Assembly (NCBI GenBank): GCA_025060325.1
Contig: JANXBW010000025.1
Coordinates: 1-64,000 of the forward strand
From: Thermoguttaceae bacterium
GTDB lineage: Bacteria; Planctomycetota; Planctomycetia; Pirellulales; Thermoguttaceae
DNA: 64,000 bases
Direction: 5' to 3'
The notes beneath the pieces were generated by a model. The model had not been told where the DNA came from. It did no database searches and was given only the letters and a program-made list of their open reading frames with translations. The translations under genes were made by a program, and so were the position numbers. This document shows, in pieces, positions 1-64,000 of this stretch (position 1 is the stretch's first letter; the number at the start of each line of letters is the position of its first letter).

Positions 1-1625
1 CGGCCCTCAAGCGGCGGCGACACTCGACCTACAAATAACTCGCGGTAGGCAGCCAAATTCCCGTCGAAAAGGGGGAGGAGATTAATCTCGGCGGGCCCAA
101 ACCCTGATCCGCGGCCACCGTACCGGGCATACGTAATAGGGTCGATCCCATCGGAAGGTTGGCCTGTCGCGTCTGCAAAACTTCTTCCGGGTGCGGGAGC
201 CTCGCTGACTTGGGGAGGCTGATAGTACGAAGTCATGGTCTGCGCAAGGGATCCGTGGGCGTTGACATTTAGCCGACCGTCAAGATCGATACAGTGGATC
301 GCAAAAAGCGGCTTGTAAAATCGTCCATCCGGTGTTTGTCGCACCGGAAATCCAAGATCGACCCAAATGCTGTCGGCCAGTCCGTCTCCGTCATTGTCGA
401 CATCCCACGGCCCCCGCAGCAACGGACAGGCTAGCCAGTGGGCCTGCAGGGTTTGCTCGTCCAAGTTGGACAAATCCCGGCTTGCCCAAGCGGCCAACGC
501 ACTATTGGTGGTCCCAAACTGTTGATGAAGCTCGATAAGAGGTCTTAGGTTTGCCCTGGACCACAGGCGGATGATTGGTCGGCGCAGGTTGGGTGGAGCA
601 TAAAGATCCGGTCTTAGCACCATCCGCCACGCGTCAGCTGGACGGACATTCTGCTGCGTCACAAGCCAATCGTTGACCAATTTATGAACCCAGTAGTTCA
701 ATAGTTCCGGACGGTGAAGCGATGGCACCGGCACACTGCCAAAAGGCTCTCCGGTCGGGGCAGGCAGTTGTAGGGCAAGCAGCATGTTTTGATAGTCAAC
801 AGCGTCATAATCTTCGTTGGCCCCGCCTGGGTCGGCCGGATCGGTCCCACTCACCCAGTATCGCGGATTAGGCAAAAGGGGCGCCGGCGCGCTAACAGGC
901 AAACTCTCCGGTGTGGGGTAGGGGGCATCGCACCGCGGGTTGCTTAAGTTGCCGTTGAATCCAACTCCGGCCCCCGCAAATGGCACGCCGTTAACCAAAA
1001 GACGCACCACCCGGGGCACTGGATTGCCAGGATTGACCACAAATGGTTCCTGGAACCACTGAACTAACTGGGCGTTTTGAATTCCCTCGAATGGTACTGC
1101 GATAAAGGCATTGGTGGCAGGATCATAGTCCACGATTCGCGCACTTCTGCCGGCGGCCGGTCCTTCGATGGGGGTAATCACCCGACCAACAAATCGATAA
1201 GGCTTATCGACAGGTTGATAACTCGGGTTCTGAACATCGAAGGAGCCAATTGCTGTGAATGCCAGCAGTTGACCATCCCCACCGGCTGTAGTACTCCCCA
1301 ATACCTGAACCTGCACATTCACCCGCGGATCGTGAGCCATGAAAAGTATCTCAGGCGATCCGTACATGTCTTCCAACAAACTATGGTGGCGGATCGCCGA
1401 AAAGCGGTTATCCGTGCCGCGGATTATTTGATACATCGCCTCCTCGAGGAGCTTATGTGGCGGATCGTACACCTGGCCAATGCGAGCCTGGGTAACAGCC
1501 GCTCGGCGGTGGTGACCAGCTACCAATAGAAAGCTCACCGCCACCATTCCAAAAAGGGCGACTAAACCGAGGATGACAAGGAGAATCACGCCTCGACGAT
1601 CACTCGCGCCGGGGTAGCGCTTCAT
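1..1625 (-). CDS. GspK/PilX-like large pilus-associated protein (partial, runs off left edge)
   Basis: An uninterrupted minus-strand frame runs from an ATG at 1625 to base 1 with no stop, so the C-terminus lies outside the window. The product begins MKRYPGASDRRGV and then has a hydrophobic helix of about 24 residues, as in PilX/GspK-type minor pilins that lack the usual GFTLxE motif. Much further on are an Asp-rich stretch (DVDNDGDGLADS) and the phrase LDGRLNVNAHGS. I recognise this pairing from large planctomycete proteins encoded beside pseudopilins. At more than 540 residues it is far larger than a typical GspK. It is the last visible gene of a minus-strand pilus/secretion cluster, 204 bp after the preceding pseudopilin. 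A role as a minor component at the pilus tip or pseudopilus is inferred from position and N-terminus. Confidence 0.7.
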   Translation of the reverse strand, partial: MKRYPGASDRRGVILLVILGLVALFGMVAVSFLLVAGHHRRAAVTQARIGQVYDPPHKLLEEAMYQIIRGTDNRFSAIRHHSLLEDMYGSPEILFMAHDPRVNVQVQVLGSTTAGGDGQLLAFTAIGSFDVQNPSYQPVDKPYRFVGRVITPIEGPAAGRSARIVDYDPATNAFIAVPFEGIQNAQLVQWFQEPFVVNPGNPVPRVVRLLVNGVPFAGAGVGFNGNLSNPRCDAPYPTPESLPVSAPAPLLPNPRYWVSGTDPADPGGANEDYDAVDYQNMLLALQLPAPTGEPFGSVPVPSLHRPELLNYWVHKLVNDWLVTQQNVRPADAWRMVLRPDLYAPPNLRRPIIRLWSRANLRPLIELHQQFGTTNSALAAWASRDLSNLDEQTLQAHWLACPLLRGPWDVDNDGDGLADSIWVDLGFPVRQTPDGRFYKPLFAIHCIDLDGRLNVNAHGSLAQTMTSYYQPPQVSEAPAPGRSFADATGQPSDGIDPITYARYGGRGSGFGPAEINLLPLFDGNLAAYRELFVGRVSPPLEG

Positions 1626-1829
1626 TGCTAGAACCCCTCATCTTCTCCGAACCAACGACTCTTGCCCGAGAGTAGTGGCTTGAAATCTTCAGCCTTTCGG
1701 TCGGCCCGTAAGCACCAAAAGGGACCAGGCGTGTTTACCGCCCCCTAAAAGGCGGCGTCTTTGGCATTGCCCTCTTCAGCCTGGTTAAGCGGCAACCTTT
1801 CGTCGGAGCGCTTGGGCTCTTAGGAAAGG

Positions 1830-3167
1830 TCAGAAGGTCTCCACAATGACCGTATATACTCCCACTGCGCCATCAAATAAACACACCTGGACGTCCGGCA
1901 CTATCCCATCGTTGTTAAAATCCTGATACGGGTCAGTTGGCGATTGGTTAGCGGCGCGTAGACACCACCCGGTGATCGGATCTGTGGACCAATCCGGTCC
2001 TGAGATCGACAGCTCCCGGGCAACGCCGGAGGCACCGGGATAAATGTCGCCCACTCCTAGCACTTTGTACCATCTGTGGACGACTCGTTGCCACACCGGA
2101 TCCCAACCGGTGAGCATGATCCAGCTGTTGACGGAGATGTTTTCGAGATAGCCGGCACGGTCCGAAGGGACGACTAGGCGAAGTTCAAGCGCTCCGCCGC
2201 CGGCACCCAGGATCGAAGCAATCACGGTCCGCTCAGGCGGAGTTTCTGGGGGCAATTCTTCGCTTGCGGGCTGACCTCCCGGGCCAATTCCATCGTACTC
2301 CAAAGGCGTCAACGTCTGACGTTTGAAAAAGACCACTACCGACACCCGGTATCGCCGGGGGGAATTCAACGGCAACAAATTACCACCCGATGGATCAGGC
2401 GGATCTTCGCAAGAGATCGTCGCCAACCAGGTGTAGTTGCCGTCGGCCAAAGGCTTGACGGGTTGATTGGTTGCGTCCACAACGAATAAGGGGATAGGGC
2501 GCTCTGAGGTATCTCCCACCGGCTCGGCGATAAGGTCATCCTCCCGCCGGAAAATGCGAAGCCACCAAGCCTTTTGGAGGAGTGCCCGCGGATACCAAGA
2601 ATTAGCCGCTGGGTTCCACACGTCCGGCGGAAGGATAGTGACCCTTTTTAACGTCAACATTGGCCAGTACCAGTCGGGAGTGGGGGGACTGGTACTAACC
2701 GGCACGAAAGGGAAGCGGTCTAGTCTCTGAGCCCCGGGGTCCGGCAACGTATTTGGCCCGCCCAAGTAAAGCTCCGCCTTTTGAGCAATCAGCCACGGGT
2801 CGATGGCATAACCCCAAGTAGCGTTGAAAACCCGCGTTGGCGGCATAACCACGGGGTTAAGCGCGTAATCAGCCCACGAGTAGGGCGAAAGCAGCGGATG
2901 TCGCCGCCCGTCGATATTAGAGAGCACCTCCCGGGAACAAAGCTCATGCAGACCAGCCGCGCCGCAGGCCTGGGTGCGGTCCGCTCGCGTAGCCTCCTCG
3001 ACGGCTCGGGCAGCAAGGGGCAACACCGACACAAGGCCCAGCAAGGCCACGATCAGCACAAAAACGGAGATAAGCACCTCCAGGAGTGTCATTCCTGGCG
3101 AGGGCCGCTTCGGTGGCCACCCGATGGACCGTGCCAACCCAGGTCCAGCTTTTGTACGCATCAACAC
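1830..3167 (-). CDS. Type IV prepilin-like protein, PilV/GspI-type N-terminus
   Basis: This is a 445-residue pseudopilin. A basic leader ends in SPGMTLLEVLIS, the prepilin peptidase site with Glu at +5, followed by a hydrophobic helix (LISVFVLIVALLGLVSVLP). It would be cut and N-methylated by a prepilin peptidase and inserted in the inner membrane for assembly. The globular part is about three times larger than that of ordinary GspI or PilV and ends with an Asp/Asn-rich loop (DFNNDGIVPD) close to the C-terminus. The GTG at 3165-3167 directly abuts the stop of the upstream gene; an ATG at 3161, two codons in, is an equally likely start. It is co-directional with three more pseudopilins. The exact pilin class is unclear. 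Confidence 0.8.
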   Translation of the reverse strand: MLMRTKAGPGLARSIGWPPKRPSPGMTLLEVLISVFVLIVALLGLVSVLPLAARAVEEATRADRTQACGAAGLHELCSREVLSNIDGRRHPLLSPYSWADYALNPVVMPPTRVFNATWGYAIDPWLIAQKAELYLGGPNTLPDPGAQRLDRFPFVPVSTSPPTPDWYWPMLTLKRVTILPPDVWNPAANSWYPRALLQKAWWLRIFRREDDLIAEPVGDTSERPIPLFVVDATNQPVKPLADGNYTWLATISCEDPPDPSGGNLLPLNSPRRYRVSVVVFFKRQTLTPLEYDGIGPGGQPASEELPPETPPERTVIASILGAGGGALELRLVVPSDRAGYLENISVNSWIMLTGWDPVWQRVVHRWYKVLGVGDIYPGASGVARELSISGPDWSTDPITGWCLRAANQSPTDPYQDFNNDGIVPDVQVCLFDGAVGVYTVIVETF

Positions 3168-4388
3168 CTAGCGACCTCCCATAGCTATCTGAGTTTCGCG
3201 TGCCATCTGGCGCGAACGGGCAAGATCGGCCGGCACGGAAACACCGCCCGGGCCGACGGTATCAGCGTAAACCTGAGCCACCGTGGTCAGTCCGTTCTGT
3301 GGATTAATGGCGACCCAGAAGTTCCGCGCATCCTGCCAGTTAAGCAGTCCGTCTTCAGCTGGGGAGACCCCCGAGGCAACATCCACGGGCATTCGCTCCC
3401 AAGAGCCTACAAGGAAAAAGATCGGCTCAGTTAAAATGGCGCGTCGGAAAGGATTGGCCGGCAAGTCGCCTCCCAAATAAGCTTCCTCCAATGATCCAGT
3501 TGGCGAGAAGATCAAAAGGACTGGCGGGGCACTTGGCGCTTGAACGGCGAAATGGCGGCCTGCCGCACCGATTCCCGATGCTCCCAGGTCGATCACCACT
3601 TGATCAGGAAGCTGCAAAGGCGGCACCGATGAGCGAAGCATGCTACCGCCAAATCCCGTGTTGTCTAAGTTGGGCATCCGCTGGATGAGAAAAGGCACCG
3701 GCGGACCAAAATTGGGAAATGTCGGCCACGGCAAGGCCGGCAGCGGAGCCCCCTCTGCAGCGGCCGTCACATGGAGGAGCAGGTTGTCAACAAATCCGTC
3801 GTTATTCGCGTCGACCCCCTGGTCGAAATCAATGAACTCGTTTTGATTACTGTCGGGATTACCCTTGGTGGGGTCACTGCTAATCGGTGCGAGAACAAAC
3901 CACGGGCCCTGGTGACCAAAGCGGATGCGGTCCCCTGGCCGCACAAGCCCATCGGCTATTGCCCCCATACTTACTTTAGCCACGATTGGAGTAGGTCCCG
4001 CGGAGTTGATGGCCACGCAAACCCGGGCGTCCAATGTTTCCCCTGCATATGGTGGGGGAAGCTGGATTTGGTAAACAACCCGGCAGGCATTGGGCTGCTC
4101 AGCAAGTCGCTGAAAGGCTACCCCGACAGGCTGACCTGATTCTAGTGCCCGAACTCGTGCTGCCGCCAAAAAGACATTAAGCGATCGAGCTGCCTCGCGT
4201 AGTCTTTGGTCTTCAATTCCCGGCTGAACCCGCGGCACTATGATCGTTAGCAGCAACAAGATAATTCCAACAACCACCAAGAGTTCTACAAGGGTCAGCC
4301 CTGCCCGCCTTTGCCGGACGGCTTGGTCCGCCAGGTGAGAGCTTATGCGGACCTTGCGATCGACTTTGAAAGCCTTTGCCTCGTCCAT
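3168..4388 (-). CDS. Type IV prepilin-like protein, GspH/FimT-type
   Basis: This 406-residue pseudopilin has a long basic leader of about 30 residues, then AGLTLVELLVVVGIILLL, a clear class III signal with the cleavage Gly and Glu+5. The next segment, EAARSLNVFLAAARVRALESG, is the pattern seen in GspH/FimT minor pseudopilins. The middle carries two acidic loops (DSNQNEFIDFDQG and DANNDGFVDN) resembling calcium-binding loops. The C-terminal half is unassigned. It sits 22 bp after the preceding pseudopilin and ends one base before the next gene begins, so the genes are probably co-transcribed and translationally coupled. It is about twice the usual GspH length. Confidence 0.8.
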   Translation of the reverse strand: MDEAKAFKVDRKVRISSHLADQAVRQRRAGLTLVELLVVVGIILLLLTIIVPRVQPGIEDQRLREAARSLNVFLAAARVRALESGQPVGVAFQRLAEQPNACRVVYQIQLPPPYAGETLDARVCVAINSAGPTPIVAKVSMGAIADGLVRPGDRIRFGHQGPWFVLAPISSDPTKGNPDSNQNEFIDFDQGVDANNDGFVDNLLLHVTAAAEGAPLPALPWPTFPNFGPPVPFLIQRMPNLDNTGFGGSMLRSSVPPLQLPDQVVIDLGASGIGAAGRHFAVQAPSAPPVLLIFSPTGSLEEAYLGGDLPANPFRRAILTEPIFFLVGSWERMPVDVASGVSPAEDGLLNWQDARNFWVAINPQNGLTTVAQVYADTVGPGGVSVPADLARSRQMARETQIAMGGR

Positions 4389-4410
4389 CAGAAGATACTC
4401 CCGGGCTTGT

Positions 4411-5412
4411 CTACTGCGCTACCCGGTGGTTGTGGATATTGTCCGCAAAGCCGCTTCCTGTCGACTTTCCAAGAGTGTTGACTACCCGTTGCTTTCCATC
4501 CCAGAAATAGTATGGATTGCCTATCCACGTGAGCTCCGGCGCATTTGGACCGGCCTGACTTGCCACGTGTTCAATGTCATAAATATCATAAACGCCATCG
4601 GCACCTGCGGAATAAACGAATGGCATCAGTCGCCATGAGCGTGGGGGAAAGTTGGGCCCCGCGGTGTCGACAGAATAGTCAACTTTTCGGGAATCAAAAG
4701 GATCATAGTCGTTTTTGACAGCCTCCACTGCAGCAATAGGGTCAAAGGCACCGTTGGCATCAACTACCCGAGGTTGAATGTCCGAGTCCACTATTCCCGG
4801 TGCCCAGCGCAAGAAACGAATGGGGCGTCCCCAGCCGTCGACAAATTCCGGCAGTCCGTCTTGGTCGGTGTCGGCGATTTCATAATCAGCAAATTGATCC
4901 CGCGCGGATTGAGGGCCCACCGTAAGGATCATGTACAAGCACTCGGCGGATTGATGATCCGGAGTTGCATTACTTTGGGCCAACCGCTGTTGGTAAACGC
5001 GATGAATCGCCGGCTGAGGGATTGAATATTGAGAACCGTTGGGTGGGGGAAAAGGCGAGGTGAAAACAAGGGGGCCTTGCGTGATTTCACTAAAACACTG
5101 CGGCATCTCCATGCGAATCAGATCGCGAATCGCGTTAAGGCGTCGCTCGGCCGCCACGCGGGGAGGGAGGCCGGCCGTGGTAATCGGAGCACGGCGAGCA
5201 AGATAATTCTCGTATCGCTCCAAGAGGAGGCGATTAATCTTGGCGATTGTCGCCCGAGTGCGGGTGGCGCGGGCTTGTTCCCGCGTCACATAGAACGCCC
5301 CCAAAGCCATCGTGGCAAGCATCCCGATGATGGCGATTGCCACCAGAAGTTCCGCCAGCGTGAAACCGGGATGCCGGCCGCGCTTTTGGTCAACAAAGCG
5401 AAGACGGATCAT
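4411..5412 (-). CDS. Type IV prepilin-like protein, GspG-type N-terminus
   Basis: This 333-residue pseudopilin has the cleavage motif HPGFTLAELLVAIAI and a hydrophobic helix, then an amphipathic stretch ending in AKINRLLLERYENYLARR. An Asp-rich loop (DTDQDGLPEFVDGWGRP) matches the C-terminal loop common in major pseudopilins, where GspG binds calcium and where a DxWGxP-type phrase is conserved. A second phrase, YSAGADGVYD, is also GspG-like. It overlaps the upstream pseudopilin gene by 4 bp, which indicates translational coupling. Its length is more than double that of a standard GspG. Whether it is the major or a minor subunit cannot be told from sequence. Confidence 0.82.
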   Translation of the reverse strand: MIRLRFVDQKRGRHPGFTLAELLVAIAIIGMLATMALGAFYVTREQARATRTRATIAKINRLLLERYENYLARRAPITTAGLPPRVAAERRLNAIRDLIRMEMPQCFSEITQGPLVFTSPFPPPNGSQYSIPQPAIHRVYQQRLAQSNATPDHQSAECLYMILTVGPQSARDQFADYEIADTDQDGLPEFVDGWGRPIRFLRWAPGIVDSDIQPRVVDANGAFDPIAAVEAVKNDYDPFDSRKVDYSVDTAGPNFPPRSWRLMPFVYSAGADGVYDIYDIEHVASQAGPNAPELTWIGNPYYFWDGKQRVVNTLGKSTGSGFADNIHNHRVAQ

Positions 5413-6422
5413 TCAATCTCATCCTCCAAGGTCCGCTGGCAGAAGTTGGTGATGTTGTCGTAGTCTTCTTCAGAGAATCGGGCGCCAAGCTTAGAGATAC
5501 GGAACTTAGACGGATTGCCCGGGCCACTGGGGACATCCAGCCCCACGCCGAAGCTTCCGTCCAATCCGGGGGCAATAATTTGGAAGGATTCCGCGTTCCT
5601 CCAAGCCCGCCTTAGGGTTAGATCAACATACTGTTTCTCCGCAGCTTGAGTGGGATCTGGCATATTGGACCACGGTTCCAAATAAGGTACGGCTTGACCA
5701 ATCTCAGGATCGGGCTGGTCTGGGAAGGCAAGAGGCACGATAACCTGACCATCGGGGTAACCGTATTCGTAGCGCCCGGTCTGGGGAACGCGGAAAGAAC
5801 GGAAGTAAACAAAAGGCCCTGTAGGGATATTGCCAACATCCGGCCGGTAAGCCAGGGGATTCGTCGTGAGCCGCTCGGTACGAAACTCAAACAAGGGCTT
5901 TTCCCGCGGAACGCCTGGCTTAAATGGATCCGTGGGATCACTGTGGAACCCTTGAGGTTTCCAGTTGGAAAGGTCCTCCGGGGTACCTCCCAGCCAGAAA
6001 ACCAAAGCCCCTGCGGGAGTCAGGGTTTCTATGTCAACGCCAGTACCGTTGAGGATGTGTGCGCGAACTTCATCCCAATTAAATGCAACGGGACTGCCCG
6101 TCTTCGGATCGCGTGGTTGAAAGCGGGGCCACCGTTTGCGAATGTGGTTAAGCACGCGTTGGCGGGCTTGAGGACCGACGGTGCTGTGATTGATAAGGGC
6201 GAAGTCGGGAGGATACTCGCCATATTGGTTCTTGTACATCTGCAAGGCCAACTCAAGCTGGGCAATCTCGTTTCGCACCATGCTAATTCGTGCACTAGTC
6301 CGGGCCATGATGACCGCCCCCGTCAACAGCCCGGCTAGGATGCCGATGATGACAATCACCACCAGCATCTCAACCAGCGTAAAGGCTTGCCGTCCTTTTT
6401 TCTCCCGATCGTGCGCGCACAT
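5409..6422 (-). CDS. Type IV prepilin-like protein, GspG-type
   Basis: This 337-residue pseudopilin has a short leader (MCAHDREKKGRQ) and then AFTLVEMLVVIVIIGILAG. The cleavage position is Ala-Phe rather than Gly-Phe as far as can be read, since Q-A-F replaces the usual G-F. After the helix comes IAQLELALQMYKNQYGEYPP, the classic GspG sequence in which the subunit orders its residues before the YGxYP turn. Its 3' end overlaps the next pseudopilin by 4 bp. A good ribosome site (AGGAG) lies nine bases before the ATG. It is the first pseudopilin after the PilC-like gene, the usual place for the major subunit. The Gly-to-Ala change at the peptidase site deserves checking. Confidence 0.85.
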   Translation of the reverse strand: MCAHDREKKGRQAFTLVEMLVVIVIIGILAGLLTGAVIMARTSARISMVRNEIAQLELALQMYKNQYGEYPPDFALINHSTVGPQARQRVLNHIRKRWPRFQPRDPKTGSPVAFNWDEVRAHILNGTGVDIETLTPAGALVFWLGGTPEDLSNWKPQGFHSDPTDPFKPGVPREKPLFEFRTERLTTNPLAYRPDVGNIPTGPFVYFRSFRVPQTGRYEYGYPDGQVIVPLAFPDQPDPEIGQAVPYLEPWSNMPDPTQAAEKQYVDLTLRRAWRNAESFQIIAPGLDGSFGVGLDVPSGPGNPSKFRISKLGARFSEEDYDNITNFCQRTLEDEIE

Positions 6423-6515
6423 TGTCTTCGGCTCCTGGCCTAGCAGCCGGAAAGTACCGGATTTCCCCTCGCGACTGGCCCGATAGAAGTTCCCGTCTGC
6501 CCGGGACGGGAAGGA

Positions 6516-7844
6516 CTAGCCACTCAGCTCGCTAATGATGGCAATAAGCGGCAGGAACAAAGCGATGACGATAAATCCCACCATCCCACCAAGGAGGATG
6601 ATCATCAACGGCTCGATCAGGTCGGTGAGGGCTTCGGTGAGCACCTCCACGTCCTCGTCGTAGGTGTCGGCAATCTTGTAAAGCATGGTGTCAAGCTCGC
6701 CGGTTTCCTCACCGACGTCGATCATGTTGATGACCATGTCCTCGATGACGGGTTGGTTCCATTTCAAAAGATAAAGCAGCAATCCGATCGGCCCGCCGAC
6801 GAAAAACGCCCACCAAAACGCCGTAATCAAGTTGAGCTTCGGCCGAGCGTTCTCCTTAAGCGGCTGGGCGATGGTTTCGCCTTCGCGGATGGCATCGTAA
6901 ACTTTGCCGTAAAGGTGTTCGAAAACGGCGTTGTTCGATGTTTCCTTAGTGATCTGAAGAGCTTCCAGGATCGGCACGCCACTTGCCACCAGGGTGCCCA
7001 AAGTACGCGTTGTGCGGGCGATAATATTCTTTTCGACTAGTTGCCCAAAGATCGGCATCTTAATGAGGAAAAGGTGGAAGCCGTACCGGCCGGCTTCAAA
7101 ACGGCAAACCAGTTTCACAAACAACCAGACCGCAAGCGGAATGCCCGGGATGAGGAACCAGTAATTTAACACTGTGTAGGAAATGTTTATAAGGAGCTGG
7201 GTGAGGAAGGGAAGCTCGATGCCGAACTCGTCGAAAATCTTCTTAAATTCCGGAACAATCCGGATCATAATGAAGGTCAAAATCGCGATGGCAAAGCATA
7301 CGACAGCCACCGGATAAGTTAACGCCCCTTTGATCTTTCGCTTAAGGGCCTGAGCTTTTTCCTTGAAGTCAGCCAGACGTTGGAGAATAACTTCAAGGGC
7401 ACCGCCGGCCTCGCCCGCCTTGATCATGTTTACATAAAGCCGATCGAAAGTCTTGGGGCACTTGGCCATGGCCTCGGAAAGGCTTGCCCCACTTTCGATC
7501 TCTTCGCAAACGTCGATGAGCGCGTTTTTTAACGGCCCGGGGCGGCATTGATTCTCCAGAATCCGCAAGCTCCGCAGGACAGGAAGGCCGGCATCCTGAA
7601 GAATAGAGAACTGACGGGTAAACGTGGTGAGCTGTTTCGCACTGACTCGGCCAATGGTGAAGGTCTTCCGCTTTTTGCCGGTCTTTTTTTCCGCCTTCTT
7701 GGGCGCCTTCTTTTCGGTGATCTTGGTGACGAAGTAGCCCATTTGGCGAATCGTAGCCTGAGCTTCTTCTTCGCTTTCGGCTACGATGATGTCCCGGATT
7801 TCCTTTCCGGTGGCATCCATCGCTTCGAATTGATAGGTGGGCAT
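6516..7844 (-). CDS. Type II secretion/type IV pilus inner-membrane platform protein GspF/PilC
   Basis: This is the polytopic platform protein that couples the cytoplasmic ATPases to pilin polymerisation. The 442 residues show an N-terminal cytoplasmic region with a Lys-rich linker (residues 42-60), a first T2SSF domain (about 75-200, with FTRQFSILQDAGLPVLRSL), a membrane segment at about 178-197, and a second T2SSF domain (about 272-435) ending in two more hydrophobic stretches. The family signature DVGEETGELDTML lies at 376-388. Residues 331-368 form an extra, partly hydrophobic insertion inside domain 2, not present in E. coli or Pseudomonas homologues as I recall them. A GGAGAAGGAG ribosome site precedes the ATG. 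Its place between PilB-type ATPase and pseudopilin genes fits the role. Confidence 0.93.
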   Translation of the reverse strand: MPTYQFEAMDATGKEIRDIIVAESEEEAQATIRQMGYFVTKITEKKAPKKAEKKTGKKRKTFTIGRVSAKQLTTFTRQFSILQDAGLPVLRSLRILENQCRPGPLKNALIDVCEEIESGASLSEAMAKCPKTFDRLYVNMIKAGEAGGALEVILQRLADFKEKAQALKRKIKGALTYPVAVVCFAIAILTFIMIRIVPEFKKIFDEFGIELPFLTQLLINISYTVLNYWFLIPGIPLAVWLFVKLVCRFEAGRYGFHLFLIKMPIFGQLVEKNIIARTTRTLGTLVASGVPILEALQITKETSNNAVFEHLYGKVYDAIREGETIAQPLKENARPKLNLITAFWWAFFVGGPIGLLLYLLKWNQPVIEDMVINMIDVGEETGELDTMLYKIADTYDEDVEVLTEALTDLIEPLMIILLGGMVGFIVIALFLPLIAIISELSG

Positions 7845-7958
7845 GACCGGCTCCTTCTCCGAGTTGGCCTTCTCCGTCCCGTGCCGGGCGAAATATACCC
7901 GGTATTTGCCGACTTCGAACTTATACTATAGGCCGGAAAAACCGAACAAAAATTTTTT

Positions 7959-7972
7959 GGGCCGAAAGGCCC
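7959..7972 (-). terminator. Possible hairpin terminator or attenuator between PilB-like and PilC-like genes
   Basis: The stem GGGCC and GGCCC encloses a four-base loop in the 166-bp gap after the second PilB-like gene. On the transcribed (minus) strand it is followed by AAAAAATTTTT rather than a pure T run, so termination would be partial at best. It may reduce read-through into the PilC-like gene. Confidence 0.35.
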
Positions 7973-8010
7973 GTTCTATCACTTTGGCCCGTTTGCGAAG
8001 GGAAGCGGCC

Positions 8011-9732
8011 TTAGCCGACCTCGAGGACCGTTTCGCGGATAACTTCCTCGCAAGTGGTGGTGCCGTCAAAGATCTTCCGCAGCCCCGCCTCCCGGAGCGG
8101 CCGCATGCCTTGCTCCAATGCCACTTCGCGGATCTGCTCAGTTCCGGCCCCCCGGTTGATCACGTCGCGGATTTCGTCATTGACAACCATTAGCTCGAAA
8201 ATGCCCGTCCGGCCCCTAAATCCCGTGCTATTGCAGTTCACGCAGCCCCGGCCCCGGTAAAACTTCTTGCCGATCACTTGCTCCGGCCGCAAGCCCAACT
8301 CCATTAAGGTTTCGGTGGAAGGCACAAACGTCTCCCGGCATTGCGGACAGATCTTCCGTACCAACCGTTGGGCAAGCACTGCCTCCAAGGTGGCCGTGAT
8401 CAAAAACGCCGGGATGCCCATGTCGCGAAGTCGCGTCACAGTGCTCGGGGCGTCATTTGTGTGCAAAGTGCTAAAGACCATGTGCCCCGTGAGGGAGGCC
8501 TGCACGGCGATTTCGGCGGTTTCCAGGTCTCGAATTTCCCCCACCAAAATCTTGTCCGGGTCCTGCCGCAAAATGGACCGCAGGCAATGCGCGAATGTGT
8601 TACCAATCGTCGGGTCGATCGGGATTTGAACGATCCCGTCAATGTCGTACTCAACCGGGTCCTCAGTGGTGATGATCTTATCTTCGATGCAATTAAGTTC
8701 GTTCAAAGCGGCGTAAAGCGTGGTGGTCTTGCCGCAGCCCGTCGGTCCGGTAACCAGCACGATCCCGTGGGGCAGGTTGATGATCCGGCGGAATTCCGCC
8801 AGGATGTCCGGCTCCATACCGAGGACGTCCAAGTCGAGCATCACCACCGACCGGTCCAGGATCCGCAATACCACGCTCTCGCCAAACATGGTGGGCAAGA
8901 CGCTCACCCGGAGGTCCACCGGGTGACCACCTACCGAGAGCCGAATGCGGCCGTCCTGGGGCAAACGCCGCTCGGCAATGTCAAGATTGGCCAGCACTTT
9001 AATTCGCGTGACAAGCGCCATCGCCAAGTGCCGCGGCGGCGGCACCATTTCATAAAGCACGCCGTCACCCCGGAGACGAATCTTAAATTCGTTTTCGAAT
9101 GGCTCGAAGTGGACGTCGCTCGAATGGTCCTTAATCGCAAGCAAAAGAATCATGTTGAGAAGCTTACGAACCGGGGCGCTTTCGGCCAACGCCTCGGCAC
9201 TCGTGATATCGATGGGGCCTTCTTCGTCAAGCTCGGCGGCGGCCCGCTGGAGTTGCGGGTCCTTCTCCAACTGTTCGATAATCGACTCCACGCTTTCGGT
9301 ACCGCTGGAGTAATACCGGTCCAATGCTTCTTGGACGTCCTTTTCGGTGGCGACCACGGGCCGAATTTCGTAACCGAGGAAGCTCCGCAACTCGTCGATG
9401 ACGGAGAGCTTCTGCGGCTCGCACATTGCCACCGTCAAAGTGTTGTCCTTAAAAGCTATTGGGATGATCCGGTAAAGCTGAGCCATCGGCTCGGTAACTT
9501 GGCTCAGGACCTCCGGCGCAATAGTCATGTCCCGCAGCCGGACCATCGGAAGGCCCATCTGCTCGGCCAAAGCCTGGGCAACCTGTTCCTGCGTGCAAAA
9601 CCCAAGCTCGACGGCAATCCGGCCAAATAGTTCTCCCGGTCGGTGCTGCTGTTCTTCCAGGACAAGGTCGACTTGCTCTTCGGTGAGAAACCCGAGGTCA
9701 ACAAGGATTTGGCCGATTCGACGGAGAGGCAT
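8011..9732 (-). CDS. GspE/PilB family assembly ATPase (second copy)
   Basis: This cytoplasmic hexameric ATPase powers pilus or pseudopilus assembly. The 573 residues start with a GspE/MshEN N-terminal domain (about 1-145), followed by the NTPase core. Walker A is GPTGCGKTT (329-337), with Cys where Ser is usual. There are an Asp box (TTEDPVEYD), a Walker B region ILVGEIRD (395-402) and a His box (STLHTNDAPS). A four-Cys zinc motif is formed by C462, C465, C497 and C500. Length and order match PilB/GspE. It follows pilT and precedes the PilC-like gene, so it probably serves this platform protein. It is a paralogue of the ATPase at 11229-12950; the two differ in the Walker A Cys/Ser position. 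Confidence 0.93.
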   Translation of the reverse strand: MPLRRIGQILVDLGFLTEEQVDLVLEEQQHRPGELFGRIAVELGFCTQEQVAQALAEQMGLPMVRLRDMTIAPEVLSQVTEPMAQLYRIIPIAFKDNTLTVAMCEPQKLSVIDELRSFLGYEIRPVVATEKDVQEALDRYYSSGTESVESIIEQLEKDPQLQRAAAELDEEGPIDITSAEALAESAPVRKLLNMILLLAIKDHSSDVHFEPFENEFKIRLRGDGVLYEMVPPPRHLAMALVTRIKVLANLDIAERRLPQDGRIRLSVGGHPVDLRVSVLPTMFGESVVLRILDRSVVMLDLDVLGMEPDILAEFRRIINLPHGIVLVTGPTGCGKTTTLYAALNELNCIEDKIITTEDPVEYDIDGIVQIPIDPTIGNTFAHCLRSILRQDPDKILVGEIRDLETAEIAVQASLTGHMVFSTLHTNDAPSTVTRLRDMGIPAFLITATLEAVLAQRLVRKICPQCRETFVPSTETLMELGLRPEQVIGKKFYRGRGCVNCNSTGFRGRTGIFELMVVNDEIRDVINRGAGTEQIREVALEQGMRPLREAGLRKIFDGTTTCEEVIRETVLEVG

Positions 9733-9899
9733 AGCTTCCCCCGCCTTTTAGGCAAAAGCGAAAACCTAGAATTCGCGAATCTCTCCGGGGTTTAAACGGC
9801 GTTGTTCCCGAATCGCCGTGCCATAGGAATACCCCGCTAAGACCCTTGGCTCCTCCGGAGCAGCCTGCAAGGTCCGTACCGAGCCGCGGGATTACCGGC

Positions 9900-11036
9900 T
9901 TATTCCTCGTGCCGGGCGGCTTCCCGAGCCAACCGTTCGCGGGCTTCTTCCTCGTCTTCCAAGATCCCTCGTTCTGCCCGGGCAATCCGGGCGGCCAGCT
10001 CGTCGGGGGATTGTGCCTTCATAAGCACTTCCTTCTTCTCCACCAATCCCTTCCGCCACAGCTCGAACATGTGGTCATCCAAAAGTTGCATCCCCAGCTT
10101 GTGGCCGGTCTGAATCGCCGAGTTGATTCGGTACACCTTGTTTTCCCGAATCAGGTTGGCAATGGCCGGCGTAACGACGAGCATTTCGAAAGCCGCCACC
10201 CGGCCGCCCCCAATCTTGGGCAACAACGTCTGCGACACAATTCCAATAATTGAAGTCGACAATTGCGTACGGATTTGTGCCTGCTGCGAGGGCGGGAACA
10301 CGTCGATAATACGGTTCACCGTGCCCTGAGCCCCAGTGGTGTGGAGGGTGGCGAACACAATGTGGCCGGTTTCTGCTGCGGTGATGGCGGCCTGAATGGT
10401 TTCCAAGTTCCGCATCTCGCCCACCAGAATCACGTCCGGGTCTTGACGCAAAGCACGCCAAATCGCCTCTTCGAAGCTCGGCACATCCACCCCCACTTCC
10501 CGCTGGTTCACCACGGACTTCTTGTGGGTATGGTAGAACTCGATGGGGTCTTCGATGGTGATGATGTGGTGGTCGATGTTCTCGTTGATGTAATCGATAC
10601 AGGCGGCCAGGGTGGTCGTTTTCCCGGAGCCAGTCGGCCCGGTCACGAGGATAAGTCCCCTGGGCCGCATGATCAGTTCCTTCAAAACCGGAGGAGCCCC
10701 AAGTTCGTCCAAGCTCCACATCTTGGCGGGGATGAGCCGGAGAACCATCCCCACGTAGCCTTTCTGCTTAAAAACAGAGACCCGGAAACGGCCCTGGTTG
10801 CCGAACGCAAACCCGAAGTCGGAGCCACCTCGCTCCTGCAACTCTTGCTGACACCGCTCCGGGGTGATGCTTTTCATCAAAGCTACGGTGTCCTCCGGCT
10901 CCAAAACTTTGGTATCAAGTCGGACTAATCTACCGTGGAGCCGAATGACAGGCGGGTTCCCGACACTAATGTGGAGGTCGCTTGCGCCGCGATTGACAAC
11001 CGTTTGGAGTAGTTTGTCGATCTGAATAGTCGCCAT
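9900..11036 (-). CDS. pilT: PilT twitching-motility retraction ATPase
   Basis: PilT disassembles pilus fibres by ATP-driven retraction. The 378-residue protein has the usual layout: an N-terminal PAS-like domain (1-110), Walker A GPTGSGKTT (133-141), an Asp box ITIEDPIEF, Walker B ILVGEMRN (203-210), a His box FATLHTTGA (228-236) and the PilT-specific AIxNLIRE-type motif (AIANLIRENK, 291-300) needed for retraction. It lacks the zinc Cys motif of PilB. The C-terminal 30 residues are charged and extend slightly beyond the family norm. A strong AGGAGG lies six bases before the ATG. Its presence between two PilB-type ATPases argues that this locus makes a retractile type IV pilus rather than only a secretion pseudopilus. 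Confidence 0.95.
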   Translation of the reverse strand: MATIQIDKLLQTVVNRGASDLHISVGNPPVIRLHGRLVRLDTKVLEPEDTVALMKSITPERCQQELQERGGSDFGFAFGNQGRFRVSVFKQKGYVGMVLRLIPAKMWSLDELGAPPVLKELIMRPRGLILVTGPTGSGKTTTLAACIDYINENIDHHIITIEDPIEFYHTHKKSVVNQREVGVDVPSFEEAIWRALRQDPDVILVGEMRNLETIQAAITAAETGHIVFATLHTTGAQGTVNRIIDVFPPSQQAQIRTQLSTSIIGIVSQTLLPKIGGGRVAAFEMLVVTPAIANLIRENKVYRINSAIQTGHKLGMQLLDDHMFELWRKGLVEKKEVLMKAQSPDELAARIARAERGILEDEEEARERLAREAARHEE

Positions 11037-11228
11037 TTCGAGCCTCCTGGCTTTCCCCTGGCCGCAAGGAGAGCATCAATCCGAAATAGGCCTACAGCAA
11101 ATTTTGTTTTCCCCTCATTCCCCGCCCCATTTCCGAATCTGTCATGTGGAAGGCGACTTTAACCCCAGATGCCAAGCTGGGCTTTCGCCGGCGCAGGTAA
11201 AGTTCCAATATGCTCCCGGCTGCCCAGT

Positions 11229-12950
11229 TTAAACCGTTGCCTCCTCGAGTTTGGCCACCCTGAAGAGTTCCTCCAGCGTGGTCATTCCTTTCAAAACTTT
11301 CTGGAGGCCGTCCTGGAAAAGGGTCTTCATTCCTTCCTCGACTGCCACGCGACGGATCTCCGCTGTGGGAGCCTCGTTAAATGCCAGCTCCCGAAGCCGA
11401 GGCGACATGATCATTAGCTCGAAGATGCCAGTGCGACCTTTGTAACCGGTGCGGTTGCAAAGCTCACAACCTCGGCCTTTGTAAAAGGTGGTCTTCGCTG
11501 CCACGTCTGGCGGAATGCCAGCAGCCTTGATGATTGACTCCGGCGGATTGTAAGGCTGCTTGCACTTATCGCAGATTAGCCGAACGAGCCGTTGCGCCAT
11601 TATGGCGATAATGCTACTAGACACTAAATAAGACGGCACGCCCATATCGATCAGGCGTGTAATAGCACTGGGCGCATCGTTCGTATGTAGCGTACTGAAA
11701 ACCAAGTGTCCAGTCAGTGACGCTTGGATCCCCATCTGGGCCGTCTCGAGGTCCCGCATCTCCCCAACCAGAATCACATTCGGGGCCTGCCGCAGCATCG
11801 CACGAATGACCCGGGCGAAGTCCAGCCCGATCTCGTGCTTAATTTCCACCTGATTAACGCCCGGCAGGTAATATTCGACGGGATCCTCGGCGGTGATGAT
11901 CTTCCGGTCAGGAGTGTTCAGCTCATTGAGCGCAGCGTAAAGCGAAGTCGTCTTGCCCGAACCTGTCGGCCCGGTAACGAGGATAATCCCGTTCGGCCGG
12001 CGGATAAGTTGATTAAACTTCTGGTAGTCCTCCTCAGAGAATCCGAGCTGCCGCAGACCGATCCGGATGTTTTCCTTGTCTAGAATCCGCATAACCACAG
12101 ATTGGCCGTGGTTTGTCGGGATGATGCTGACGCGGAGGTCCAGGTCTTTATCGCCAACCGTCACTTTGATACGACCGTCCTGCGGCCGCCGGCGCTCGGC
12201 AATGTCCAGTTTGGCGAGAATCTTGATACGGGAAAGAACGGCCCCCAACAGCCTTCGCGGCAGCGCATCCCGCTCCATCAGTCGACCGTCGATTCGGTAG
12301 CGGACACGGACTCTGTCTTCGAAAGGCTCGATGTGAATGTCCGATGCCCGCATTTGCACCGCTTCGCTAATCATCAGGTGCACGAGACGAACGATGGGAG
12401 CCGCCGATTCATCAATGATCTCCTCCGCTCCCCGCAGGCCTTCGTCCGTTTCCGTAAAATCGACCATCGTGTCCGTCATTTCCTGGAGCATCGAGTCAGC
12501 ACTTTCAACGTAAGTCTGGCCGTAGTACCGGTTGATCGCTTCCAGGATGGCCTCCCGAGGAGCCAAGACAGGCTGGATTGACCGGTTCAGAATGAAGCGA
12601 AGCTTCTCAAATGTCTCGTAGTCATTTGGATCGCTTACGGCGACTTTAAGCTCGCCGTCTTCTTCAGCCACCGGCATCACCACGTTTTCCCGAGCTACCG
12701 ATTCCGGGACAAGTTCCACCACATGGGGAGGAACGACTACGTCTCGCAAGTTTACGTACTCGAGCCCGTGCTCCTCGGCCAGAACGCGGCAAATTTCCTC
12801 GCCGCTTGCATAGCCGAGTCGAATGAGAGCTTCCTGAAGAGGTATCCCTGTCCGTTTTGCAAGATCCTCAGCCTCGGCCAACTGCTCCTTGCTGACGATC
12901 CGCTGGTACAAGAGGATTTCCGCGAAATCGCGCTTGCGCTTGACGGCCAT
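11229..12950 (-). CDS. GspE/PilB family assembly ATPase (first gene of cluster)
   Basis: This 573-residue assembly ATPase has an N-terminal GspE/MshEN domain (about 1-145), a linker, and a RecA-like core. Walker A is GPTGSGKTT (327-335), the Asp box is ITAEDPVEYY, Walker B is ILVGEMRD, the His box is STLHTNDAPS, and a zinc site is made by CDKC and CELC. The motifs are complete, so it should be active. A ribosome site (GGAG) precedes the ATG, and a 535-bp non-coding stretch lies upstream, so this is likely the first gene of the minus-strand cluster. Two PilB-type enzymes in one cluster are unusual; the copies may work alternately or drive different fibres. Confidence 0.93.
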   Translation of the reverse strand: MAVKRKRDFAEILLYQRIVSKEQLAEAEDLAKRTGIPLQEALIRLGYASGEEICRVLAEEHGLEYVNLRDVVVPPHVVELVPESVARENVVMPVAEEDGELKVAVSDPNDYETFEKLRFILNRSIQPVLAPREAILEAINRYYGQTYVESADSMLQEMTDTMVDFTETDEGLRGAEEIIDESAAPIVRLVHLMISEAVQMRASDIHIEPFEDRVRVRYRIDGRLMERDALPRRLLGAVLSRIKILAKLDIAERRRPQDGRIKVTVGDKDLDLRVSIIPTNHGQSVVMRILDKENIRIGLRQLGFSEEDYQKFNQLIRRPNGIILVTGPTGSGKTTSLYAALNELNTPDRKIITAEDPVEYYLPGVNQVEIKHEIGLDFARVIRAMLRQAPNVILVGEMRDLETAQMGIQASLTGHLVFSTLHTNDAPSAITRLIDMGVPSYLVSSSIIAIMAQRLVRLICDKCKQPYNPPESIIKAAGIPPDVAAKTTFYKGRGCELCNRTGYKGRTGIFELMIMSPRLRELAFNEAPTAEIRRVAVEEGMKTLFQDGLQKVLKGMTTLEELFRVAKLEEATV

Positions 12951-13485
12951 GAGGTGGAGCTCCTAATTGGCCAGTCTTTCCCCGCACTTGCCCGGCAGAC
13001 CTGAGTAGATGTTCGTACTTCTCCCAGAAGATCACCCCGAGAAAGGTTGACACAATTCACCTATTTCTACCCTAACGGTGTAAAGTGCCGGTGTCAATCC
13101 TCAGGCCTGGGGTACTGATTGAGGCAAACGCTCGCCTTGGTCCGGATAACGCTCAGAGAGCTTAACGAGTAAGTCTTCTTGCGAGCTCCGACTAATCGCC
13201 AGTCGCGGGTGGACAGCGGATCGCTTCTGCGACACGATCAGTCGGTATAATCGTTTCGCTTGGTAAGCAGGTTGGTCCGGAGCTGGCGGTTCGGACAAGG
13301 CGACTGCAATCGTCGGCTGAAGGCGCCAGTTTGGAGGCTCAGCGGGCGTTTGGCCATCGTATTGGTTTAGGGTTGGAACCCGTGCGACTTCCCCCTAAGG
13401 CGCATTTGTGGCTTCCATCAGTCGCCGAGGGTGAAAAGCGTTTGTATGTTCCGGCGGAATTTCGCGATCTCGTGGAAGTTGTCTA
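12951..13485. other. Divergent intergenic region between pilus cluster and glycine cleavage locus
   Basis: This 535-bp gene-free stretch must hold promoters for both directions. A consensus TTGACA lies at 13047-13052 on the plus strand, but no convincing -10 box follows at 16-18 bp. An open frame without ATG covers 13196-13486 and its TAA overlaps the gcvT ATG by one base; no start codon or family supports it. I saw no glycine riboswitch core. Confidence 0.5.
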
Positions 13486-14655
13486 ATGTCTGATCTGCTC
13501 CGGTCTCCCCTCCATGATTGGCACGTGTCCCACGGGGCAAGAATGACGACTTTTTCGGGCTGGATAATGCCCCTCTGTTATTCCTCGATCATTGAGGAAC
13601 ACGTGGCGACTCGGAGTGCCTGCGGATTGACAGACGTGTCGCACATGGGGCGCTTACGTTTTGAAGGTCCTGGCGCACGGCGCTTTCTGGACAGCCTTTT
13701 AACGCGGCGGGTGAGCGATCTTCGGCCGGGGGCGTTGCGGTACTCCTTAGTGACCAACGAAGCCGGCGCGATTCTGGACGATGTCGTCGTGGGTTTTTTC
13801 GAGAACTTTCTTATCCAGCCGTTTTTTCTTCTTGTCGTCAATGCCGCCAACCGGCAAAAGATCGTCGCGTGGGCGAAAAACATTTTGCCGGTCGACGAGC
13901 CTCTTTCGCTCGATGCACAGACGGCTTTTACCGATGTTACTCGGCTTTGGGCTATGTTTGCCCTCCAAGGTCCTCGCGCGGAGGAGATCCTTCAGCCCCT
14001 CGTTGAGTTCGACCTAAAGGCGGTGGGCAGTTATCGGGGGAGCGTAGTGAAGTTGGTTCATCCGTCGGTGCAAGGCCGGCTGGCGATCATCTCCCGGACC
14101 GGGTACACAGGCGAGGACGGGTTTGAGATCATTATGGACGCTCAAATCGCTGTCCCGGTGTGGGAGGCTCTCCTAGAAATCGGCCGACCCCGCGGACTTA
14201 TGCCCGCAGGGCTTGGGGCGCGTGACACGTTGCGGCTCGAAGCGGCCCTACCGCTCTACGGCCACGAGCTTAGCGAGGAAGTCACCCCCCTGGAGGCCGG
14301 GCTTGAGTTTGCCTGCGATTTGGAGGGCAGAAACTTTCCGGGGAGGGATGCCTTGGCTAGGCTTCGAGGCGAGCCGCCAACCCGTAAGTTGGTGTGTTTA
14401 GAACTCTCCGGGAAAAGGATTCCGCGCCAGGGTTATCCGATTAGGCTTTCGGGGGAGGTAGTCGGAGAGGTCACGAGTGGGACATTCTCTCCCACACTGG
14501 GTCGGCCGATCGCTTTGGGTTATATTCGAGCCGACCTGGCCTCGCCGGGCCTTTCGGTAGAGATTGACATCCGCGGGCAGGGCGAGCCGGCGCAGATCAT
14601 TCCAAAGCCGTTTGTGGCTAAGAAGCGTCGCCCTGAGCGCGGCAGCGATTGCTGA
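13486..14655 (+). CDS. gcvT: Glycine cleavage system T protein (aminomethyltransferase)
   Basis: The T protein releases ammonia from the aminomethyl group held on lipoyl-GcvH and passes the one-carbon unit to tetrahydrofolate. The 389-residue product aligns over its whole length: LHDWHVSHGARMTTFSGW at the N-terminus, CGLTDVSHMGR, LALQGPRA-like FALQGPRAEE, the substrate-site region ISRTGYTGEDGFEI, GARDTLRLEAALPLYGHEL, and the C-terminal barrel with GxVTSGxxSP (GEVTSGTFSP). Length is a little above the 360-370 norm through a charged C-terminal tail. The first ATG is used; GGAAG lies 8 bases before it. It is the first gene of a gcvT-gcvH-gcvPA-gcvPB set. Confidence 0.96.
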   Translation: MSDLLRSPLHDWHVSHGARMTTFSGWIMPLCYSSIIEEHVATRSACGLTDVSHMGRLRFEGPGARRFLDSLLTRRVSDLRPGALRYSLVTNEAGAILDDVVVGFFENFLIQPFFLLVVNAANRQKIVAWAKNILPVDEPLSLDAQTAFTDVTRLWAMFALQGPRAEEILQPLVEFDLKAVGSYRGSVVKLVHPSVQGRLAIISRTGYTGEDGFEIIMDAQIAVPVWEALLEIGRPRGLMPAGLGARDTLRLEAALPLYGHELSEEVTPLEAGLEFACDLEGRNFPGRDALARLRGEPPTRKLVCLELSGKRIPRQGYPIRLSGEVVGEVTSGTFSPTLGRPIALGYIRADLASPGLSVEIDIRGQGEPAQIIPKPFVAKKRRPERGSDC

Positions 14656-14980
14656 ACCGGGGGAAGATCGGAGCTGCTAAGGCAACCCGCCCGAAGCACC
14701 CAGAGGCGAAAGCCTTTAGCACGAATTGTTTTTGACTGATCTGGCCGGAAAAATTCCGAGATCGGCCTGTGCCTAACGGTGCGGAGCCCGGGGCCAAGGG
14801 CGAGGGATTGTCACCGCTGGGGTAGAGAAATCACGCCCTTTCCCTGCTTGGCCGGGGAAGTAGGTTATTGGTGAGCGAGCCGATTGGGAAGGTGGGCGAA
14901 AAGCCAAACCTTCTCGGCAAAAGAGCGACATCTTTGCTTGCCGGCCATCTATTGATGCCGGAACCAAGGAGCAGGCCTCA
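14656..14980 (+). other. gcvT-gcvH spacer with two hairpins
   Basis: This 325-bp spacer has no gene. A small GAAA-loop hairpin lies at 14701-14716 (AGAGGC/GCCTTT). A second, longer one lies at 14738-14763 (GATCT, CGGAA, loop AAA, TTCCG, AGATC, with a three-base bulge). Neither has a downstream T run. They might be processing or attenuation elements. I could not match the conserved glycine-riboswitch core. Confidence 0.4.
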
Positions 14981-15379
14981 ATGAATCCTGAAAGCTTGCG
15001 GTATACCCCGACGCATGAGTGGGTTTACTTTGAGGAGCAGAACGGTCAGTTGATCGCCACCGTGGGCTTAACCCAGTTTGCCGTCGAATCGCTCACGAAT
15101 TTGGTTTTTTTAGAGTTGCCCAAGGTGGGGCAACACGTTCAGGCTGGCAAACCAATGGGTGTTGTCGAATCGATTAAGGCGGTGAGCGATATTTACAGCC
15201 CGGTAGACGGCGAGGTTATCGAGGTTAATCAGCCGGTGGTCAACGAGCTTGATCTGTTGAGTCGAGATCCCTACGGCAGTGGCTGGCTTGTGAAAATTAG
15301 GCTAGCCGAAAACAAGGAACCGGAGGGGTTGCTCGACCACAAGGCCTACGAGGCTCAGTGTGCAAGCGAGCCGCAATAA
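14981..15379 (+). CDS. gcvH: Glycine cleavage system H protein
   Basis: This is the lipoylated shuttle protein of the glycine cleavage complex. It carries the methylamine intermediate from the P protein to T and is re-oxidised by L. The 132-residue product has the standard motifs THEWV, ITxFAxxxLGD-like TQFAVESLTNLVFLELP, and the lipoylation site VVESIKAVSDIYSPVDGEV with Lys66. An AAGGAG ribosome site precedes the ATG by nine bases. The position equivalent to the usual LGD is SLTN, a minor variation. It sits in the gcv cluster, which ends with a lipoate ligase that could modify Lys66. Confidence 0.97.
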   Translation: MNPESLRYTPTHEWVYFEEQNGQLIATVGLTQFAVESLTNLVFLELPKVGQHVQAGKPMGVVESIKAVSDIYSPVDGEVIEVNQPVVNELDLLSRDPYGSGWLVKIRLAENKEPEGLLDHKAYEAQCASEPQ

Positions 15380-15449
15380 CAGGCTGGCTTTCGCGATCCG
15401 TGGGGGTAAAGCTTCATCGGCAAGGTCGGTGTTTGATTTTTGATTAGGT

Positions 15450-15467
15450 CGGAGGAAAAACCCTCCG
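15450..15467 (+). promoter_or_regulatory. Hairpin in gcvH-gcvPA spacer
   Basis: A perfect 6-bp stem (CGGAGG/CCTCCG, six-base A-rich loop) lies in the 179-bp gap between gcvH and gcvPA. It contains an anti-SD-like CCTCC but is 91 bases from the gcvPA start, so a direct effect on translation is unproven. Confidence 0.3.
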
Positions 15468-15558
15468 GAAACTGGCACGGTGGCAACGGCGCGAGAGTCC
15501 TCGGTATTTGCCGGTCTTATCCGGAGATTCCCCTCGGCATGTGAGAGGCTAGTTTGCG

Positions 15559-16959
15559 ATGGTATTTATCAACAACACTGAAGCACAGATCCGGGAGATG
15601 CTTTCGGCTATCGGCTTAAAGAGCATCGAGGATCTTTTTTCGGAGATTCCGAGGGAATGTCGCGTGGAAGGCGATTTGGGGCTGCCCCACCCGCTTAGCG
15701 AGCTGGAGCTTGACCGCCATATGCAGCGATTGGCCGGGCTTAATCGCTCCGCTCAAGAGGTAAGTTGCTTCCTAGGCGGTGGATGCTATGACCACTTTAT
15801 CCCGGCGGTGGTAGATGCGTTGGCTTCCCGGCCGGAGTTTGTCACTGCGTACACGCCTTACCAGCCGGAAGCAAGTCAGGGCACACTTCAGGCGATGTTT
15901 GAGTATCAGACGCTTCTTGCCCGGCTAGCGGCGATGGATGTATCCAACGCTAGCATGTACGACGGGGCAAGTGCAGCAGCCGAGGCTGTGTTGATGAGTG
16001 TGGAAATTACCGGCCGGCAAAAGGTGGTGTTGGCTGGGACTATTCATCCGGAATATCGTCAGGTGATCGGGACCTATTTGCAGAACTACCCCGCCTTGCT
16101 CCATGTTGTCGACTATCGTCAAGGTGTTTGTGACGTAGGGGAGGTAGCAAGAATTGTGGACGAGAAGACAGCCTGCTTGGTTGTGCAGCATCCCAATTTT
16201 TTTGGCTGTCTTGAGCCAGTGGACCGGCTCGGCCAATTGGCGAAGCAAGCGGGGGCTCTTTTTGTGGCAATCTTTAACCCCATTAGTCTGGGAGTGCTGC
16301 GACCGCCGGGGGACTATGGAGCCGATATTGCGGTGGCCGAAGGCCAGCCGCTTGGGATCCCGATGAGTTTTGGCGGACCCTTCCTCGGGGTTCTTGTGTG
16401 TCGACAGGATTACCTGCGGCGGATGCCCGGCCGACTAGTGGGCCAGACAGTCGACCGAAATGGTCGACGTTGCTTTGTGTTGACACTTCAGACGCGGGAA
16501 CAACACATCCGCCGGGAGAAGGCTACAAGTAATATCTGCACTAATCAAGGGCTAATGGCCCTCAGGGCGGCAATTTATTTGGCCGCCCTGGGCGGGGCGG
16601 GACTTCGTCGACTGGCGGAGCTTTGCCTCAAAAAAGCACATTATGCCGCAAGACAGTTGTCGACGGTTCCCGGCCTGAGCCTTCGCTTTCGGGCGCCGTT
16701 TTTCCACGAATTTGTCCTCCAGGACGCTTATGGCAAAGTGGCTGAGCGGCTGACGGCCCTGGCTGGGGATGGGGTGTTTGTCGGCCCGGCTTTGGGGAAG
16801 TGGTATCCCGATCTTGCCGACTGCTTCCTGGTGGCAGTGACCGAGAAACGGACAAAGGAGGAAATCGATCGACTTGTTGATTTATGTCGAAAATGGGGGG
16901 CACAGCTGGGGGCGAAAACCGAGGCTCGGACAAAGGAGGCACTGGCCTCTTCCCGCTAA
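15559..16959 (+). CDS. gcvPA: Glycine dehydrogenase (decarboxylating) subunit 1
   Basis: This is the N-terminal half of the split P protein. With GcvPB it binds glycine through PLP, decarboxylates it and loads the aminomethyl group on GcvH. The 466 residues carry family features such as FLGGGCYDHFIPAVVD, TAYTPYQPEASQGTLQ, FEYQ, NASMYDGASAAAEA, and the late REQHIRREKATSNICTNQ region that shapes the active-site entrance. Length (about 450) is normal. The ATG follows GAGAGG. It abuts gcvPB closely, as expected for subunits needed in equal amounts. The last 30 residues are charged and variable. Confidence 0.96.
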   Translation: MVFINNTEAQIREMLSAIGLKSIEDLFSEIPRECRVEGDLGLPHPLSELELDRHMQRLAGLNRSAQEVSCFLGGGCYDHFIPAVVDALASRPEFVTAYTPYQPEASQGTLQAMFEYQTLLARLAAMDVSNASMYDGASAAAEAVLMSVEITGRQKVVLAGTIHPEYRQVIGTYLQNYPALLHVVDYRQGVCDVGEVARIVDEKTACLVVQHPNFFGCLEPVDRLGQLAKQAGALFVAIFNPISLGVLRPPGDYGADIAVAEGQPLGIPMSFGGPFLGVLVCRQDYLRRMPGRLVGQTVDRNGRRCFVLTLQTREQHIRREKATSNICTNQGLMALRAAIYLAALGGAGLRRLAELCLKKAHYAARQLSTVPGLSLRFRAPFFHEFVLQDAYGKVAERLTALAGDGVFVGPALGKWYPDLADCFLVAVTEKRTKEEIDRLVDLCRKWGAQLGAKTEARTKEALASSR

Positions 16960-16986
16960 GTGGCGTGGTGCTTTGGGGAGAAATTC

Positions 16987-18447
16987 ATGTACGAAAACTA
17001 CGGGACGAGGACAATCTTCGAGCTCGATAAGCAGGGATGTTCGGCGGTGTCTTGGCCGGCTGTGGACGTTCCAGAGCAAAGGCTTGAGGAGCTTTTGCCG
17101 GAGGAATATCTTCGGGGGGATGTTCCGCCTTTGCCGGAACTGGCCGAGCCAGACCTTGTTCGACACTACAGCATCCTAGCCAGCCGAAATATGTGTGTTG
17201 ACAGCCACTTTTATCCACTCGGCTCGTGCACGATGAAGTACAACCCAAAAAGGCACGAGCGGTGGGCAGCTCTTCCCGGCTTTAGCGATCTTCATCCTTA
17301 TCAGCCGGCAGATTCCCTCCAGGGGCTTTTGGCACTACTTTACGAACTTCAACAAATGCTGGCGGCGTTAGCTGGCCTGGATGCAGTCAGTCTGCATCCA
17401 GCGGCCGGTGCCCAGGGTGAGCTAACGGCGCTACTGATTGCGACGGCTTACTTTCGCAGTCGTGGCGAGAAGCGACGTTTTGTCCTTGTGCCGGATGTAG
17501 CCCACGGGACAAACCCGGCCAGTGCGAAGATGGCTGGCTTGGAGGTGGTACAAGTCCGCAGTTCGCCCGAGGGCATCGCCGATCCGGAGATCGTAGCCCA
17601 GCACTTAAGCCCTGAGACAGCTGTTTTCATGATCACTAACCCGAATACCTTGGGGCTTTTCGAGCGGCATATTCGCCGGCTGTGCGAGATGGTTCATGCT
17701 GTGGGTGCCTTGGTGTACTTGGATGGGGCGAATATGAACGCCATTTGCGGCATCGCCCAGCCGGGAAAATTTGGTGTGGATATGATGCACTTTAACACAC
17801 ACAAGACGTTCAGTACGCCACATGGAGGCGGCGGCCCGGGGGCCGGCCCGGTGGCAGTTACGGCGCGGCTGGCACCGTTTTTGCCAGTGCCGGTCGTTGT
17901 CTACGAAAACGGGCGTTACCGATTGGATGACAATCGGCCGCAGTCAATTGGGCGGGTACGAAGCTTTTTCGGCAACGTGGGTGTATTGATTCGCACCTAC
18001 TGTTATTTGCGGACGTTAGGTGCCGAAGGCCTTCGCCGAGTGGCTCAGCATGCGGTTTTAAATGCCAACTATTTGATGTACAAAGTCAGCCAGGTACTGC
18101 CCATCCCGTACAACCGGCGCTGTATGCACGAGTTTGTTGCCTCTGCCGCCAAGGTCAAAGCCGAGCGAAATATCTCCGCCATGGACATTGCCAAGCGGTT
18201 GCTGGACTACGGCTTCCATGCACCCACTGTTTATTTTCCGCTTGTTGTGCGGGAAGCGTTGATGATTGAGCCGACGGAAACGGAAAGCCGGGAGACCTTG
18301 GACGCATTTGCCGCTGCTTTGGAGGCCATCATAAGCGAAGATCCCGAGCTACTTCACCAAGCTCCTCATCGGATGCCCATTAGTCGGCCGGACGAAGTAC
18401 GGGCAGCCAGGCAGCCACAACTCACCTGGGGAGAAGGCTCGTCATGA
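16987..18447 (+). CDS. gcvPB: Glycine dehydrogenase (decarboxylating) subunit 2
   Basis: This is the PLP-bearing half of the split P protein. The cofactor lysine lies in FNTHKTFSTPHGGGGPG, residue 273 counting from the chosen ATG. Other signatures are SHFYPLGSCTMKYNPK, HPAAGAQGE, PDVAHGTNPAS and GANMNAI, all placed as in known GcvPB proteins. A GTG at 16960 would directly abut the gcvPA stop. The ATG at 16987 is preferred because GGGGAG lies six bases upstream and the protein then begins MYENYG at normal family length (486 residues). Its 3' end overlaps the lipoate ligase start by 4 bp (ATGA). Confidence 0.95.
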   Translation: MYENYGTRTIFELDKQGCSAVSWPAVDVPEQRLEELLPEEYLRGDVPPLPELAEPDLVRHYSILASRNMCVDSHFYPLGSCTMKYNPKRHERWAALPGFSDLHPYQPADSLQGLLALLYELQQMLAALAGLDAVSLHPAAGAQGELTALLIATAYFRSRGEKRRFVLVPDVAHGTNPASAKMAGLEVVQVRSSPEGIADPEIVAQHLSPETAVFMITNPNTLGLFERHIRRLCEMVHAVGALVYLDGANMNAICGIAQPGKFGVDMMHFNTHKTFSTPHGGGGPGAGPVAVTARLAPFLPVPVVVYENGRYRLDDNRPQSIGRVRSFFGNVGVLIRTYCYLRTLGAEGLRRVAQHAVLNANYLMYKVSQVLPIPYNRRCMHEFVASAAKVKAERNISAMDIAKRLLDYGFHAPTVYFPLVVREALMIEPTETESRETLDAFAAALEAIISEDPELLHQAPHRMPISRPDEVRAARQPQLTWGEGSS

Positions 18448-19322
18448 CGGTGTGCCGGTTGATCCAGGATCTGCCGGCGGGCGGCGCATGGAACATGGCC
18501 GTTGATGAAGTGTTGCTGGCTCGGGTCGGGGCTTCCGGACCGGTGCTTCGACTCTACCAGTGGTCGCCTGCTACTTTATCGCTCGGCTTTTTCCAGGCTC
18601 ATACCGATCGGAAGCTGCACCCGCCAACACTTTCTTGTCCGGTGGTGCGCCGGCCAAGCGGAGGTGGAGCTATCCTCCATGACCGGGAACTCACTTATGC
18701 CCTGGTCTTACCCTTAAACCGGGGGCAGACGGGAAGGCAGGAAAAGCTTTATTTTGCCGTCCACAAAGCAGTTATAAGGGCCCTGAGTCGCTGGGGATGC
18801 AAGGCGGAGCTCGTGGGCGTAAACGAAGCAAAGTTAGGAGTTGGCCAGGTCACTACGCCGTGCGAGCGCTTCGGTGCGGACCGGGCAAACCGGGAGAACT
18901 GTTTGCCGCGCGAAACCCTCGGTTGTGGGGCGGAATTGGCCGCGGACGTATCCGCGTTAGCTCACGCCCGGGAGGGAAGCAAAGAGCCTTTTATGTGCTT
19001 TGCCCGGCGATCGTGCGGTGATGTGGTCATTGGTCCACATAAGATTGCCGGAAGTGCCCAGCGTCGGGTGGCCAGCGGCATCCTGCAACATGGCTCAATC
19101 CTTTTGGGGCAATCGCCCTATGCACCGGAATTCCCAGGGGTTTGTGAGCTCCTGGGCCGAGAAATTCCCGCGGAGGAATTGGCCCAGGCCTTCGTGCAGG
19201 AAATCGCGGAAGCCCTTGGGGTTACGTTTGTTACCGGCCAGATGACCGAAAGCGAACTTAGTCAGGCCCGGCAACTGGTGGCTGCCAAGTATGGCAATCC
19301 CTCGTGGACACAAAGGCGTTGA
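18444..19322 (+). CDS. Lipoate-protein ligase A / lipoyltransferase family protein
   Basis: It probably attaches lipoate or octanoate to the H protein encoded in the same operon. The 292 residues show the LplA/LipM fold motifs: NMAVDEVLL near the N-terminus, RRPSGGGAILHDRELTY (69-85), and the acyl-transfer lysine in GPHKIAGSAQRR (Lys200). Between residues 127 and 182 there is a Gly/Arg/Glu-rich insertion of roughly 45 residues before CFARRSCGDVV. There is no separate C-terminal accessory domain, so it resembles LipM-type octanoyltransferases or LplA large domains; which acyl donor it uses is not decidable here. The start codon overlaps the gcvPB stop, so translation is coupled. Confidence 0.87.
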   Translation: MTVCRLIQDLPAGGAWNMAVDEVLLARVGASGPVLRLYQWSPATLSLGFFQAHTDRKLHPPTLSCPVVRRPSGGGAILHDRELTYALVLPLNRGQTGRQEKLYFAVHKAVIRALSRWGCKAELVGVNEAKLGVGQVTTPCERFGADRANRENCLPRETLGCGAELAADVSALAHAREGSKEPFMCFARRSCGDVVIGPHKIAGSAQRRVASGILQHGSILLGQSPYAPEFPGVCELLGREIPAEELAQAFVQEIAEALGVTFVTGQMTESELSQARQLVAAKYGNPSWTQRR

Positions 19323-19353
19323 CAAAGCGTGCGGCTTGGAGCTTGTCAACGAT

Positions 19354-20592
19354 TCAGAGAAGCTCCAGAGGGTTCTCTCTTGTCGCCAGGGGAAAGGTGA
19401 CCGGCTTACCTAGCCGCTGCGATTCGAAAACGGCCATCACCATCTCTATCGACCAGCGGGCTTCGTACATGTTGGCTTGAGGTTGACGATCCTCTTCCAC
19501 GGCAGCCATGAGATCTTGGATCGCAAGAACATTACCACCATGGAGGGCGGGGTCGTCAATGGTCTCGGGCTTACCTAGCCCGTTGGAGGAGATGGGGATC
19601 CACTGCTTCTTCGATCGGCCGGGCGACCAGGAGGAGTCCGGGAGGAAGAAAACCTCCGGCAGTTGTCCGGTGTTAAAAAGTTGGACAATCCCTTTTGATC
19701 CGTAAATACTGATGCCAAAGCGGGTTGGGCGTCCCTGAGCGTCTTTCCGCGAATCGAAATAGCCGACCGGTCCTTTTTTCAACTTGTACATGGCGTGGAC
19801 ATTGTCACCGGCCAGAGGTCCAAGTCCCTCGTTGCCTTCTTGAACATCCTCGCGGCGGATAGGCCGACCGTCTTTCTCCACAAGGCCAAAGCACCACAGT
19901 GGCTCTCCGCCAAAATACTGCATCAAGTTGAACATATGGACACCCAGGACAAACAGGTCCTCGGCGCCGCCCCGTCGGTCTTCTTTGCCCCGTGCACGAA
20001 TTTCCAAAATTTCGCCCAATTGACCGGAGGCAATAAGCTCGTCAATCCAGCGGAGCTTTGGACTGTAACGCGTTTGAAAGGCCTGCACCAGTTTGACGTT
20101 ATTCTTTTCGCAGGTGGCAACGATCGTGTCGGCCTCGGCTAAGGTGCGACACATCGGCTTTTCCAAAAAGATTCCTCGCACGCCCGCTTCCACAGCTGCC
20201 AAAACCATCTGGCAATGTTGATCGACCCACCGTGGACAAATGCTAACAAAGTCCGGCTTGGTTTTTTGGAGCATCTGGCGGTAATCGGCAAAGCCGGGCG
20301 GGCCACCTAAGCGCTTAACCGCCTCGGCAAGACCCTGCGGGTCTGGATCGGCAACCCCGACAATTTCCGCCTGAGGAATGTCAAGCCAGGCTACATCTAA
20401 GCCGTGTCCATAATCCCCTCGGCCAGTATGGCCGATAATGGCGACGCGATATTTTCGACTCGCGAGAGCCGGTACCCCTTGGTGACAAGAGCCGGCAAGC
20501 AAGGCTGCCGTGGTAGCTCCCCCTAACCACCGCCGACGAGAAAGTCTGCCGCTTTCTGCCTGGGAACCATTTCCCGGTTGTTTGCTTTTCAT
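19354..20592 (-). CDS. Gfo/Idh/MocA family oxidoreductase with Tat signal
   Basis: This is a predicted NAD(P)-dependent sugar oxidoreductase exported in folded form. The N-terminus has a twin-arginine signal (LSRRRWLGGATTAALLAG) followed by Cys, so it may even be a lipoprotein. The Rossmann domain starts KYRVAIIGHTGRGDYG, continues with GVADPDPQGLAEA and has the family phrase FLEKPMCRTLAEAD (the EKP motif). The C-terminal alpha/beta domain ends near WSIEMVMAVFESQRLGKPV. An upstream ATG at 20667 is possible, but the ATG at 20592 has GGGAG seven bases before it and puts the Tat motif near the start. It lies 113 bp after a GH43-like gene on the same strand, pointing to extracytoplasmic sugar processing. 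Planctomycetes hold many such paralogues, so the substrate is unknown. Confidence 0.88.
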   Translation of the reverse strand: MKSKQPGNGSQAESGRLSRRRWLGGATTAALLAGSCHQGVPALASRKYRVAIIGHTGRGDYGHGLDVAWLDIPQAEIVGVADPDPQGLAEAVKRLGGPPGFADYRQMLQKTKPDFVSICPRWVDQHCQMVLAAVEAGVRGIFLEKPMCRTLAEADTIVATCEKNNVKLVQAFQTRYSPKLRWIDELIASGQLGEILEIRARGKEDRRGGAEDLFVLGVHMFNLMQYFGGEPLWCFGLVEKDGRPIRREDVQEGNEGLGPLAGDNVHAMYKLKKGPVGYFDSRKDAQGRPTRFGISIYGSKGIVQLFNTGQLPEVFFLPDSSWSPGRSKKQWIPISSNGLGKPETIDDPALHGGNVLAIQDLMAAVEEDRQPQANMYEARWSIEMVMAVFESQRLGKPVTFPLATRENPLELL

Positions 20593-20705
20593 AAACAAGA
20601 CTCCCACATTGGACGGCCCGGTGCTATGCTGATCGGGCTTTGTGCTTTTTACGAAGAAGTCACGCAAGCGCTACTGGATGGCGAGTGCTAGCGGGGAATG
20701 TCCCG

Positions 20706-21710
20706 TCAATTTGTCTTCGGTGCGGTAACTTTGTCACAATAGGCTTTGAGGCGGAGGAAAACATCCTCGGTAACAGCAAAAGCGGTCCCGTGACGCATAC
20801 CCTTTGGATAAACAAATTGGCTAGACACGTCCTCGAAGTGCCGAAAATCTTTTGTTCGCATTGCCCCGTATTGGCCCATAGTGTATTTGTCGAAATACAC
20901 GTACCACCATTCGGCCACGCGCAAGACCGATGGTCCTTCCACCCACACACCGGCAGGTGAAAAGGGCGCCGAAGCCGGCGACCATGGCCCGAGAATACGC
21001 TCGGCAAACGCTACGCACAGGTTTTTGGCCGGCGGATTACGTGTTTCGTTCTTGAGGATCATTACATAACGCCCCTCGTAAGGGACGATGGTCGCGTCAA
21101 TGCAATTAAAGCCGGGGTTGTAGAAAAGTTCAGGAGGAGTGAACTCCTCGAAGTCCCGGGTGGTGGTGCGATAGATGCGGTGATTCCAACCGTTGTCGCC
21201 GCCCGGCAGCGTTTCTGGAAATTTCCCCTCGATTGTGGACGACCAAAAGATGACCCACTGACTTGTTGCCGGATCCCAGATCATTTCCGGTGCCCAACAA
21301 TTTTTCGCTCCGGGGACGTTTTCCATAATGGGGATGAAGCGCTGCGTGGACCAGGTGATAAGATCGCGAGAATGGGCAAGCCCGAATCCCCGGTCTAGTC
21401 CGTGAGTTGTCCACAGAAGATGAAAAATACCATCGGGCCCCTGAATGATAAATGGGTCCCGCATGAGTCTTCCTCCTACCTCGGGGGTCAGGAGCGGCTG
21501 GCCGCCGGCAAGCGCTTCCCACCGCAAGCCGTCGGTGCTCCAAGCAAGATGAAGTCCGGTCTTACCCACGCCAGTGAAATAGCAGAAAAGATAAACCTCC
21601 TTACCTGCGGCCCACTGGCCGGCCCGAGTTTCTTCCGCTGCGAGTGCGGGGGAGAAAATCGTGGCTACGATAGCCAACGTGGGGATCTGACAAATCTTGT
21701 TGACATGCAT
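20706..21710 (-). CDS. Secreted glycoside hydrolase family 43-like protein
   Basis: This is a predicted secreted beta-propeller glycosidase of 334 residues. A signal peptide (hydrophobic residues 9-25, ending ALAAEE) is followed by repeated blade motifs. Candidate catalytic acids fit the GH43/GH117 pattern: the Asp in LMRDPFI, the Glu in WAPEMIWD and the Glu in WVEGPSV. A further blade phrase, YVYFDKY, follows. The ATG is nine bases after GGAGG. It is the likely first gene of a two-gene unit with the downstream oxidoreductase. GH43-like proteins act on arabinose, xylose or galactose polymers; the substrate cannot be chosen from this sequence. Confidence 0.75.
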   Translation of the reverse strand: MHVNKICQIPTLAIVATIFSPALAAEETRAGQWAAGKEVYLFCYFTGVGKTGLHLAWSTDGLRWEALAGGQPLLTPEVGGRLMRDPFIIQGPDGIFHLLWTTHGLDRGFGLAHSRDLITWSTQRFIPIMENVPGAKNCWAPEMIWDPATSQWVIFWSSTIEGKFPETLPGGDNGWNHRIYRTTTRDFEEFTPPELFYNPGFNCIDATIVPYEGRYVMILKNETRNPPAKNLCVAFAERILGPWSPASAPFSPAGVWVEGPSVLRVAEWWYVYFDKYTMGQYGAMRTKDFRHFEDVSSQFVYPKGMRHGTAFAVTEDVFLRLKAYCDKVTAPKTN

Positions 21711-22699
21711 AGGCTCAGTCCTCCCGATGGCTTACCTGGTGGGGAAATTGCTGTTGAGCGCTTCTACCCTCAAAACCTGACAAACCCGGGGCAAGTCGGA
21801 GGGCATTAAATTGCATCAGCTTCGGGTGGCTTTAAGCTCCAGGCATCTGTGGCGCGGGCGGGATTTTTGCACAAAACCCGGCAAACCTTCGTTCCCGGCC
21901 TGGTTAGCAACAAGTTTTCCCCAATCAAAGGCTTAAGCCGCCAGACGGTTGATCGCGCAGCGGGGAAAACTGGGCCTTTACCAACAAGAGGCGGAAGGCG
22001 GAAGCTTATCATTTTGCCGGGCCTTCCCGCCCCGAACTTTCCTGCTTTTCGCGTGAGTAACATTCGGCTTTCCAGTGCGTCTGGCCTGCGCTTCGGACCA
22101 TTCGTTGTGGCAATATTCTTGGAGGGCCTGCTTTCGTCCAGCGGCGGTTATTCACGGCGGTACCCTCCCGCCTTTGGTTGACTTCCATTCTGAGTAGTTT
22201 GCCCTAATGTTCAAGGCTGCCAAAAGAGGCAGCTCTTGCTTGGAGAAATGGGGTCGCTTTGGGGAGGGGCCCAAGCTTTTGGAATGGATTCGCGCTAACC
22301 GCGGCTCCCGGGTGGTTCGTCCGGGCACGAAGGGCTAGGATGAAAAAGGGAATAACTCCGGTGGCAAGGGCTTCCTGGCTCTTTGGCTCCGCGATGGTGA
22401 AACCTACGCAATTTTGCCGAAGCCGAGGGCTTCCGTGCGCCTAGGCGATTTGGCGGAAGGTGTGCTTCCCGGTCTAGTTGCGTTGGGGGAACTTTGTATC
22501 GCTAGTAGAAAGCAGAGCTTTTATTTTGCCAAGATAAGGCACCGGGGAAACGTTGTGGCGACCGAGGTTGTGGGGTCTTTGCCATCGCGGCATGCGCTAG
22601 CTTAAGAAAATCGATAGCTGAGGGGTCTTCCGCAACTGGCGGCTATCCGCGATAAAAGTTGTTGTTGATGAATGGAAAAGTGGGGAAGAGGAACAAGGC
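21711..22699. other. 989-bp gene-free region upstream of dnaB
   Basis: No frame here has convincing coding features. It contains a long-range inverted repeat at 21913-21971, listed separately. A frame at 22345-22605 stays open for about 87 codons, but it is entered after a stop, has no good start and matches no family I know. Promoters for the GH43-like gene and dnaB must lie here. Confidence 0.45.
21913..21971. repeat. Nested inverted repeat, possible structured RNA or operator
   Basis: The perfect 10-bp arms AGTTTTCCCC and GGGGAAAACT are 39 bases apart. Inside them ATCAA pairs with TTGAT, and the loop holds the palindrome GGCTTAAGCC. Nested pairing of this type is typical of a folded RNA, but no known class is recognised. 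It lies 200 bp upstream of the GH43-like gene on the minus strand. Confidence 0.45.
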
Positions 22700-24163
22700 A
22701 TGGCAGCCGATGGAGAAAAACGGCGCAAGCGGTCGAGCCAGGCGGAGGCAGATGCAGTCTCTGGGGCAGTTGAACTAGTGGATCGACTTCCGCCGCAGAA
22801 TTTGGACGCCGAGCGGGCGGTGCTTGCTAGCCTGCTTCTTGACCCGCGGATGTGCGACGAGGTGGTCCTCCTGGTCAAGCCGGAGGATTTTTACCTCGAG
22901 GCTCATCAGAAGCTTTTTGCGCACATGCTGGCCCTTCACGAGTCGGGCCAAACTATCGATGCCACGCTGCTAGTGGATCGGCTTAAAAAAGCCGGCGACT
23001 ACGAGGCGGTTGGCGGGGCGGCTTATTTGGCCAAGATCATGGAAGCGGTCGCCGTGCCCGCTCATGCCACCTACTACGCTCGAATTGTCCGCGATAAGTC
23101 AACACTTCGTCAACTAATTCATGCCACCGCCCGGATTATGCGCGATGCGTACGAGGAAGTCGAGGAACCGGAGCGACTGCTCTCGCGGGCTGAGGAGCAG
23201 GTCTTCGCCATTCGCGATCGTCGCAGCAACGATCAGATCTTTCCCATCCACGATGTGCTCGTTGAGGCCTTTCAGCAAATTGACCGCCGGCTGACCGAGG
23301 GCACACCGGGGGGCTTAGCCACGGGCTTTCGAGACCTGGACGATCTGACTGGCGGGCTTCATGAATCGGAGCTTATTATCCTGGCAGCCCGACCAAGCAT
23401 GGGAAAAACAGCCTTGGCCACTAACATCGCCGAATATGTAACGCTTGAGCTGAATGTGCCCTGTTTATTTGTTAGCTTAGAAATGGCTCGGCGGGAATTG
23501 GCTCAGCGAATGCTATGTTCGCTAGGAAAGATCGACGGGAAGAAGTTCCGCTCCGGTTTTATCTCAAGTGCTGAGCGGGAGAAGCTGGTCCGGGCGTCTA
23601 ACCAATTGGCTCAGGCCCCGCTTTTTATCGACGACACCCCGAGCCGAACGGTGTCGGAAATTGCCGCCTGCGCCCGCCGGCTCAAGCGCAAATGTGGACT
23701 TGGACTTGTGGTTATCGACTATCTTCAGCTCATTGAGCCGGACAATCCCCAAGACCCGCGGCAAGAGCAGGTGGCCCGAATCACCCGGCGGCTAAAAGCG
23801 ATGGCGCGTGAGCTCCAGACGCCTGTGCTTTGCCTTGCCCAGCTTAATCGGCAGGTGGAACAAGGCCGCGAAGGTCATCGTCCGCGTCTCAGCCACCTCC
23901 GGGAATCGGGGGCTATCGAGCAGGATGCTGATGTGGTGATGTTCGTCCACAGGGAAGAATATTACTGCCATTCCCGGGAAGAGGCCGAGCAAAAAGGCGT
24001 CGCCGGAATTGCGGAAATTATCGTGGCTAAGCAGCGTAACGGCCCAACTGGCGAAGTAAAGTTAGCTTGGCTTCAAAAGTACACTCGATTTGAAAACCTC
24101 CGGGCGCATTACGAAGAATTCGACGCACCTGTGGACCAGGAGGAAGATGAATCCCCGTTTTAA
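22700..24163 (+). CDS. dnaB: Replicative DNA helicase DnaB
   Basis: This is the hexameric 5'-3' replication-fork helicase. The 487 residues start with a charged extension of about 30, then the N-terminal helical domain that begins PPQNLDAERAVLASLLLD (family phrase PPxxxxAE.xvLG). The RecA-like domain has Walker A RPSMGKTALA (231-240), LFVSLEM, VVIDYLQLI (Walker B), LAQLNRQVE and, near the end, a RESGAIEQDADVV phrase and the arginine-finger region KQRNGPTGEV. All motifs are intact. The ATG follows GAGGAA. It has no co-directional neighbour close by; the usual partner rplI is not seen upstream. Confidence 0.97.
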   Translation: MAADGEKRRKRSSQAEADAVSGAVELVDRLPPQNLDAERAVLASLLLDPRMCDEVVLLVKPEDFYLEAHQKLFAHMLALHESGQTIDATLLVDRLKKAGDYEAVGGAAYLAKIMEAVAVPAHATYYARIVRDKSTLRQLIHATARIMRDAYEEVEEPERLLSRAEEQVFAIRDRRSNDQIFPIHDVLVEAFQQIDRRLTEGTPGGLATGFRDLDDLTGGLHESELIILAARPSMGKTALATNIAEYVTLELNVPCLFVSLEMARRELAQRMLCSLGKIDGKKFRSGFISSAEREKLVRASNQLAQAPLFIDDTPSRTVSEIAACARRLKRKCGLGLVVIDYLQLIEPDNPQDPRQEQVARITRRLKAMARELQTPVLCLAQLNRQVEQGREGHRPRLSHLRESGAIEQDADVVMFVHREEYYCHSREEAEQKGVAGIAEIIVAKQRNGPTGEVKLAWLQKYTRFENLRAHYEEFDAPVDQEEDESPF

Positions 24164-24315
24164 GCAGGTGGCAGGCCGGCAAGCCGTCCGGGGCGAGCGG
24201 GGTGTGCCGCTTGACTTGTCGCACTTAGGGACGGCCTGAGTCGAGCAATCCTTGTTTGCTTTTGAGGGGATGGGTCTTCTGAAGGGCTTCCCGGCTTGCC
24301 GGAAGGAGGCTTTAG

Positions 24316-24537
24316 TTGGCCAAAACTCCTAGACTGGCCCAATTGTGGCGGTATACTCTCTGCCAGATGCCGCGAGGGGCAAAGGCGGGCTTGTCGCCGA
24401 TCTGGTGGGAGGGCGAGCTCGGGCCAGGGGAGCCGGCGGACGGCGCCTCAGAAAGGTGGGCCCAGTGGGGAATTGGGAAAGCTCCGCGTTTCTTGGTCGC
24501 GGCAATGGGCCACCGAGTGCTGCTTGCTGTGGGCTAG
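24316..24537 (+). CDS. Possible small Trp-rich protein, unrecognised
   Basis: A 73-residue frame opens with TTG, six bases after a perfect AGGAGG (24304-24309). It encodes a peptide with several Trp residues (LWRY, IWWEGE, RWAQWG) and no Cys except one. I do not recognise it. It lies 150 bp after dnaB on the same strand. Coding is not certain: the base composition makes open frames common, and two other frames are also open here. The ribosome site is the main support. Confidence 0.25.
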   Translation: MAKTPRLAQLWRYTLCQMPRGAKAGLSPIWWEGELGPGEPADGASERWAQWGIGKAPRFLVAAMGHRVLLAVG

Positions 24538-24642
24538 CTCCTGGTGGCGTGCACCCTTAGTGTGCGAGAAAGGACGCCTGGTCGCGTAGGAAGAGCGGGA
24601 CAAATTTCCGCCGGGTCGAATGATGGTTGGTCGCCGCGCGGA

Positions 24643-24658
24643 TAACGGGCGCCCGTTA
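24643..24658. promoter_or_regulatory. Perfect 16-bp palindrome upstream of GH99-like gene
   Basis: TAACGGGCGCCCGTTA reads identically on both strands. It lies 194 bp before the GH99-like start, in a gene-free area. Its form is that of an operator for a dimeric repressor, but no regulator gene adjoins it. Confidence 0.4.
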
Positions 24659-24851
24659 AGCAAGTTTGAAACCGAGCTTATTACTGCGGGCTTTTACCGC
24701 CTGCTCTCAAGCTTCGGCTTTCGCAAACATTCGCTGGGCCGAAATGCTGGAGTGGGTCTGACAAGAGAGCGTCCGCTGGTTTTTTGCTTTAGTAAAATCC
24801 GAATCCGGGCTGCCAATCGATCCTCGGTGCTCCAGCTTGGGAGGGACATCT

Positions 24852-25988
24852 ATGAGTCTCAAAAGCATGACATTTGATCGGCAAATTGGTCAACGCGAAG
24901 TTATTTGGGGTGGTTACACGAGGCTTTGCTTGTTTACCGGGGTAACTTCCTTGGTCGTTTTGGCCTTTGCCCTTGGGGCTGTTTTTGGCCAAGAGGCTCG
25001 GGCGCCGGCCAGCTCCGCGATGAATGGGGACATCCCGCGAATGGTGCTGACCTTCTATTACCCCTGGTACGGTAACCCGGAAAAACCGGGGGGCAGCGGT
25101 CGCTGGTCGCACTGGCGGGATGTTGATGTGGCGGCTAAGAAGATCGGCTCAAGCACGAATTATCCGCTTCTTGGTGCCTACGATTCGCACGACCCGAATA
25201 CCATTCGTCAACATTGTCGCTGGACCGTGGAAGCAGGTATCCACGGGTGGATCGTCAGCTGGTGGGGACACGGGGACTTTTCCGACCAGGCACTGGAAAA
25301 GATCTTGGCCACCGTTGGGCCGCTTATAAGGATTACCGTCTACTACGAGACCGTACCCAACCCGAAGACTCCCGCTTCGGCGACGAAAGACATTGTTCGC
25401 CTTCTGCGTAAGTACGGCGATCATCCCCGCTGGCTTCGTGTCAACGGGAAGCCGGTCGTCTTTGTTTACGGCAGAGCGATTGGGGAAATCGGTGTCAAAG
25501 GTTGGCAGGAGGTGGTTGCTGCCGTTCGGCAAGAATATCCTCAGGGGGTTTTCTTCCAGGGGGATCGCTTCTCGGCTGAAGCGGCCCAGGTCTTTGACGG
25601 TTTACACACTTATAACACGGCCGGACAACTGCGGGGCAAAAGTTTGGAAGAAGTCCGCGCTTGGTGCCGGGAAACTTATCCCCGGTGGGTCAAGCTGGCA
25701 CGAGAGGCCGGCAAATCGGTGGCGCTTACGGTCATTCCAGGCTATGACGATACAAAGATCCGTAAACCGGGGCTTGCCGTGGATCGTTTCGACGGCCAAA
25801 GTTATGGAATTCAGTGGGAGGAGGCGATCGCTGCCCAGCCCGATTGGGTGCTTATCACATCGTTTAACGAGTGGCACGAAGGCAGCGAGATTGAGCCTTC
25901 GTTGGAACATGGACAAAAGTACCTCGAATTAACCCGGCAATGGGCCACCCAATTTGCCCCGCTGCGCCCCGTTCAACCGATGCCTTAA
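24852..25988 (+). CDS. Secreted GH99-like glycoside hydrolase (endo-alpha-mannosidase-related)
   Basis: A predicted exported TIM-barrel glycosidase. An N-terminal hydrophobic segment (about residues 20-42) suggests a signal peptide or anchor. The catalytic domain begins VLTFYYPWYGNPE, continues with HWRDVD, GIHGWIVSWWGHGDFSD and KPVVFVYGR, and ends with SFNEWHEGSEIEPS. The Glu-X-X-Glu spacing in NEWHEGS matches the two catalytic glutamates reported for GH99; this is inference from memory of that family. The ATG at 24852 has GGGAGG six bases upstream and is preferred over a TTG at 24837. At 378 residues it matches the family length. The natural substrate (alpha-mannan or another glycan) is unknown. 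Confidence 0.82.
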   Translation: MSLKSMTFDRQIGQREVIWGGYTRLCLFTGVTSLVVLAFALGAVFGQEARAPASSAMNGDIPRMVLTFYYPWYGNPEKPGGSGRWSHWRDVDVAAKKIGSSTNYPLLGAYDSHDPNTIRQHCRWTVEAGIHGWIVSWWGHGDFSDQALEKILATVGPLIRITVYYETVPNPKTPASATKDIVRLLRKYGDHPRWLRVNGKPVVFVYGRAIGEIGVKGWQEVVAAVRQEYPQGVFFQGDRFSAEAAQVFDGLHTYNTAGQLRGKSLEEVRAWCRETYPRWVKLAREAGKSVALTVIPGYDDTKIRKPGLAVDRFDGQSYGIQWEEAIAAQPDWVLITSFNEWHEGSEIEPSLEHGQKYLELTRQWATQFAPLRPVQPMP

Positions 25989-26478
25989 GAGGGCAAAAAC
26001 GCTGATACGAGGCATAAACTTAGCTAAGGTCGCCGGCCGCCAAGGACACTGTCGCCGGGAATCGCCCATTTAATACTTTTGACTGGAGAGTCTCCCTCAA
26101 AAGTCTGAAGGCCAAGGGCTTGTCGCAAATCATTTGTCAACAAATGACGAGGTCCGCTTGCCTTCGGGGGCACCGGTCTTGGCTCCAGACCCTGGAAAAA
26201 TCGCCGCCACGAGGCTCTTTTCTCAGAAGGGAATCACACGATGGCGTTGATGACGTGTGGCGGCGTGAGGGGCCATTGAGAATTGGCCACCGGGGACCCT
26301 CTTTTGCTCGAGATAGCTTTGGGTGGGAATCTTTGGTCCCTAAGAAAAGGGAGTTTTTAGACCACAGGTGGCTCTGCTTGAAAAATAAGCGAAAAGGTCT
26401 CCGCCGGCTGGAAGGCCGCTTGTTGACGAAAGCTCGCCCTGGGCGGACGGGAAAGTGCGGTTCTTAGACCGCTTCATC
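25989..26478. other. 490-bp convergent intergenic region with two hairpins
   Basis: It lies between the ends of the GH99-like gene and the REC-HATPase gene. A hairpin at 26076-26103 pairs CTTTTGA with TCAAAAG around an inner GGAGA/TCTCC. A second at 26130-26147 pairs TCATTTG with CAAATGA. Both may end transcription, yet neither has a clean T run on either strand. Confidence 0.4.
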
Positions 26479-27447
26479 CTAGGAAGCTTGCTCGCAGGAG
26501 GCCTCGCTCTTGGCCGACTCGCAGACCTCGCTAGTGGACGAAGACTCCCCGGTCTTTTCTTGGCGATTGGCGTACTTGATGAGCGTGACTTCGTTGCCGG
26601 TTTCGTTGTAAATTACTTCGTCCATAAAGGTCTTCATCAGGAGCAGCCCGCGGCCGCTTGCCTTCTCTAAGTTGGCGGGGTCGGTTGGGTCGGGAAGGGA
26701 ATTCGGGTCAAATCCCGGTCCTTCGTCGCGGATCACAAATTTGGCCATATCCCGGGCAAGCCGCGCTCGGACATGAATCCGCCGGTGGCAATAAGGCGGG
26801 GTCCGCATCCGTTCCTGTATGAGCCGATAATAAGCCTCGTCATCCTCCCCGCGAAGCTCAGAACCCACCTGCAAATTACCATGGTATAGTGCATTGGCCA
26901 AGGCTTCTTCCAAGGCGACACCAACACGGGTTCGCTCTGCCTCGTCGCCAAGGCCTAACGTCTCCATAATCTGCTGGAGGTAGTTGATCAGTGGAGCGAT
27001 CAATGCCGAATTGTTTTCAAGCTCGAAGGTGCATTCATTGCAGGTCATGCATTCCATTAGCCGCACTTGCCGTTGCTGGCTACTGGAGACGGCGAGCACG
27101 TTGCGAACCGTAGCCAGCATCCGTCGGGCAAGCGAGCGTTTGGGTACGTAGCTTGCTGCCCCCCGCTGAAGAGCCTGGACGACAATTTCTTCGCTGCCGC
27201 GAGAGCTAATCAGGATCACCGGCACATGGGGGTACCGGTCGCGGATTTCCCCGACCAGCTCCAGGCCGTCCATTTCCGGCATAATCAGATCGGTGACCAC
27301 CACGTCCGGCACTTGGATGGCCATCTTATCGAGTGCTTCTCGGCCGTGGACGGCGTAGTCAATCTGCAAATCCTCGTCCGCTTCCAGATATTGACCGACA
27401 AGGTGCCTATCGACGGCCGAATCATCGACGACTAACACACGCGGCAT
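26479..27447 (-). CDS. Response regulator with C-terminal GHKL ATPase domain (REC-HATPase, copy 1)
   Basis: A 322-residue signalling protein. Residues 1-120 form a receiver domain with acidic pair D8-D9, phospho-acceptor D53 (VVTDLIMPEMDG) and K103. Residues about 130-165 form a helical linker with a CxxCxxC motif (C133, C136, C139). Residues 170-292 form an RsbW/SpoIIAB-type HATPase domain with N-box EEALANALYHGN (180-191), DEGPGFD (241-247) and GRGLLLM (265-271). The tail is Ser/Glu-rich. The fold suggests a kinase or anti-sigma-type ATPase switched by phosphorylation. An ATG at 27483 is possible, but 27447 has AGGAG seven bases upstream and starts exactly at the receiver. It is a paralogue of the next gene. 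Confidence 0.88.
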   Translation of the reverse strand: MPRVLVVDDSAVDRHLVGQYLEADEDLQIDYAVHGREALDKMAIQVPDVVVTDLIMPEMDGLELVGEIRDRYPHVPVILISSRGSEEIVVQALQRGAASYVPKRSLARRMLATVRNVLAVSSSQQRQVRLMECMTCNECTFELENNSALIAPLINYLQQIMETLGLGDEAERTRVGVALEEALANALYHGNLQVGSELRGEDDEAYYRLIQERMRTPPYCHRRIHVRARLARDMAKFVIRDEGPGFDPNSLPDPTDPANLEKASGRGLLLMKTFMDEVIYNETGNEVTLIKYANRQEKTGESSSTSEVCESAKSEASCEQAS

Positions 27448-27711
27448 GGAGCGACTCCTGTTTGGGCAGATGTTTGCCCACATTATTAAGGGGTTCGCCC
27501 CCGACGGCGCCTAGTTGCCCCGATCGGGATTGCGCCAGTCCGAAAAGGCCTTTTTCCCACGGTTCTTCAAACGGACTTTTCCAAAGCTGTAGACCCACCG
27601 CCCGGCAGACCGGAACGCCTCGAGCGGCGCTTAGGGAAGTGTTGCTATCTACACCCACCGACAGCTACCCCTACGCAGCCGCTTGGTGGCAACAAACTTC
27701 CCCAAAATCCA

Positions 27712-28644
27712 TTATTGTTGCACAGAAGTAGCGCCAGCGGGGACGCGTTCCCGACGCTTAATCAGAAGCACCTCGTTGCCCTTTTGGTTATACTTCACTT
27801 CATCCATAAATGTCCTCATCAATGCCAGGCCTCGCCCCCGATCGGCGTCAAGCGCCCCTAAATCGGTCGGTTTTGGCACCGAGTCTGGATCAAACCCGGG
27901 ACCTTCGTCGCGCACGAGGAAACGAACCTCCTCACGGGTAAGAATCGCTTGCAAGAACACCCGCCGATCCTTGTAGGGAGCTTGCTGCCGCCGTGGCTCC
28001 ACCAGTGCTTGCTGCTTTTCAAGCTCGGTGGCCTCGCGAATCCGCTGCACTTCCTCCGGCGCTAGCTCCAGATTCCCGTGAAGAATCGCATTAAGCAGTG
28101 CCTCCCGAAGCGCAATCCCGATGCGAAGTCGCCCAGTAAAGTCGCTAAACTCAAGCCCTTCCACCATCTGCTGCACTAAGTCCACAAGGGGGTCGACAAG
28201 GCTTAAGTCGTTATCAAGCTGGAAGCGAAACTCAGTGAGCTCCAGGCACTGGATGAGTCGGGCATAGTTTTGCTCCGCTCGCGCTAGATTCAGCACGTTT
28301 TCCATTGTTTGGAGGAGCTTCTCCGTAAGCCGAGACTTGGGCACATAGCCGGCGGCTCCGCGCTCCAAAGCCTCCACAGCCAGCGCCTCGCTGCCATAGG
28401 CCGTGATAAGAATCACGGGGATATCCGGATGATGAGTCCGCATCGCCGTGACCAGTTCTAACCCATCCATGACGGGCATATTGAGGTCCGTGACCACAAG
28501 ATCGGGATTAGTCTCGGCCACCCGCGCTAAAGCTTCCTCCCCATTGGCAGCATCATAAACCCGCCAATCAGAATGTGAGCGCAGGTATTCGCACAAAAGC
28601 TTCCGTTCGATGGGCGAGTCGTCCACAATTAGAACACTCGGCAT
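27712..28644 (-). CDS. Response regulator with C-terminal GHKL ATPase domain (REC-HATPase, copy 2)
   Basis: A 310-residue paralogue of the downstream gene with the same architecture. The receiver has D8-D9, D53 (VTDLNMPVMDG) and K103. The helical linker keeps only one Cys (C133) of the CxxCxxC motif seen in copy 1. The HATPase has REALLNAILHGN (180-191), DEGPGFD (246-252) and GRGLALM (270-276). A charged stretch (200-226) separates N-box and G1 box. The start at 28644 follows a G-rich ribosome site and fits the receiver boundary; an ATG-like start further upstream would add an unrelated tail. It lies between copy 1 and the hybrid kinase on the same strand, so a shared phosphorelay is plausible. 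Confidence 0.88.
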   Translation of the reverse strand: MPSVLIVDDSPIERKLLCEYLRSHSDWRVYDAANGEEALARVAETNPDLVVTDLNMPVMDGLELVTAMRTHHPDIPVILITAYGSEALAVEALERGAAGYVPKSRLTEKLLQTMENVLNLARAEQNYARLIQCLELTEFRFQLDNDLSLVDPLVDLVQQMVEGLEFSDFTGRLRIGIALREALLNAILHGNLELAPEEVQRIREATELEKQQALVEPRRQQAPYKDRRVFLQAILTREEVRFLVRDEGPGFDPDSVPKPTDLGALDADRGRGLALMRTFMDEVKYNQKGNEVLLIKRRERVPAGATSVQQ

Positions 28645-28988
28645 GTCCCCCCACCTTTCCTCGTCGAAAAGGTTCAGACTTTGCAACTTTCTTACCAACC
28701 AGTAGGACTTGTTAGAAACGTACGGATGTGGCTCTGCAAGCTGTCGCCTGCGTCTGCGGAGACTTAGAGCCTCCCTACGTCACCCCCCAAATCCGCCTTC
28801 CAACCGAAAGGGTAGCTCTTGCGAAATCTAGGCGGCTTGCCGCCGCCCCGTTGTGGGCTAACCGCCAGCACGAAGGCCCGAAGCTCAAGGCGCATCGATG
28901 CCCCCTTTATGGTGGTTTTTTTGGCTTAAACCTCCATCAATAAACGAAGACCCCGCCGGCCACAACTCTTTAGCAGCCTGGTACGTGC
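28645..28988. other. 344-bp spacer between REC-HATPase copy 2 and hybrid kinase
   Basis: No gene or clear hairpin is seen. The length suggests that copy 2 can have its own promoter, so the three signalling genes need not form one transcript. Confidence 0.4.
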
Positions 28989-31900
28989 TTAAGGCCGGAA
29001 CTGACTTTGAAGATACGACTGAAGGAAGCTCCGCAAACGCTCGGTGTCCTGCTTGACCAGGGCAAAAAGCTCTTCAGCTCCGTCGAAGAGACCGTCCCGC
29101 CCCATTTTCTCAAGCTCAAAGCACCGGTTAAAGAGCTCCGTTGGCCCGAAATATCGGATCGAGCCTTTCAGCGTGTGCGCATAAAGCCGCAAATTCTTCG
29201 CATTTTTCTCGGAAATAGCCTTTTCAATCTCGTTCAGGAGGCGCGGCGTATCTTCGACCACCGCCTCACACACCACGCGGAGAAGCTCCGTGTCACCCCG
29301 CACAGACCGAAGCGCTTCCTGCAGACTGAATTCGGGCCAAGGTGATGGCTCTGGCTGGCCGGATTTGGGAGCAGGGGGCTCCATTTTCGGTTCTCCGCTC
29401 GGTTGAGCCGGTTGGCCAAGATCCGAAGCTCCTCCGCCGACTGGGACCGCTTGCCCGCTCGGAGGCTGGAACGAGGGAGCTGGTTCCCCGTTTTGGGCGC
29501 CTCCCCCTTGCGGCCTTCCTACCGAGAGAGCCTGCTCCGCTTGCACGCCTGCGCTCAGCGCTGCCTGAAAGATGGGGGAGTCGGCGGGTACGGCCTCCCC
29601 TGGGGGCTTGTCGGAAGATTCACCCCCGAGGACTAACGCCCCGTCCTTCGGGCCTAAAGGCTGCACGGGGGTAGGGTGCTGGCCGGATTGAGCCTCAGAC
29701 GCCTGGGAAGCAAGCGCGGATACTTCGGCCGCGGGGCGGACGGGGAAAGCGGCCGTCAATAACTCAAGCTTCTCGAACAAAAGCTCCGGCCGGATCGGCT
29801 TGCCAACGTAGTCGTCCATGCCGGCTGCCAGGCAGCGTTCGCGATCACCCTTCAGGGCATGGGCCGTCATAGCCAAAATGGGCACATGCTTGCCAGTGCG
29901 GCGCTCGAGGGCGCGGATGGCCTCGGTTGCTTCGAAGCCGTCCATCTCCGGCATCTGCACGTCCATCAGGATAAGGTCGAAATGTTCTTTCTGATAAATC
30001 TGGACTGCCTCTAGGCCATTGCTAGCCACGACCACTTCGTGCCCCCAGCGGTGGAGCATGCCGACGGCCAACTTCTGATTGATGAGACTATCTTCCACAA
30101 GGAGGACTCGCAACGGACGGCGGGGAACGCGGCGGAAGATCTCCACGCTCTCGCGGCGGTCTTCCACCGGCTCTACCCCAAGTGCCATGATGATCGCGTC
30201 CAGCAGCTCAGATTGTTTCACCGGTTTTAACAAATAGGCGGACACCCCCAGGCTTTCCACATGGCGGAGGTCTTCCGGCCGTTCACCCGAAGACAGCATC
30301 ATGATCACCGTGCTGCCTAGCTTTTTGTCCTGTTTGATGATCCGCACCAACTCGTAGCCATCCTGACCAGGCATGTTGACATCGGTGATCACAAGCGGAA
30401 TGGAGTTCCCCGCGCGCTCCGCATCAACAAGGATAGCAAGGGCCTGCTCAACGCTTTCGGCCAAGATGGGCTGCATTTCCCAGCTTTCGAGGATTTCCCC
30501 TAAAATCCGGCGGTTAGTCGCGTTGTCGTCAACAACTAAAACGCGCAGGCCCCGGAGGAGCGGAGGAATCACCAAGTGTGGCTCTTCCTTCTCCTCAGGC
30601 GAGAGACCAAGCCGGACGGTGAAGTGGAAGGTACTTCCCACGTTGGGTGTGCTTTCTACCCAGATGCGGCCCCCCATCGCCTCCACTAAGCGGCGGCTAA
30701 TGGCAAGCCCCAAGCCCGTTCCGCCGTAACGCCTCCGCCGAGTGGTATCCCCTTGCTCGAAGGCTTCAAAGATCTTGTGGATTTTGTCGGGAGAAATCCC
30801 GATACCTGTATCCCGGACTTTAAAGTGGAGAATCACATGACCGTTGACAAAGCCTTCTGGCTCGACGGTAAGTTCGACCTCGCCCCTTTCGGTAAACTTG
30901 ATGGCGTTGCTTACCAAGTTGACAATAACTTGCCGCAGCCGGGTGTTATCCCCCACTACCCCGACGGGCACGCCGCGACGGAGATGACACGCGATTTCCA
31001 AGCCCTTTTGATGTGCCCGGATAGCCAGCCAGCGCATCGTGTCCTGAACGGTCTCGTGAAGATCGAAAGGCTCCTCTTCTAGCGTCAGCCGGCCGGCTTC
31101 AATCTTGGAAAAGTCAAGAATGTCGTTGATAAGGGCCTCCAGCGTTTCGCCCGACTCCTTGATAGCCAGCAGATAATCGCGTTGTTCCTTGGTTACCGGG
31201 CCATCAAGAAGCAGCCGCGCCATGTTGACGATCGCATTGAGCGGATTGCGGATCTCATGGCTCATATTGGCCAAGAAGGTGCTCTTGGCCTGGCTTGCGC
31301 TTTCGGCAGCTTCTTTGGCCGCGCGGAGGGCCTCGGCCGCCTTTCTTCGCTCGGTGATATCTCGCGAGATTCCAAATGTGCCAACGATCTGTCCACGCTC
31401 GTCAAGAAGCGGCAATTTTGTCGTACTCATCCAGCAGGAGCGGCCATCCCGCCAGATAACCCGCTCCTCTTTGTCCACAATGGGAAGGCCAGTGTCCATC
31501 ACACGAAGCTCATCGCGGCGAGCCTCGACGGCATATTCCGGCGCAAAAAAGTCAAAATCGGTCTTTCCTAAAGCTTGGGCCGGGTCGTCTAGACCAATGC
31601 TGCGGGCAAGGGCTTTGTTGATCCGCAGGTAGCGACCTTCGCGGTCCTTGAAGTAGATGGCATGTGGGAGGTGATCCATCAAGGCATGCAGAAGGTATCG
31701 TTCGTGCTCCAAGGCGGCCTGGGCTTCCCGCTGGGCCGTCACATCCCAAAAGACCACCTGGGTACCGACGATCTTGCCTTCCGCATCCCGGACTGGCGAT
31801 TTCATCACGTGGACAAACCGTCGCCGCCCATCCTGGATATTTTCCTCCTCGCATTCGAAAAGTTGGCCGCTTTCGACCACCCAGCGGTCATCTGCGCGGT

Positions 31901-33308
31901 ACTTGTCGGCAAGCTCGGCCGGGTATAGGTCGTAGTCGGTCTTGCCTTTTAGCTCTTCGAGACTCTTGCCCACCAACCGACAGAAGGATTGATTGGCAAA
32001 GGTGAATCGCCCCTCGAGATCTTTCCGTAAGACATGAACCGGCAGATTTTCGACGAGGGACGAGTATAGCGCCTGCGAATCGCGGAGGTCTTGCTCGACG
32101 ATCTTGCGGCGTTCAATTTCGGCTTCGAGCGACTCCTTTGCCCGCCGAAGGTCAGCGGCCCGTTGGGCCACCAACTCTTCGACCCGAGCAGTTCGCGTGA
32201 CCAAAGAGCTGACATAGGCGGCCGCGAACAGGCTCAGAGAAAGCCCGGCAGCCAGCACGACCCACGGCGGCAGGAAGACACTCCGTAGCTCGTACAAGTC
32301 GGTGGGAGTGCAAAGGATCGTCCACGGCATACCGGGGGTGGCTAAGCGTTCCGCCCGATAGAGCCGGGCTTCCAGGGCCTCGGCTTGAACGGACCGAGGG
32401 ACAAACGGGCGGCTTCGCAGCGAACATGTTTCCCAAGCAAGGAGGGCCGAACCACACTCTGGCGGATCGTCGTACGCAGAGACATCGATCCCGCAAGCCG
32501 GCAGGCCGGCCAGCGCTTCCCGCAGGGCCTCACTGACATCGACCACCACGCCCGCAAACCCGAGGAGTCCCTTTCGCCTTTCGGCGGGGAGAGTTCCCGG
32601 CTGGCCCCGGCGGTAAACAGGCCAGAGAATCAGCTCCCAGTCGTTTACTTCCTGGGAGAGTTTTTCGGACGGAGCAAGTAGACAAAACCGGAGGGCGGTC
32701 GGCTCGTTGCCCTCTGCTGCGGCCCAAAGCTTCTGGGCCACCTTAGTCGAGGCCCCAAGATCCAGCCCCATCGGCAGCCGGATGGCCCCCGGCGGCTCGA
32801 CGATGGCAATGGGGAAATACTCCGGCCGGTTGCCCGCCCGCCTCAATTGCCCATCCGGACCCCACTCGGAAATTTCATACAAAGCTTGCAGCTCGGCTTG
32901 CTGGGATTGCTCGTGTACCCGGCGTTGGCTAGGTCCGATTCGGGGGATCCAGCAAGCTGCTTGTCGCTCTTTACAACTTGTCAGAAGGGGTCCCACAAAA
33001 GCGACAAATTCTTCCCGGGAAACCTCCACTGAGGCTTGGAAAAGCCCGCCCAAGCTGAGGGCGGCTTCCAAGTTATGTCGCAGCCGGTCGTCCACAGCCC
33101 GGAGGCGAAGCTGCGAGTCGCCCTCGAATTGCGCCCGCAATAGCCTATCGTAATGCCGAGAAAGACCTACCCAACTTCCAATACTGATGGCGCCACCCAG
33201 GATTAAGACGACAACAAGCGCCACACTCCCCCAGGAGCGGTGTCGCAAGGCTAACAGGGCATACAGCGACGCCGTTGACTCTTTATCAACCCAGGCTTGA
33301 GAGACCAT
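28989..33308 (-). CDS. Multi-domain hybrid sensor histidine kinase (CHASE-PAS-PAS-HisKA-HATPase-REC-REC-HPt)
   Basis: A 1439-residue inner-membrane sensor. Membrane helices at about 27-49 and 346-370 enclose an extracytoplasmic CHASE-like domain. Then come a coiled segment (375-408), PAS 1 (410-530) and PAS 2 (535-655). The HisKA phospho-acceptor is H684 in SHEIRNPLN, where Asn replaces the usual Thr. The HATPase has an N-box at 793-804, DTGIG (833-837) and GGTGLGL (862-868). REC 1 has D976 and REC 2 has D1116. A Pro/Gly/Ser-rich linker of about 130 residues (1195-1325) leads to an HPt domain with H1378 (AHTLKGS). This makes a complete His-Asp-His relay able to feed the two REC-HATPase proteins encoded downstream. 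The ATG has a GAGGAGG unusually far upstream. Confidence 0.93.
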   Translation of the reverse strand: MVSQAWVDKESTASLYALLALRHRSWGSVALVVVLILGGAISIGSWVGLSRHYDRLLRAQFEGDSQLRLRAVDDRLRHNLEAALSLGGLFQASVEVSREEFVAFVGPLLTSCKERQAACWIPRIGPSQRRVHEQSQQAELQALYEISEWGPDGQLRRAGNRPEYFPIAIVEPPGAIRLPMGLDLGASTKVAQKLWAAAEGNEPTALRFCLLAPSEKLSQEVNDWELILWPVYRRGQPGTLPAERRKGLLGFAGVVVDVSEALREALAGLPACGIDVSAYDDPPECGSALLAWETCSLRSRPFVPRSVQAEALEARLYRAERLATPGMPWTILCTPTDLYELRSVFLPPWVVLAAGLSLSLFAAAYVSSLVTRTARVEELVAQRAADLRRAKESLEAEIERRKIVEQDLRDSQALYSSLVENLPVHVLRKDLEGRFTFANQSFCRLVGKSLEELKGKTDYDLYPAELADKYRADDRWVVESGQLFECEEENIQDGRRRFVHVMKSPVRDAEGKIVGTQVVFWDVTAQREAQAALEHERYLLHALMDHLPHAIYFKDREGRYLRINKALARSIGLDDPAQALGKTDFDFFAPEYAVEARRDELRVMDTGLPIVDKEERVIWRDGRSCWMSTTKLPLLDERGQIVGTFGISRDITERRKAAEALRAAKEAAESASQAKSTFLANMSHEIRNPLNAIVNMARLLLDGPVTKEQRDYLLAIKESGETLEALINDILDFSKIEAGRLTLEEEPFDLHETVQDTMRWLAIRAHQKGLEIACHLRRGVPVGVVGDNTRLRQVIVNLVSNAIKFTERGEVELTVEPEGFVNGHVILHFKVRDTGIGISPDKIHKIFEAFEQGDTTRRRRYGGTGLGLAISRRLVEAMGGRIWVESTPNVGSTFHFTVRLGLSPEEKEEPHLVIPPLLRGLRVLVVDDNATNRRILGEILESWEMQPILAESVEQALAILVDAERAGNSIPLVITDVNMPGQDGYELVRIIKQDKKLGSTVIMMLSSGERPEDLRHVESLGVSAYLLKPVKQSELLDAIIMALGVEPVEDRRESVEIFRRVPRRPLRVLLVEDSLINQKLAVGMLHRWGHEVVVASNGLEAVQIYQKEHFDLILMDVQMPEMDGFEATEAIRALERRTGKHVPILAMTAHALKGDRERCLAAGMDDYVGKPIRPELLFEKLELLTAAFPVRPAAEVSALASQASEAQSGQHPTPVQPLGPKDGALVLGGESSDKPPGEAVPADSPIFQAALSAGVQAEQALSVGRPQGGGAQNGEPAPSFQPPSGQAVPVGGGASDLGQPAQPSGEPKMEPPAPKSGQPEPSPWPEFSLQEALRSVRGDTELLRVVCEAVVEDTPRLLNEIEKAISEKNAKNLRLYAHTLKGSIRYFGPTELFNRCFELEKMGRDGLFDGAEELFALVKQDTERLRSFLQSYLQSQFRP

Positions 33309-34677
33309 AGGGAGAACAAATTGACCCTCCTCGCGAGTAGATAAGCGGGAATGATGGCAGCAAACTTGTCAGAAACCCGTTCCCCCGGCCCCAATGGCCG
33401 AGAAGATGACCCACCCTAAGCGAACCGAAACTTAACAACGAAAGACGACTGCAATTTCGATATGTAATCCATCCCTTCAGCATACCTAATTGTCTGGGCC
33501 TACACAAGCAAAGGCCAGGGGCCAGCGCGGATAAAGCCCGTGCGCGGGGAAAAGTCTCCCAGGTTCTCAAAAAAACCGGAGGCGTACTTGTCCGGCCAAT
33601 CTTTCGTCGATTTGCCCCCATCTCCGCGGCCAAAGTGCGGCTGTTTGGATCCGGGGGCTCAGCTTTTTCGTTCCGGGCGGCCCCCGTTTGCACAGCTTGC
33701 AGAATCGTCGCGTGCCGAGGCGGACAGCCGAGCTGCCGGCGGACTTTACGTAAGCCTTTTTTGAGACTTTGCGGTACCACCCTTTGTAAACGCGCCCGGA
33801 TGTGGGGAGGGCCCAGGTTCCCCACTTGGCGGCGGGACCGCTGGCCACGACCTGACTTGCTTACGATGTCTGATGGACAGGCGGGCCAATCCGGTGGGTC
33901 ACGGTAGGGTCTTTAAGCCGAACGTCTTAAAGCGAATTGGCCTGACAAAAATCTGGCCCAACAAATGCCCACGGTGTTGTGGCCTGTGCCGGCGTGGCGA
34001 ACAAATTCCGCGATATGCCTTGTCTTGTCGTAAGTTTCGCACCCTATGCTCGTCCGGCGGCTTTACTGAGTTCCCAGGGCAATTGGGATGGACGAAGACA
34101 TCCGCCTTTCCCGTTTTCCAAGAGGACTTATTCCTCGGCTGGGTGGTCCGGAGCATGTTCCGCTTTTGGCGGTGTGGTGCCGGGGCACATCCCCACACCG
34201 GCCAAGGCTGGTCAGTTCCCGGCAATCCTTGCGATATTTCGGACGACTTCAAAGCGCAAATTTCCGGCATCACGCAAGCTACCCTTGGACCCCTCACTCA
34301 AGATGAGAGGGCGCCCCGAAAACCCTCGGTTTACACTGGCCTTTCAAACTTGATTTGCTAGGTGGACCATTTGGCCAGTCAACGGGTCCCTCGGCAAACT
34401 CGAAGACCACAATTCCTGGCCAAAGCAATCGCCGGCCGGCAGCTTATTTGAGGGGGCAAGCTCCTGGAATCTAAAATCGAGGTGGATGAGCACACAGTAG
34501 CGGAGCCGGGGATACCCCCGGTTATATGGCGCCATACCTGCAGCGCGATAATTTCTAGGTTTTCCAGAGCTTCGCTCTTCGGGCCATTGGCGCCTTTTTT
34601 GCACCGGAATCCACGTGCCCTTCTCCTTTAGACGGCGGAAGCAGGTAAAGCGCACGCTTAGCGAAGGCGAAGCAAAA
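33309..34677. other. 1.37-kb divergent gene-free region
   Basis: It separates the hybrid kinase and the DUF4175-like gene and must contain both promoters. Small open frames exist but resemble no family and lack good starts. One hairpin, GTGGGGA/TCCCCAC with a GC-rich 10-base loop, lies at 33802-33825. I see no other supported element. Confidence 0.45.
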
Positions 34678-37600
34678 ATGGCGGGCAATTCCCATCTTCA
34701 GGCGGAAAATTGGGCTTATTCTGCGGGGGCTTCCGCTCCGGCTGTGCCTCGCGACTTTGCTGAGTCTGAACACCTAATCGATGCCCAGCTTCGCCGAGTG
34801 GCTCGCCGGGTGAAGTTGGCAGACATAGTCGCCCGATGTTGTGCCACCCTCTCGCTGGTGACTGTTTTGGTTTTTTTGGCAATTGTGTGCGACCACTGGG
34901 TTTTTCCGAGGGGATTGCCGCCTTGGGGCCGAGCCGCGGCCCTCGGACTTGGTCTTCTCGTCGGTTTGGGCGGGCTTTTTGGGCCGGTGTTGGGGATCCT
35001 TCTTCGGCGGGTAAGTCCTGCTTTTGCCGCCTTGATGATTGAACAAGGTGTGCCGTGGATCAAAAACGCCCTGATTAATTTCGTGCTCCTTCGATCGGAA
35101 TTTAGGCTCGCAAGAACCCGTGGCGGAATGAGCACCGGTCCTAATAGGGGAATCGGTGCCGGCCCAGCCGAGAGGCCGGGGTCGGAAAGGCCCGATGATA
35201 ACCCGGAGGATGGTCGGCCAGCATATTTTGCCGCCTCCCCGGAACAGGATCTAAGGCAAAAAGTGCTTCTTTCGCTTGGCTACACGGCCGCAGCTCAGCT
35301 TGCCCGGGTACCTCCCCATGTGACTGTGGACTATTCGCCTGCCATTCGGCGGGCTTACCTCCTAGTTGGTCTGTGGGCATTGGTCCTGGGCTACCTAGTC
35401 CTCTCGCCAAAAAGCGTGTTTGTCTCCCTGGTGCGTATCTCCCGGCCGTGGGACGTAATTCCCCCCGCTACTCGGGTAACCATTCGCGAGGTAAAGCCCG
35501 GCGACACCGCAGTAGAGGCTGGGTCGAAGGTGACTGTTCAGGCGGTCGTAAGGGGGTTGCGTCGAGACGAAAAGGTTGCCGTGGTTTTTCGCCCGGCAGA
35601 TGGTCGGCTTAAAGAGCAGGAAATAGTCCTCTCGGCCGTGGCGGGTGGGCACCATTTTGAGGGGGTCTTGTCCGGGGGTGAGTCGGGGATTGTCGAGGAC
35701 CTCGTTTACAGGGTTCAGGCTGGCGACGCGGAAAGCCCAGAATTTCGCATTACCGTTCTCCCGCCGGTGACGTTGGTCCCGAGCCGAATTCGGATTCAGC
35801 CACCGCAATACACGGGGCTACCCGCCCGGGTCATCGAGGGGGTAGCTGACTTCGAGGGGCTTGAGGGAAGCGAAATCGATATGGAGCTGCAGGCCTCCGA
35901 AGACTTAGCTGAAGCTATTCTGGTGGGTGAGCCTCCCCTTGAGCGAAGGGTTCCGTGTCGGCCTTTGGGGGGAAAGGAGTTTTCCGTCCTATTTTCGCTT
36001 CCACGGGTTGGGCCGGGTGTCCCCCGGCCGATTTCGCTGACTTATAGCTTTAGCGGCCGGAGCAAGTCTGGCCGGGGTCTTCGACCGAATACTCAGCACC
36101 GTGTGGATATTCTCCCCGACCGGCCGCCGGAGATTCGAGTTGTTAACCTTTCTGCCGAACAAATTGATCTTCCATTGGGAGGCCGGCTGGAAATTCGACT
36201 GCAGGCGGTCGATCCCGACTTTGGGCTAAGCCGGGTGGAGCTGTGGACAGAAAGGGGGGGTAAATCTGCCCTTTACGAGACCCTTTTAGACCGGGCGGAT
36301 GCCAGCAAGGCCTTCCGCGGATTGTGGGAAGGCAGAGCATACTTCACGCCGAGTGAATTAGGGCTTCGACCGGGGGATCGGCTACGGCTGTGGGCCGTCG
36401 CTGTCGATTGCCGGCAGCCGGAACCCAACCGGGCTGAGTCGGCCAAATGGGATATCCGCATTGGCTCCCCACAAAACGGGTCTAGCGCGGAAGGTCTTCT
36501 GGCCCAACGTGATACGGCCGACGGAGCTCAAACGGCAGCTGCCCGAGGGGGTGGGGAATCGACGACTGGGGCGGCGACGGGCCAGAAGCCTGCCCAAGGC
36601 GAGAGAGATGAGACCGCAGCGGCCGAAAAGCCAGACCCGGCACGGTCCGGGGGGGAAGCCGGGGGTAGTGGGGAGGCATCTAGCGCTGAGGGGGTTTTGG
36701 AGCTAAAACCATTAAGGCCACAAAGTTCCAAGGAAAGCGAAACGCCTTCCGCCGAACTAAAAGATCACCGGGTGGTAGCCCCGGAGGCGGGGGGCCAACC
36801 CACCCTTGGGCCTGAAGGAGGGCCTCAAGCCGGCAAAGGGCGCGCAGGTTCGGAACGCAATTCTGAAGGTGGGCAATCGCCCGAAGTGTCGCAGTCTCCG
36901 GCGGCTTCCCCCGCTGGGGATTCTAACGAGGCTTCGGGGACTGGTCGGACACAGAGTTGGGAGGATGGCGGTCGGGAGTCCTCTCAGTTGGCGGCCGCTG
37001 GGGACTTGGCCCAAGCTCAATCAGGGGAGGCTTCCGCGTCACAATCGGCCGGCACGACTGGCCAGTCAGGTCCGGAGACCCGGCCGGCGGGGGCGGCCGG
37101 CCCGCAATCGCGGGAAGAGGCCGGCCAAGGCACCGGATCTGGGCAGCCGCGTGGAAGTTTTTCCCCGGCCGAAGGGAGTGGAACTCAGGGGAGTTCGGTA
37201 AATAGGGTTAGCCCTGCCGACCCGGGCGAGGTCTTCGAGCGCATCCTCAACTACTTGTCCCAAAATGCGCGAGGTGATGGACAGCTCCGGCAGGCCCTGC
37301 AAGATTTGCTATCAGGCAAGGGGGAGGCTAGCCCTGGCCAAGTAACGGACGGCGCGCAGGATAGGCCGCGTCCGGAGGGTCAACTTGCACGGCCAGAGGT
37401 AACGGCGTCGAGCTTGCAGCCAAATCAACGGTCGCCGGAGGGAACTACCCCGCCGCTTGAAGGATCCGCGTCAAAGGCGGCGGGTCAGCAAATTGCCAAG
37501 GGGCCTGGGACAGGTCCAGGGGGACCGTCGGAAGCTGGTAATCAGACTCCGCCCGGGGGAGCAAGCCAGGGCCCACCCTCCGGTGGCAGTCCTAGGGAGG

Positions 37601-39132
37601 GTGTGACTCCGGGGGCAATGCCCATCGAGGGAAACGAACGTTTGAGCGTCGACCAGTCGCAGGCTCAGGGAGGCCCAGACTCGACGGGGGCTAGCGGGGG
37701 CGACTCAAGGGTGGGACCCAGAAGCGCGGATATTAGTGGCGGCAATCCACCTCAGGGGAGAGGGGCGCCGGCAGCTCGAGAAACGGTGGGAAGTGTTGAC
37801 CCCTCAGGCCCCCAGGCCGGTCAACCTCAAACCTCATCGCCTACCGATGTGGAGGCTGGGGCCGAAAGCCGCGGAACACCAGCCAAATCAGTTGGAAACC
37901 CCTCAAGTAACGCTCAGCCCGCCTACGGCCAGCAGCGGCTAGGAGAAGCCGGCAAACCACCTGCTCCTTCCGGGGAATTGGCCGGGCAAGTTTCCCCTCG
38001 TCAGCCTGGCGGTAAACCTTCGGTGGTCCAGGAAACTTCTGAGCTTTCCTCTGGGCCTGAGGCCCAAATAGCAATGGGCGGCGCCGAACGGTCGATGCCG
38101 CCGCAAAAGTCCGTTAAGGTTCCTGCTGAGGGTGGGGGATTGGGTCAGCCCGCCGGTGAGAGAGCTGCGGAAACTCGGCCCGGGAGTCCAGCGGTGACTG
38201 CGCCGGCACCTGCCGAAGCGAATCTTCCTCGCCGTGGTGAGGCATCTTTGCCGCCTGGCAGCCAGTTCCGCGGAAACCCGGAAGCCCTTTCCCCCAGTAT
38301 TAGCCGACACCAAGCCCGCGCGACCGGGGAGTTAGAAGGTGACCGTTCTGGTGGAGGCGGAGCTGGGGGCGGTCAACCTGCCCCTCAGCCGGGGCAAGGT
38401 TCAGGCGGTCAAAGTTCGCCGGGTGAAACGGGAACTCCCATTGTCTCTCCAGGAGGGCAAGAACTTGCCCGTGCTGGGGGTTCCCCCTCGGCCCCAAGCA
38501 CCGCCCAAGTCGGTTCCCCCAGTTCCGCGGCTAGTGCGCGAATGGCTGGCGCCGGCAAAGCATCGACACAAGGGACCGCCGGAAGCGCGCAGGACCAGTC
38601 GACCCAAGGATCGGGTGGCGGACCACAGGCGGCTCCGCAAACGCCGCTTTTGTCGACAAGAACTTCAAGTGGTGGCAATCCCCTGGTGGGCGGTGGGCCG
38701 GGACCGCCGGGTCAAAGGGCCCCATTACCGGGGACTCCTCCCCCTGTCTATCGGCCGGATCCAGTGAACCTGGAGTATGCCGAAAAGGTAACAGCGCTTG
38801 TCCTTGAGTATTTGGGCCGGCAGATTCAACGTGGCCAATCTGACAAGGATCTTCTTGAAGCCTTGGGGTGGTCGGAGGAGGATCTTATTCGCTTTTACCG
38901 GGAATGGGCGGAACTTCGTCAACAAGCGCTCCAGGGTCGCGATCCTTCATCAGCGGAAGGCTACCGCCGGGCGCTTCAGGCATTGGGACTTCGTCCTGGT
39001 GCGAGGGGGCTAAGCCCTGGTTCTTTACCGGGAAAGGTTCCGCCGGTAAAACAAAGCGATGTTCCGGAGCCGCCGCCCGAGTGGGCAGAGTATTTCCGGG
39101 CTTATCGGGCCAGCGTGGCCCGCGGGCAGTAA
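34678..39132 (+). CDS. Giant DUF4175-like membrane protein with a long disordered region
   Basis: The product has about 1484 residues from the chosen ATG; a GTG at 34615 would add 21. The N-terminal third has three hydrophobic segments (TLSLVTVLVFLAIV, then AAALGLGLLVGLGGLFG, then YLLVGLWALVLGYLVL) and afterwards Ig-like beta domains with phrases such as RIQPPQYTGLP and PDRPPEIRVVN. Both are familiar from planctomycete DUF4175-type proteins. From about 36480 to 38700 the protein is a Gly/Ser/Pro/Gln/Glu-rich stretch of some 750 residues with almost no hydrophobic residues. The C-terminal 130 residues are again ordered and helical (ALGWSEEDLIRFYREW), resembling the conserved end of the family. 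Such genes usually sit with MoxR/DUF58/VWA genes, which are absent here. Function unknown. Confidence 0.78.
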   Translation: MAGNSHLQAENWAYSAGASAPAVPRDFAESEHLIDAQLRRVARRVKLADIVARCCATLSLVTVLVFLAIVCDHWVFPRGLPPWGRAAALGLGLLVGLGGLFGPVLGILLRRVSPAFAALMIEQGVPWIKNALINFVLLRSEFRLARTRGGMSTGPNRGIGAGPAERPGSERPDDNPEDGRPAYFAASPEQDLRQKVLLSLGYTAAAQLARVPPHVTVDYSPAIRRAYLLVGLWALVLGYLVLSPKSVFVSLVRISRPWDVIPPATRVTIREVKPGDTAVEAGSKVTVQAVVRGLRRDEKVAVVFRPADGRLKEQEIVLSAVAGGHHFEGVLSGGESGIVEDLVYRVQAGDAESPEFRITVLPPVTLVPSRIRIQPPQYTGLPARVIEGVADFEGLEGSEIDMELQASEDLAEAILVGEPPLERRVPCRPLGGKEFSVLFSLPRVGPGVPRPISLTYSFSGRSKSGRGLRPNTQHRVDILPDRPPEIRVVNLSAEQIDLPLGGRLEIRLQAVDPDFGLSRVELWTERGGKSALYETLLDRADASKAFRGLWEGRAYFTPSELGLRPGDRLRLWAVAVDCRQPEPNRAESAKWDIRIGSPQNGSSAEGLLAQRDTADGAQTAAARGGGESTTGAATGQKPAQGERDETAAAEKPDPARSGGEAGGSGEASSAEGVLELKPLRPQSSKESETPSAELKDHRVVAPEAGGQPTLGPEGGPQAGKGRAGSERNSEGGQSPEVSQSPAASPAGDSNEASGTGRTQSWEDGGRESSQLAAAGDLAQAQSGEASASQSAGTTGQSGPETRPAGAAGPQSREEAGQGTGSGQPRGSFSPAEGSGTQGSSVNRVSPADPGEVFERILNYLSQNARGDGQLRQALQDLLSGKGEASPGQVTDGAQDRPRPEGQLARPEVTASSLQPNQRSPEGTTPPLEGSASKAAGQQIAKGPGTGPGGPSEAGNQTPPGGASQGPPSGGSPREGVTPGAMPIEGNERLSVDQSQAQGGPDSTGASGGDSRVGPRSADISGGNPPQGRGAPAARETVGSVDPSGPQAGQPQTSSPTDVEAGAESRGTPAKSVGNPSSNAQPAYGQQRLGEAGKPPAPSGELAGQVSPRQPGGKPSVVQETSELSSGPEAQIAMGGAERSMPPQKSVKVPAEGGGLGQPAGERAAETRPGSPAVTAPAPAEANLPRRGEASLPPGSQFRGNPEALSPSISRHQARATGELEGDRSGGGGAGGGQPAPQPGQGSGGQSSPGETGTPIVSPGGQELARAGGSPSAPSTAQVGSPSSAASARMAGAGKASTQGTAGSAQDQSTQGSGGGPQAAPQTPLLSTRTSSGGNPLVGGGPGPPGQRAPLPGTPPPVYRPDPVNLEYAEKVTALVLEYLGRQIQRGQSDKDLLEALGWSEEDLIRFYREWAELRQQALQGRDPSSAEGYRRALQALGLRPGARGLSPGSLPGKVPPVKQSDVPEPPPEWAEYFRAYRASVARGQ

Positions 39133-39535
39133 GCGGCGATCGCTAGAGGCAAACTTCCTTTGGTACAGCGTGGCCGAAGGGCCCTTTGCCCCGGTGCATC
39201 CTCCCCCTTCAAGTGCCGATTCGTAAGCCGGGAAGGGCCTTTGGTCAAGGCCGGTGTTGACCTTCCGCCATCACTCACGAAAAAACCTGCCAAACCCTAG
39301 CCGAGTTAAACTCGTTAACGGTATTCCCGCCGCCTAAGGCCGGCCGTGTTGCCGGCGATGATTAGTGGTTAAAGGGTGTGCTAACGTGCCCGGCAGGGGT
39401 TGAAAATTGTTCGGGACAGAGCTTGGTTATTGTCGACAAAAAGAAGCCCGCCCTGCTACCTTGTAAACCAAAGGAGCATCTTTCCGAACATTTTCGCTCG
39501 GTGCCGGTGAGTTGACAAACTAGGGAGGCTACCAG
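39133..39535. other. 403-bp spacer upstream of heparinase-like gene
   Basis: No gene is seen. An imperfect inverted repeat involves AAGGGCCCTTTGCCCCGG near 39177 and CCGGGAAGGGCC near 39228. It could help end transcription of the upstream gene, but there is no T run. Confidence 0.35.
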
Positions 39536-41311
39536 ATGTTTGGCTTTGTTTACGCTTTTATGTTTGCTCTTGCAGCTCAGGCAGTAGATGTTCCCGAACC
39601 GCAAGCGATCCTCCGCACCTTGCGGGATGGGCATCCGCGGCTTATTGCTCCGGCAGGCGCGGAAGAGGAGATCCGGAAGGTTGTTCGTCAACACCGGAAG
39701 GCAGCGGAAATCTTTCGAAGCGTTTGGGAGGAAGCAAAGCGGATTTTATCGCAACCGCCCGTCCAGTATCGGCTCGTTGGGCCGCGACTTCTTGGGGAAA
39801 GTCGCCGGTGCCTTTACCGCGTGTATGTCCTAGCCACTGTCTATAGGCTTGAGAAAGACGAGCGGATGGCCCGCCGTGCAATTGAGGAGATGCTTGTTGC
39901 CGCTGGGTTTAAAGATTGGAACCCCAGTCACTTTCTCGACACGGCTGAAATGACCCACGCGCTAGCCATAGGCTACGACTGGCTCTACCACGTCATGAGC
40001 GAAGAGGAGCGGCGGACCATTCGGCAGGCCATTATCGAAAAAGGTCTCCGTGAGGGAGAGAAAGTGTACAAATCCGGCGGGTGGTGGGCACGGAGTCGCT
40101 ACAACTGGAACCAGGTTTGTAACGGAGGGATGACCATTGGTGCCTTGGCCATTGCTGACGAAGAGCCGGAACTTGCCGGGTGGATTGTCCATCAGGCTTG
40201 CCGATCCCTTCCCTTAGCCATGGCGGAATATGCGCCGGACGGAGCCTGGGCAGAGGGACCGGGCTACTGGAATTATGCCACAAGTTATACCGTGTACATG
40301 TTGGCGGCATTGCAAACGGCTCTGGGCACCGATTTTGGTCTTAGCGATCTGCCAGGATTTTCCGAGGCGGGGACCTTCCGCATCCATGCTATTGGGCCCT
40401 CCCAGCTTGCTTTTAACTTTGCCGACGGAGGCGAGGGGGCGGGCGAGTCGGCAGCCATGTTTTGGCTTGCCCGGCGGTTCGATAAGCCTCAGTATGCTTG
40501 GCACGAGCGAGAAGTCATCGGGGGCGACAGTGCCCTTCACCTTTGGTGGTTTGATCCCCGAGGCCAAGGATTAGCAGGCGAGCCTTTGGCGAAACACTTT
40601 CGGCATGTTGATGTAGTGACCATGCGCACCTCCTGGGAACCTACGGCCGAGTTCTACGTAGGGCTTAGAGGTGGGGATAATGCAGTCAATCACAGCCATT
40701 TGGAACTAGGGAGTTTCGTGCTTGACTTTGAGGGGAGCCGTTTCGTCAACGACTTGGGGCCTGATGATTACAATTTGCCGGAGTATTTTGGCCGCCGCCG
40801 ATGGACTTACTACCGGCTCAATACGGAGGGCCAAAACACTCTATGGATAAATAAAGATAATCAAGATCCTCGCGCGGTCGCCCCGGTCACTCACTTTGCG
40901 ACATCTCCGGAGCGGATGGAGGCGGAGGTTGACCTTTCCGCCGCTTATCGCCAGCATGCTCGGAAGGTCACACGGCGCGTTGTGCTTGAGCGTTTGGCCA
41001 ATGGTCGCTGGATCCTGACGCTGACCGATCGGTTGGAAGGGTGTCCCAAAGCGGAGATCCTCTGGCAAGCCCACACTCGGGCCACGCCGAAACTTTCCGG
41101 CGACCGAGCGGATCTAAGCCTCGATGGCAAGACGTTATCGGTCAGGATCTTAAGCCCCGCTGGTGCTCAGTTTGAACTGCTTACCTGTTCGCCCCCGCCT
41201 CCGCAGAACCCGAATAAGGGTTTCCAGAAACTAGGGATTCGTCTTCAGGGCACGGAAGAACCACTCACCCTCAGCGTGCGATTTGCCTCCCTGCAGGTAG
41301 CGGATAAGTGA
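39536..41311 (+). CDS. Secreted heparinase II/III-family polysaccharide lyase
   Basis: The 591-residue product starts with a short signal peptide (MFGFVYAFMFALAAQA). An (alpha/alpha) toroid follows (about 50-330) with the phrases GYDWLYHVMSEEER, SRYNWNQVCNGGM and YAPDGAWAEGPGYWNY. The C-terminal heparinase II/III beta-sheet domain (about 350-590) contains GGDNAVNHSHLELGSF, where the His residues fit the catalytic region of the family. GGGAGG lies eight bases before the ATG. Such lyases cleave uronic-acid polymers such as alginate or glycosaminoglycans; the exact substrate is unknown. There is no adjacent transporter or regulator. Confidence 0.85.
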   Translation: MFGFVYAFMFALAAQAVDVPEPQAILRTLRDGHPRLIAPAGAEEEIRKVVRQHRKAAEIFRSVWEEAKRILSQPPVQYRLVGPRLLGESRRCLYRVYVLATVYRLEKDERMARRAIEEMLVAAGFKDWNPSHFLDTAEMTHALAIGYDWLYHVMSEEERRTIRQAIIEKGLREGEKVYKSGGWWARSRYNWNQVCNGGMTIGALAIADEEPELAGWIVHQACRSLPLAMAEYAPDGAWAEGPGYWNYATSYTVYMLAALQTALGTDFGLSDLPGFSEAGTFRIHAIGPSQLAFNFADGGEGAGESAAMFWLARRFDKPQYAWHEREVIGGDSALHLWWFDPRGQGLAGEPLAKHFRHVDVVTMRTSWEPTAEFYVGLRGGDNAVNHSHLELGSFVLDFEGSRFVNDLGPDDYNLPEYFGRRRWTYYRLNTEGQNTLWINKDNQDPRAVAPVTHFATSPERMEAEVDLSAAYRQHARKVTRRVVLERLANGRWILTLTDRLEGCPKAEILWQAHTRATPKLSGDRADLSLDGKTLSVRILSPAGAQFELLTCSPPPPQNPNKGFQKLGIRLQGTEEPLTLSVRFASLQVADK

Positions 41312-41786
41312 ACATGTGATCCCTATCCTCTCGGGCAACTGGCTCGGCAGGGCAGTTCCCCACGATAACCCGCAGGATGGACAGAGGCTTTGGCAAGCGG
41401 CGGAAGCATCTGATTGCGCTTGCTTTGTGGGGCCGCTCGGCGAGGTAGAAGCGCGAAGCTGCTTGCGGGCGGAGAAGAGTTTCCTTGAAGCGGCAGGATG
41501 GTGCCTGGACTCCGCGGAGGGTGGCGTTCCGGGCGGGGGCACCTCGGGCAATTTGTTGTTGGTTTATTCGGCGACTGTCTTATTGTCTTGCTAGACTAGT
41601 CGGATACGTTCTTGACGCTTTTCGGCAGCGGCAATAGAGTGATTTGGTTGCTCCGGCACCTGGTGGGGCTAGTCTGCCAAGCGCCTGTGACTTTCCTCCT
41701 TCGTTGACCTTAACGGTGCGTATACCGGGAGAAGCACGGCCCATTGTTTCACAGGCGGGAACTTTTTTTGTTGCGAACTTTAGGCT
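41312..41786. other. 475-bp spacer upstream of tex
   Basis: No gene recognised. An A/T-rich patch with seven consecutive T (about 41764-41770) lies just before the tex start. No clear promoter or hairpin was found. Confidence 0.35.
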
Positions 41787-44700
41787 ATGGCTAAGCAGGT
41801 AACGATCGATATTCGCGATATCGCTCAGGAACTGAACCTGGCGGTGTGGCAGATCCAGGCGGTAATCGAGCTGCTTGAAGCGGGAAACACAATTCCCTTC
41901 ATCACGCGGTACCGCCGGGATCGCACCGGAGGTTTGGACGAGGAGCAGCTCCGCCGGATTCAGTCCCGGCTTAGCTCGCTGCGGCTCCTGGCCGAGCGCA
42001 AGCAGACTATCCTTCGTTCGATAGAAAGCCAGGGGAAACTCACGCCGGAGCTTGAGAAGGCGATTTTGGAGGCGGACTCGCCCTCCCGGCTGGAAGACCT
42101 TTATCTGCCATACAAGCCCAAGAAGCAGACGTTAGCCACACTTGCTCGCTCCCGCGGGCTCGAGAAGTTGGCTGAGGAAATCCTTCGGGCTGATCCGGCG
42201 TGCGCCGACTTGGACAAACGGGCGGCGGACTTTGTTGATCCCGACAAAAAGGTTCACCATGTTGCCGATGCTTTGGCCGGAGCTGGACATATTGTGGCCG
42301 AGCAATTTAGCGAGCGGGCCGACCTCCGGCAACGGCTTCGTCAAATGTTGCGGGAACGAGCCTTTCTGGTGGCCACCGCAGCCGAACCCCCAAGAAGTTT
42401 ACAGCAGGCAGCGGCCACGACCGCGGCCCCGCGCCAGGCAGGCCCGAAGGGAAAACCCGTTTCGGCTCCGCCATCGGCTCCAGCACCTTCCGGGGATGGG
42501 GAAGTTGCTGTGCAGGCGAAAGACCGCGTTGCCGGTGAGCCGGTCGAACAAATGGCCGGTAAAGAGCCCGACCGTTCGCCGGAACTTGTACCACTGGCTT
42601 CTTCCGAGGGATCTAGCAGCGGGCTTGCGGAAGGAAAACCGGAACCGGAAACCGTGGCAGAATCGCCGGCTGAGGTGCCCTCCGAGGCTCCATTGGGGCC
42701 AGCCAGCGCGACCGACGTGGCGGCCACGGAGCAAGGAGCGGAGCCCGGTCCGCCGCCGTGTGAGCAGCACCCCGTTGGAGCGCCTCCGGAAGCGCAAACA
42801 ATCGGGGGCCAAATGATTGCGGAGCGGGCCTCCGGCCAATCGGCCGGCGTCGCGATGGCCGAAGAAAAGGGTGCCACTGCGGAGCCCACTCCCCCTGGGG
42901 AGGCTTTAGGGGAGAGTTCAGGTCGGGTTGAAAGCGATTTAGCTGAGTCGGAGGGCATGGGAAGTTCGGCTGTGGACCCGGAGGCGGGTAACGGCAACGG
43001 TGCGAGTGGTCATGAGGACGCTGGCAACGGCAATGGTGGACATCTAGATCCCGATTGCGGAGATGATTCGGACAAAAGTGAATCGCCGGAGTTAAGCGAC
43101 GCTGGGTCAACACCATACGATCCCCAAGGTAGTCGCGACTTTCCAGCTGTGCTCGATCCGCAAGCCGATCCGGGGGGTCAACAAGGCCCTGAGCAACCTG
43201 AGCCCTCGGCCGGGCCAGTAGTTCCCTCGTCGTCCAGCGCAGGGGAAACTGCCTTGCCTTCTACCACGGCAGATGCTCCCCCTTTGCCGAAAGCGGAAGG
43301 GGAAACAACCGGGCCGATTGGCGAAGCGAGCAAACCTCCCGAAGAGCGCCTTGCTCCCCCAGCGCCTGAAGCTCAGCCGCCTGCCACCTTCGGGGCCGGG
43401 GAGCCGGCGGCCGAAGAAGCATTTTCTTGTGGAATCCCGGGGTTTGAGGCCCTTGCGGGAGAAGCACAAACTGCGGAAGCTCTGGCGAAACCGGCGCTTT
43501 CAGGTGAGACTGCGGAAGAATCTGCGGCTCCAGAGATGCCGATTGAGCCGGGGAAGCTGGAGACCCCTGCCGCGAGGGCTTTGAGCGGCGAAAACGCTTT
43601 GGAGGCTCCTTCCTCAGCCGACGTGAAAGCAGCCGCGCCAGGAGCCACGTCCGAAGAGGCACAACCTGTTTCCGCCGCAGTGTTACCGGAGGGTGAAGCT
43701 GCGCCGGCTGCGCAGACGCAGGCCGCGGAGCCGGCACGCCCGAAGAAGAAGCGAAAGAAAAGGCGCAAGGAAAGGAAAAAAGCCGGGGCAGAAAAGACTG
43801 CGGGCGAGGCCGGCGTCGCTGCTCAGGCCACTGAACCCCAAGCAGCTCGGCCCCAGAAGCTCTCCAAGGCTGAGGAGCGTTGGCTGCGCTCTCAGGCGGC
43901 GTTTCGTGATTACTTCAATTTCCGACAAAAGATCGATTCGGTCGTACCGCACCAAACCCTCGCCCTTAATCGGGGGGAACGCCTCGGCGTATTGCGGGTC
44001 AAGTTCGAGTACGACTTTGAACCACTTATGGAAGAGGCTGAGAAGCTTTGCATCCCGCCGGGGCATCCCCATGCTGACTTTTTGCGGGGTTGCCTCCGAG
44101 ATGCATTGCTTCGGCTGGTGATGCCCGCGCTTGAGCGGGAGCTTCGCCGGGAGCTCACTGACAAGGCCGAGGAACATGCCCTTCGCGTTTTTGCGCGCAA
44201 TCTCCGTAAGCTCCTCTTGCAACCGCCTGTGCGGAATCGTCGAGTGCTGGCGATTGATCCCGGTTTGAAAAACGGTTGCACCGCCGTTGCTTTGGACGAG
44301 TTTGGCAATGTCCTGGGTTATGGGGAATTTTTTGTCATCGGTCCGCCGGAACAGCTCGAAAAAGGCAAAGCGCTCCTTTGTCAACTGATCGAGCGCTACC
44401 GGATCGATCTTATTGCCATCGGCAATGGCACTGGGTCGCGGCGGACGGAGCCTTTTGTGGCTGGTCTGCTTGCCAACGAGCTAAAAGACCGCAACATTCA
44501 CTACTGTATCGTCAACGAAGCGGGGGCAAGCCTTTATTCCACCAGCCCGATCGGCCGCGAGGAATTTCCCGATTACAGCCCAGCCCTTCGGAGCGCGATT
44601 TCGATCGGCCGGCGCTTGCAAGATCCGCTTAGTGAACTAGTGAAGATTGAGCCGGCGCATCTGGGTGTGGGACTTTATCAACATGACATTCAAGCGGCCC

Positions 44701-46124
44701 ACCTCCGTGCGTCTTTGGAGGAAGTGGTGGAGTCATGTGTCAACTACGTTGGTGTTGATGTCAACACGGCCAGCGTGGCCCTCCTGCGGTATGTGTCGGG
44801 ACTGAATCAGCTTACGGCGCGGCGGATTTATGAATACCGCAGGCAAAACGGCCCCTTCCGGAACCGGCTGCAACTTCGCGAAGTTCCCGGCATTGGCGAG
44901 GCGACTTTCGTCCAGGCCGCCGGCTTCCTCAAAATCTTGGACGGCGACAATCCCTTGGATGCAACCTGGATCCACCCGGAAAGTTACCCCGTGGCCGAAA
45001 AGGTCCTCGAGTTTTTGGGGTTTAAACCGGAGGACCTTCGCCACCGCGAGCAAGTAGAGAAGTTGCGGCAGGCCATCGACAAAGTTAATCCAAAGGAATT
45101 AAGTCGACAGCTTCGGGTGGGGGAGTTAACCCTTCGCGATATCCTTTCGCAGCTTGCTCGGCCAGGGAGGGACCCCCGGGAGGATCTGCCGGGACCGATT
45201 TTCCGTCAAAGTGTCCTCCGGCTTCAAGATCTTAAACCGGGAATGGCCCTCCAGGGAACCGTCGCCAATGTTGTCGACTTTGGCATATTTGTTGACTTTG
45301 GTCTGCCAGTGACCGGCCTTGTTCACATTAGTGAAATGTCAACCAAATATGTCCGAGACCCGCACGAGTTGGCGGAAGTGGGCGATATCGTCCACGTATG
45401 GGTTCGCGATGTGGACATCAAGCGACGCCGAGTGGCGCTAACGATGATCCCACCTGGGACAACGCGGGAGCGGGTCCAGCGACCAAGCCCAGCGAAGGTG
45501 GTCAGCCCGCCGGCAGCTGCCGGCACTGCCGAGGGAGAGCGGCCTACCCAAGTCTCCCGCCAGACACGCCCACCTAAAAAGGACCAAGCGCCAAAGCCCA
45601 GGCGAAGCGAGGCGGGGGAGGCTCCCCAAAAGCCTCAAGAAAAGGCCCCTGTCGTCCAGGTGACGGAAAGAACTGAGGTCCCGGCTCGACCGGAGACACC
45701 TCGAGCGGCCCGGCCAGCGCGGAAGCGGTCTGCCCCGGCTCCGCCAGTGCAACTTTCCGAGGAGGTCTTGGCCGGCAAACAGCCGATGCGCAGTTTCGCC
45801 GAGCTGGCTCAATACTTCCGGCTGAAGCGCGAGCTTGAGTCGAAGCAGCAGAAACGAGCGGCGGAAAGTCCTCCTAAAGGACGCGGGGAACAAGGCCCCG
45901 CTCCCGAGGAAAGCCGGCCTGCCCAAGACGTTTCCGCTTCTCCCTTGGCGGAAGGGGAGGCAGTGATTCCCCTGCCTATTGCCCCGATACCTGCGGCACC
46001 CGAACCTACCGCCGCGGGGCAAGCCACAGCTGTGCCAGTCGTCCCCGCTCCGACCGAGGCTGCGGCCGGCTTACCGCCGGAAGGGTCCGCGCAAACTCCC
46101 TCGGAGGGGAACACTGTCGACTAG
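41787..46124 (+). CDS. tex: Tex-family RNA-binding transcription accessory protein with a large insertion
   Basis: Tex proteins bind RNA and influence transcription and RNA decay. The normal parts are present. The N-terminal helical region (1-195) has NTIPFITRYRRDRTGGLDE and SRLEDLYLPYKPKK. A YqgF-like RNase H fold follows at about 815-940 (RVLAIDPGLKNGC). The HhH region has VGVDVNTASVALLRYVSG and REVPGIGEATF, and an S1 domain ends near 1228 (VDFGIFVDFGLPVTGLVHIS). Between residues 197 and about 690 lies an insertion of roughly 495 residues rich in Ala, Glu, Pro and Gly, with a Lys/Arg cluster near 652-668. A standard Tex has only about 25 residues there. A Pro/Ala-rich tail of about 215 residues follows S1. 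Total 1445 versus the usual 720-780. Confidence 0.93.
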   Translation: MAKQVTIDIRDIAQELNLAVWQIQAVIELLEAGNTIPFITRYRRDRTGGLDEEQLRRIQSRLSSLRLLAERKQTILRSIESQGKLTPELEKAILEADSPSRLEDLYLPYKPKKQTLATLARSRGLEKLAEEILRADPACADLDKRAADFVDPDKKVHHVADALAGAGHIVAEQFSERADLRQRLRQMLRERAFLVATAAEPPRSLQQAAATTAAPRQAGPKGKPVSAPPSAPAPSGDGEVAVQAKDRVAGEPVEQMAGKEPDRSPELVPLASSEGSSSGLAEGKPEPETVAESPAEVPSEAPLGPASATDVAATEQGAEPGPPPCEQHPVGAPPEAQTIGGQMIAERASGQSAGVAMAEEKGATAEPTPPGEALGESSGRVESDLAESEGMGSSAVDPEAGNGNGASGHEDAGNGNGGHLDPDCGDDSDKSESPELSDAGSTPYDPQGSRDFPAVLDPQADPGGQQGPEQPEPSAGPVVPSSSSAGETALPSTTADAPPLPKAEGETTGPIGEASKPPEERLAPPAPEAQPPATFGAGEPAAEEAFSCGIPGFEALAGEAQTAEALAKPALSGETAEESAAPEMPIEPGKLETPAARALSGENALEAPSSADVKAAAPGATSEEAQPVSAAVLPEGEAAPAAQTQAAEPARPKKKRKKRRKERKKAGAEKTAGEAGVAAQATEPQAARPQKLSKAEERWLRSQAAFRDYFNFRQKIDSVVPHQTLALNRGERLGVLRVKFEYDFEPLMEEAEKLCIPPGHPHADFLRGCLRDALLRLVMPALERELRRELTDKAEEHALRVFARNLRKLLLQPPVRNRRVLAIDPGLKNGCTAVALDEFGNVLGYGEFFVIGPPEQLEKGKALLCQLIERYRIDLIAIGNGTGSRRTEPFVAGLLANELKDRNIHYCIVNEAGASLYSTSPIGREEFPDYSPALRSAISIGRRLQDPLSELVKIEPAHLGVGLYQHDIQAAHLRASLEEVVESCVNYVGVDVNTASVALLRYVSGLNQLTARRIYEYRRQNGPFRNRLQLREVPGIGEATFVQAAGFLKILDGDNPLDATWIHPESYPVAEKVLEFLGFKPEDLRHREQVEKLRQAIDKVNPKELSRQLRVGELTLRDILSQLARPGRDPREDLPGPIFRQSVLRLQDLKPGMALQGTVANVVDFGIFVDFGLPVTGLVHISEMSTKYVRDPHELAEVGDIVHVWVRDVDIKRRRVALTMIPPGTTRERVQRPSPAKVVSPPAAAGTAEGERPTQVSRQTRPPKKDQAPKPRRSEAGEAPQKPQEKAPVVQVTERTEVPARPETPRAARPARKRSAPAPPVQLSEEVLAGKQPMRSFAELAQYFRLKRELESKQQKRAAESPPKGRGEQGPAPEESRPAQDVSASPLAEGEAVIPLPIAPIPAAPEPTAAGQATAVPVVPAPTEAAAGLPPEGSAQTPSEGNTVD

Positions 46125-46245
46125 GTAGCACCGCGGCGTGTGCCGTCAAAATAGGGAGAATACATGGGCTGGGAAAAATCCAGCCTTAGCTGAACCTGGA
46201 GCCACCGGCGGGGAGGAAATCGACCGCCTTCGGTGGCCTCCGTTA

Positions 46246-48618
46246 TCAATCCGGGTAAAGCAGATACCGCCACCGGCGGGCTTGGAAGGCTTTTAATTCG
46301 GGCTGAATAATCGGGTCAATCTCCTCGTAAGGTTTTGCTTCCAATACGGCCTCAAAGACTCTTTGGTTGCCTAAGAGGCGAAGATAAGGTTCGGCCGTCC
46401 ACTTGTCGGGGAAAAGCCGGCGCATCGCCAACGCCACTTCCAGGCCGAAGCGCACAGGGGGGAATGTCCGGCGATCATCTAACGTAAGCTCCAGCCCGTG
46501 GCATGCCCGATTTTGGAACACGTAACTCTCGGGGACGAATGTGATCGGGCGGAAGGACACCCCCGGGATCTGCCGATCCATGAGGGCTGCCGCCAACTTC
46601 TCCGCGTCGAGCCACGGGGCACCAAATCGCTCAAATGGTGTGGGAGTTCCCCGGCCCACCGACATGTTTGTGGTTTCTAGAAGGCCGATTCCTGGGTAAA
46701 AGAAGGCGGCCGGAACGGTCTTCATGTTGGGAGAGGGCGGAATCCACCGGAGCCCCGTATCCTCCCAGAACATCCCTCGCTGCCAGCCTTCCATGGGGAT
46801 GACGATAAGCTCGAGGTTAAGCCCCCGTTCCTGCCGAAACATCTGTGCCAACTCGCCAATGGTCATGCCATGGCGAATCGGCAGCCGGTGATAGCCGACG
46901 AAGGATTCCTTGTCCGGATCAAGAACTGGACCTTCGACGGCTTGGCCGCCAATGGGATTGGGGCGATCGAGCACGACAAACCTGATGCCCACCTTGGCGG
47001 CCTCTTCCATGGCATACCCCATGGTGGAAATATAAGTGTAAAACCGTGTTCCGATGTCTTGGATGTCAAACACGAGGGTGTCCAGTCCCGCGAGCATCTC
47101 CGGCGTCGGCCGCCGTGTTTTCCCGTACAGGCTGTAAATCGGTATACCAGTTAGAGGGTGCTTTTGGTCGGGAATATGGGCCACGTCGAGCTTGCCCTCA
47201 AATCCATGTTCCGGGGCAAAGAGGGCAACAAGCTTGGCCTCTGGAGCGCGGAGGAGCCGTTGCCAGGTGGGCACTCCGTCGCTGCCTACGCCGGTGTGAT
47301 TCGTGATAAGTCCAATCCGCCGACCTTTGACGGCCCAAAACAGGTCGGCCTCGAGGACTTCCGCCCCTGTTTTGACCACTTTTCTGGACCTTTGTCCAGT
47401 AAGCGCCTTGGCGGCCACAGTGCCGATCTGAGCTATAAGCGGGTTAACCGATCCGGTTCCGTCTGGGTGAAGACGGTTGCTTAGGAAGATCACTGCCAGA
47501 TCATTTTCCGGATCAATCCACATGCCCGTTCCGGTAAACCCGCCGTGACCAAACGCCCAGGCGCTGTATTCAGGACTGCGGTTAGACGAGTAGCTGCTCC
47601 GGACGTCCCAGCCCAAACCGCGAAACCCTCTGCCTCCCGGAAGGCCGTGGGGTTGAGTCATCAGCCGGAATGTGTGGGGTGCAAGAATCTCTTTGTCTCC
47701 GGCTTTGCCGCGGCAAAGGAGCATATGGGCAAACTTCCAGAGATCGTCGGCAGTAGAAAAAAGCCCGGCATGACCGGCCACTCCGCCCAATCGTGCAGCC
47801 CTCGGGTCATGAACCGTGCCCCGCAGGAACGTCCCGTTTACTTTCTCGGTGGGGGCGATCCGAGGCCGAAGATCTGCCTCCGGGCAAAACCGGGTATCGT
47901 TCATGCCCAGGGGCCGGAAGATTTCATCCACGGCAAATTGATCAAGCCGTTTGCCGCTTACGCGCTGGATTAGTTCTCCTAGCACGATGAATCCCACGTC
48001 GGAGTAAACAAAGCGCTGGCCGGGGGGTGCAATCGGCTTGCCACCGAGGATTCTCTCCATGGCAGAGGATGGGCCACCCTCGTATTCCGCCAGTGGGTTG
48101 GCTGCCGGTAGCCCGCCGATATGAAGGAGAAGTTCTCGGACCGTCACCTTCTCCTTACCATGTACCCCAAACTCCGGAATATACCGCGAGACAGGAGCAT
48201 CTAAGTCCACAAGCCCGCGCTGCCAGAGGATCATAATGCTCGTGGCCGTGGCTACGGGTTTTGTAAGCGAGGCGAGGTCGAAAATCGTCTCCGGCTCCAT
48301 GGGTTCAGGGCTCGGCTCCAGCTGCCGATGGCCATAGGCTTTGCGGAAGATCACACCCGACCGTCGCCCAATAAGCACAACGCAGCCGGGCATTTGGCCG
48401 CTTTTGATGGCCTCCGCTACAAGCTGGTCAATGGCTGTTAAGGCGGAGCTTTCCCCGAGCGGTTCTTGAGGTGCCGCGGCCGGCGGGCTCTTTGTTTCAC
48501 TATGGGCGACGGTTATTTCCCAGAAGGCAAACACGAAACCTGTTATGAAAACGAGCAAAGGATAGATCCGTTGACGAACTAAAAGGCTCTTTTGATTACC
48601 GAATTGCGGAAGGCTCAT
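46246..48618 (-). CDS. Beta-lactamase-type serine hydrolase fused to DUF1343 (NamZ-like muramidase)
   Basis: A 790-residue exported bifunctional protein. A signal/anchor segment occupies about 16-38. Residues 60-385 form a class C beta-lactamase/esterase-like domain with the SxxK motif SLTK (Ser117, Lys120), a YSDVG tyrosine motif and a HAGLFST region. Residues about 405-785 are DUF1343, whose founding member NamZ releases N-acetylmuramic acid from peptidoglycan fragments. Supporting phrases are GLITNHTGV, ALFAPEHGFEG, VFDIQDIGTRFYTYIS and LDRPNPIGG. The pairing suggests two-step trimming of cell-wall fragments, a peptidase or esterase followed by a glycosidase. The ATG is near the anchor; its ribosome site is weak. 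It is transcribed away from tex's end. Confidence 0.9.
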   Translation of the reverse strand: MSLPQFGNQKSLLVRQRIYPLLVFITGFVFAFWEITVAHSETKSPPAAAPQEPLGESSALTAIDQLVAEAIKSGQMPGCVVLIGRRSGVIFRKAYGHRQLEPSPEPMEPETIFDLASLTKPVATATSIMILWQRGLVDLDAPVSRYIPEFGVHGKEKVTVRELLLHIGGLPAANPLAEYEGGPSSAMERILGGKPIAPPGQRFVYSDVGFIVLGELIQRVSGKRLDQFAVDEIFRPLGMNDTRFCPEADLRPRIAPTEKVNGTFLRGTVHDPRAARLGGVAGHAGLFSTADDLWKFAHMLLCRGKAGDKEILAPHTFRLMTQPHGLPGGRGFRGLGWDVRSSYSSNRSPEYSAWAFGHGGFTGTGMWIDPENDLAVIFLSNRLHPDGTGSVNPLIAQIGTVAAKALTGQRSRKVVKTGAEVLEADLFWAVKGRRIGLITNHTGVGSDGVPTWQRLLRAPEAKLVALFAPEHGFEGKLDVAHIPDQKHPLTGIPIYSLYGKTRRPTPEMLAGLDTLVFDIQDIGTRFYTYISTMGYAMEEAAKVGIRFVVLDRPNPIGGQAVEGPVLDPDKESFVGYHRLPIRHGMTIGELAQMFRQERGLNLELIVIPMEGWQRGMFWEDTGLRWIPPSPNMKTVPAAFFYPGIGLLETTNMSVGRGTPTPFERFGAPWLDAEKLAAALMDRQIPGVSFRPITFVPESYVFQNRACHGLELTLDDRRTFPPVRFGLEVALAMRRLFPDKWTAEPYLRLLGNQRVFEAVLEAKPYEEIDPIIQPELKAFQARRWRYLLYPD

Positions 48619-48737
48619 GGTCCCTTAACCTAGTGGGGCTTAGTTTGCTTAAAAGCTATTCTGGTGGAAAGGTTGAACTTGCCAAACGGAGTGAAAAAGC
48701 TAGCCATCTTTCCCGGGTTTATGCGAAAACCAAGGCA

Positions 48738-49808
48738 TTAGTGTCCGCTTGGCCTCAGCATATCCCAAGCGATTAGTTCGGCCGGGAAGATAGGCCCGTC
48801 CACGCAGGTTCGCTTATAATCCCAACTGTCCGGACCGGTTCGCACCGGAACGGCACAGCCAAAACAAATGCCCATTCCGCAGGCCATTGGTGTTTCAAGC
48901 GATACCCAGCAGGGGACAGCATACTGCCGGCAAATTTCGGCGACTTTTGCCAACATCGCCTCCGGTCCGCAAGCAAGCACTTTACAGTCAGGGGGGAGTT
49001 GATTGCTCCCTTGTGGTGCAACATCCGGGCCGGGAAGTTCGCCAGGTCCTCCTTTCCGATTGCCCTTCGGGCCGGATAGCCTCGCGCTTAAAAAGTCAAC
49101 AAGAAGGTCGGTAATCAGCCCGCGGAAGCCGGCCGACCCATCTTCGGTCGAGGTGGCAACATCCACACCCATTTGGCGGAATTGATCTACATAAACGAGC
49201 TGATCCGCTGATCGGGCTCCGTAAAGGAGGGTTATCCTTCGGCAGGGTGGAAAGCCGTGCTCCGTCCCCCCATATCGCCGAAGACCAAGTGCCGCACGAG
49301 CGAAAGCGACAAATGGGGTAATACCGATGCCCCCAGCGACCAAGATCCACTGGTCGGTGGGCAGAGGCGGGAAACCATTCCCTAGGGGGCCCCAAATTTC
49401 CAGCTGAGCACCCGCCGCCAGTCCAGCAAGCCGATTTGTCATTTTGCCCACGACTTCGTAAACAATTTCCAGCACCGTCGGCTTTCCGGCCACGTCATCG
49501 GCAGTGTCAAAAAGGGCAAAAGCCCGACCCAAAAGCGGATCGTAGGTATCCGGCAGACGGAGCATCACAAATTGGCCGGGCAGGATTCGCTCGGCTACCA
49601 CCGGCGCTGCTAGCCGCAGGAGGTAAATGTCCCGACCCACTGCCCGATTGTCCACAATGGGGACTCGTCCAAACCAGAACTTCGCGAAGGCTGGGGGACT
49701 GGTCCTTTGGTTTTCGCATAAAGGGGATTGGGTAGCCCTCGGGGCACTTAGGCTCAAATTATCTTCCATGCCGCCTAACCCTTTTGGAAGATCCAGCGGT
49801 AAAGCCAT
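48738..49808 (-). CDS. pyrK: PyrK-like dihydroorotate dehydrogenase electron-transfer subunit
   Basis: An FAD/2Fe-2S ferredoxin-reductase-type protein that passes electrons from dihydroorotate oxidation to NAD. The 356 residues show an N-terminal extension of about 40, a FAD-binding barrel with LPGQFVMLRLP and GRAFALFD, a nucleotide-binding phrase ILVAGGIGITPFV, and a C-terminal cysteine cluster ACGMGICFGCAVPV plus a fourth Cys in KRTCVDGP for the 2Fe-2S site. A Gly/Pro-rich insertion of about 35 residues sits before CKVLACGPEAML. Length is about 80 above typical PyrK. An ATG at 49769 is an alternative start. pyrD is not in this window. Related sulfide dehydrogenase subunits are possible, but the Cys pattern favours PyrK. 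Confidence 0.8.
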   Translation of the reverse strand: MALPLDLPKGLGGMEDNLSLSAPRATQSPLCENQRTSPPAFAKFWFGRVPIVDNRAVGRDIYLLRLAAPVVAERILPGQFVMLRLPDTYDPLLGRAFALFDTADDVAGKPTVLEIVYEVVGKMTNRLAGLAAGAQLEIWGPLGNGFPPLPTDQWILVAGGIGITPFVAFARAALGLRRYGGTEHGFPPCRRITLLYGARSADQLVYVDQFRQMGVDVATSTEDGSAGFRGLITDLLVDFLSARLSGPKGNRKGGPGELPGPDVAPQGSNQLPPDCKVLACGPEAMLAKVAEICRQYAVPCWVSLETPMACGMGICFGCAVPVRTGPDSWDYKRTCVDGPIFPAELIAWDMLRPSGH

Positions 49809-50004
49809 CCCCCGCGTCTTCGGGAGTTTTAGGTTGGGCTCGCTCTGGGCAGGGGAGGCTACTCAGGCAGGTAGGGAGAGCCACTTTTAACAAGCCAGCT
49901 TCCCCCTTTAACGACTGGTGCGCTCTTTTCATCAACGCGCGGACACACCCGTTTGCCGGCGCCCTGTGGAAAGGGACTTACAGTAGATCCAAGCGCCGGC
50001 CGGG

Positions 50005-50793
50005 CTAAGGTTTCAGCCCTGCGGCTTTGCGCAAGGCGGCCACTTCCGCCGGTGTGAGAACTCGCCACTGGCCCGGCTTAAGCTTCCCCAGACTAAGGGG
50101 GCCAATGGCAATCCGTTTTAGCTTGTACACTTTGTGGCCAAATCGGGCCAACATCCGACGGATTTCCCGGTTATGGCCTTCGCATAGTTCGATTTCTAGT
50201 ACGGCGCTTTGTTTATATTTCTTGAGCATCCGCACGCGCTTGGCCCGAGCAACAAAGTCGGCAAAATGCACGCCCTTCACCAATTTTGTCAACACTTTCT
50301 CGTCCGGGACTCCGGCCACCAGCACGCGGTAGACTTTCGGGACGCCGAAGCGGGGGTGCGTAAGCCGCTGAGCCAGTTCGCCATCATTGGTAATAAGCAT
50401 CAGCCCCTCACTGTGAAGATCCAACCGGCCCACAAAGAAAAGCCGCACATCTGTCTCCGGCACAAGGTCGATCACGCGAAGCCGGCCCGAGGGATCCCGA
50501 TGTGTGCACACCACTCCCTCCGGTTTGTAAACAGCATAATAGATCCGCTCAGGAATCTTAATAGGCAGCCCGTCGACCAGGATTTTGTTCTTTTCCGGGT
50601 CGACTTTTGTCCCTAGCTCAGTAACGACTTTGCCATCGACCATGACCCGGCCAGCAAGGATTAACTCCTCGCACTTGCGGCGGGAGCCAAAGCCGGCCGC
50701 GGCCAAGACTTTCTGCAAGCGATGCTTACCTGTCAACACTGGGGGAAAAATACCCCGCGAGAGGCCAGTGTGCTTTTCGCGCATTTTGCCCAT
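50005..50793 (-). CDS. 23S rRNA pseudouridine synthase, RluB/RsuA family
   Basis: It isomerises a specific uridine of ribosomal RNA. The 262 residues contain an N-terminal S4 RNA-binding domain (LQKVLAAAGFGSRRKCEELI) and the RsuA/RluB catalytic domain with GRLDLHSEGLMLITNDGELA (catalytic Asp in GRLD), THPRFGVPKVYRV, and EGHNREIRRMLARFGHKVYKL near the C-terminus. Length and motif order match RluB/RsuA. The ATG has no strong ribosome site. Whether the target is in 23S (RluB, RluE) or 16S (RsuA) is not fixed by these motifs; RluB is favoured by the S4 domain and overall length. Confidence 0.9.
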   Translation of the reverse strand: MGKMREKHTGLSRGIFPPVLTGKHRLQKVLAAAGFGSRRKCEELILAGRVMVDGKVVTELGTKVDPEKNKILVDGLPIKIPERIYYAVYKPEGVVCTHRDPSGRLRVIDLVPETDVRLFFVGRLDLHSEGLMLITNDGELAQRLTHPRFGVPKVYRVLVAGVPDEKVLTKLVKGVHFADFVARAKRVRMLKKYKQSAVLEIELCEGHNREIRRMLARFGHKVYKLKRIAIGPLSLGKLKPGQWRVLTPAEVAALRKAAGLKP

Positions 50794-51221
50794 GGAATGA
50801 TTCCGTCAAAGGTCCACTTATCACAGCCCGGCTGAGGTGCCGGACAATGCCGAGGGCCACAGTGGTTCTTCCCGTGCTTACTTGTCGATTTGGCAATTCT
50901 ATCGCCAAAGGCAGTGTCGGCCGATATACCGTCGGAAGTTTCGGGAGTCCCCTTCGTCTTTGCGCTTGCGGTTTTTGGCAGGTTGTTGCCAACGATTAGG
51001 CAGCGGCTCGGGAAGGCGGCCTTTTTCACTACGCTCATGAGCCGGTGACAATCCGTGGTGGGTGCCGTAGAATCCAAAGTTGGCCTAGAGGGCACCGGCA
51101 TATTTCGCCACAAGGGGCAAGGTGTGAACCGGGCCTGATCGAAAAATCCAAACTGGCATAGGTGGAGTTTTTAAAGGCTTCGACGGATAAGTCAGGGTCC
51201 GCTCCCGTGGAAAAAAGCGGT
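50794..51221. other. 428-bp divergent spacer upstream of rsmG
   Basis: No gene is recognised. It lies between the divergent rluB-like and rsmG genes and should hold both promoters; I could not pick out a confident -35/-10 pair. A GTG at 51162 would extend RsmG into this spacer by 20 residues. Confidence 0.4.
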
Positions 51222-52184
51222 ATGAGTCCAGATCAGAATTCAGAGCCCACCCGACCCCTAAGCGACGAGCCGGCTGCCCAGCTCCCGTCTGGGGATGCTC
51301 AAGAGCCGGCGGTTAGTGGGTTGGCAGAGAGCGCTGGAGTGCCGTCGGGGATAGCCCGCCATGACACCCAGCTGTCGCCGGTTGAAGGGCGATCAGTTGT
51401 CGAAGCGGTTTTGCCGGCCGGTGAGCTTGAGCTGATAGACGGCGCGACGCTGGCGGATGTATTAGCCCGCTACCAGATCAGCTTGCCGCCCGACCAAATT
51501 CGTCTGCTTGACCGCTATCGGCGGTTGGTTTGGGACTGGAATCAGAAGATAAACCTCACCCGCCACACCGATTTGGAGAAGTTTGTTACCCGGGATGTGC
51601 TTGATTCGGTTGCAGTGGCGGAACTTTTGGAGCCGGAAGAGCTCGTGCTCGATGTGGGCACAGGAGCGGGGGTGCCGGGAGTCATTTTGGCGATTATTCG
51701 TCCGGACCTGCGAGTTTACCTGTGCGATTCGGTGGCCAAGAAGGCCCGGGCTGTGGACGAAATTGTTCGGCAGCTTGGGCTGGCTACCCCAGTGGCGGCG
51801 GCTCGTGTCCAGGACTTATTGGGACAGCATACCCAGTTCAACACGCTTATCGGGCGGGCAATTGGCTCGATGCGGGAGGTGCTGAAGTGGCTTCGCCCTC
51901 ATTGGCGTTATTTCGACCGGCTCTTGTTAATCAAGGGGCGGTCTTGGGTGAAGGAACGCGGCGAAGCCCGGCATTACGGAATGATGCATGGGCTAGCCCT
52001 TCGCAAACTGAAGGAGTACGACAACCCCGCCAACGGAGCCTACAACGTCATTTTGCAAGTCTGTCCGGAAGATCGCATAGGCGAGGGTAAGAAATGCCGG
52101 CTGCGGGAACTCCGCAGTCACCGCCCGAAGCTCCCACCGTTGCCCGTTTCACCAATGCCTGCCCACCCGGGACCGAAAAAGTAG
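51222..52184 (+). CDS. rsmG: 16S rRNA 7-methylguanosine methyltransferase RsmG (GidB)
   Basis: It methylates G527 (E. coli numbering) of 16S rRNA with S-adenosylmethionine. The conserved part covers about 220 residues: LLDRYRRLVWDWNQKINLTR, RDVLDSVAVAELL, the SAM-binding LDVGTGAGVPGVILAI, and a late FDRLLLIKGRSWVKE. About 85 residues of Ser/Pro/Glu/Ala-rich sequence precede it, which other RsmG proteins lack. The ATG at 51222 is chosen; a GTG at 51162 is possible and in both cases the extension remains. No parA/parB genes follow, unlike the common rsmG-parAB arrangement. It is transcribed toward the 16S gene, 1.2 kb downstream, which it may modify. Confidence 0.92.
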   Translation: MSPDQNSEPTRPLSDEPAAQLPSGDAQEPAVSGLAESAGVPSGIARHDTQLSPVEGRSVVEAVLPAGELELIDGATLADVLARYQISLPPDQIRLLDRYRRLVWDWNQKINLTRHTDLEKFVTRDVLDSVAVAELLEPEELVLDVGTGAGVPGVILAIIRPDLRVYLCDSVAKKARAVDEIVRQLGLATPVAAARVQDLLGQHTQFNTLIGRAIGSMREVLKWLRPHWRYFDRLLLIKGRSWVKERGEARHYGMMHGLALRKLKEYDNPANGAYNVILQVCPEDRIGEGKKCRLRELRSHRPKLPPLPVSPMPAHPGPKK

Positions 52185-53121
52185 GTTGGTGGCCGGAGAG
52201 CGTCTCAAGGATTGGGGTTTCGCCGAGGGGCGTATCGGGCTCAAGCGGGTCTTGGAAGTGGCAGAGCCTCCCAAGGCCCATTTTGCTCGGCTTGGGTCCA
52301 CGAGAGTTGTCTGCCCATTTTTGGAGGCCTGTGCGGAATGCATTTTCGACGGTGATTGCTGGCCGCGGAGGTCGGGCAGACTCGGAAGAGGCGGGGAGCA
52401 CCGCGTCGTAAGACAGGCTGGCAAGACCGGCAGCGGGGAAGTTCAGTAAATTTTTCTTTTTAGTGAATTTTCCACGCTCGGGTCCCAATGGTGGGGCAGC
52501 CTGGATTTATTCGGTGCGACCGAGCCTCCGAAATCCGCGCTCATTGATTTTCGAGGATTAGGCCCGCCGGAGAGTTGATCCGGTCGAAGCCCCGCGCTGT
52601 CCCCCGAGGGATGGCTCGGGGGAACCGGTTTTCGGCGAGCATCCCGGGCCTCCGTGTAGTGGGGCCAGGTCGAACTGCCAGCCGGCGCGTTCGGGATGCT
52701 TGCTGGCACGGAATGTCAATTCTTGGGGGGATGGGCCGTAGATTTTTCTGAAAGCTACTCAAGGGGGTTTGCAATGGGCAAAGGTCGGTTTGTTGGTCGA
52801 GATACGGAATTCTGATAAGAGCTCCAGGTTGTAAATCGGCAACTTTGCGGATTTCGAAGCCGGCTGCCGAGCGGGTTAAAGCTCAAAGCCGAGGTTGGGG
52901 CCGAAAAAATTTTTTTCGCTCCTGCGAACTCTCGCGCGGAAAAGTGCGATAATATCTTTTGCCGGCGCCTCAAACGATCGCGACCGGTGATTGGGACCAG
53001 GGTGAGGCCACTTGATAGGTTTGTGGCTAAGCCTTAAAATAGGTCGCGACGATTGACGACGGTTGCCCAGAAGGGTTTGCCCGGTTGCCGGAGCTGAAAG
53101 AAAAATTTGCGGCGGGGCGAC
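52185..53121. other. 937-bp gene-free region upstream of the rRNA promoter
   Basis: No gene recognised. An AT-rich tract with TTTTTCTTTTTAG near 52449-52461 may end rsmG transcription. At 52903-52918 the sequence GAAAAAA/TTTTTTTC forms a small dyad, and TAATAT at 52950-52955 could be a -10 box without a clear -35. An A-rich tract at 53096-53107 may act as an UP element for the rRNA promoter. Confidence 0.35.
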
Positions 53122-53149
53122 TTGACAACCTGGCTGGGCGCTGTAAAAT
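53122..53149 (+). promoter_or_regulatory. Sigma70-type rRNA promoter
   Basis: TTGACA (53122-53127) and TAAAAT (53144-53149) are separated by 16 bp: a perfect -35 and a near-perfect -10. It lies about 277 bp upstream of the mature 16S 5' end, with an A-rich tract just upstream. This is the clearest promoter in the window. Confidence 0.8.
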
Positions 53150-53154
53150 GTGAA

Positions 53155-53186
53155 TTGCCCGATGGGAGCAACACCCGATCGGGCAA
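53155..53186 (+). promoter_or_regulatory. rRNA leader hairpin
   Basis: TTGCCCGAT (53155-53163) pairs perfectly with ATCGGGCAA (53178-53186), and GGG/CCC can pair inside the loop. It begins a few bases after the expected transcription start and may protect the leader or aid antitermination assembly. Confidence 0.5.
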
Positions 53187-53217
53187 CCTCGGCAGAGGGA
53201 TTCATCTAGAAATTTCC

Positions 53218-53229
53218 GGTCTTTGACAA
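53218..53229 (+). promoter_or_regulatory. boxA-like antitermination element in rRNA leader
   Basis: GGTCTTTGACAA resembles the boxA consensus TGCTCTTTAACA bound by NusB-S10. It lies about 75 bp after the promoter and 200 bp before the 16S gene, the usual leader location. Confidence 0.55.
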
Positions 53230-53425
53230 TTCGGCGATGCGTGATGCCTAGTTGCCCTTGGGTTTCAGCCCCCAAGAAGTGCTGAGTAGGACTGAGCGCA
53301 AGGGGTTTGGTGCCTTGTGGATCCCCGGTTGCGGCCAGGGGGTCCCGGGGTCGGCCTTTCAAGCTGGTTAGCCATCCCCGCCGGCGGTCAGCCGTCCGGA
53401 TATGGGGTAAGCATACACCAGCGTT

Positions 53426-55507
<2,082 letters not shown>

Positions 55508-55879
55508 ATGGTTGAGCAGGTTTTGACTACAAAGTATGCGATTGTTGAGGACGGCGGTCGTCAATATCGTGTCGCCGTGGGTGATGAGTTTGAAGTGGAC
55601 CTCCGCCTGGTCCCGAAAGGTTCGGCAATTGAGCTAGGCCCGGTGTTGGCTTACCGCGACGAGACTGGGCTGCAGCTGGGGCGACCTACCCTTCCGGACT
55701 ACTGCGTTATTGCCGAAGTTCGCGGCGTCGTGCTTGGCCCGAAGATCATCGTGCAAAAATTCAAACGGCGTAAGCGCTATCGGCGTAAACGTGGCCATCG
55801 GCAACTCTACTCGCGCGTGCGCATCACGTATGTCGGCCCGCGGAGTGGCGCCCCTGTTCCGCCCGCAGCCGTCAACTAG
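55508..55879 (+). CDS. rplU: Large-subunit ribosomal protein L21
   Basis: A 50S subunit protein that contacts 23S rRNA. The 123-residue product shows the L21 layout: YAIVEDGGRQYRVAVGDEF at the N-terminus, VIAEVRG in the middle and a very basic KFKRRKRYRRKRGHRQ followed by RVRITYV at the end, where L21 carries its RNA-binding loop. It has a short Pro/Ala extension after the normal end. The ATG at 55508 is chosen; a TTG two codons upstream is also possible. The usual partner rpmA (L27) does not follow; the next gene is a convergent sulfatase. Confidence 0.95.
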   Translation: MVEQVLTTKYAIVEDGGRQYRVAVGDEFEVDLRLVPKGSAIELGPVLAYRDETGLQLGRPTLPDYCVIAEVRGVVLGPKIIVQKFKRRKRYRRKRGHRQLYSRVRITYVGPRSGAPVPPAAVN

Positions 55880-55981
55880 GTTTTGTCTTTTGTTGAGTTT
55901 TTGTGCCCCGAGATGAGTTAAGCGGCCACCGGCACCGCGACGTGCTGGAAAGCGCTGTTTGAGGATTCGGTCCGCCCTAAC

Positions 55982-56039
55982 CCCGGCTTCCGCAGAGCGG
56001 AAGCTCAACAGCGGCTTTAAGCTCGGCGCGGAAGCCGGG
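55982..56039. terminator. Competing inverted repeats between rplU and sulfatase
   Basis: CCCGGCTTCCGC (55982-55993) pairs perfectly over 12 bp with GCGGAAGCCGGG (56028-56039). Within it, CTTCCGC also pairs with a closer GCGGAAG (55997-56003, three-base loop). The two foldings exclude each other. Lying between convergent genes it may end transcription from both sides, although no T run follows. Confidence 0.45.
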
Positions 56040-56065
56040 CTTCTCCCGGTACGTTCGACACTCCG

Positions 56066-57592
56066 TTATTTTGCCCGCGGCCGAAGTTTCTTGGCAAAAT
56101 CCCAATGCGGCGAAGGCTCGTGCTCTTGGGCGAGAATCTTTTCCATTTGGGCAACAATATCCGGCCGCTCACCGGCCAGGTCTTTCGTCTCCCCAAGATC
56201 AGTCTCTAGATCATAAAGCTGCATCGGGCCGGTCGGGTTCTTGTAGCAATTCAGTCGAATCCCCTTCCACCTTCCCATCCGCACAGCTTGTTGACCACCG
56301 TAGCCGTAGAACTCCCAAACAAGGTAGGGATGTTCCTTCTGCCCTGGCTGGCCCAACAAAGTTGGTAGAAAGCTAATTCCATCACATCCCTTGGGAGGTT
56401 GTTTACCAAGGATGTCCAACACCGTGGGCAGCACATCCTGGAAGCCGCCGATATGATCGCTCACCCGACCCGGACCGACTGTTCCCTTCCAGCGTACGAG
56501 AAACGGAACCCGAATCCCTCCTTCATATAGCGTCCCCTTCCGGCCACTGAGTGGTCCGGTACTCCGGAAGAAATCCTCGCCGAATCCTTGTACTCCTGTA
56601 CCTGGAGCACCCGGCCCAAAGATCGGACCATTGTCTGAACTGAAAAAGATCACCGTTCGCTCCGCTAGCCCCAATTCGTCAAGGGCCGTCAAGATTTGGC
56701 CAACGTGTCGATCAAGCCGGGTGACCATCGCCGCATATGCCGACCGAGGCGCAAAATGCGGTGTGTACCCACGTTCACCGAGGTACGGATTCTCCGGAAA
56801 TTGACCTAAGTACTCCGCAAGCGAATCCTCCGGCACCTGGAGCGCCAAGTGAATCAGTGTTGTGGCGAAGTAAAGGAAAAATGGCCGGTCTTTGTTGCGA
56901 CGGATAAACGCGACTGCCTCCTCGGCCATGAGGTCCGGGGCATACTCTTTGCCGCCATATCGCGCGTAATTTGCCCGGTCATTCGGATTGAGTCCTTCCG
57001 GGAATTTTTGATGCGGCGAAAACTCCGGGTTGTTCAGCAAAACGCGCTCATGGTTTCGGTAAAGGAAAGTCGGATAGTGATTATGGGCATGACGTTGACA
57101 ATTGTAGCCGAAGAAAAAGTCAAACCCCTGCCGAAGGGGATCACCGGTGCTTCCGGGCGGACCAAGGCCCCATTTGCCGATAATTGCCGTGGTATACCCC
57201 TCCTGTTTAAGCAGCTCGGCCAGAGTGACTTCCTCCTCGGGAATCGGTAATTGACCCTCCGGCTGAACCTCAGCATTATCTCTGATGTACGCATGTCCTG
57301 TGTGCTTGCCTGTAAGGAGGACGCATCGCGAAGGGGCACAAACCGGTGAGCCGCAGTAAAACTGTGTGAAGCGAATACCCTCGGCCGCCATGCGATCTAA
57401 ATTCGGTGTACGGATCTTTTCCTGCCCGTAGCAACCTAATTCGCCCCATCCCAAATCATCCGCGAGAATGAAAATAAAATTGGGCTTATTCCCGCCCGGC
57501 GGTTGCGGGGCATCCTTGGAAGCCAGTGCTACTGGAATTGGGCCGAGGCAAATCAACAAACCTGACGAAAGGCAAACCATTTTTGTCCACAT
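56066..57592 (-). CDS. Secreted type I sulfatase (arylsulfatase family)
   Basis: It hydrolyses sulfate esters in the periplasm or outside. About 508 residues from the chosen ATG start with a signal peptide (VCLSSGLLICLGPIPVALAS). The alkaline-phosphatase-fold core follows with NFIFILADDLGWGELGCYG (metal-binding Asp pair), the formylglycine site CAPSR (the Cys is converted by a sulfatase-maturing enzyme), LTGKHTGH, KWGLGPPGS and SDNGP. The C-terminal part has LGETKDLAGERPDIV. An ATG at 57835 would add 81 residues without a signal-like start, so 57592 is preferred; the family's usual length supports this. Planctomycetes carry many sulfatases for marine or algal-type sulfated polysaccharides. 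The substrate here is unknown. Confidence 0.92.
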   Translation of the reverse strand: MWTKMVCLSSGLLICLGPIPVALASKDAPQPPGGNKPNFIFILADDLGWGELGCYGQEKIRTPNLDRMAAEGIRFTQFYCGSPVCAPSRCVLLTGKHTGHAYIRDNAEVQPEGQLPIPEEEVTLAELLKQEGYTTAIIGKWGLGPPGSTGDPLRQGFDFFFGYNCQRHAHNHYPTFLYRNHERVLLNNPEFSPHQKFPEGLNPNDRANYARYGGKEYAPDLMAEEAVAFIRRNKDRPFFLYFATTLIHLALQVPEDSLAEYLGQFPENPYLGERGYTPHFAPRSAYAAMVTRLDRHVGQILTALDELGLAERTVIFFSSDNGPIFGPGAPGTGVQGFGEDFFRSTGPLSGRKGTLYEGGIRVPFLVRWKGTVGPGRVSDHIGGFQDVLPTVLDILGKQPPKGCDGISFLPTLLGQPGQKEHPYLVWEFYGYGGQQAVRMGRWKGIRLNCYKNPTGPMQLYDLETDLGETKDLAGERPDIVAQMEKILAQEHEPSPHWDFAKKLRPRAK

Positions 57593-57972
57593 CCATTCGG
57601 TCTCCACAGAAACGACGAAGCGGGTGACCAAAGCGCTAAATGCCACCTGGGTTGTGCAACCGGCTAGCGGAGCCAACCTTTTCCTAGGGTGACTTTGAGG
57701 CAGTACTCGGATAGGCCCTGGAGTTGACCGCCGCCTAATTATGCCAATTTGGCCGCGGATCGCCCCGAGCCTTGGCCGTGATGTACCGCGATAACATTGT
57801 GAGACGGCGCTACCCATCTCTGAAGTGCTGGGCACAGGAACTTGAGGAAGGCGGTGATTAGAAAGGAGAGTTTAGCCCCGGCTTGGCGGGCTGATAGAGG
57901 AAGGTTAGGCGGACCAATCACAGTGCCGACGGAAAAACGAGAAAAAGTTGTGCGTTGACCGGGCAAATGGCA

Positions 57973-58281
57973 TCATTTGGCCCCCTGGCTGGCCAGGCGG
58001 CGCTGGAGGTTGCGGATTCGGATTTTCATTTCCTTGCCAGGCTTAAAGCGGACCACGAAGCGCTCTGGCACATCAACCTGATCGCCGGTGCGGGGATTGC
58101 GTGCAGTTCGGGGTTTACGGCGTTTGACCTCAAAGACGCCAAAGTTCCGCAGTTCGATTCGCCCTTCCCGGGCCAAGGTCTCCACAATGGCGTCGAAAGT
58201 CCGCTGCACCACCTCCCGAGTTTGGAGCTGGGAAAGCCCCAATTCTTCCGAAATAACACGAACAATATCGCGTTTTGTCAC
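57973..58281 (-). CDS. HU/IHF-family DNA-binding protein
   Basis: A small dimeric DNA-bending protein. The 102 residues open with [19 protein letters not shown], and carry [13 protein letters not shown], the beta-arm [18 protein letters not shown] with the intercalating Pro region, and [11 protein letters not shown] near the end. This matches HU/IHF over the full length, with a basic tail ([10 protein letters not shown]). The GTG at 58281 is chosen because AGGAGG lies eight bases upstream; the GTG at 58290 is only three bases from it. A promoter-like pair lies 110-140 bp upstream. Confidence 0.95.
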
Positions 58282-58392
58282 GCCCGGCACCTCCTACCGG
58301 TGTGAATCGGTGTAACCGGTCGGCTGAGTCTCGCCCGGTGGATATGCCTCCCGCGGCATTTGCCCTCAGCGTTGTTAGAGGCTATCGCAATA

Positions 58393-58421
58393 AGCCTAGA
58401 TTTTGCAAAGAGTAGTGTCAA
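58393..58421 (-). promoter_or_regulatory. Candidate promoter of the HU gene with a dyad over the -35 box
   Basis: On the minus strand TTGACA (58421-58416) is followed, after 17 bp, by TAGGCT (58398-58393). The -35 is perfect and the -10 weak. The palindrome GTCAAGTTGAC (58417-58427) overlaps the -35, the position of a repressor site. Confidence 0.5.
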
Positions 58422-58532
58422 GTTGACTCGGGACGATCAGCTTGGCCGGGCGAAAGGTTATCCGACGAAAATGACGTACATCCGGGTTTCTAAACCGACA
58501 AGCATCCGGAGGTTGGCCAGGGCCTAGGCGGT

Positions 58533-59426
58533 TTACTCTTTTAGGAGCCCATAGTTTATTAGCGCTTGGCGAAGTTTATGGAGGCCCTCTCCCTCTAGCG
58601 GAACCAAGGGCATTCGTAGCTCGCCGCTATCTCGTCCCAAAAGCTTCATGGCCGCCTTAACCGGGATTGGGTTGCTCGCAATTGATAGGAGATCGCGACA
58701 GAGGGGGAAGAGCTTTTTGTGCCAGGCTTGAGCCTCGGCAATTCGACCGGCGTCGAAGGCTTCCACCATGGCTTTCATGTCCTGGGGGACAAGGTTGGCC
58801 ACAACGGAGATCACGCCGCGACCGCCGATGGCCATCAATGGCAGCGTCAAGCTATCATCGCCACTCAGGATGGTCAAATCGGTGGCGGCAATAATCTGGG
58901 AAGCTTGATCCATCGAGCCGCTTGCCTCTTTGACCATGGCGATATTGGGAATCTCCGCCAAGCGAATGATCGTTTCCGGCTCAATATTGCGACCCGTTCG
59001 GCCCGGGATGTTGTAAATGCATACGGGAATGTCAACGGCCTCGGCCAAGGTCCGGTAATGCCGATAGAGACCCTCTTGGGTGGGCCGGTTATAGTATGGC
59101 CCGACGATAAGAACGGCGTCGGCGCCATGTCGGGCGGCAAACTTTGTCAATCGGAGGGCTTCCGCCGTGGAATTTGAGCCGGTACCAGGCATGACCTTGA
59201 CCCGGCCGGCCACCATTTCGATGACCGCGGCGATAACTTGTTCGTGTTCCTCATGAGAGAGCGTGGGCGATTCTCCGGTGGTGCCCACAGGACAGATACA
59301 TGTCACGCCGGCTGCAATTTGAAACTCCACCTGTTGCCGAAGGGCTTCGTAGTCAACCTCCCCATTGCGGAAGGGGGTGATAATCGCAGTGGAGACACCG
59401 GCGAATTGTTCCGCACGTGTTGCCAT
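58533..59426 (-). CDS. dapA: 4-hydroxy-tetrahydrodipicolinate synthase
   Basis: It condenses pyruvate with aspartate semialdehyde in lysine and diaminopimelate synthesis. The 297-residue TIM barrel has all expected residues: the GTTGE motif (48-52), Tyr138 in [10 protein letters not shown], and the Schiff-base Lys166 in [10 protein letters not shown]. The loop [17 protein letters not shown] and the later [17 protein letters not shown] are typical. GAGAGGA precedes the ATG. Diaminopimelate is a peptidoglycan precursor, consistent with the NamZ-like muramidase elsewhere in the window; planctomycetes are now known to make peptidoglycan. It is followed on the other side by a pyridoxine gene on the same strand. 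Confidence 0.97.
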
Positions 59427-59620
59427 GGGTAGGTCGTCCTCTCCCCACTGTTGACGAGCTTCTCTCCCCAGACCGCCTGCACTCCGCTTTCTTTCCTTCC
59501 ACGCGCCGTTGTTCAGGCAGAAAGATTTACCAAGGTGGCATTTCCGGCGGCATTGGCTCGAGAGGTGCTTCCCAAAATATGAACGGATGTCTCGTGCGCA
59601 TTTATCAGAGAGGTTTCTTC

Positions 59621-60337
59621 CTAAGCGGTAATTAACCGCTTCATCTCCCGAACGGCCTGTTCCATGCCCACGTAGATGGCTCGGGCCACAATAGCATGGC
59701 CGATGTTAAGTTCGTGCATACCGGGGATCCGCGCAACCGGGACAACGTTTTTGTAATTTAGTCCGTGCCCAGCGTGAAGCACTAGCCCGCACTGGCGGAC
59801 ATGTTCGGCAGCCCGCTGAAGGATTGCCAGTTGCTCCTCCTGAGCTCTCCCGGGTTTGGCCAAGGCGTACTGGCCTGTGTGGAGTTCTACCGCATCGGCG
59901 CCCAGTTGGGCAGCGGCCTCGATTTGCCTGGGGTCAGGGTCTAGGAACAAGCTCACGGAGATACCGGCGTCTTTCAGCCGCTTGATCACCTCCGAGACTC
60001 GCTCCCGATGAGCCAGCAGGTCCAGGCCGCCCTCGGTGGTAACTTCCTCGCGGCGCTCGGGGACAAGTGTCGCCTGATCAGGGCGGACCTGACAGGCAAT
60101 CTGCACAATCTCCTCCCAACAGGCCATTTCTAAGTTGAGCTTTACCGTGACCGTTTCCCGCAGGAGTTTTAAGTCGCGGTCCTGGATGTGCCGGCGGTCC
60201 TCCCGGAGGTGAATCGTGATGCCATCGGCCCCGCCAAGCTCGGCCAGTACGGCCGCCCATACCGGGTCAGGTTCGTAGGTCCTGCGGGCCTGGCGGACGG
60301 TGGCAACATGATCGACATTCACGCCTAGGAGCGGCAT
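59621..60337 (-). CDS. pdxJ: Pyridoxine 5'-phosphate synthase
   Basis: It makes pyridoxine 5'-phosphate from 1-deoxyxylulose 5-phosphate and 3-amino-2-oxopropyl phosphate, the last ring-forming step of vitamin B6 synthesis. The 238-residue barrel begins [18 protein letters not shown], has [17 protein letters not shown], a catalytic Glu/His set seen as VSLFLDP and VELHTGQYA, and ends with [11 protein letters not shown] and [14 protein letters not shown], all diagnostic for PdxJ. The ribosome site is weak. PLP is the cofactor of GcvP encoded in the same window, but no regulatory link is visible. A 768-bp gene-free stretch lies upstream. Confidence 0.97.
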
Positions 60338-61105
60338 CGCCCAATGCTCCGTCCTTTTTCCCGAAAGTAAGCTCGACTCAGCAGCAAAAACGTTAGTTTA
60401 ACCCGGCAAATAGTGCCCATCCCCCGACTGGGAGAAAGGGACTGCGGGAGAAAATCCGGCAAAAGCTCGACGGTTAAGCTGTCATCGTACTTTGGCGGGA
60501 TATGATCCGAAAGGGGGCAGGTAGGTTGGCCGTTTTCGAAGTGACCGGAAATGCCATTATCGGCTTGCATAAGAAACCGAAGACGAGTTTGGCAAATAAA
60601 GCGGGCCGTGTCCCCACCATCGGGTAAGGAACACGGCCACAACCGGGAGGGGGACGAAAGGCCTGCCCGTTTGGCTAAGACGCTTCTCGTAACTTGGCCG
60701 GAGATGATTTCTTCTTCTCCGTCCAACAAAATTCTTCGTCGCTCTGTCAAGGGGGTCAAGGGCTGAATTTCGATAAATTAAGGCAGGGCCGTCGTAGCGA
60801 AGCGATTTTGCAAGCAAAAGTCTCCTGATATGGCCCTCTGGCTAGGTGTGTGCGCAAGCGGGGTTAGCCTCCCAACTCGGCTCTTTTCAGCCCGTAAACC
60901 AAGTGGGCCAAGGGGCGGAAGGGCCGCTCCAGAGGGGAGTCCTGATCAAAACGAGAGGAATAGTCTACAGACGCTGGCGGAGGCGTTATCCCCGGAAATT
61001 TTGAGGGGGACCTCAACCCCCGCCGAAACCTTTTCTGGAAGATATCGTGTGAAGGCGGCAAACCAGTTGCGGCACTATCCTGCGCCTTTTAATTTGGGAC
61101 TTTCC
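60338..61105. other. 768-bp gene-free region upstream of pdxJ
   Basis: No gene seen. A hairpin at 60604-60638 pairs GGCCGTGTCC with GGAACACGGCC around a 14-base loop. Read on the minus strand it is followed by a T-rich stretch, so it could terminate transcription from the PQQ-type gene, though it lies 470 bp beyond that gene's stop. The pdxJ promoter was not identified. Confidence 0.4.
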
Positions 61106-62422
61106 TCATCTTTTGCCCGCCGGAGAGCGGACGTCGTAAACAAAGAGGCGATCGCTGTGGCGGATGTAAAGACGGCCATCGCACACGACCGGGTGTGCCC
61201 AAAAAGGTCCCGGACCGCCCCGGGGTGCCTTAAACTGGCTGACGACTTTAAGCTCGCGGGGGCTTGCCGGCGCAAGGCCTACGTCGCCTGTTTCCGACAC
61301 GAGGAAGAGCTTGCCGTCCGCCAGCGTCAACGCCCCTTTGCCAACACCGCGCTCCATCCAGCGGGTTTGACCCGTGGTCCAATCGACACAGATCCATTTC
61401 CCTTGTTGGTTGACATGGCTTGCCCCGTAGAGATGGCCGTCGTACAGGATTACACCACCGTGCTGGTTATCGAGGTCGAGGTTTCGCCACACGGGCTCCA
61501 GCCGGGCTGTTTGCCCGTCGACATGAATCCGGAACAAAACTGAGCCGGTCGTGCGGGTCGAAATGAACACATGTCCATTGTGGTAAATCGGGCTGGTGAT
61601 GTTCTCGTCAAACGGTGTTTCGTGCCGCACATACCACAAAAGTGCACCCGTGTCAGCGTTAACCCCGATGAATCCTTTGGCAGTAAGGACCATGATCATC
61701 CGGAGACCTTGCCATTCTGCCAAAATGGGGGAACAGTAGCCGGCCTTGTCGTTGACGGAGGGCGATTTCCAAAGGAGTTGACCGGTTTTCTTGTCGAAGG
61801 CAACTATCGCTGTTTGCGGACCGCCGGGGCAGGAGATGACCTTTTGGCCATCCACAAGTGGGGACTCCGCCAAAGCCCAGTCAATATTTTCGGCGCCAAA
61901 CGCCTGCAGCACGTTTACGTGCCAGAGCCGCTGGCCATTATCCAGCCGAAAACAGGCCAGGTCCCCGTGGGCGTTTTGATGGTAGAAGAACTCCCCGTCA
62001 ATAGTCGGCGTCCCGCGAGAACCCGGCACAGGTCCCGTCCACGCCGGTCCGTTCTCCGCCTGCCAAAGTATCTTTCCCGAAAGGTCAAGACAAGTGATCA
62101 CAAGCCGATCGTCGCGATCGCCGGTGGTGAGGATTCGGCCTGCGGCGATGGCCACGGTGGAAAAGCCATGCCCTAGCCCCGAGGCGGACCAAAGAAGGGG
62201 AGGCCCATTCTCCGGCCACGCGGCCGCCAACCCGGTGTCATGGGAGATATTGTCCCGGCGCGGGCCGTGAAATTGTGGCCAGTCGGCCGCTACCCCGAGT
62301 AAACTCAGGGTGACCGCCCAAAACACACTGCAAGCCACAGCGATTTCGCACAAGCAAAATGCCCTGGACCCGTTGCTCCTTCCGAGCTTGAAACAAAAGG
62401 GGCACAGCTGTGTTCCGAGCAT
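61106..62422 (-). CDS. Secreted PQQ-binding-like beta-propeller protein
   Basis: A 438-residue exported protein. A hydrophobic segment (about 27-46) acts as signal peptide; the mature part starts ADWPQFHGPRRDN, the hallmark start of planctomycete PQQ-like propeller proteins. Repeats of the type LDLSGKILWQ, FDKKTGQLLWKS and VNADTGALLWYV mark successive blades of an eight-bladed propeller. No dehydrogenase active-site partner or c-type haem motif is visible, so it is more likely a binding or scaffold protein than a quinoprotein dehydrogenase. AAGGAG lies seven bases before the ATG. Such proteins are numerous in this phylum; function unknown. Confidence 0.85.
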   Translation of the reverse strand: MLGTQLCPFCFKLGRSNGSRAFCLCEIAVACSVFWAVTLSLLGVAADWPQFHGPRRDNISHDTGLAAAWPENGPPLLWSASGLGHGFSTVAIAAGRILTTGDRDDRLVITCLDLSGKILWQAENGPAWTGPVPGSRGTPTIDGEFFYHQNAHGDLACFRLDNGQRLWHVNVLQAFGAENIDWALAESPLVDGQKVISCPGGPQTAIVAFDKKTGQLLWKSPSVNDKAGYCSPILAEWQGLRMIMVLTAKGFIGVNADTGALLWYVRHETPFDENITSPIYHNGHVFISTRTTGSVLFRIHVDGQTARLEPVWRNLDLDNQHGGVILYDGHLYGASHVNQQGKWICVDWTTGQTRWMERGVGKGALTLADGKLFLVSETGDVGLAPASPRELKVVSQFKAPRGGPGPFWAHPVVCDGRLYIRHSDRLFVYDVRSPAGKR

Positions 62423-63161
62423 CGATAACTCCTTCGGGAATGAAGGTGTGGGTATTCGGCGGCGTTATCCGAGGGCCAAGCGGGGGGAGAAATTATCAGT
62501 TCCGCCAGGGACCGCAACCGTATGAGTGTGGATCCGGCGGCAAGCTTTTCTCACCACCTAGCTTATCTCAAGGGTTGGTGTGAGTTTTGCGGGAGTCTAC
62601 CGGCAATTCGGAGCGGAAGCAAACTATCCCAGTAAGAACATCCCTTTGTTGATTGATAATGCGTAAAATACGCCCAGCCTGAGCTTCGGGCTGACTCGGG
62701 CAGTGAGCCACTAGGGGAGCGGGTCGCTAAAGCGATAGCAGGTGGGACGGGCGGCATTTTCTGGGCGTTTTAAGTCCCTCTAAGGCTTGATTTCGGGCTT
62801 GTTTGCTCAGTCGGACCCAGAGGAGGGGCAGGGGCGGGTGGGGCCAGGCTTGGGGGATCTGCGTCAAAGACTGGAGGAACGGGACGCGTGGAATAAACCT
62901 AAAAAAACATCGAAAGACTACCCCGTGGGCAATTCAGGGGAGTATTAGGGTGGCATAAATTTTGCAAGGTACTTTGGAGTGGGTATTCCGCCGGGAGAGG
63001 CGAAGCGGGCCGATCTTCCTTTGAACTCATCGATGCTGTTTCTCACTTTTCCGCTAGTGGGGGGATTGGAAGGCCCTAAGGTGCCGGGTAGGATGCGGCA
63101 GTACAAGCATCGGGGCGGTCTCGAAGTTTAGGGGACAACCAAAGTAGTGAGGGCCTCAAGT
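62423..63161. other. 739-bp divergent gene-free region
   Basis: It separates the PQQ-type gene and the nucleotidyltransferase. A weak promoter-like pair, TTGCAA (about 62963) and TATTCC 16 bp later, points to the nucleotidyltransferase. No gene or strong repeat is seen. Confidence 0.35.
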
Positions 63162-63971
63162 ATGCATAAGGCGGTCATTCTGGCCCGGGGTTTAGGAAAA
63201 AGAATGCGTGAGGAGGAAAACGGGGCGAAGCTTGAGCCAGCCCAATTGGAGGTGGCCAAGTTAGGCCTTAAAGGGATGATTCCTGTCGGCCGGCGCTTTT
63301 TGGATTACGTTTTGTCGGCCTTAGCCGATGCCGGGTATACCGATGTGTGTCTAGTGGTGGCCCCAGACCATGAGGTTATCCGTCGGTACTACGAGGAGGA
63401 AGTGCGTGTCACGCGGTTGCGGCTGCATTATGCCGTGCAAGAGGAACCAAAAGGCACGGCCGATGCGGTGGCAGCGGCCCGGGAGTTCGCAGGTAGCGAC
63501 TATTTCCTGGCCATTAATTCTGACAATTACTACCCAGTAGAAGCCCTGCGGGCCTTACGCGACCAGCCGGGCTGCGCCGTGGCGCTTTTCGAGCAAGAGG
63601 CGATGATTGCCCACAGCAACATTTCGCCGGAACGCATTCGCCAATTCGCTGTCGGGCTAATGAATGGTGATCATCATCTGCTGCGAATCTTGGAGAAGCC
63701 GCAGCCGGAAGTCCTCGAACAATTGCCCCGACCCTTGTGGGTCAGTATGAATTGCTGGCGGTTTGGCCCGTCGATCTTCGAAGCTTGTCGACAGATCCGC
63801 CCCTCGCCACGAGGAGAGTTGGAAATCACCGATGCGGTGCAATACGCAATCGATCACCTAGGCGAGAAATTCCGCGTCGTGCGAATTCGTGCCGGGGTTT
63901 TGGACCTCACCCGACGGTCAGACATCCAGGCAGTGGCAAAATTCCTGAAGGATGTGCCCGTCAACTTGTAA
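63162..63971 (+). CDS. Sugar-phosphate nucleotidyltransferase family protein
   Basis: A predicted enzyme that joins a nucleotide to a sugar or polyol phosphate. The 269 residues begin HKAVILARGLGKRMR, the GxGxR nucleotide-binding loop of this family. They continue with KGMIPVGRRFLDYVLSALADAGY, VQEEPKGTADAVAAA, a metal/sugar motif INSDNYYPV, and EITDAVQYAIDH near the C-terminus, all typical of glucose-1-phosphate thymidylyl- or mannose-1-phosphate guanylyl-type enzymes. The ATG at 63162 is preferred over the GTG at 63147 because GAGGG lies eight bases upstream. It lacks a C-terminal hexapeptide-repeat domain. The substrate pair is not determined; no sugar operon adjoins it within the window. 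Confidence 0.88.
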   Translation: MHKAVILARGLGKRMREEENGAKLEPAQLEVAKLGLKGMIPVGRRFLDYVLSALADAGYTDVCLVVAPDHEVIRRYYEEEVRVTRLRLHYAVQEEPKGTADAVAAAREFAGSDYFLAINSDNYYPVEALRALRDQPGCAVALFEQEAMIAHSNISPERIRQFAVGLMNGDHHLLRILEKPQPEVLEQLPRPLWVSMNCWRFGPSIFEACRQIRPSPRGELEITDAVQYAIDHLGEKFRVVRIRAGVLDLTRRSDIQAVAKFLKDVPVNL

Positions 63972-64000
63972 AGAATGTCAAGGGGCTCCGCAAAAAGCTT

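Follow-up and report, generated by a model that had tools for sequence, protein, structure and literature searches.

A long, predicted disordered insertion in the Tex protein of a Thermoguttaceae bacterium and a conserved motif in its C-terminal tail

The tex gene in a 64,000-nucleotide stretch of a Thermoguttaceae genome (assembly GCA_025060325.1, contig JANXBW010000025.1, positions 1 to 64,000; hereafter the window) raises the question of whether a block of about 500 residues in the middle of its product truly belongs to the protein and, if so, what it might do there. The gene lies at 41787..46124 on the (+) strand, and its frame is open from end to end as a single ORF of 1445 aa. The product contains Tex_N, Tex_central_region, Tex_YqgF, HHH_3, HHH_9 and S1 in this order, all above the curated Pfam cut-offs, which is the complete Tex domain set. 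The Tex_central_region itself is divided: its profile positions 7-61 match before the insert and 69-178 after it, with 504 residues in between, and the insert therefore lies inside this domain rather than between two complete domains. As all of the domains are present, we regard a Tex protein with a split Tex_central_region as a variant within the Tex family, a yardstick of our own.

The borders were set by alignment with Tex of Pseudomonas aeruginosa (PDB 3bzc), in which residues 21-198 pair with 23-198 and residues 703-1251 with 206-750, with 504 residues against 7 at the same site. On the (+) strand, the Pfam matches, this alignment and the composition delimit an N-terminal part with Tex_N and the first part of Tex_central_region (aa 1-198, 41787..42380), the insert, rich in A, P, E, G and S and predicted to be disordered (aa 199-702, 42381..43892), the core with the rest of Tex_central_region, YqgF, HhH, HHH_9 and S1 (aa 703-1236, 43893..45494), and a C-terminal tail, also predicted to be disordered (aa 1237-1445, 45495..46121). 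The initial annotation had proposed an in-frame coding insertion here, and the single ORF with continuous homology on both sides bears this out, although its borders (42376-43860) are better drawn at 42381-43892. It had also described a low-complexity Ala/Glu/Pro/Gly-rich block, which the composition confirms, a basic cluster near the end of the insert, which we recovered as PKKKRKKRRKERKKAG (aa 652-667, 43740..43787, (+) strand), and a long tail after S1, which measures 209 aa as bounded here against the approximately 215 claimed.

The insertion is large and abrupt, as would be expected of a sequence that is missing from the mature protein, whether as an intein, an intron, a programmed frameshift, an assembly error or the junction of two proteins. 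However, no Pfam family was detected in the insert at E 0.1, Hint and homing endonuclease domains included, and an intein was thus rejected, as was a group I/II or other structured intron RNA, since no Rfam match reached the gathering score over 41300-46600. No inverted repeats were found in the insert, and its direct repeats are limited to short two-copy ones plus one 33-nt tandem repeat within the basic cluster, on which ground a tandem-repeat expansion was rejected; an internal sigma-70 promoter for a second protein was likewise rejected, as 42200-44000 holds no promoter-like site of this type. There was no sign of a frameshift or a repeat array at the insert. In addition, in-frame inserts of 60-697 aa occupy the same site in all 27 measured members of the family, and a separate Thermoguttaceae metagenome-assembled genome (MAG) carries 516 aa there. 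Taken together, we consider it extremely improbable that the insert is absent from the mature protein.

The open frame was kept in none of 2000 base-shuffled copies of the insert, and its continuity thus exceeds what chance would give. The initial annotation took the open frame as a sign that the insert is under selection for coding; this does not follow, because a stop anywhere within it would remove the downstream core. Synonymous codon use is uninformative on the coding frame of the insert, as its correlation with the flanks is 0.75 in frame and 0.78 and 0.60 out of frame.

The distribution of the insert was examined in 60 genomes of the same order. A Tex-core match was obtained in 55 of these, and was absent from G007, G010, G020, G038 and G039 (G038, G039 and G020 being 99%, 94% and 94% complete, respectively). 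With four partial matches set aside (G013, G018, G030 and G036), 52 regions were taken from 51 genomes, and 49 could be measured, the N-terminal part being missing from the same frame in the other three (L037, L039 and L045). The 49 include one Tex with a single stop in the core (G031), a degenerate second copy with two stops (G017b; the stops of these two genomes concern L063 and L084) and one cut by a contig end (G014). The insert length ranges from 7 to 697 aa across these 49 proteins: 60-697 aa in the window's family (27 of 27, median 199), 7-240 aa in the 21 Tex of other families (median 42), and 7 residues in the degenerate second copy, which is one of the seven Tex with a bare 7-residue loop. 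The three genomes of the window's genus have the three longest inserts found, 504, 516 and 697 residues, and the closest named relative, the uncultured Thermoguttaceae MAG mentioned above, has a core that is 88% identical. Other parts of the protein also vary within the order (L083, L079 and L081): the core of the G045 protein contains an additional insert of about 170 residues, and Tex of G008 and G051 have some 40-60 extra residues ahead of S1.

Outside the order, the site is generally short. Tex is patchy in the phylum, with 60 Tex_YqgF matches in 56 of 119 sampled planctomycete genomes, two of the matches belonging to the order, so that the description of Tex in the initial annotation as a highly conserved core protein holds less well here. 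The matches outside the order were taken up in two sets, one of 40 frames and one of 17 frames that cover 18 matches. After the exclusion of one frame of the second set without its N-terminal part (G137), 56 Tex or Tex-like frames were measured (40 and 16), and 50 of them have at most 15 residues at the site. Four of the remaining six hold 20, 71, 73 and 165 residues, the latter two in G173 and G100b, respectively, at the insert site itself. For the other two, G158 and G108b, the values were 125 and 200, although inspection by eye places the additional residues approximately 60 residues upstream of the site, and the N-terminal match of three divergent long Tex-like frames (G087, G144 and G159) is likewise broken upstream. 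Elsewhere in the phylum there are highly divergent Tex-like frames with lengths of about 930-1210 aa (L135, L136, L187-L191 and L193-L198), and in G108, G084 and G100 such a frame accompanies a canonical Tex of 731-841 aa. A search for related loci contributed just three planctomycete Tex among 11 loci. Of the 60 plasmid-borne Tex listed out of 110, none is named as planctomycete, and in 59 of the 60 rows the tblastn alignment with E. coli YhgF is unbroken (one of these being a partial match), with no large insert seen in them. Thus, the insert is a real, lineage-typical and extreme disordered insertion in a known protein.

If the insert is part of the protein, it may still be without a function of its own. 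An alternative hypothesis is that the loop is merely tolerant and has drifted in length in a near-neutral manner, with mutation pressure and weak selection allowing hydrophilic in-frame filler to grow and only solubility and charge being policed. The range of 7-697 residues within a single order is in keeping with this. In a tree of the N-terminal part and core (84 rows, a quick method, without G014, G031, G017b, G158, G108b and the 16 phylum rows measured later), long (60 residues or more) and short inserts require at least nine changes, of which at least four are forced by starred branches. The divergent Tex-like proteins of the phylum, with inserts here and elsewhere, also point toward drift. 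On the other hand, within the window's family there is a starred clade whose 25 members have all retained a long insert, which is not readily expected from drift.

The sequence of the insert was then compared within the genus. The identity between the inserts of G000 and G001 is 0.295, against a mean of 0.267 and a maximum of 0.283 for 15 shuffled controls, and that between G000 and G002 is 0.279, against a shuffled mean of 0.281. For the closest pair (G000-G001), the insert and the tail have pN/pS values of 0.64 and 0.67, respectively, compared with 0.10 in the N-terminal part and 0.12 in the core; the dN/dS of the insert is not measurable, as even against the closest genome the synonymous sites are at or close to saturation. 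This near-shuffled identity and the pN/pS of 0.64 are what drift would produce, and the insert's own sequence appears to be nearly unconstrained, with the bulk charge layout being what seems to persist. A single short element, GNGNGGHLD (43023..43049, (+) strand), stands out in the alignment of the three genus members, as GNGNGGH is common to all of them inside otherwise unalignable inserts; the DNA pattern for GNGNGGH has a single match in the genome of the window.

Estimated from composition only, the mean TOP-IDP score is 0.31 in the insert and 0.10-0.11 in the N-terminal part and core. By the same kind of score, Tex has a disordered run of 388 aa, the second longest among 506 greedily called ORFs, some of them maybe spurious, in 863 kb of the same genome (the window and the first 20 kb at most of 40 contigs). 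Runs of at least 100, 200 and 300 aa occur in 26, 9 and 3 of these ORFs, respectively, and the existence of other long runs (26 of 506) again favors drift. Against it, this genome has two Rho-like frames (491 and 437 aa), neither of which is strongly expanded; Rho frames of other order members reach 707 aa, and Tex may therefore not be the sole expanded factor in the order. The longest run of the sample (454 aa) belongs to a 1505-aa frame upstream of Tex (34615-39129, (+) strand), which has no Pfam match. The window also encodes a 1439-aa hybrid histidine kinase (28992-33308, (-) strand) with CHASE, PAS, HisKA, HATPase, receiver and Hpt domains and a disordered stretch of 134 residues ahead of Hpt.

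Although the sequence varies, the arrangement of charge in the insert is consistent. In the window, an acidic body (42381..43739, (+) strand) is followed by the basic cluster near the core end; the net charge per residue is -0.10 over the insert, as bounded for the charge comparison, when its final 40 residues are excluded. The same layout was found in 33 to 34 of the 34 inserts of at least 80 aa, while within the genus the sequence identity is about the chance level: all 34 have a net negative body (mean -0.14), and the last 40 residues are net positive in 33 of them (mean +0.17), the exception being G019 with a net charge of zero. The paired difference between body and end gives a Wilcoxon p of about 1e-10, with the reservation that the 34 inserts are related by common ancestry and are thus not independent. 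Compared with shuffled versions of the same insert, the end is more basic (p<0.05) in 33 of the 34 cases. The 40-residue window with the most basic charge is located at the core end in 32 inserts, and near the insert start in the other two, G002 and G011. This consistency of acidic body and basic end speaks against drift. The lengths of insert and tail are correlated across 46 proteins (rho 0.56, kinship being ignored).

A basic character ahead of the core is strongest in the Tex proteins with long inserts. The 25 residues ahead of the core anchor have a mean net charge of +6.3 in 37 long-insert Tex, compared with +3.3 in the 11 Tex of the order that have short inserts (10 of 11 positive) and +1.8 in 30 other planctomycete Tex, namely those of the first 40 phylum rows that have the core anchor. 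In many of the long-insert relatives, as judged by eye from 12 of the 37 rows, the basic part resembles RRExKKKKLEERRIKA and abuts the core. The window's genus is weak in this respect, with +2, +2 and +5 in G000, G001 and G002, respectively; in the first two, a K/R cluster lies about 35-50 residues ahead of the core instead, and G002 has no more than a mildly basic end.

Across the two regions of predicted disorder, strong conservation is limited to a single element, which lies in the tail, outside the region that the initial annotation had singled out, and was missed there. The 209-residue tail is hypervariable except for a block of 22-28 residues, which in the window is PVQLSEEVLAGKQPMRSFAELAQYFRLK (aa 1320-1347, 45744..45827, (+) strand; identified by pattern and by profile, E 2.0e-17) and in the order has the approximate consensus P-[IL]-[ST]-x-x-M-K-x-G-K-E-P-[ML]-R-[ST]-F-x-[DE]-L-x-Q-F. 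The pattern was found in 45 of 46 tails of at least 30 residues, and the remaining tail (G011) has the same block with G in place of S/T. Across the 45 tails, the mean pairwise identity is 0.56 in the 22 motif residues and 0.19 in the 22 residues upstream. A profile built from 29 segments matched 57 places in 55 of the 60 order genomes. Fifty-five of these places are on contigs with Tex, one of them in a second Tex fragment of G016, and the others are a weak match (E 0.02) in another frame of G027 and a 190-aa frame of G020 that is cut by a contig end and has no Tex domain by profiles. Among the five order genomes without the motif, four have no Tex-core match, while the Tex match of the fifth (G018) stops with 145 bases left before the end of the contig.

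In the phylum sample, the motif was matched in only 5 of 119 genomes. Two of these belong to the order, two are from another family of the class, where the motif is again within the Tex tail, and the fifth is a weak match (E 0.0017) in a 265-aa frame of G066; a third Tex from that other family (G081) has a tail of only 3 residues. Against Pfam, one of the 29 members gave a weak match to DUF7026 (0.027) and one to HEAT_GCN1_C (0.21), and the profile search of PDB families gave no significant match (best E 0.12). The motif is thus conserved and nearly confined to Tex, and drift leaves it unexplained. A sequence that is kept within disorder is most simply read as a docking site. Short hydrophobic C-terminal elements, such as TLGDLLKKAG and SAMMDALAAAM, were also observed within about 12 residues of the C-terminus in distant Tex tails (L112, L119, L132, L134 and L118) and in E. 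coli YhgF (L137). Of 16 distant planctomycete tails, 6 have a looser motif-like pattern close to the C-terminus, as does E. coli YhgF, and a seventh has it far from the end; as this pattern was picked after inspection, it is a lead only, and the hydrophobic element of distant Tex is possibly a general Tex docking helix.

On these grounds, we tentatively favor a model, to which we give somewhat less than an even chance, in which the insert would be a flexible linker with segregated charges through which the capture of nucleic acid by the core is tuned, while the tail motif would dock a partner. A disordered linker may have grown into a loop of Tex_central_region that is probably exposed at the protein surface. 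Its basic end would add non-specific affinity for RNA or DNA beside the HhH/S1 core, and its acidic body would compete with nucleic acid for the basic surface, thereby causing weak auto-inhibition, and would keep the chain open. The linker would also let the N-terminal lobe move relative to the core, and the tail motif could form a short helix that docks a partner from the transcription or ribosome machinery; together, linker and docking motif would act as flexible arms around the Tex core. The recurrence of one site and one charge layout despite different sequences, and an expansion that is unusual in the genome, suggest such a linker. However, the basic element appears weak or displaced in the window's own genus, and the insert is missing altogether from some of the order's Tex proteins, as the seven bare loops among the 49 demonstrate, both of which argue against it. 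Drift accounts for most features of the insert at lower cost, and in view of the charge layout, the retention in the family clade and the tail motif we regard it as possible, if rather doubtful.

Published work supports this model indirectly. E. coli YhgF is described as binding sigma-70 in pull-down, SPR and two-hybrid experiments, the last being medium-dependent (PMC13298495), and Tex of P. aeruginosa as binding a promoter in EMSA (PMC13340108). For Bacteroides Rho, basic motifs of an intrinsically disordered region (IDR) are reported to bind RNA and drive RNA condensation, with acidic parts predicted to hinder these motifs (PMC13269538). Given its composition and predicted disorder, the Tex insert may be counted among the long charged disordered regions of RNA-binding transcription proteins, and it could be proposed that the linker and tail act as a condensate scaffold by RNA-dependent complex coacervation like the Rho IDR. 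Tex is the same kind of host, the insert has basic and acidic stretches like those reported for Bacteroides Rho (PMC13269538), and its opposite charges are segregated along the chain. With 6 aromatic residues in 504 and no RGG, however, the insert is not favored for aromatic-sticker condensation, although charge-driven coacervation would still be possible, and its net negative charge (K+R 40 against D+E 83) should repel RNA. A condensate scaffold is therefore unlikely in our estimation.

A more specific proposal, which we rate as improbable, is that Tex of this order would be a flexible Spt6-like hub, with an RNA-sensing linker and a clade-specific motif that docks one fixed partner, for example RNA polymerase or the ribosome. 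If this were true, Tex would here serve as a transcription hub that responds to RNA and possibly forms condensates, a kind not met in our literature search, which found no paper on this Tex insertion or on the tail motif. Returning to the linker and docking motif that we favor, the locus is useful in several respects. The molecular role of Tex is poorly defined, and the range from 7 to 697 residues that orthologs show at a single site is a natural test of the hinge. The tail motif, conserved amid unalignable sequence, is the best handle, as it could serve as bait for a Tex partner. In addition, the insert is probably a clean bacterial example of a disordered region that loses its sequence and retains its charge layout.

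Comparison with known systems places these features in context. Bacteroides Rho is like the Tex of the window in having a large charged disordered region with basic and acidic stretches at set places; nevertheless, it is a different protein, its charged motifs are conserved in sequence whereas only the charge layout is kept in the window's genus, and its condensation has been demonstrated, while that of Tex would be conjectural (PMC13269538). The Tex/YhgF proteins of P. aeruginosa (3bzc) and E. coli have the same domain order, with homology continuous on both sides of the insert, but 3bzc has 7 residues at the insert site and E. coli YhgF a total of 773 aa, compared with 1445 here. Eukaryotic Spt6 has a core homologous to Tex (SPT6 chains being among the structure matches), and this core is flanked by charged disordered arms. 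The disordered acidic part of Spt6 is N-terminal and its C-terminus bears tandem SH2 domains, whereas in the Tex of the window the predicted disorder lies inside Tex_central_region and the tail carries a short motif unrelated to these domains.
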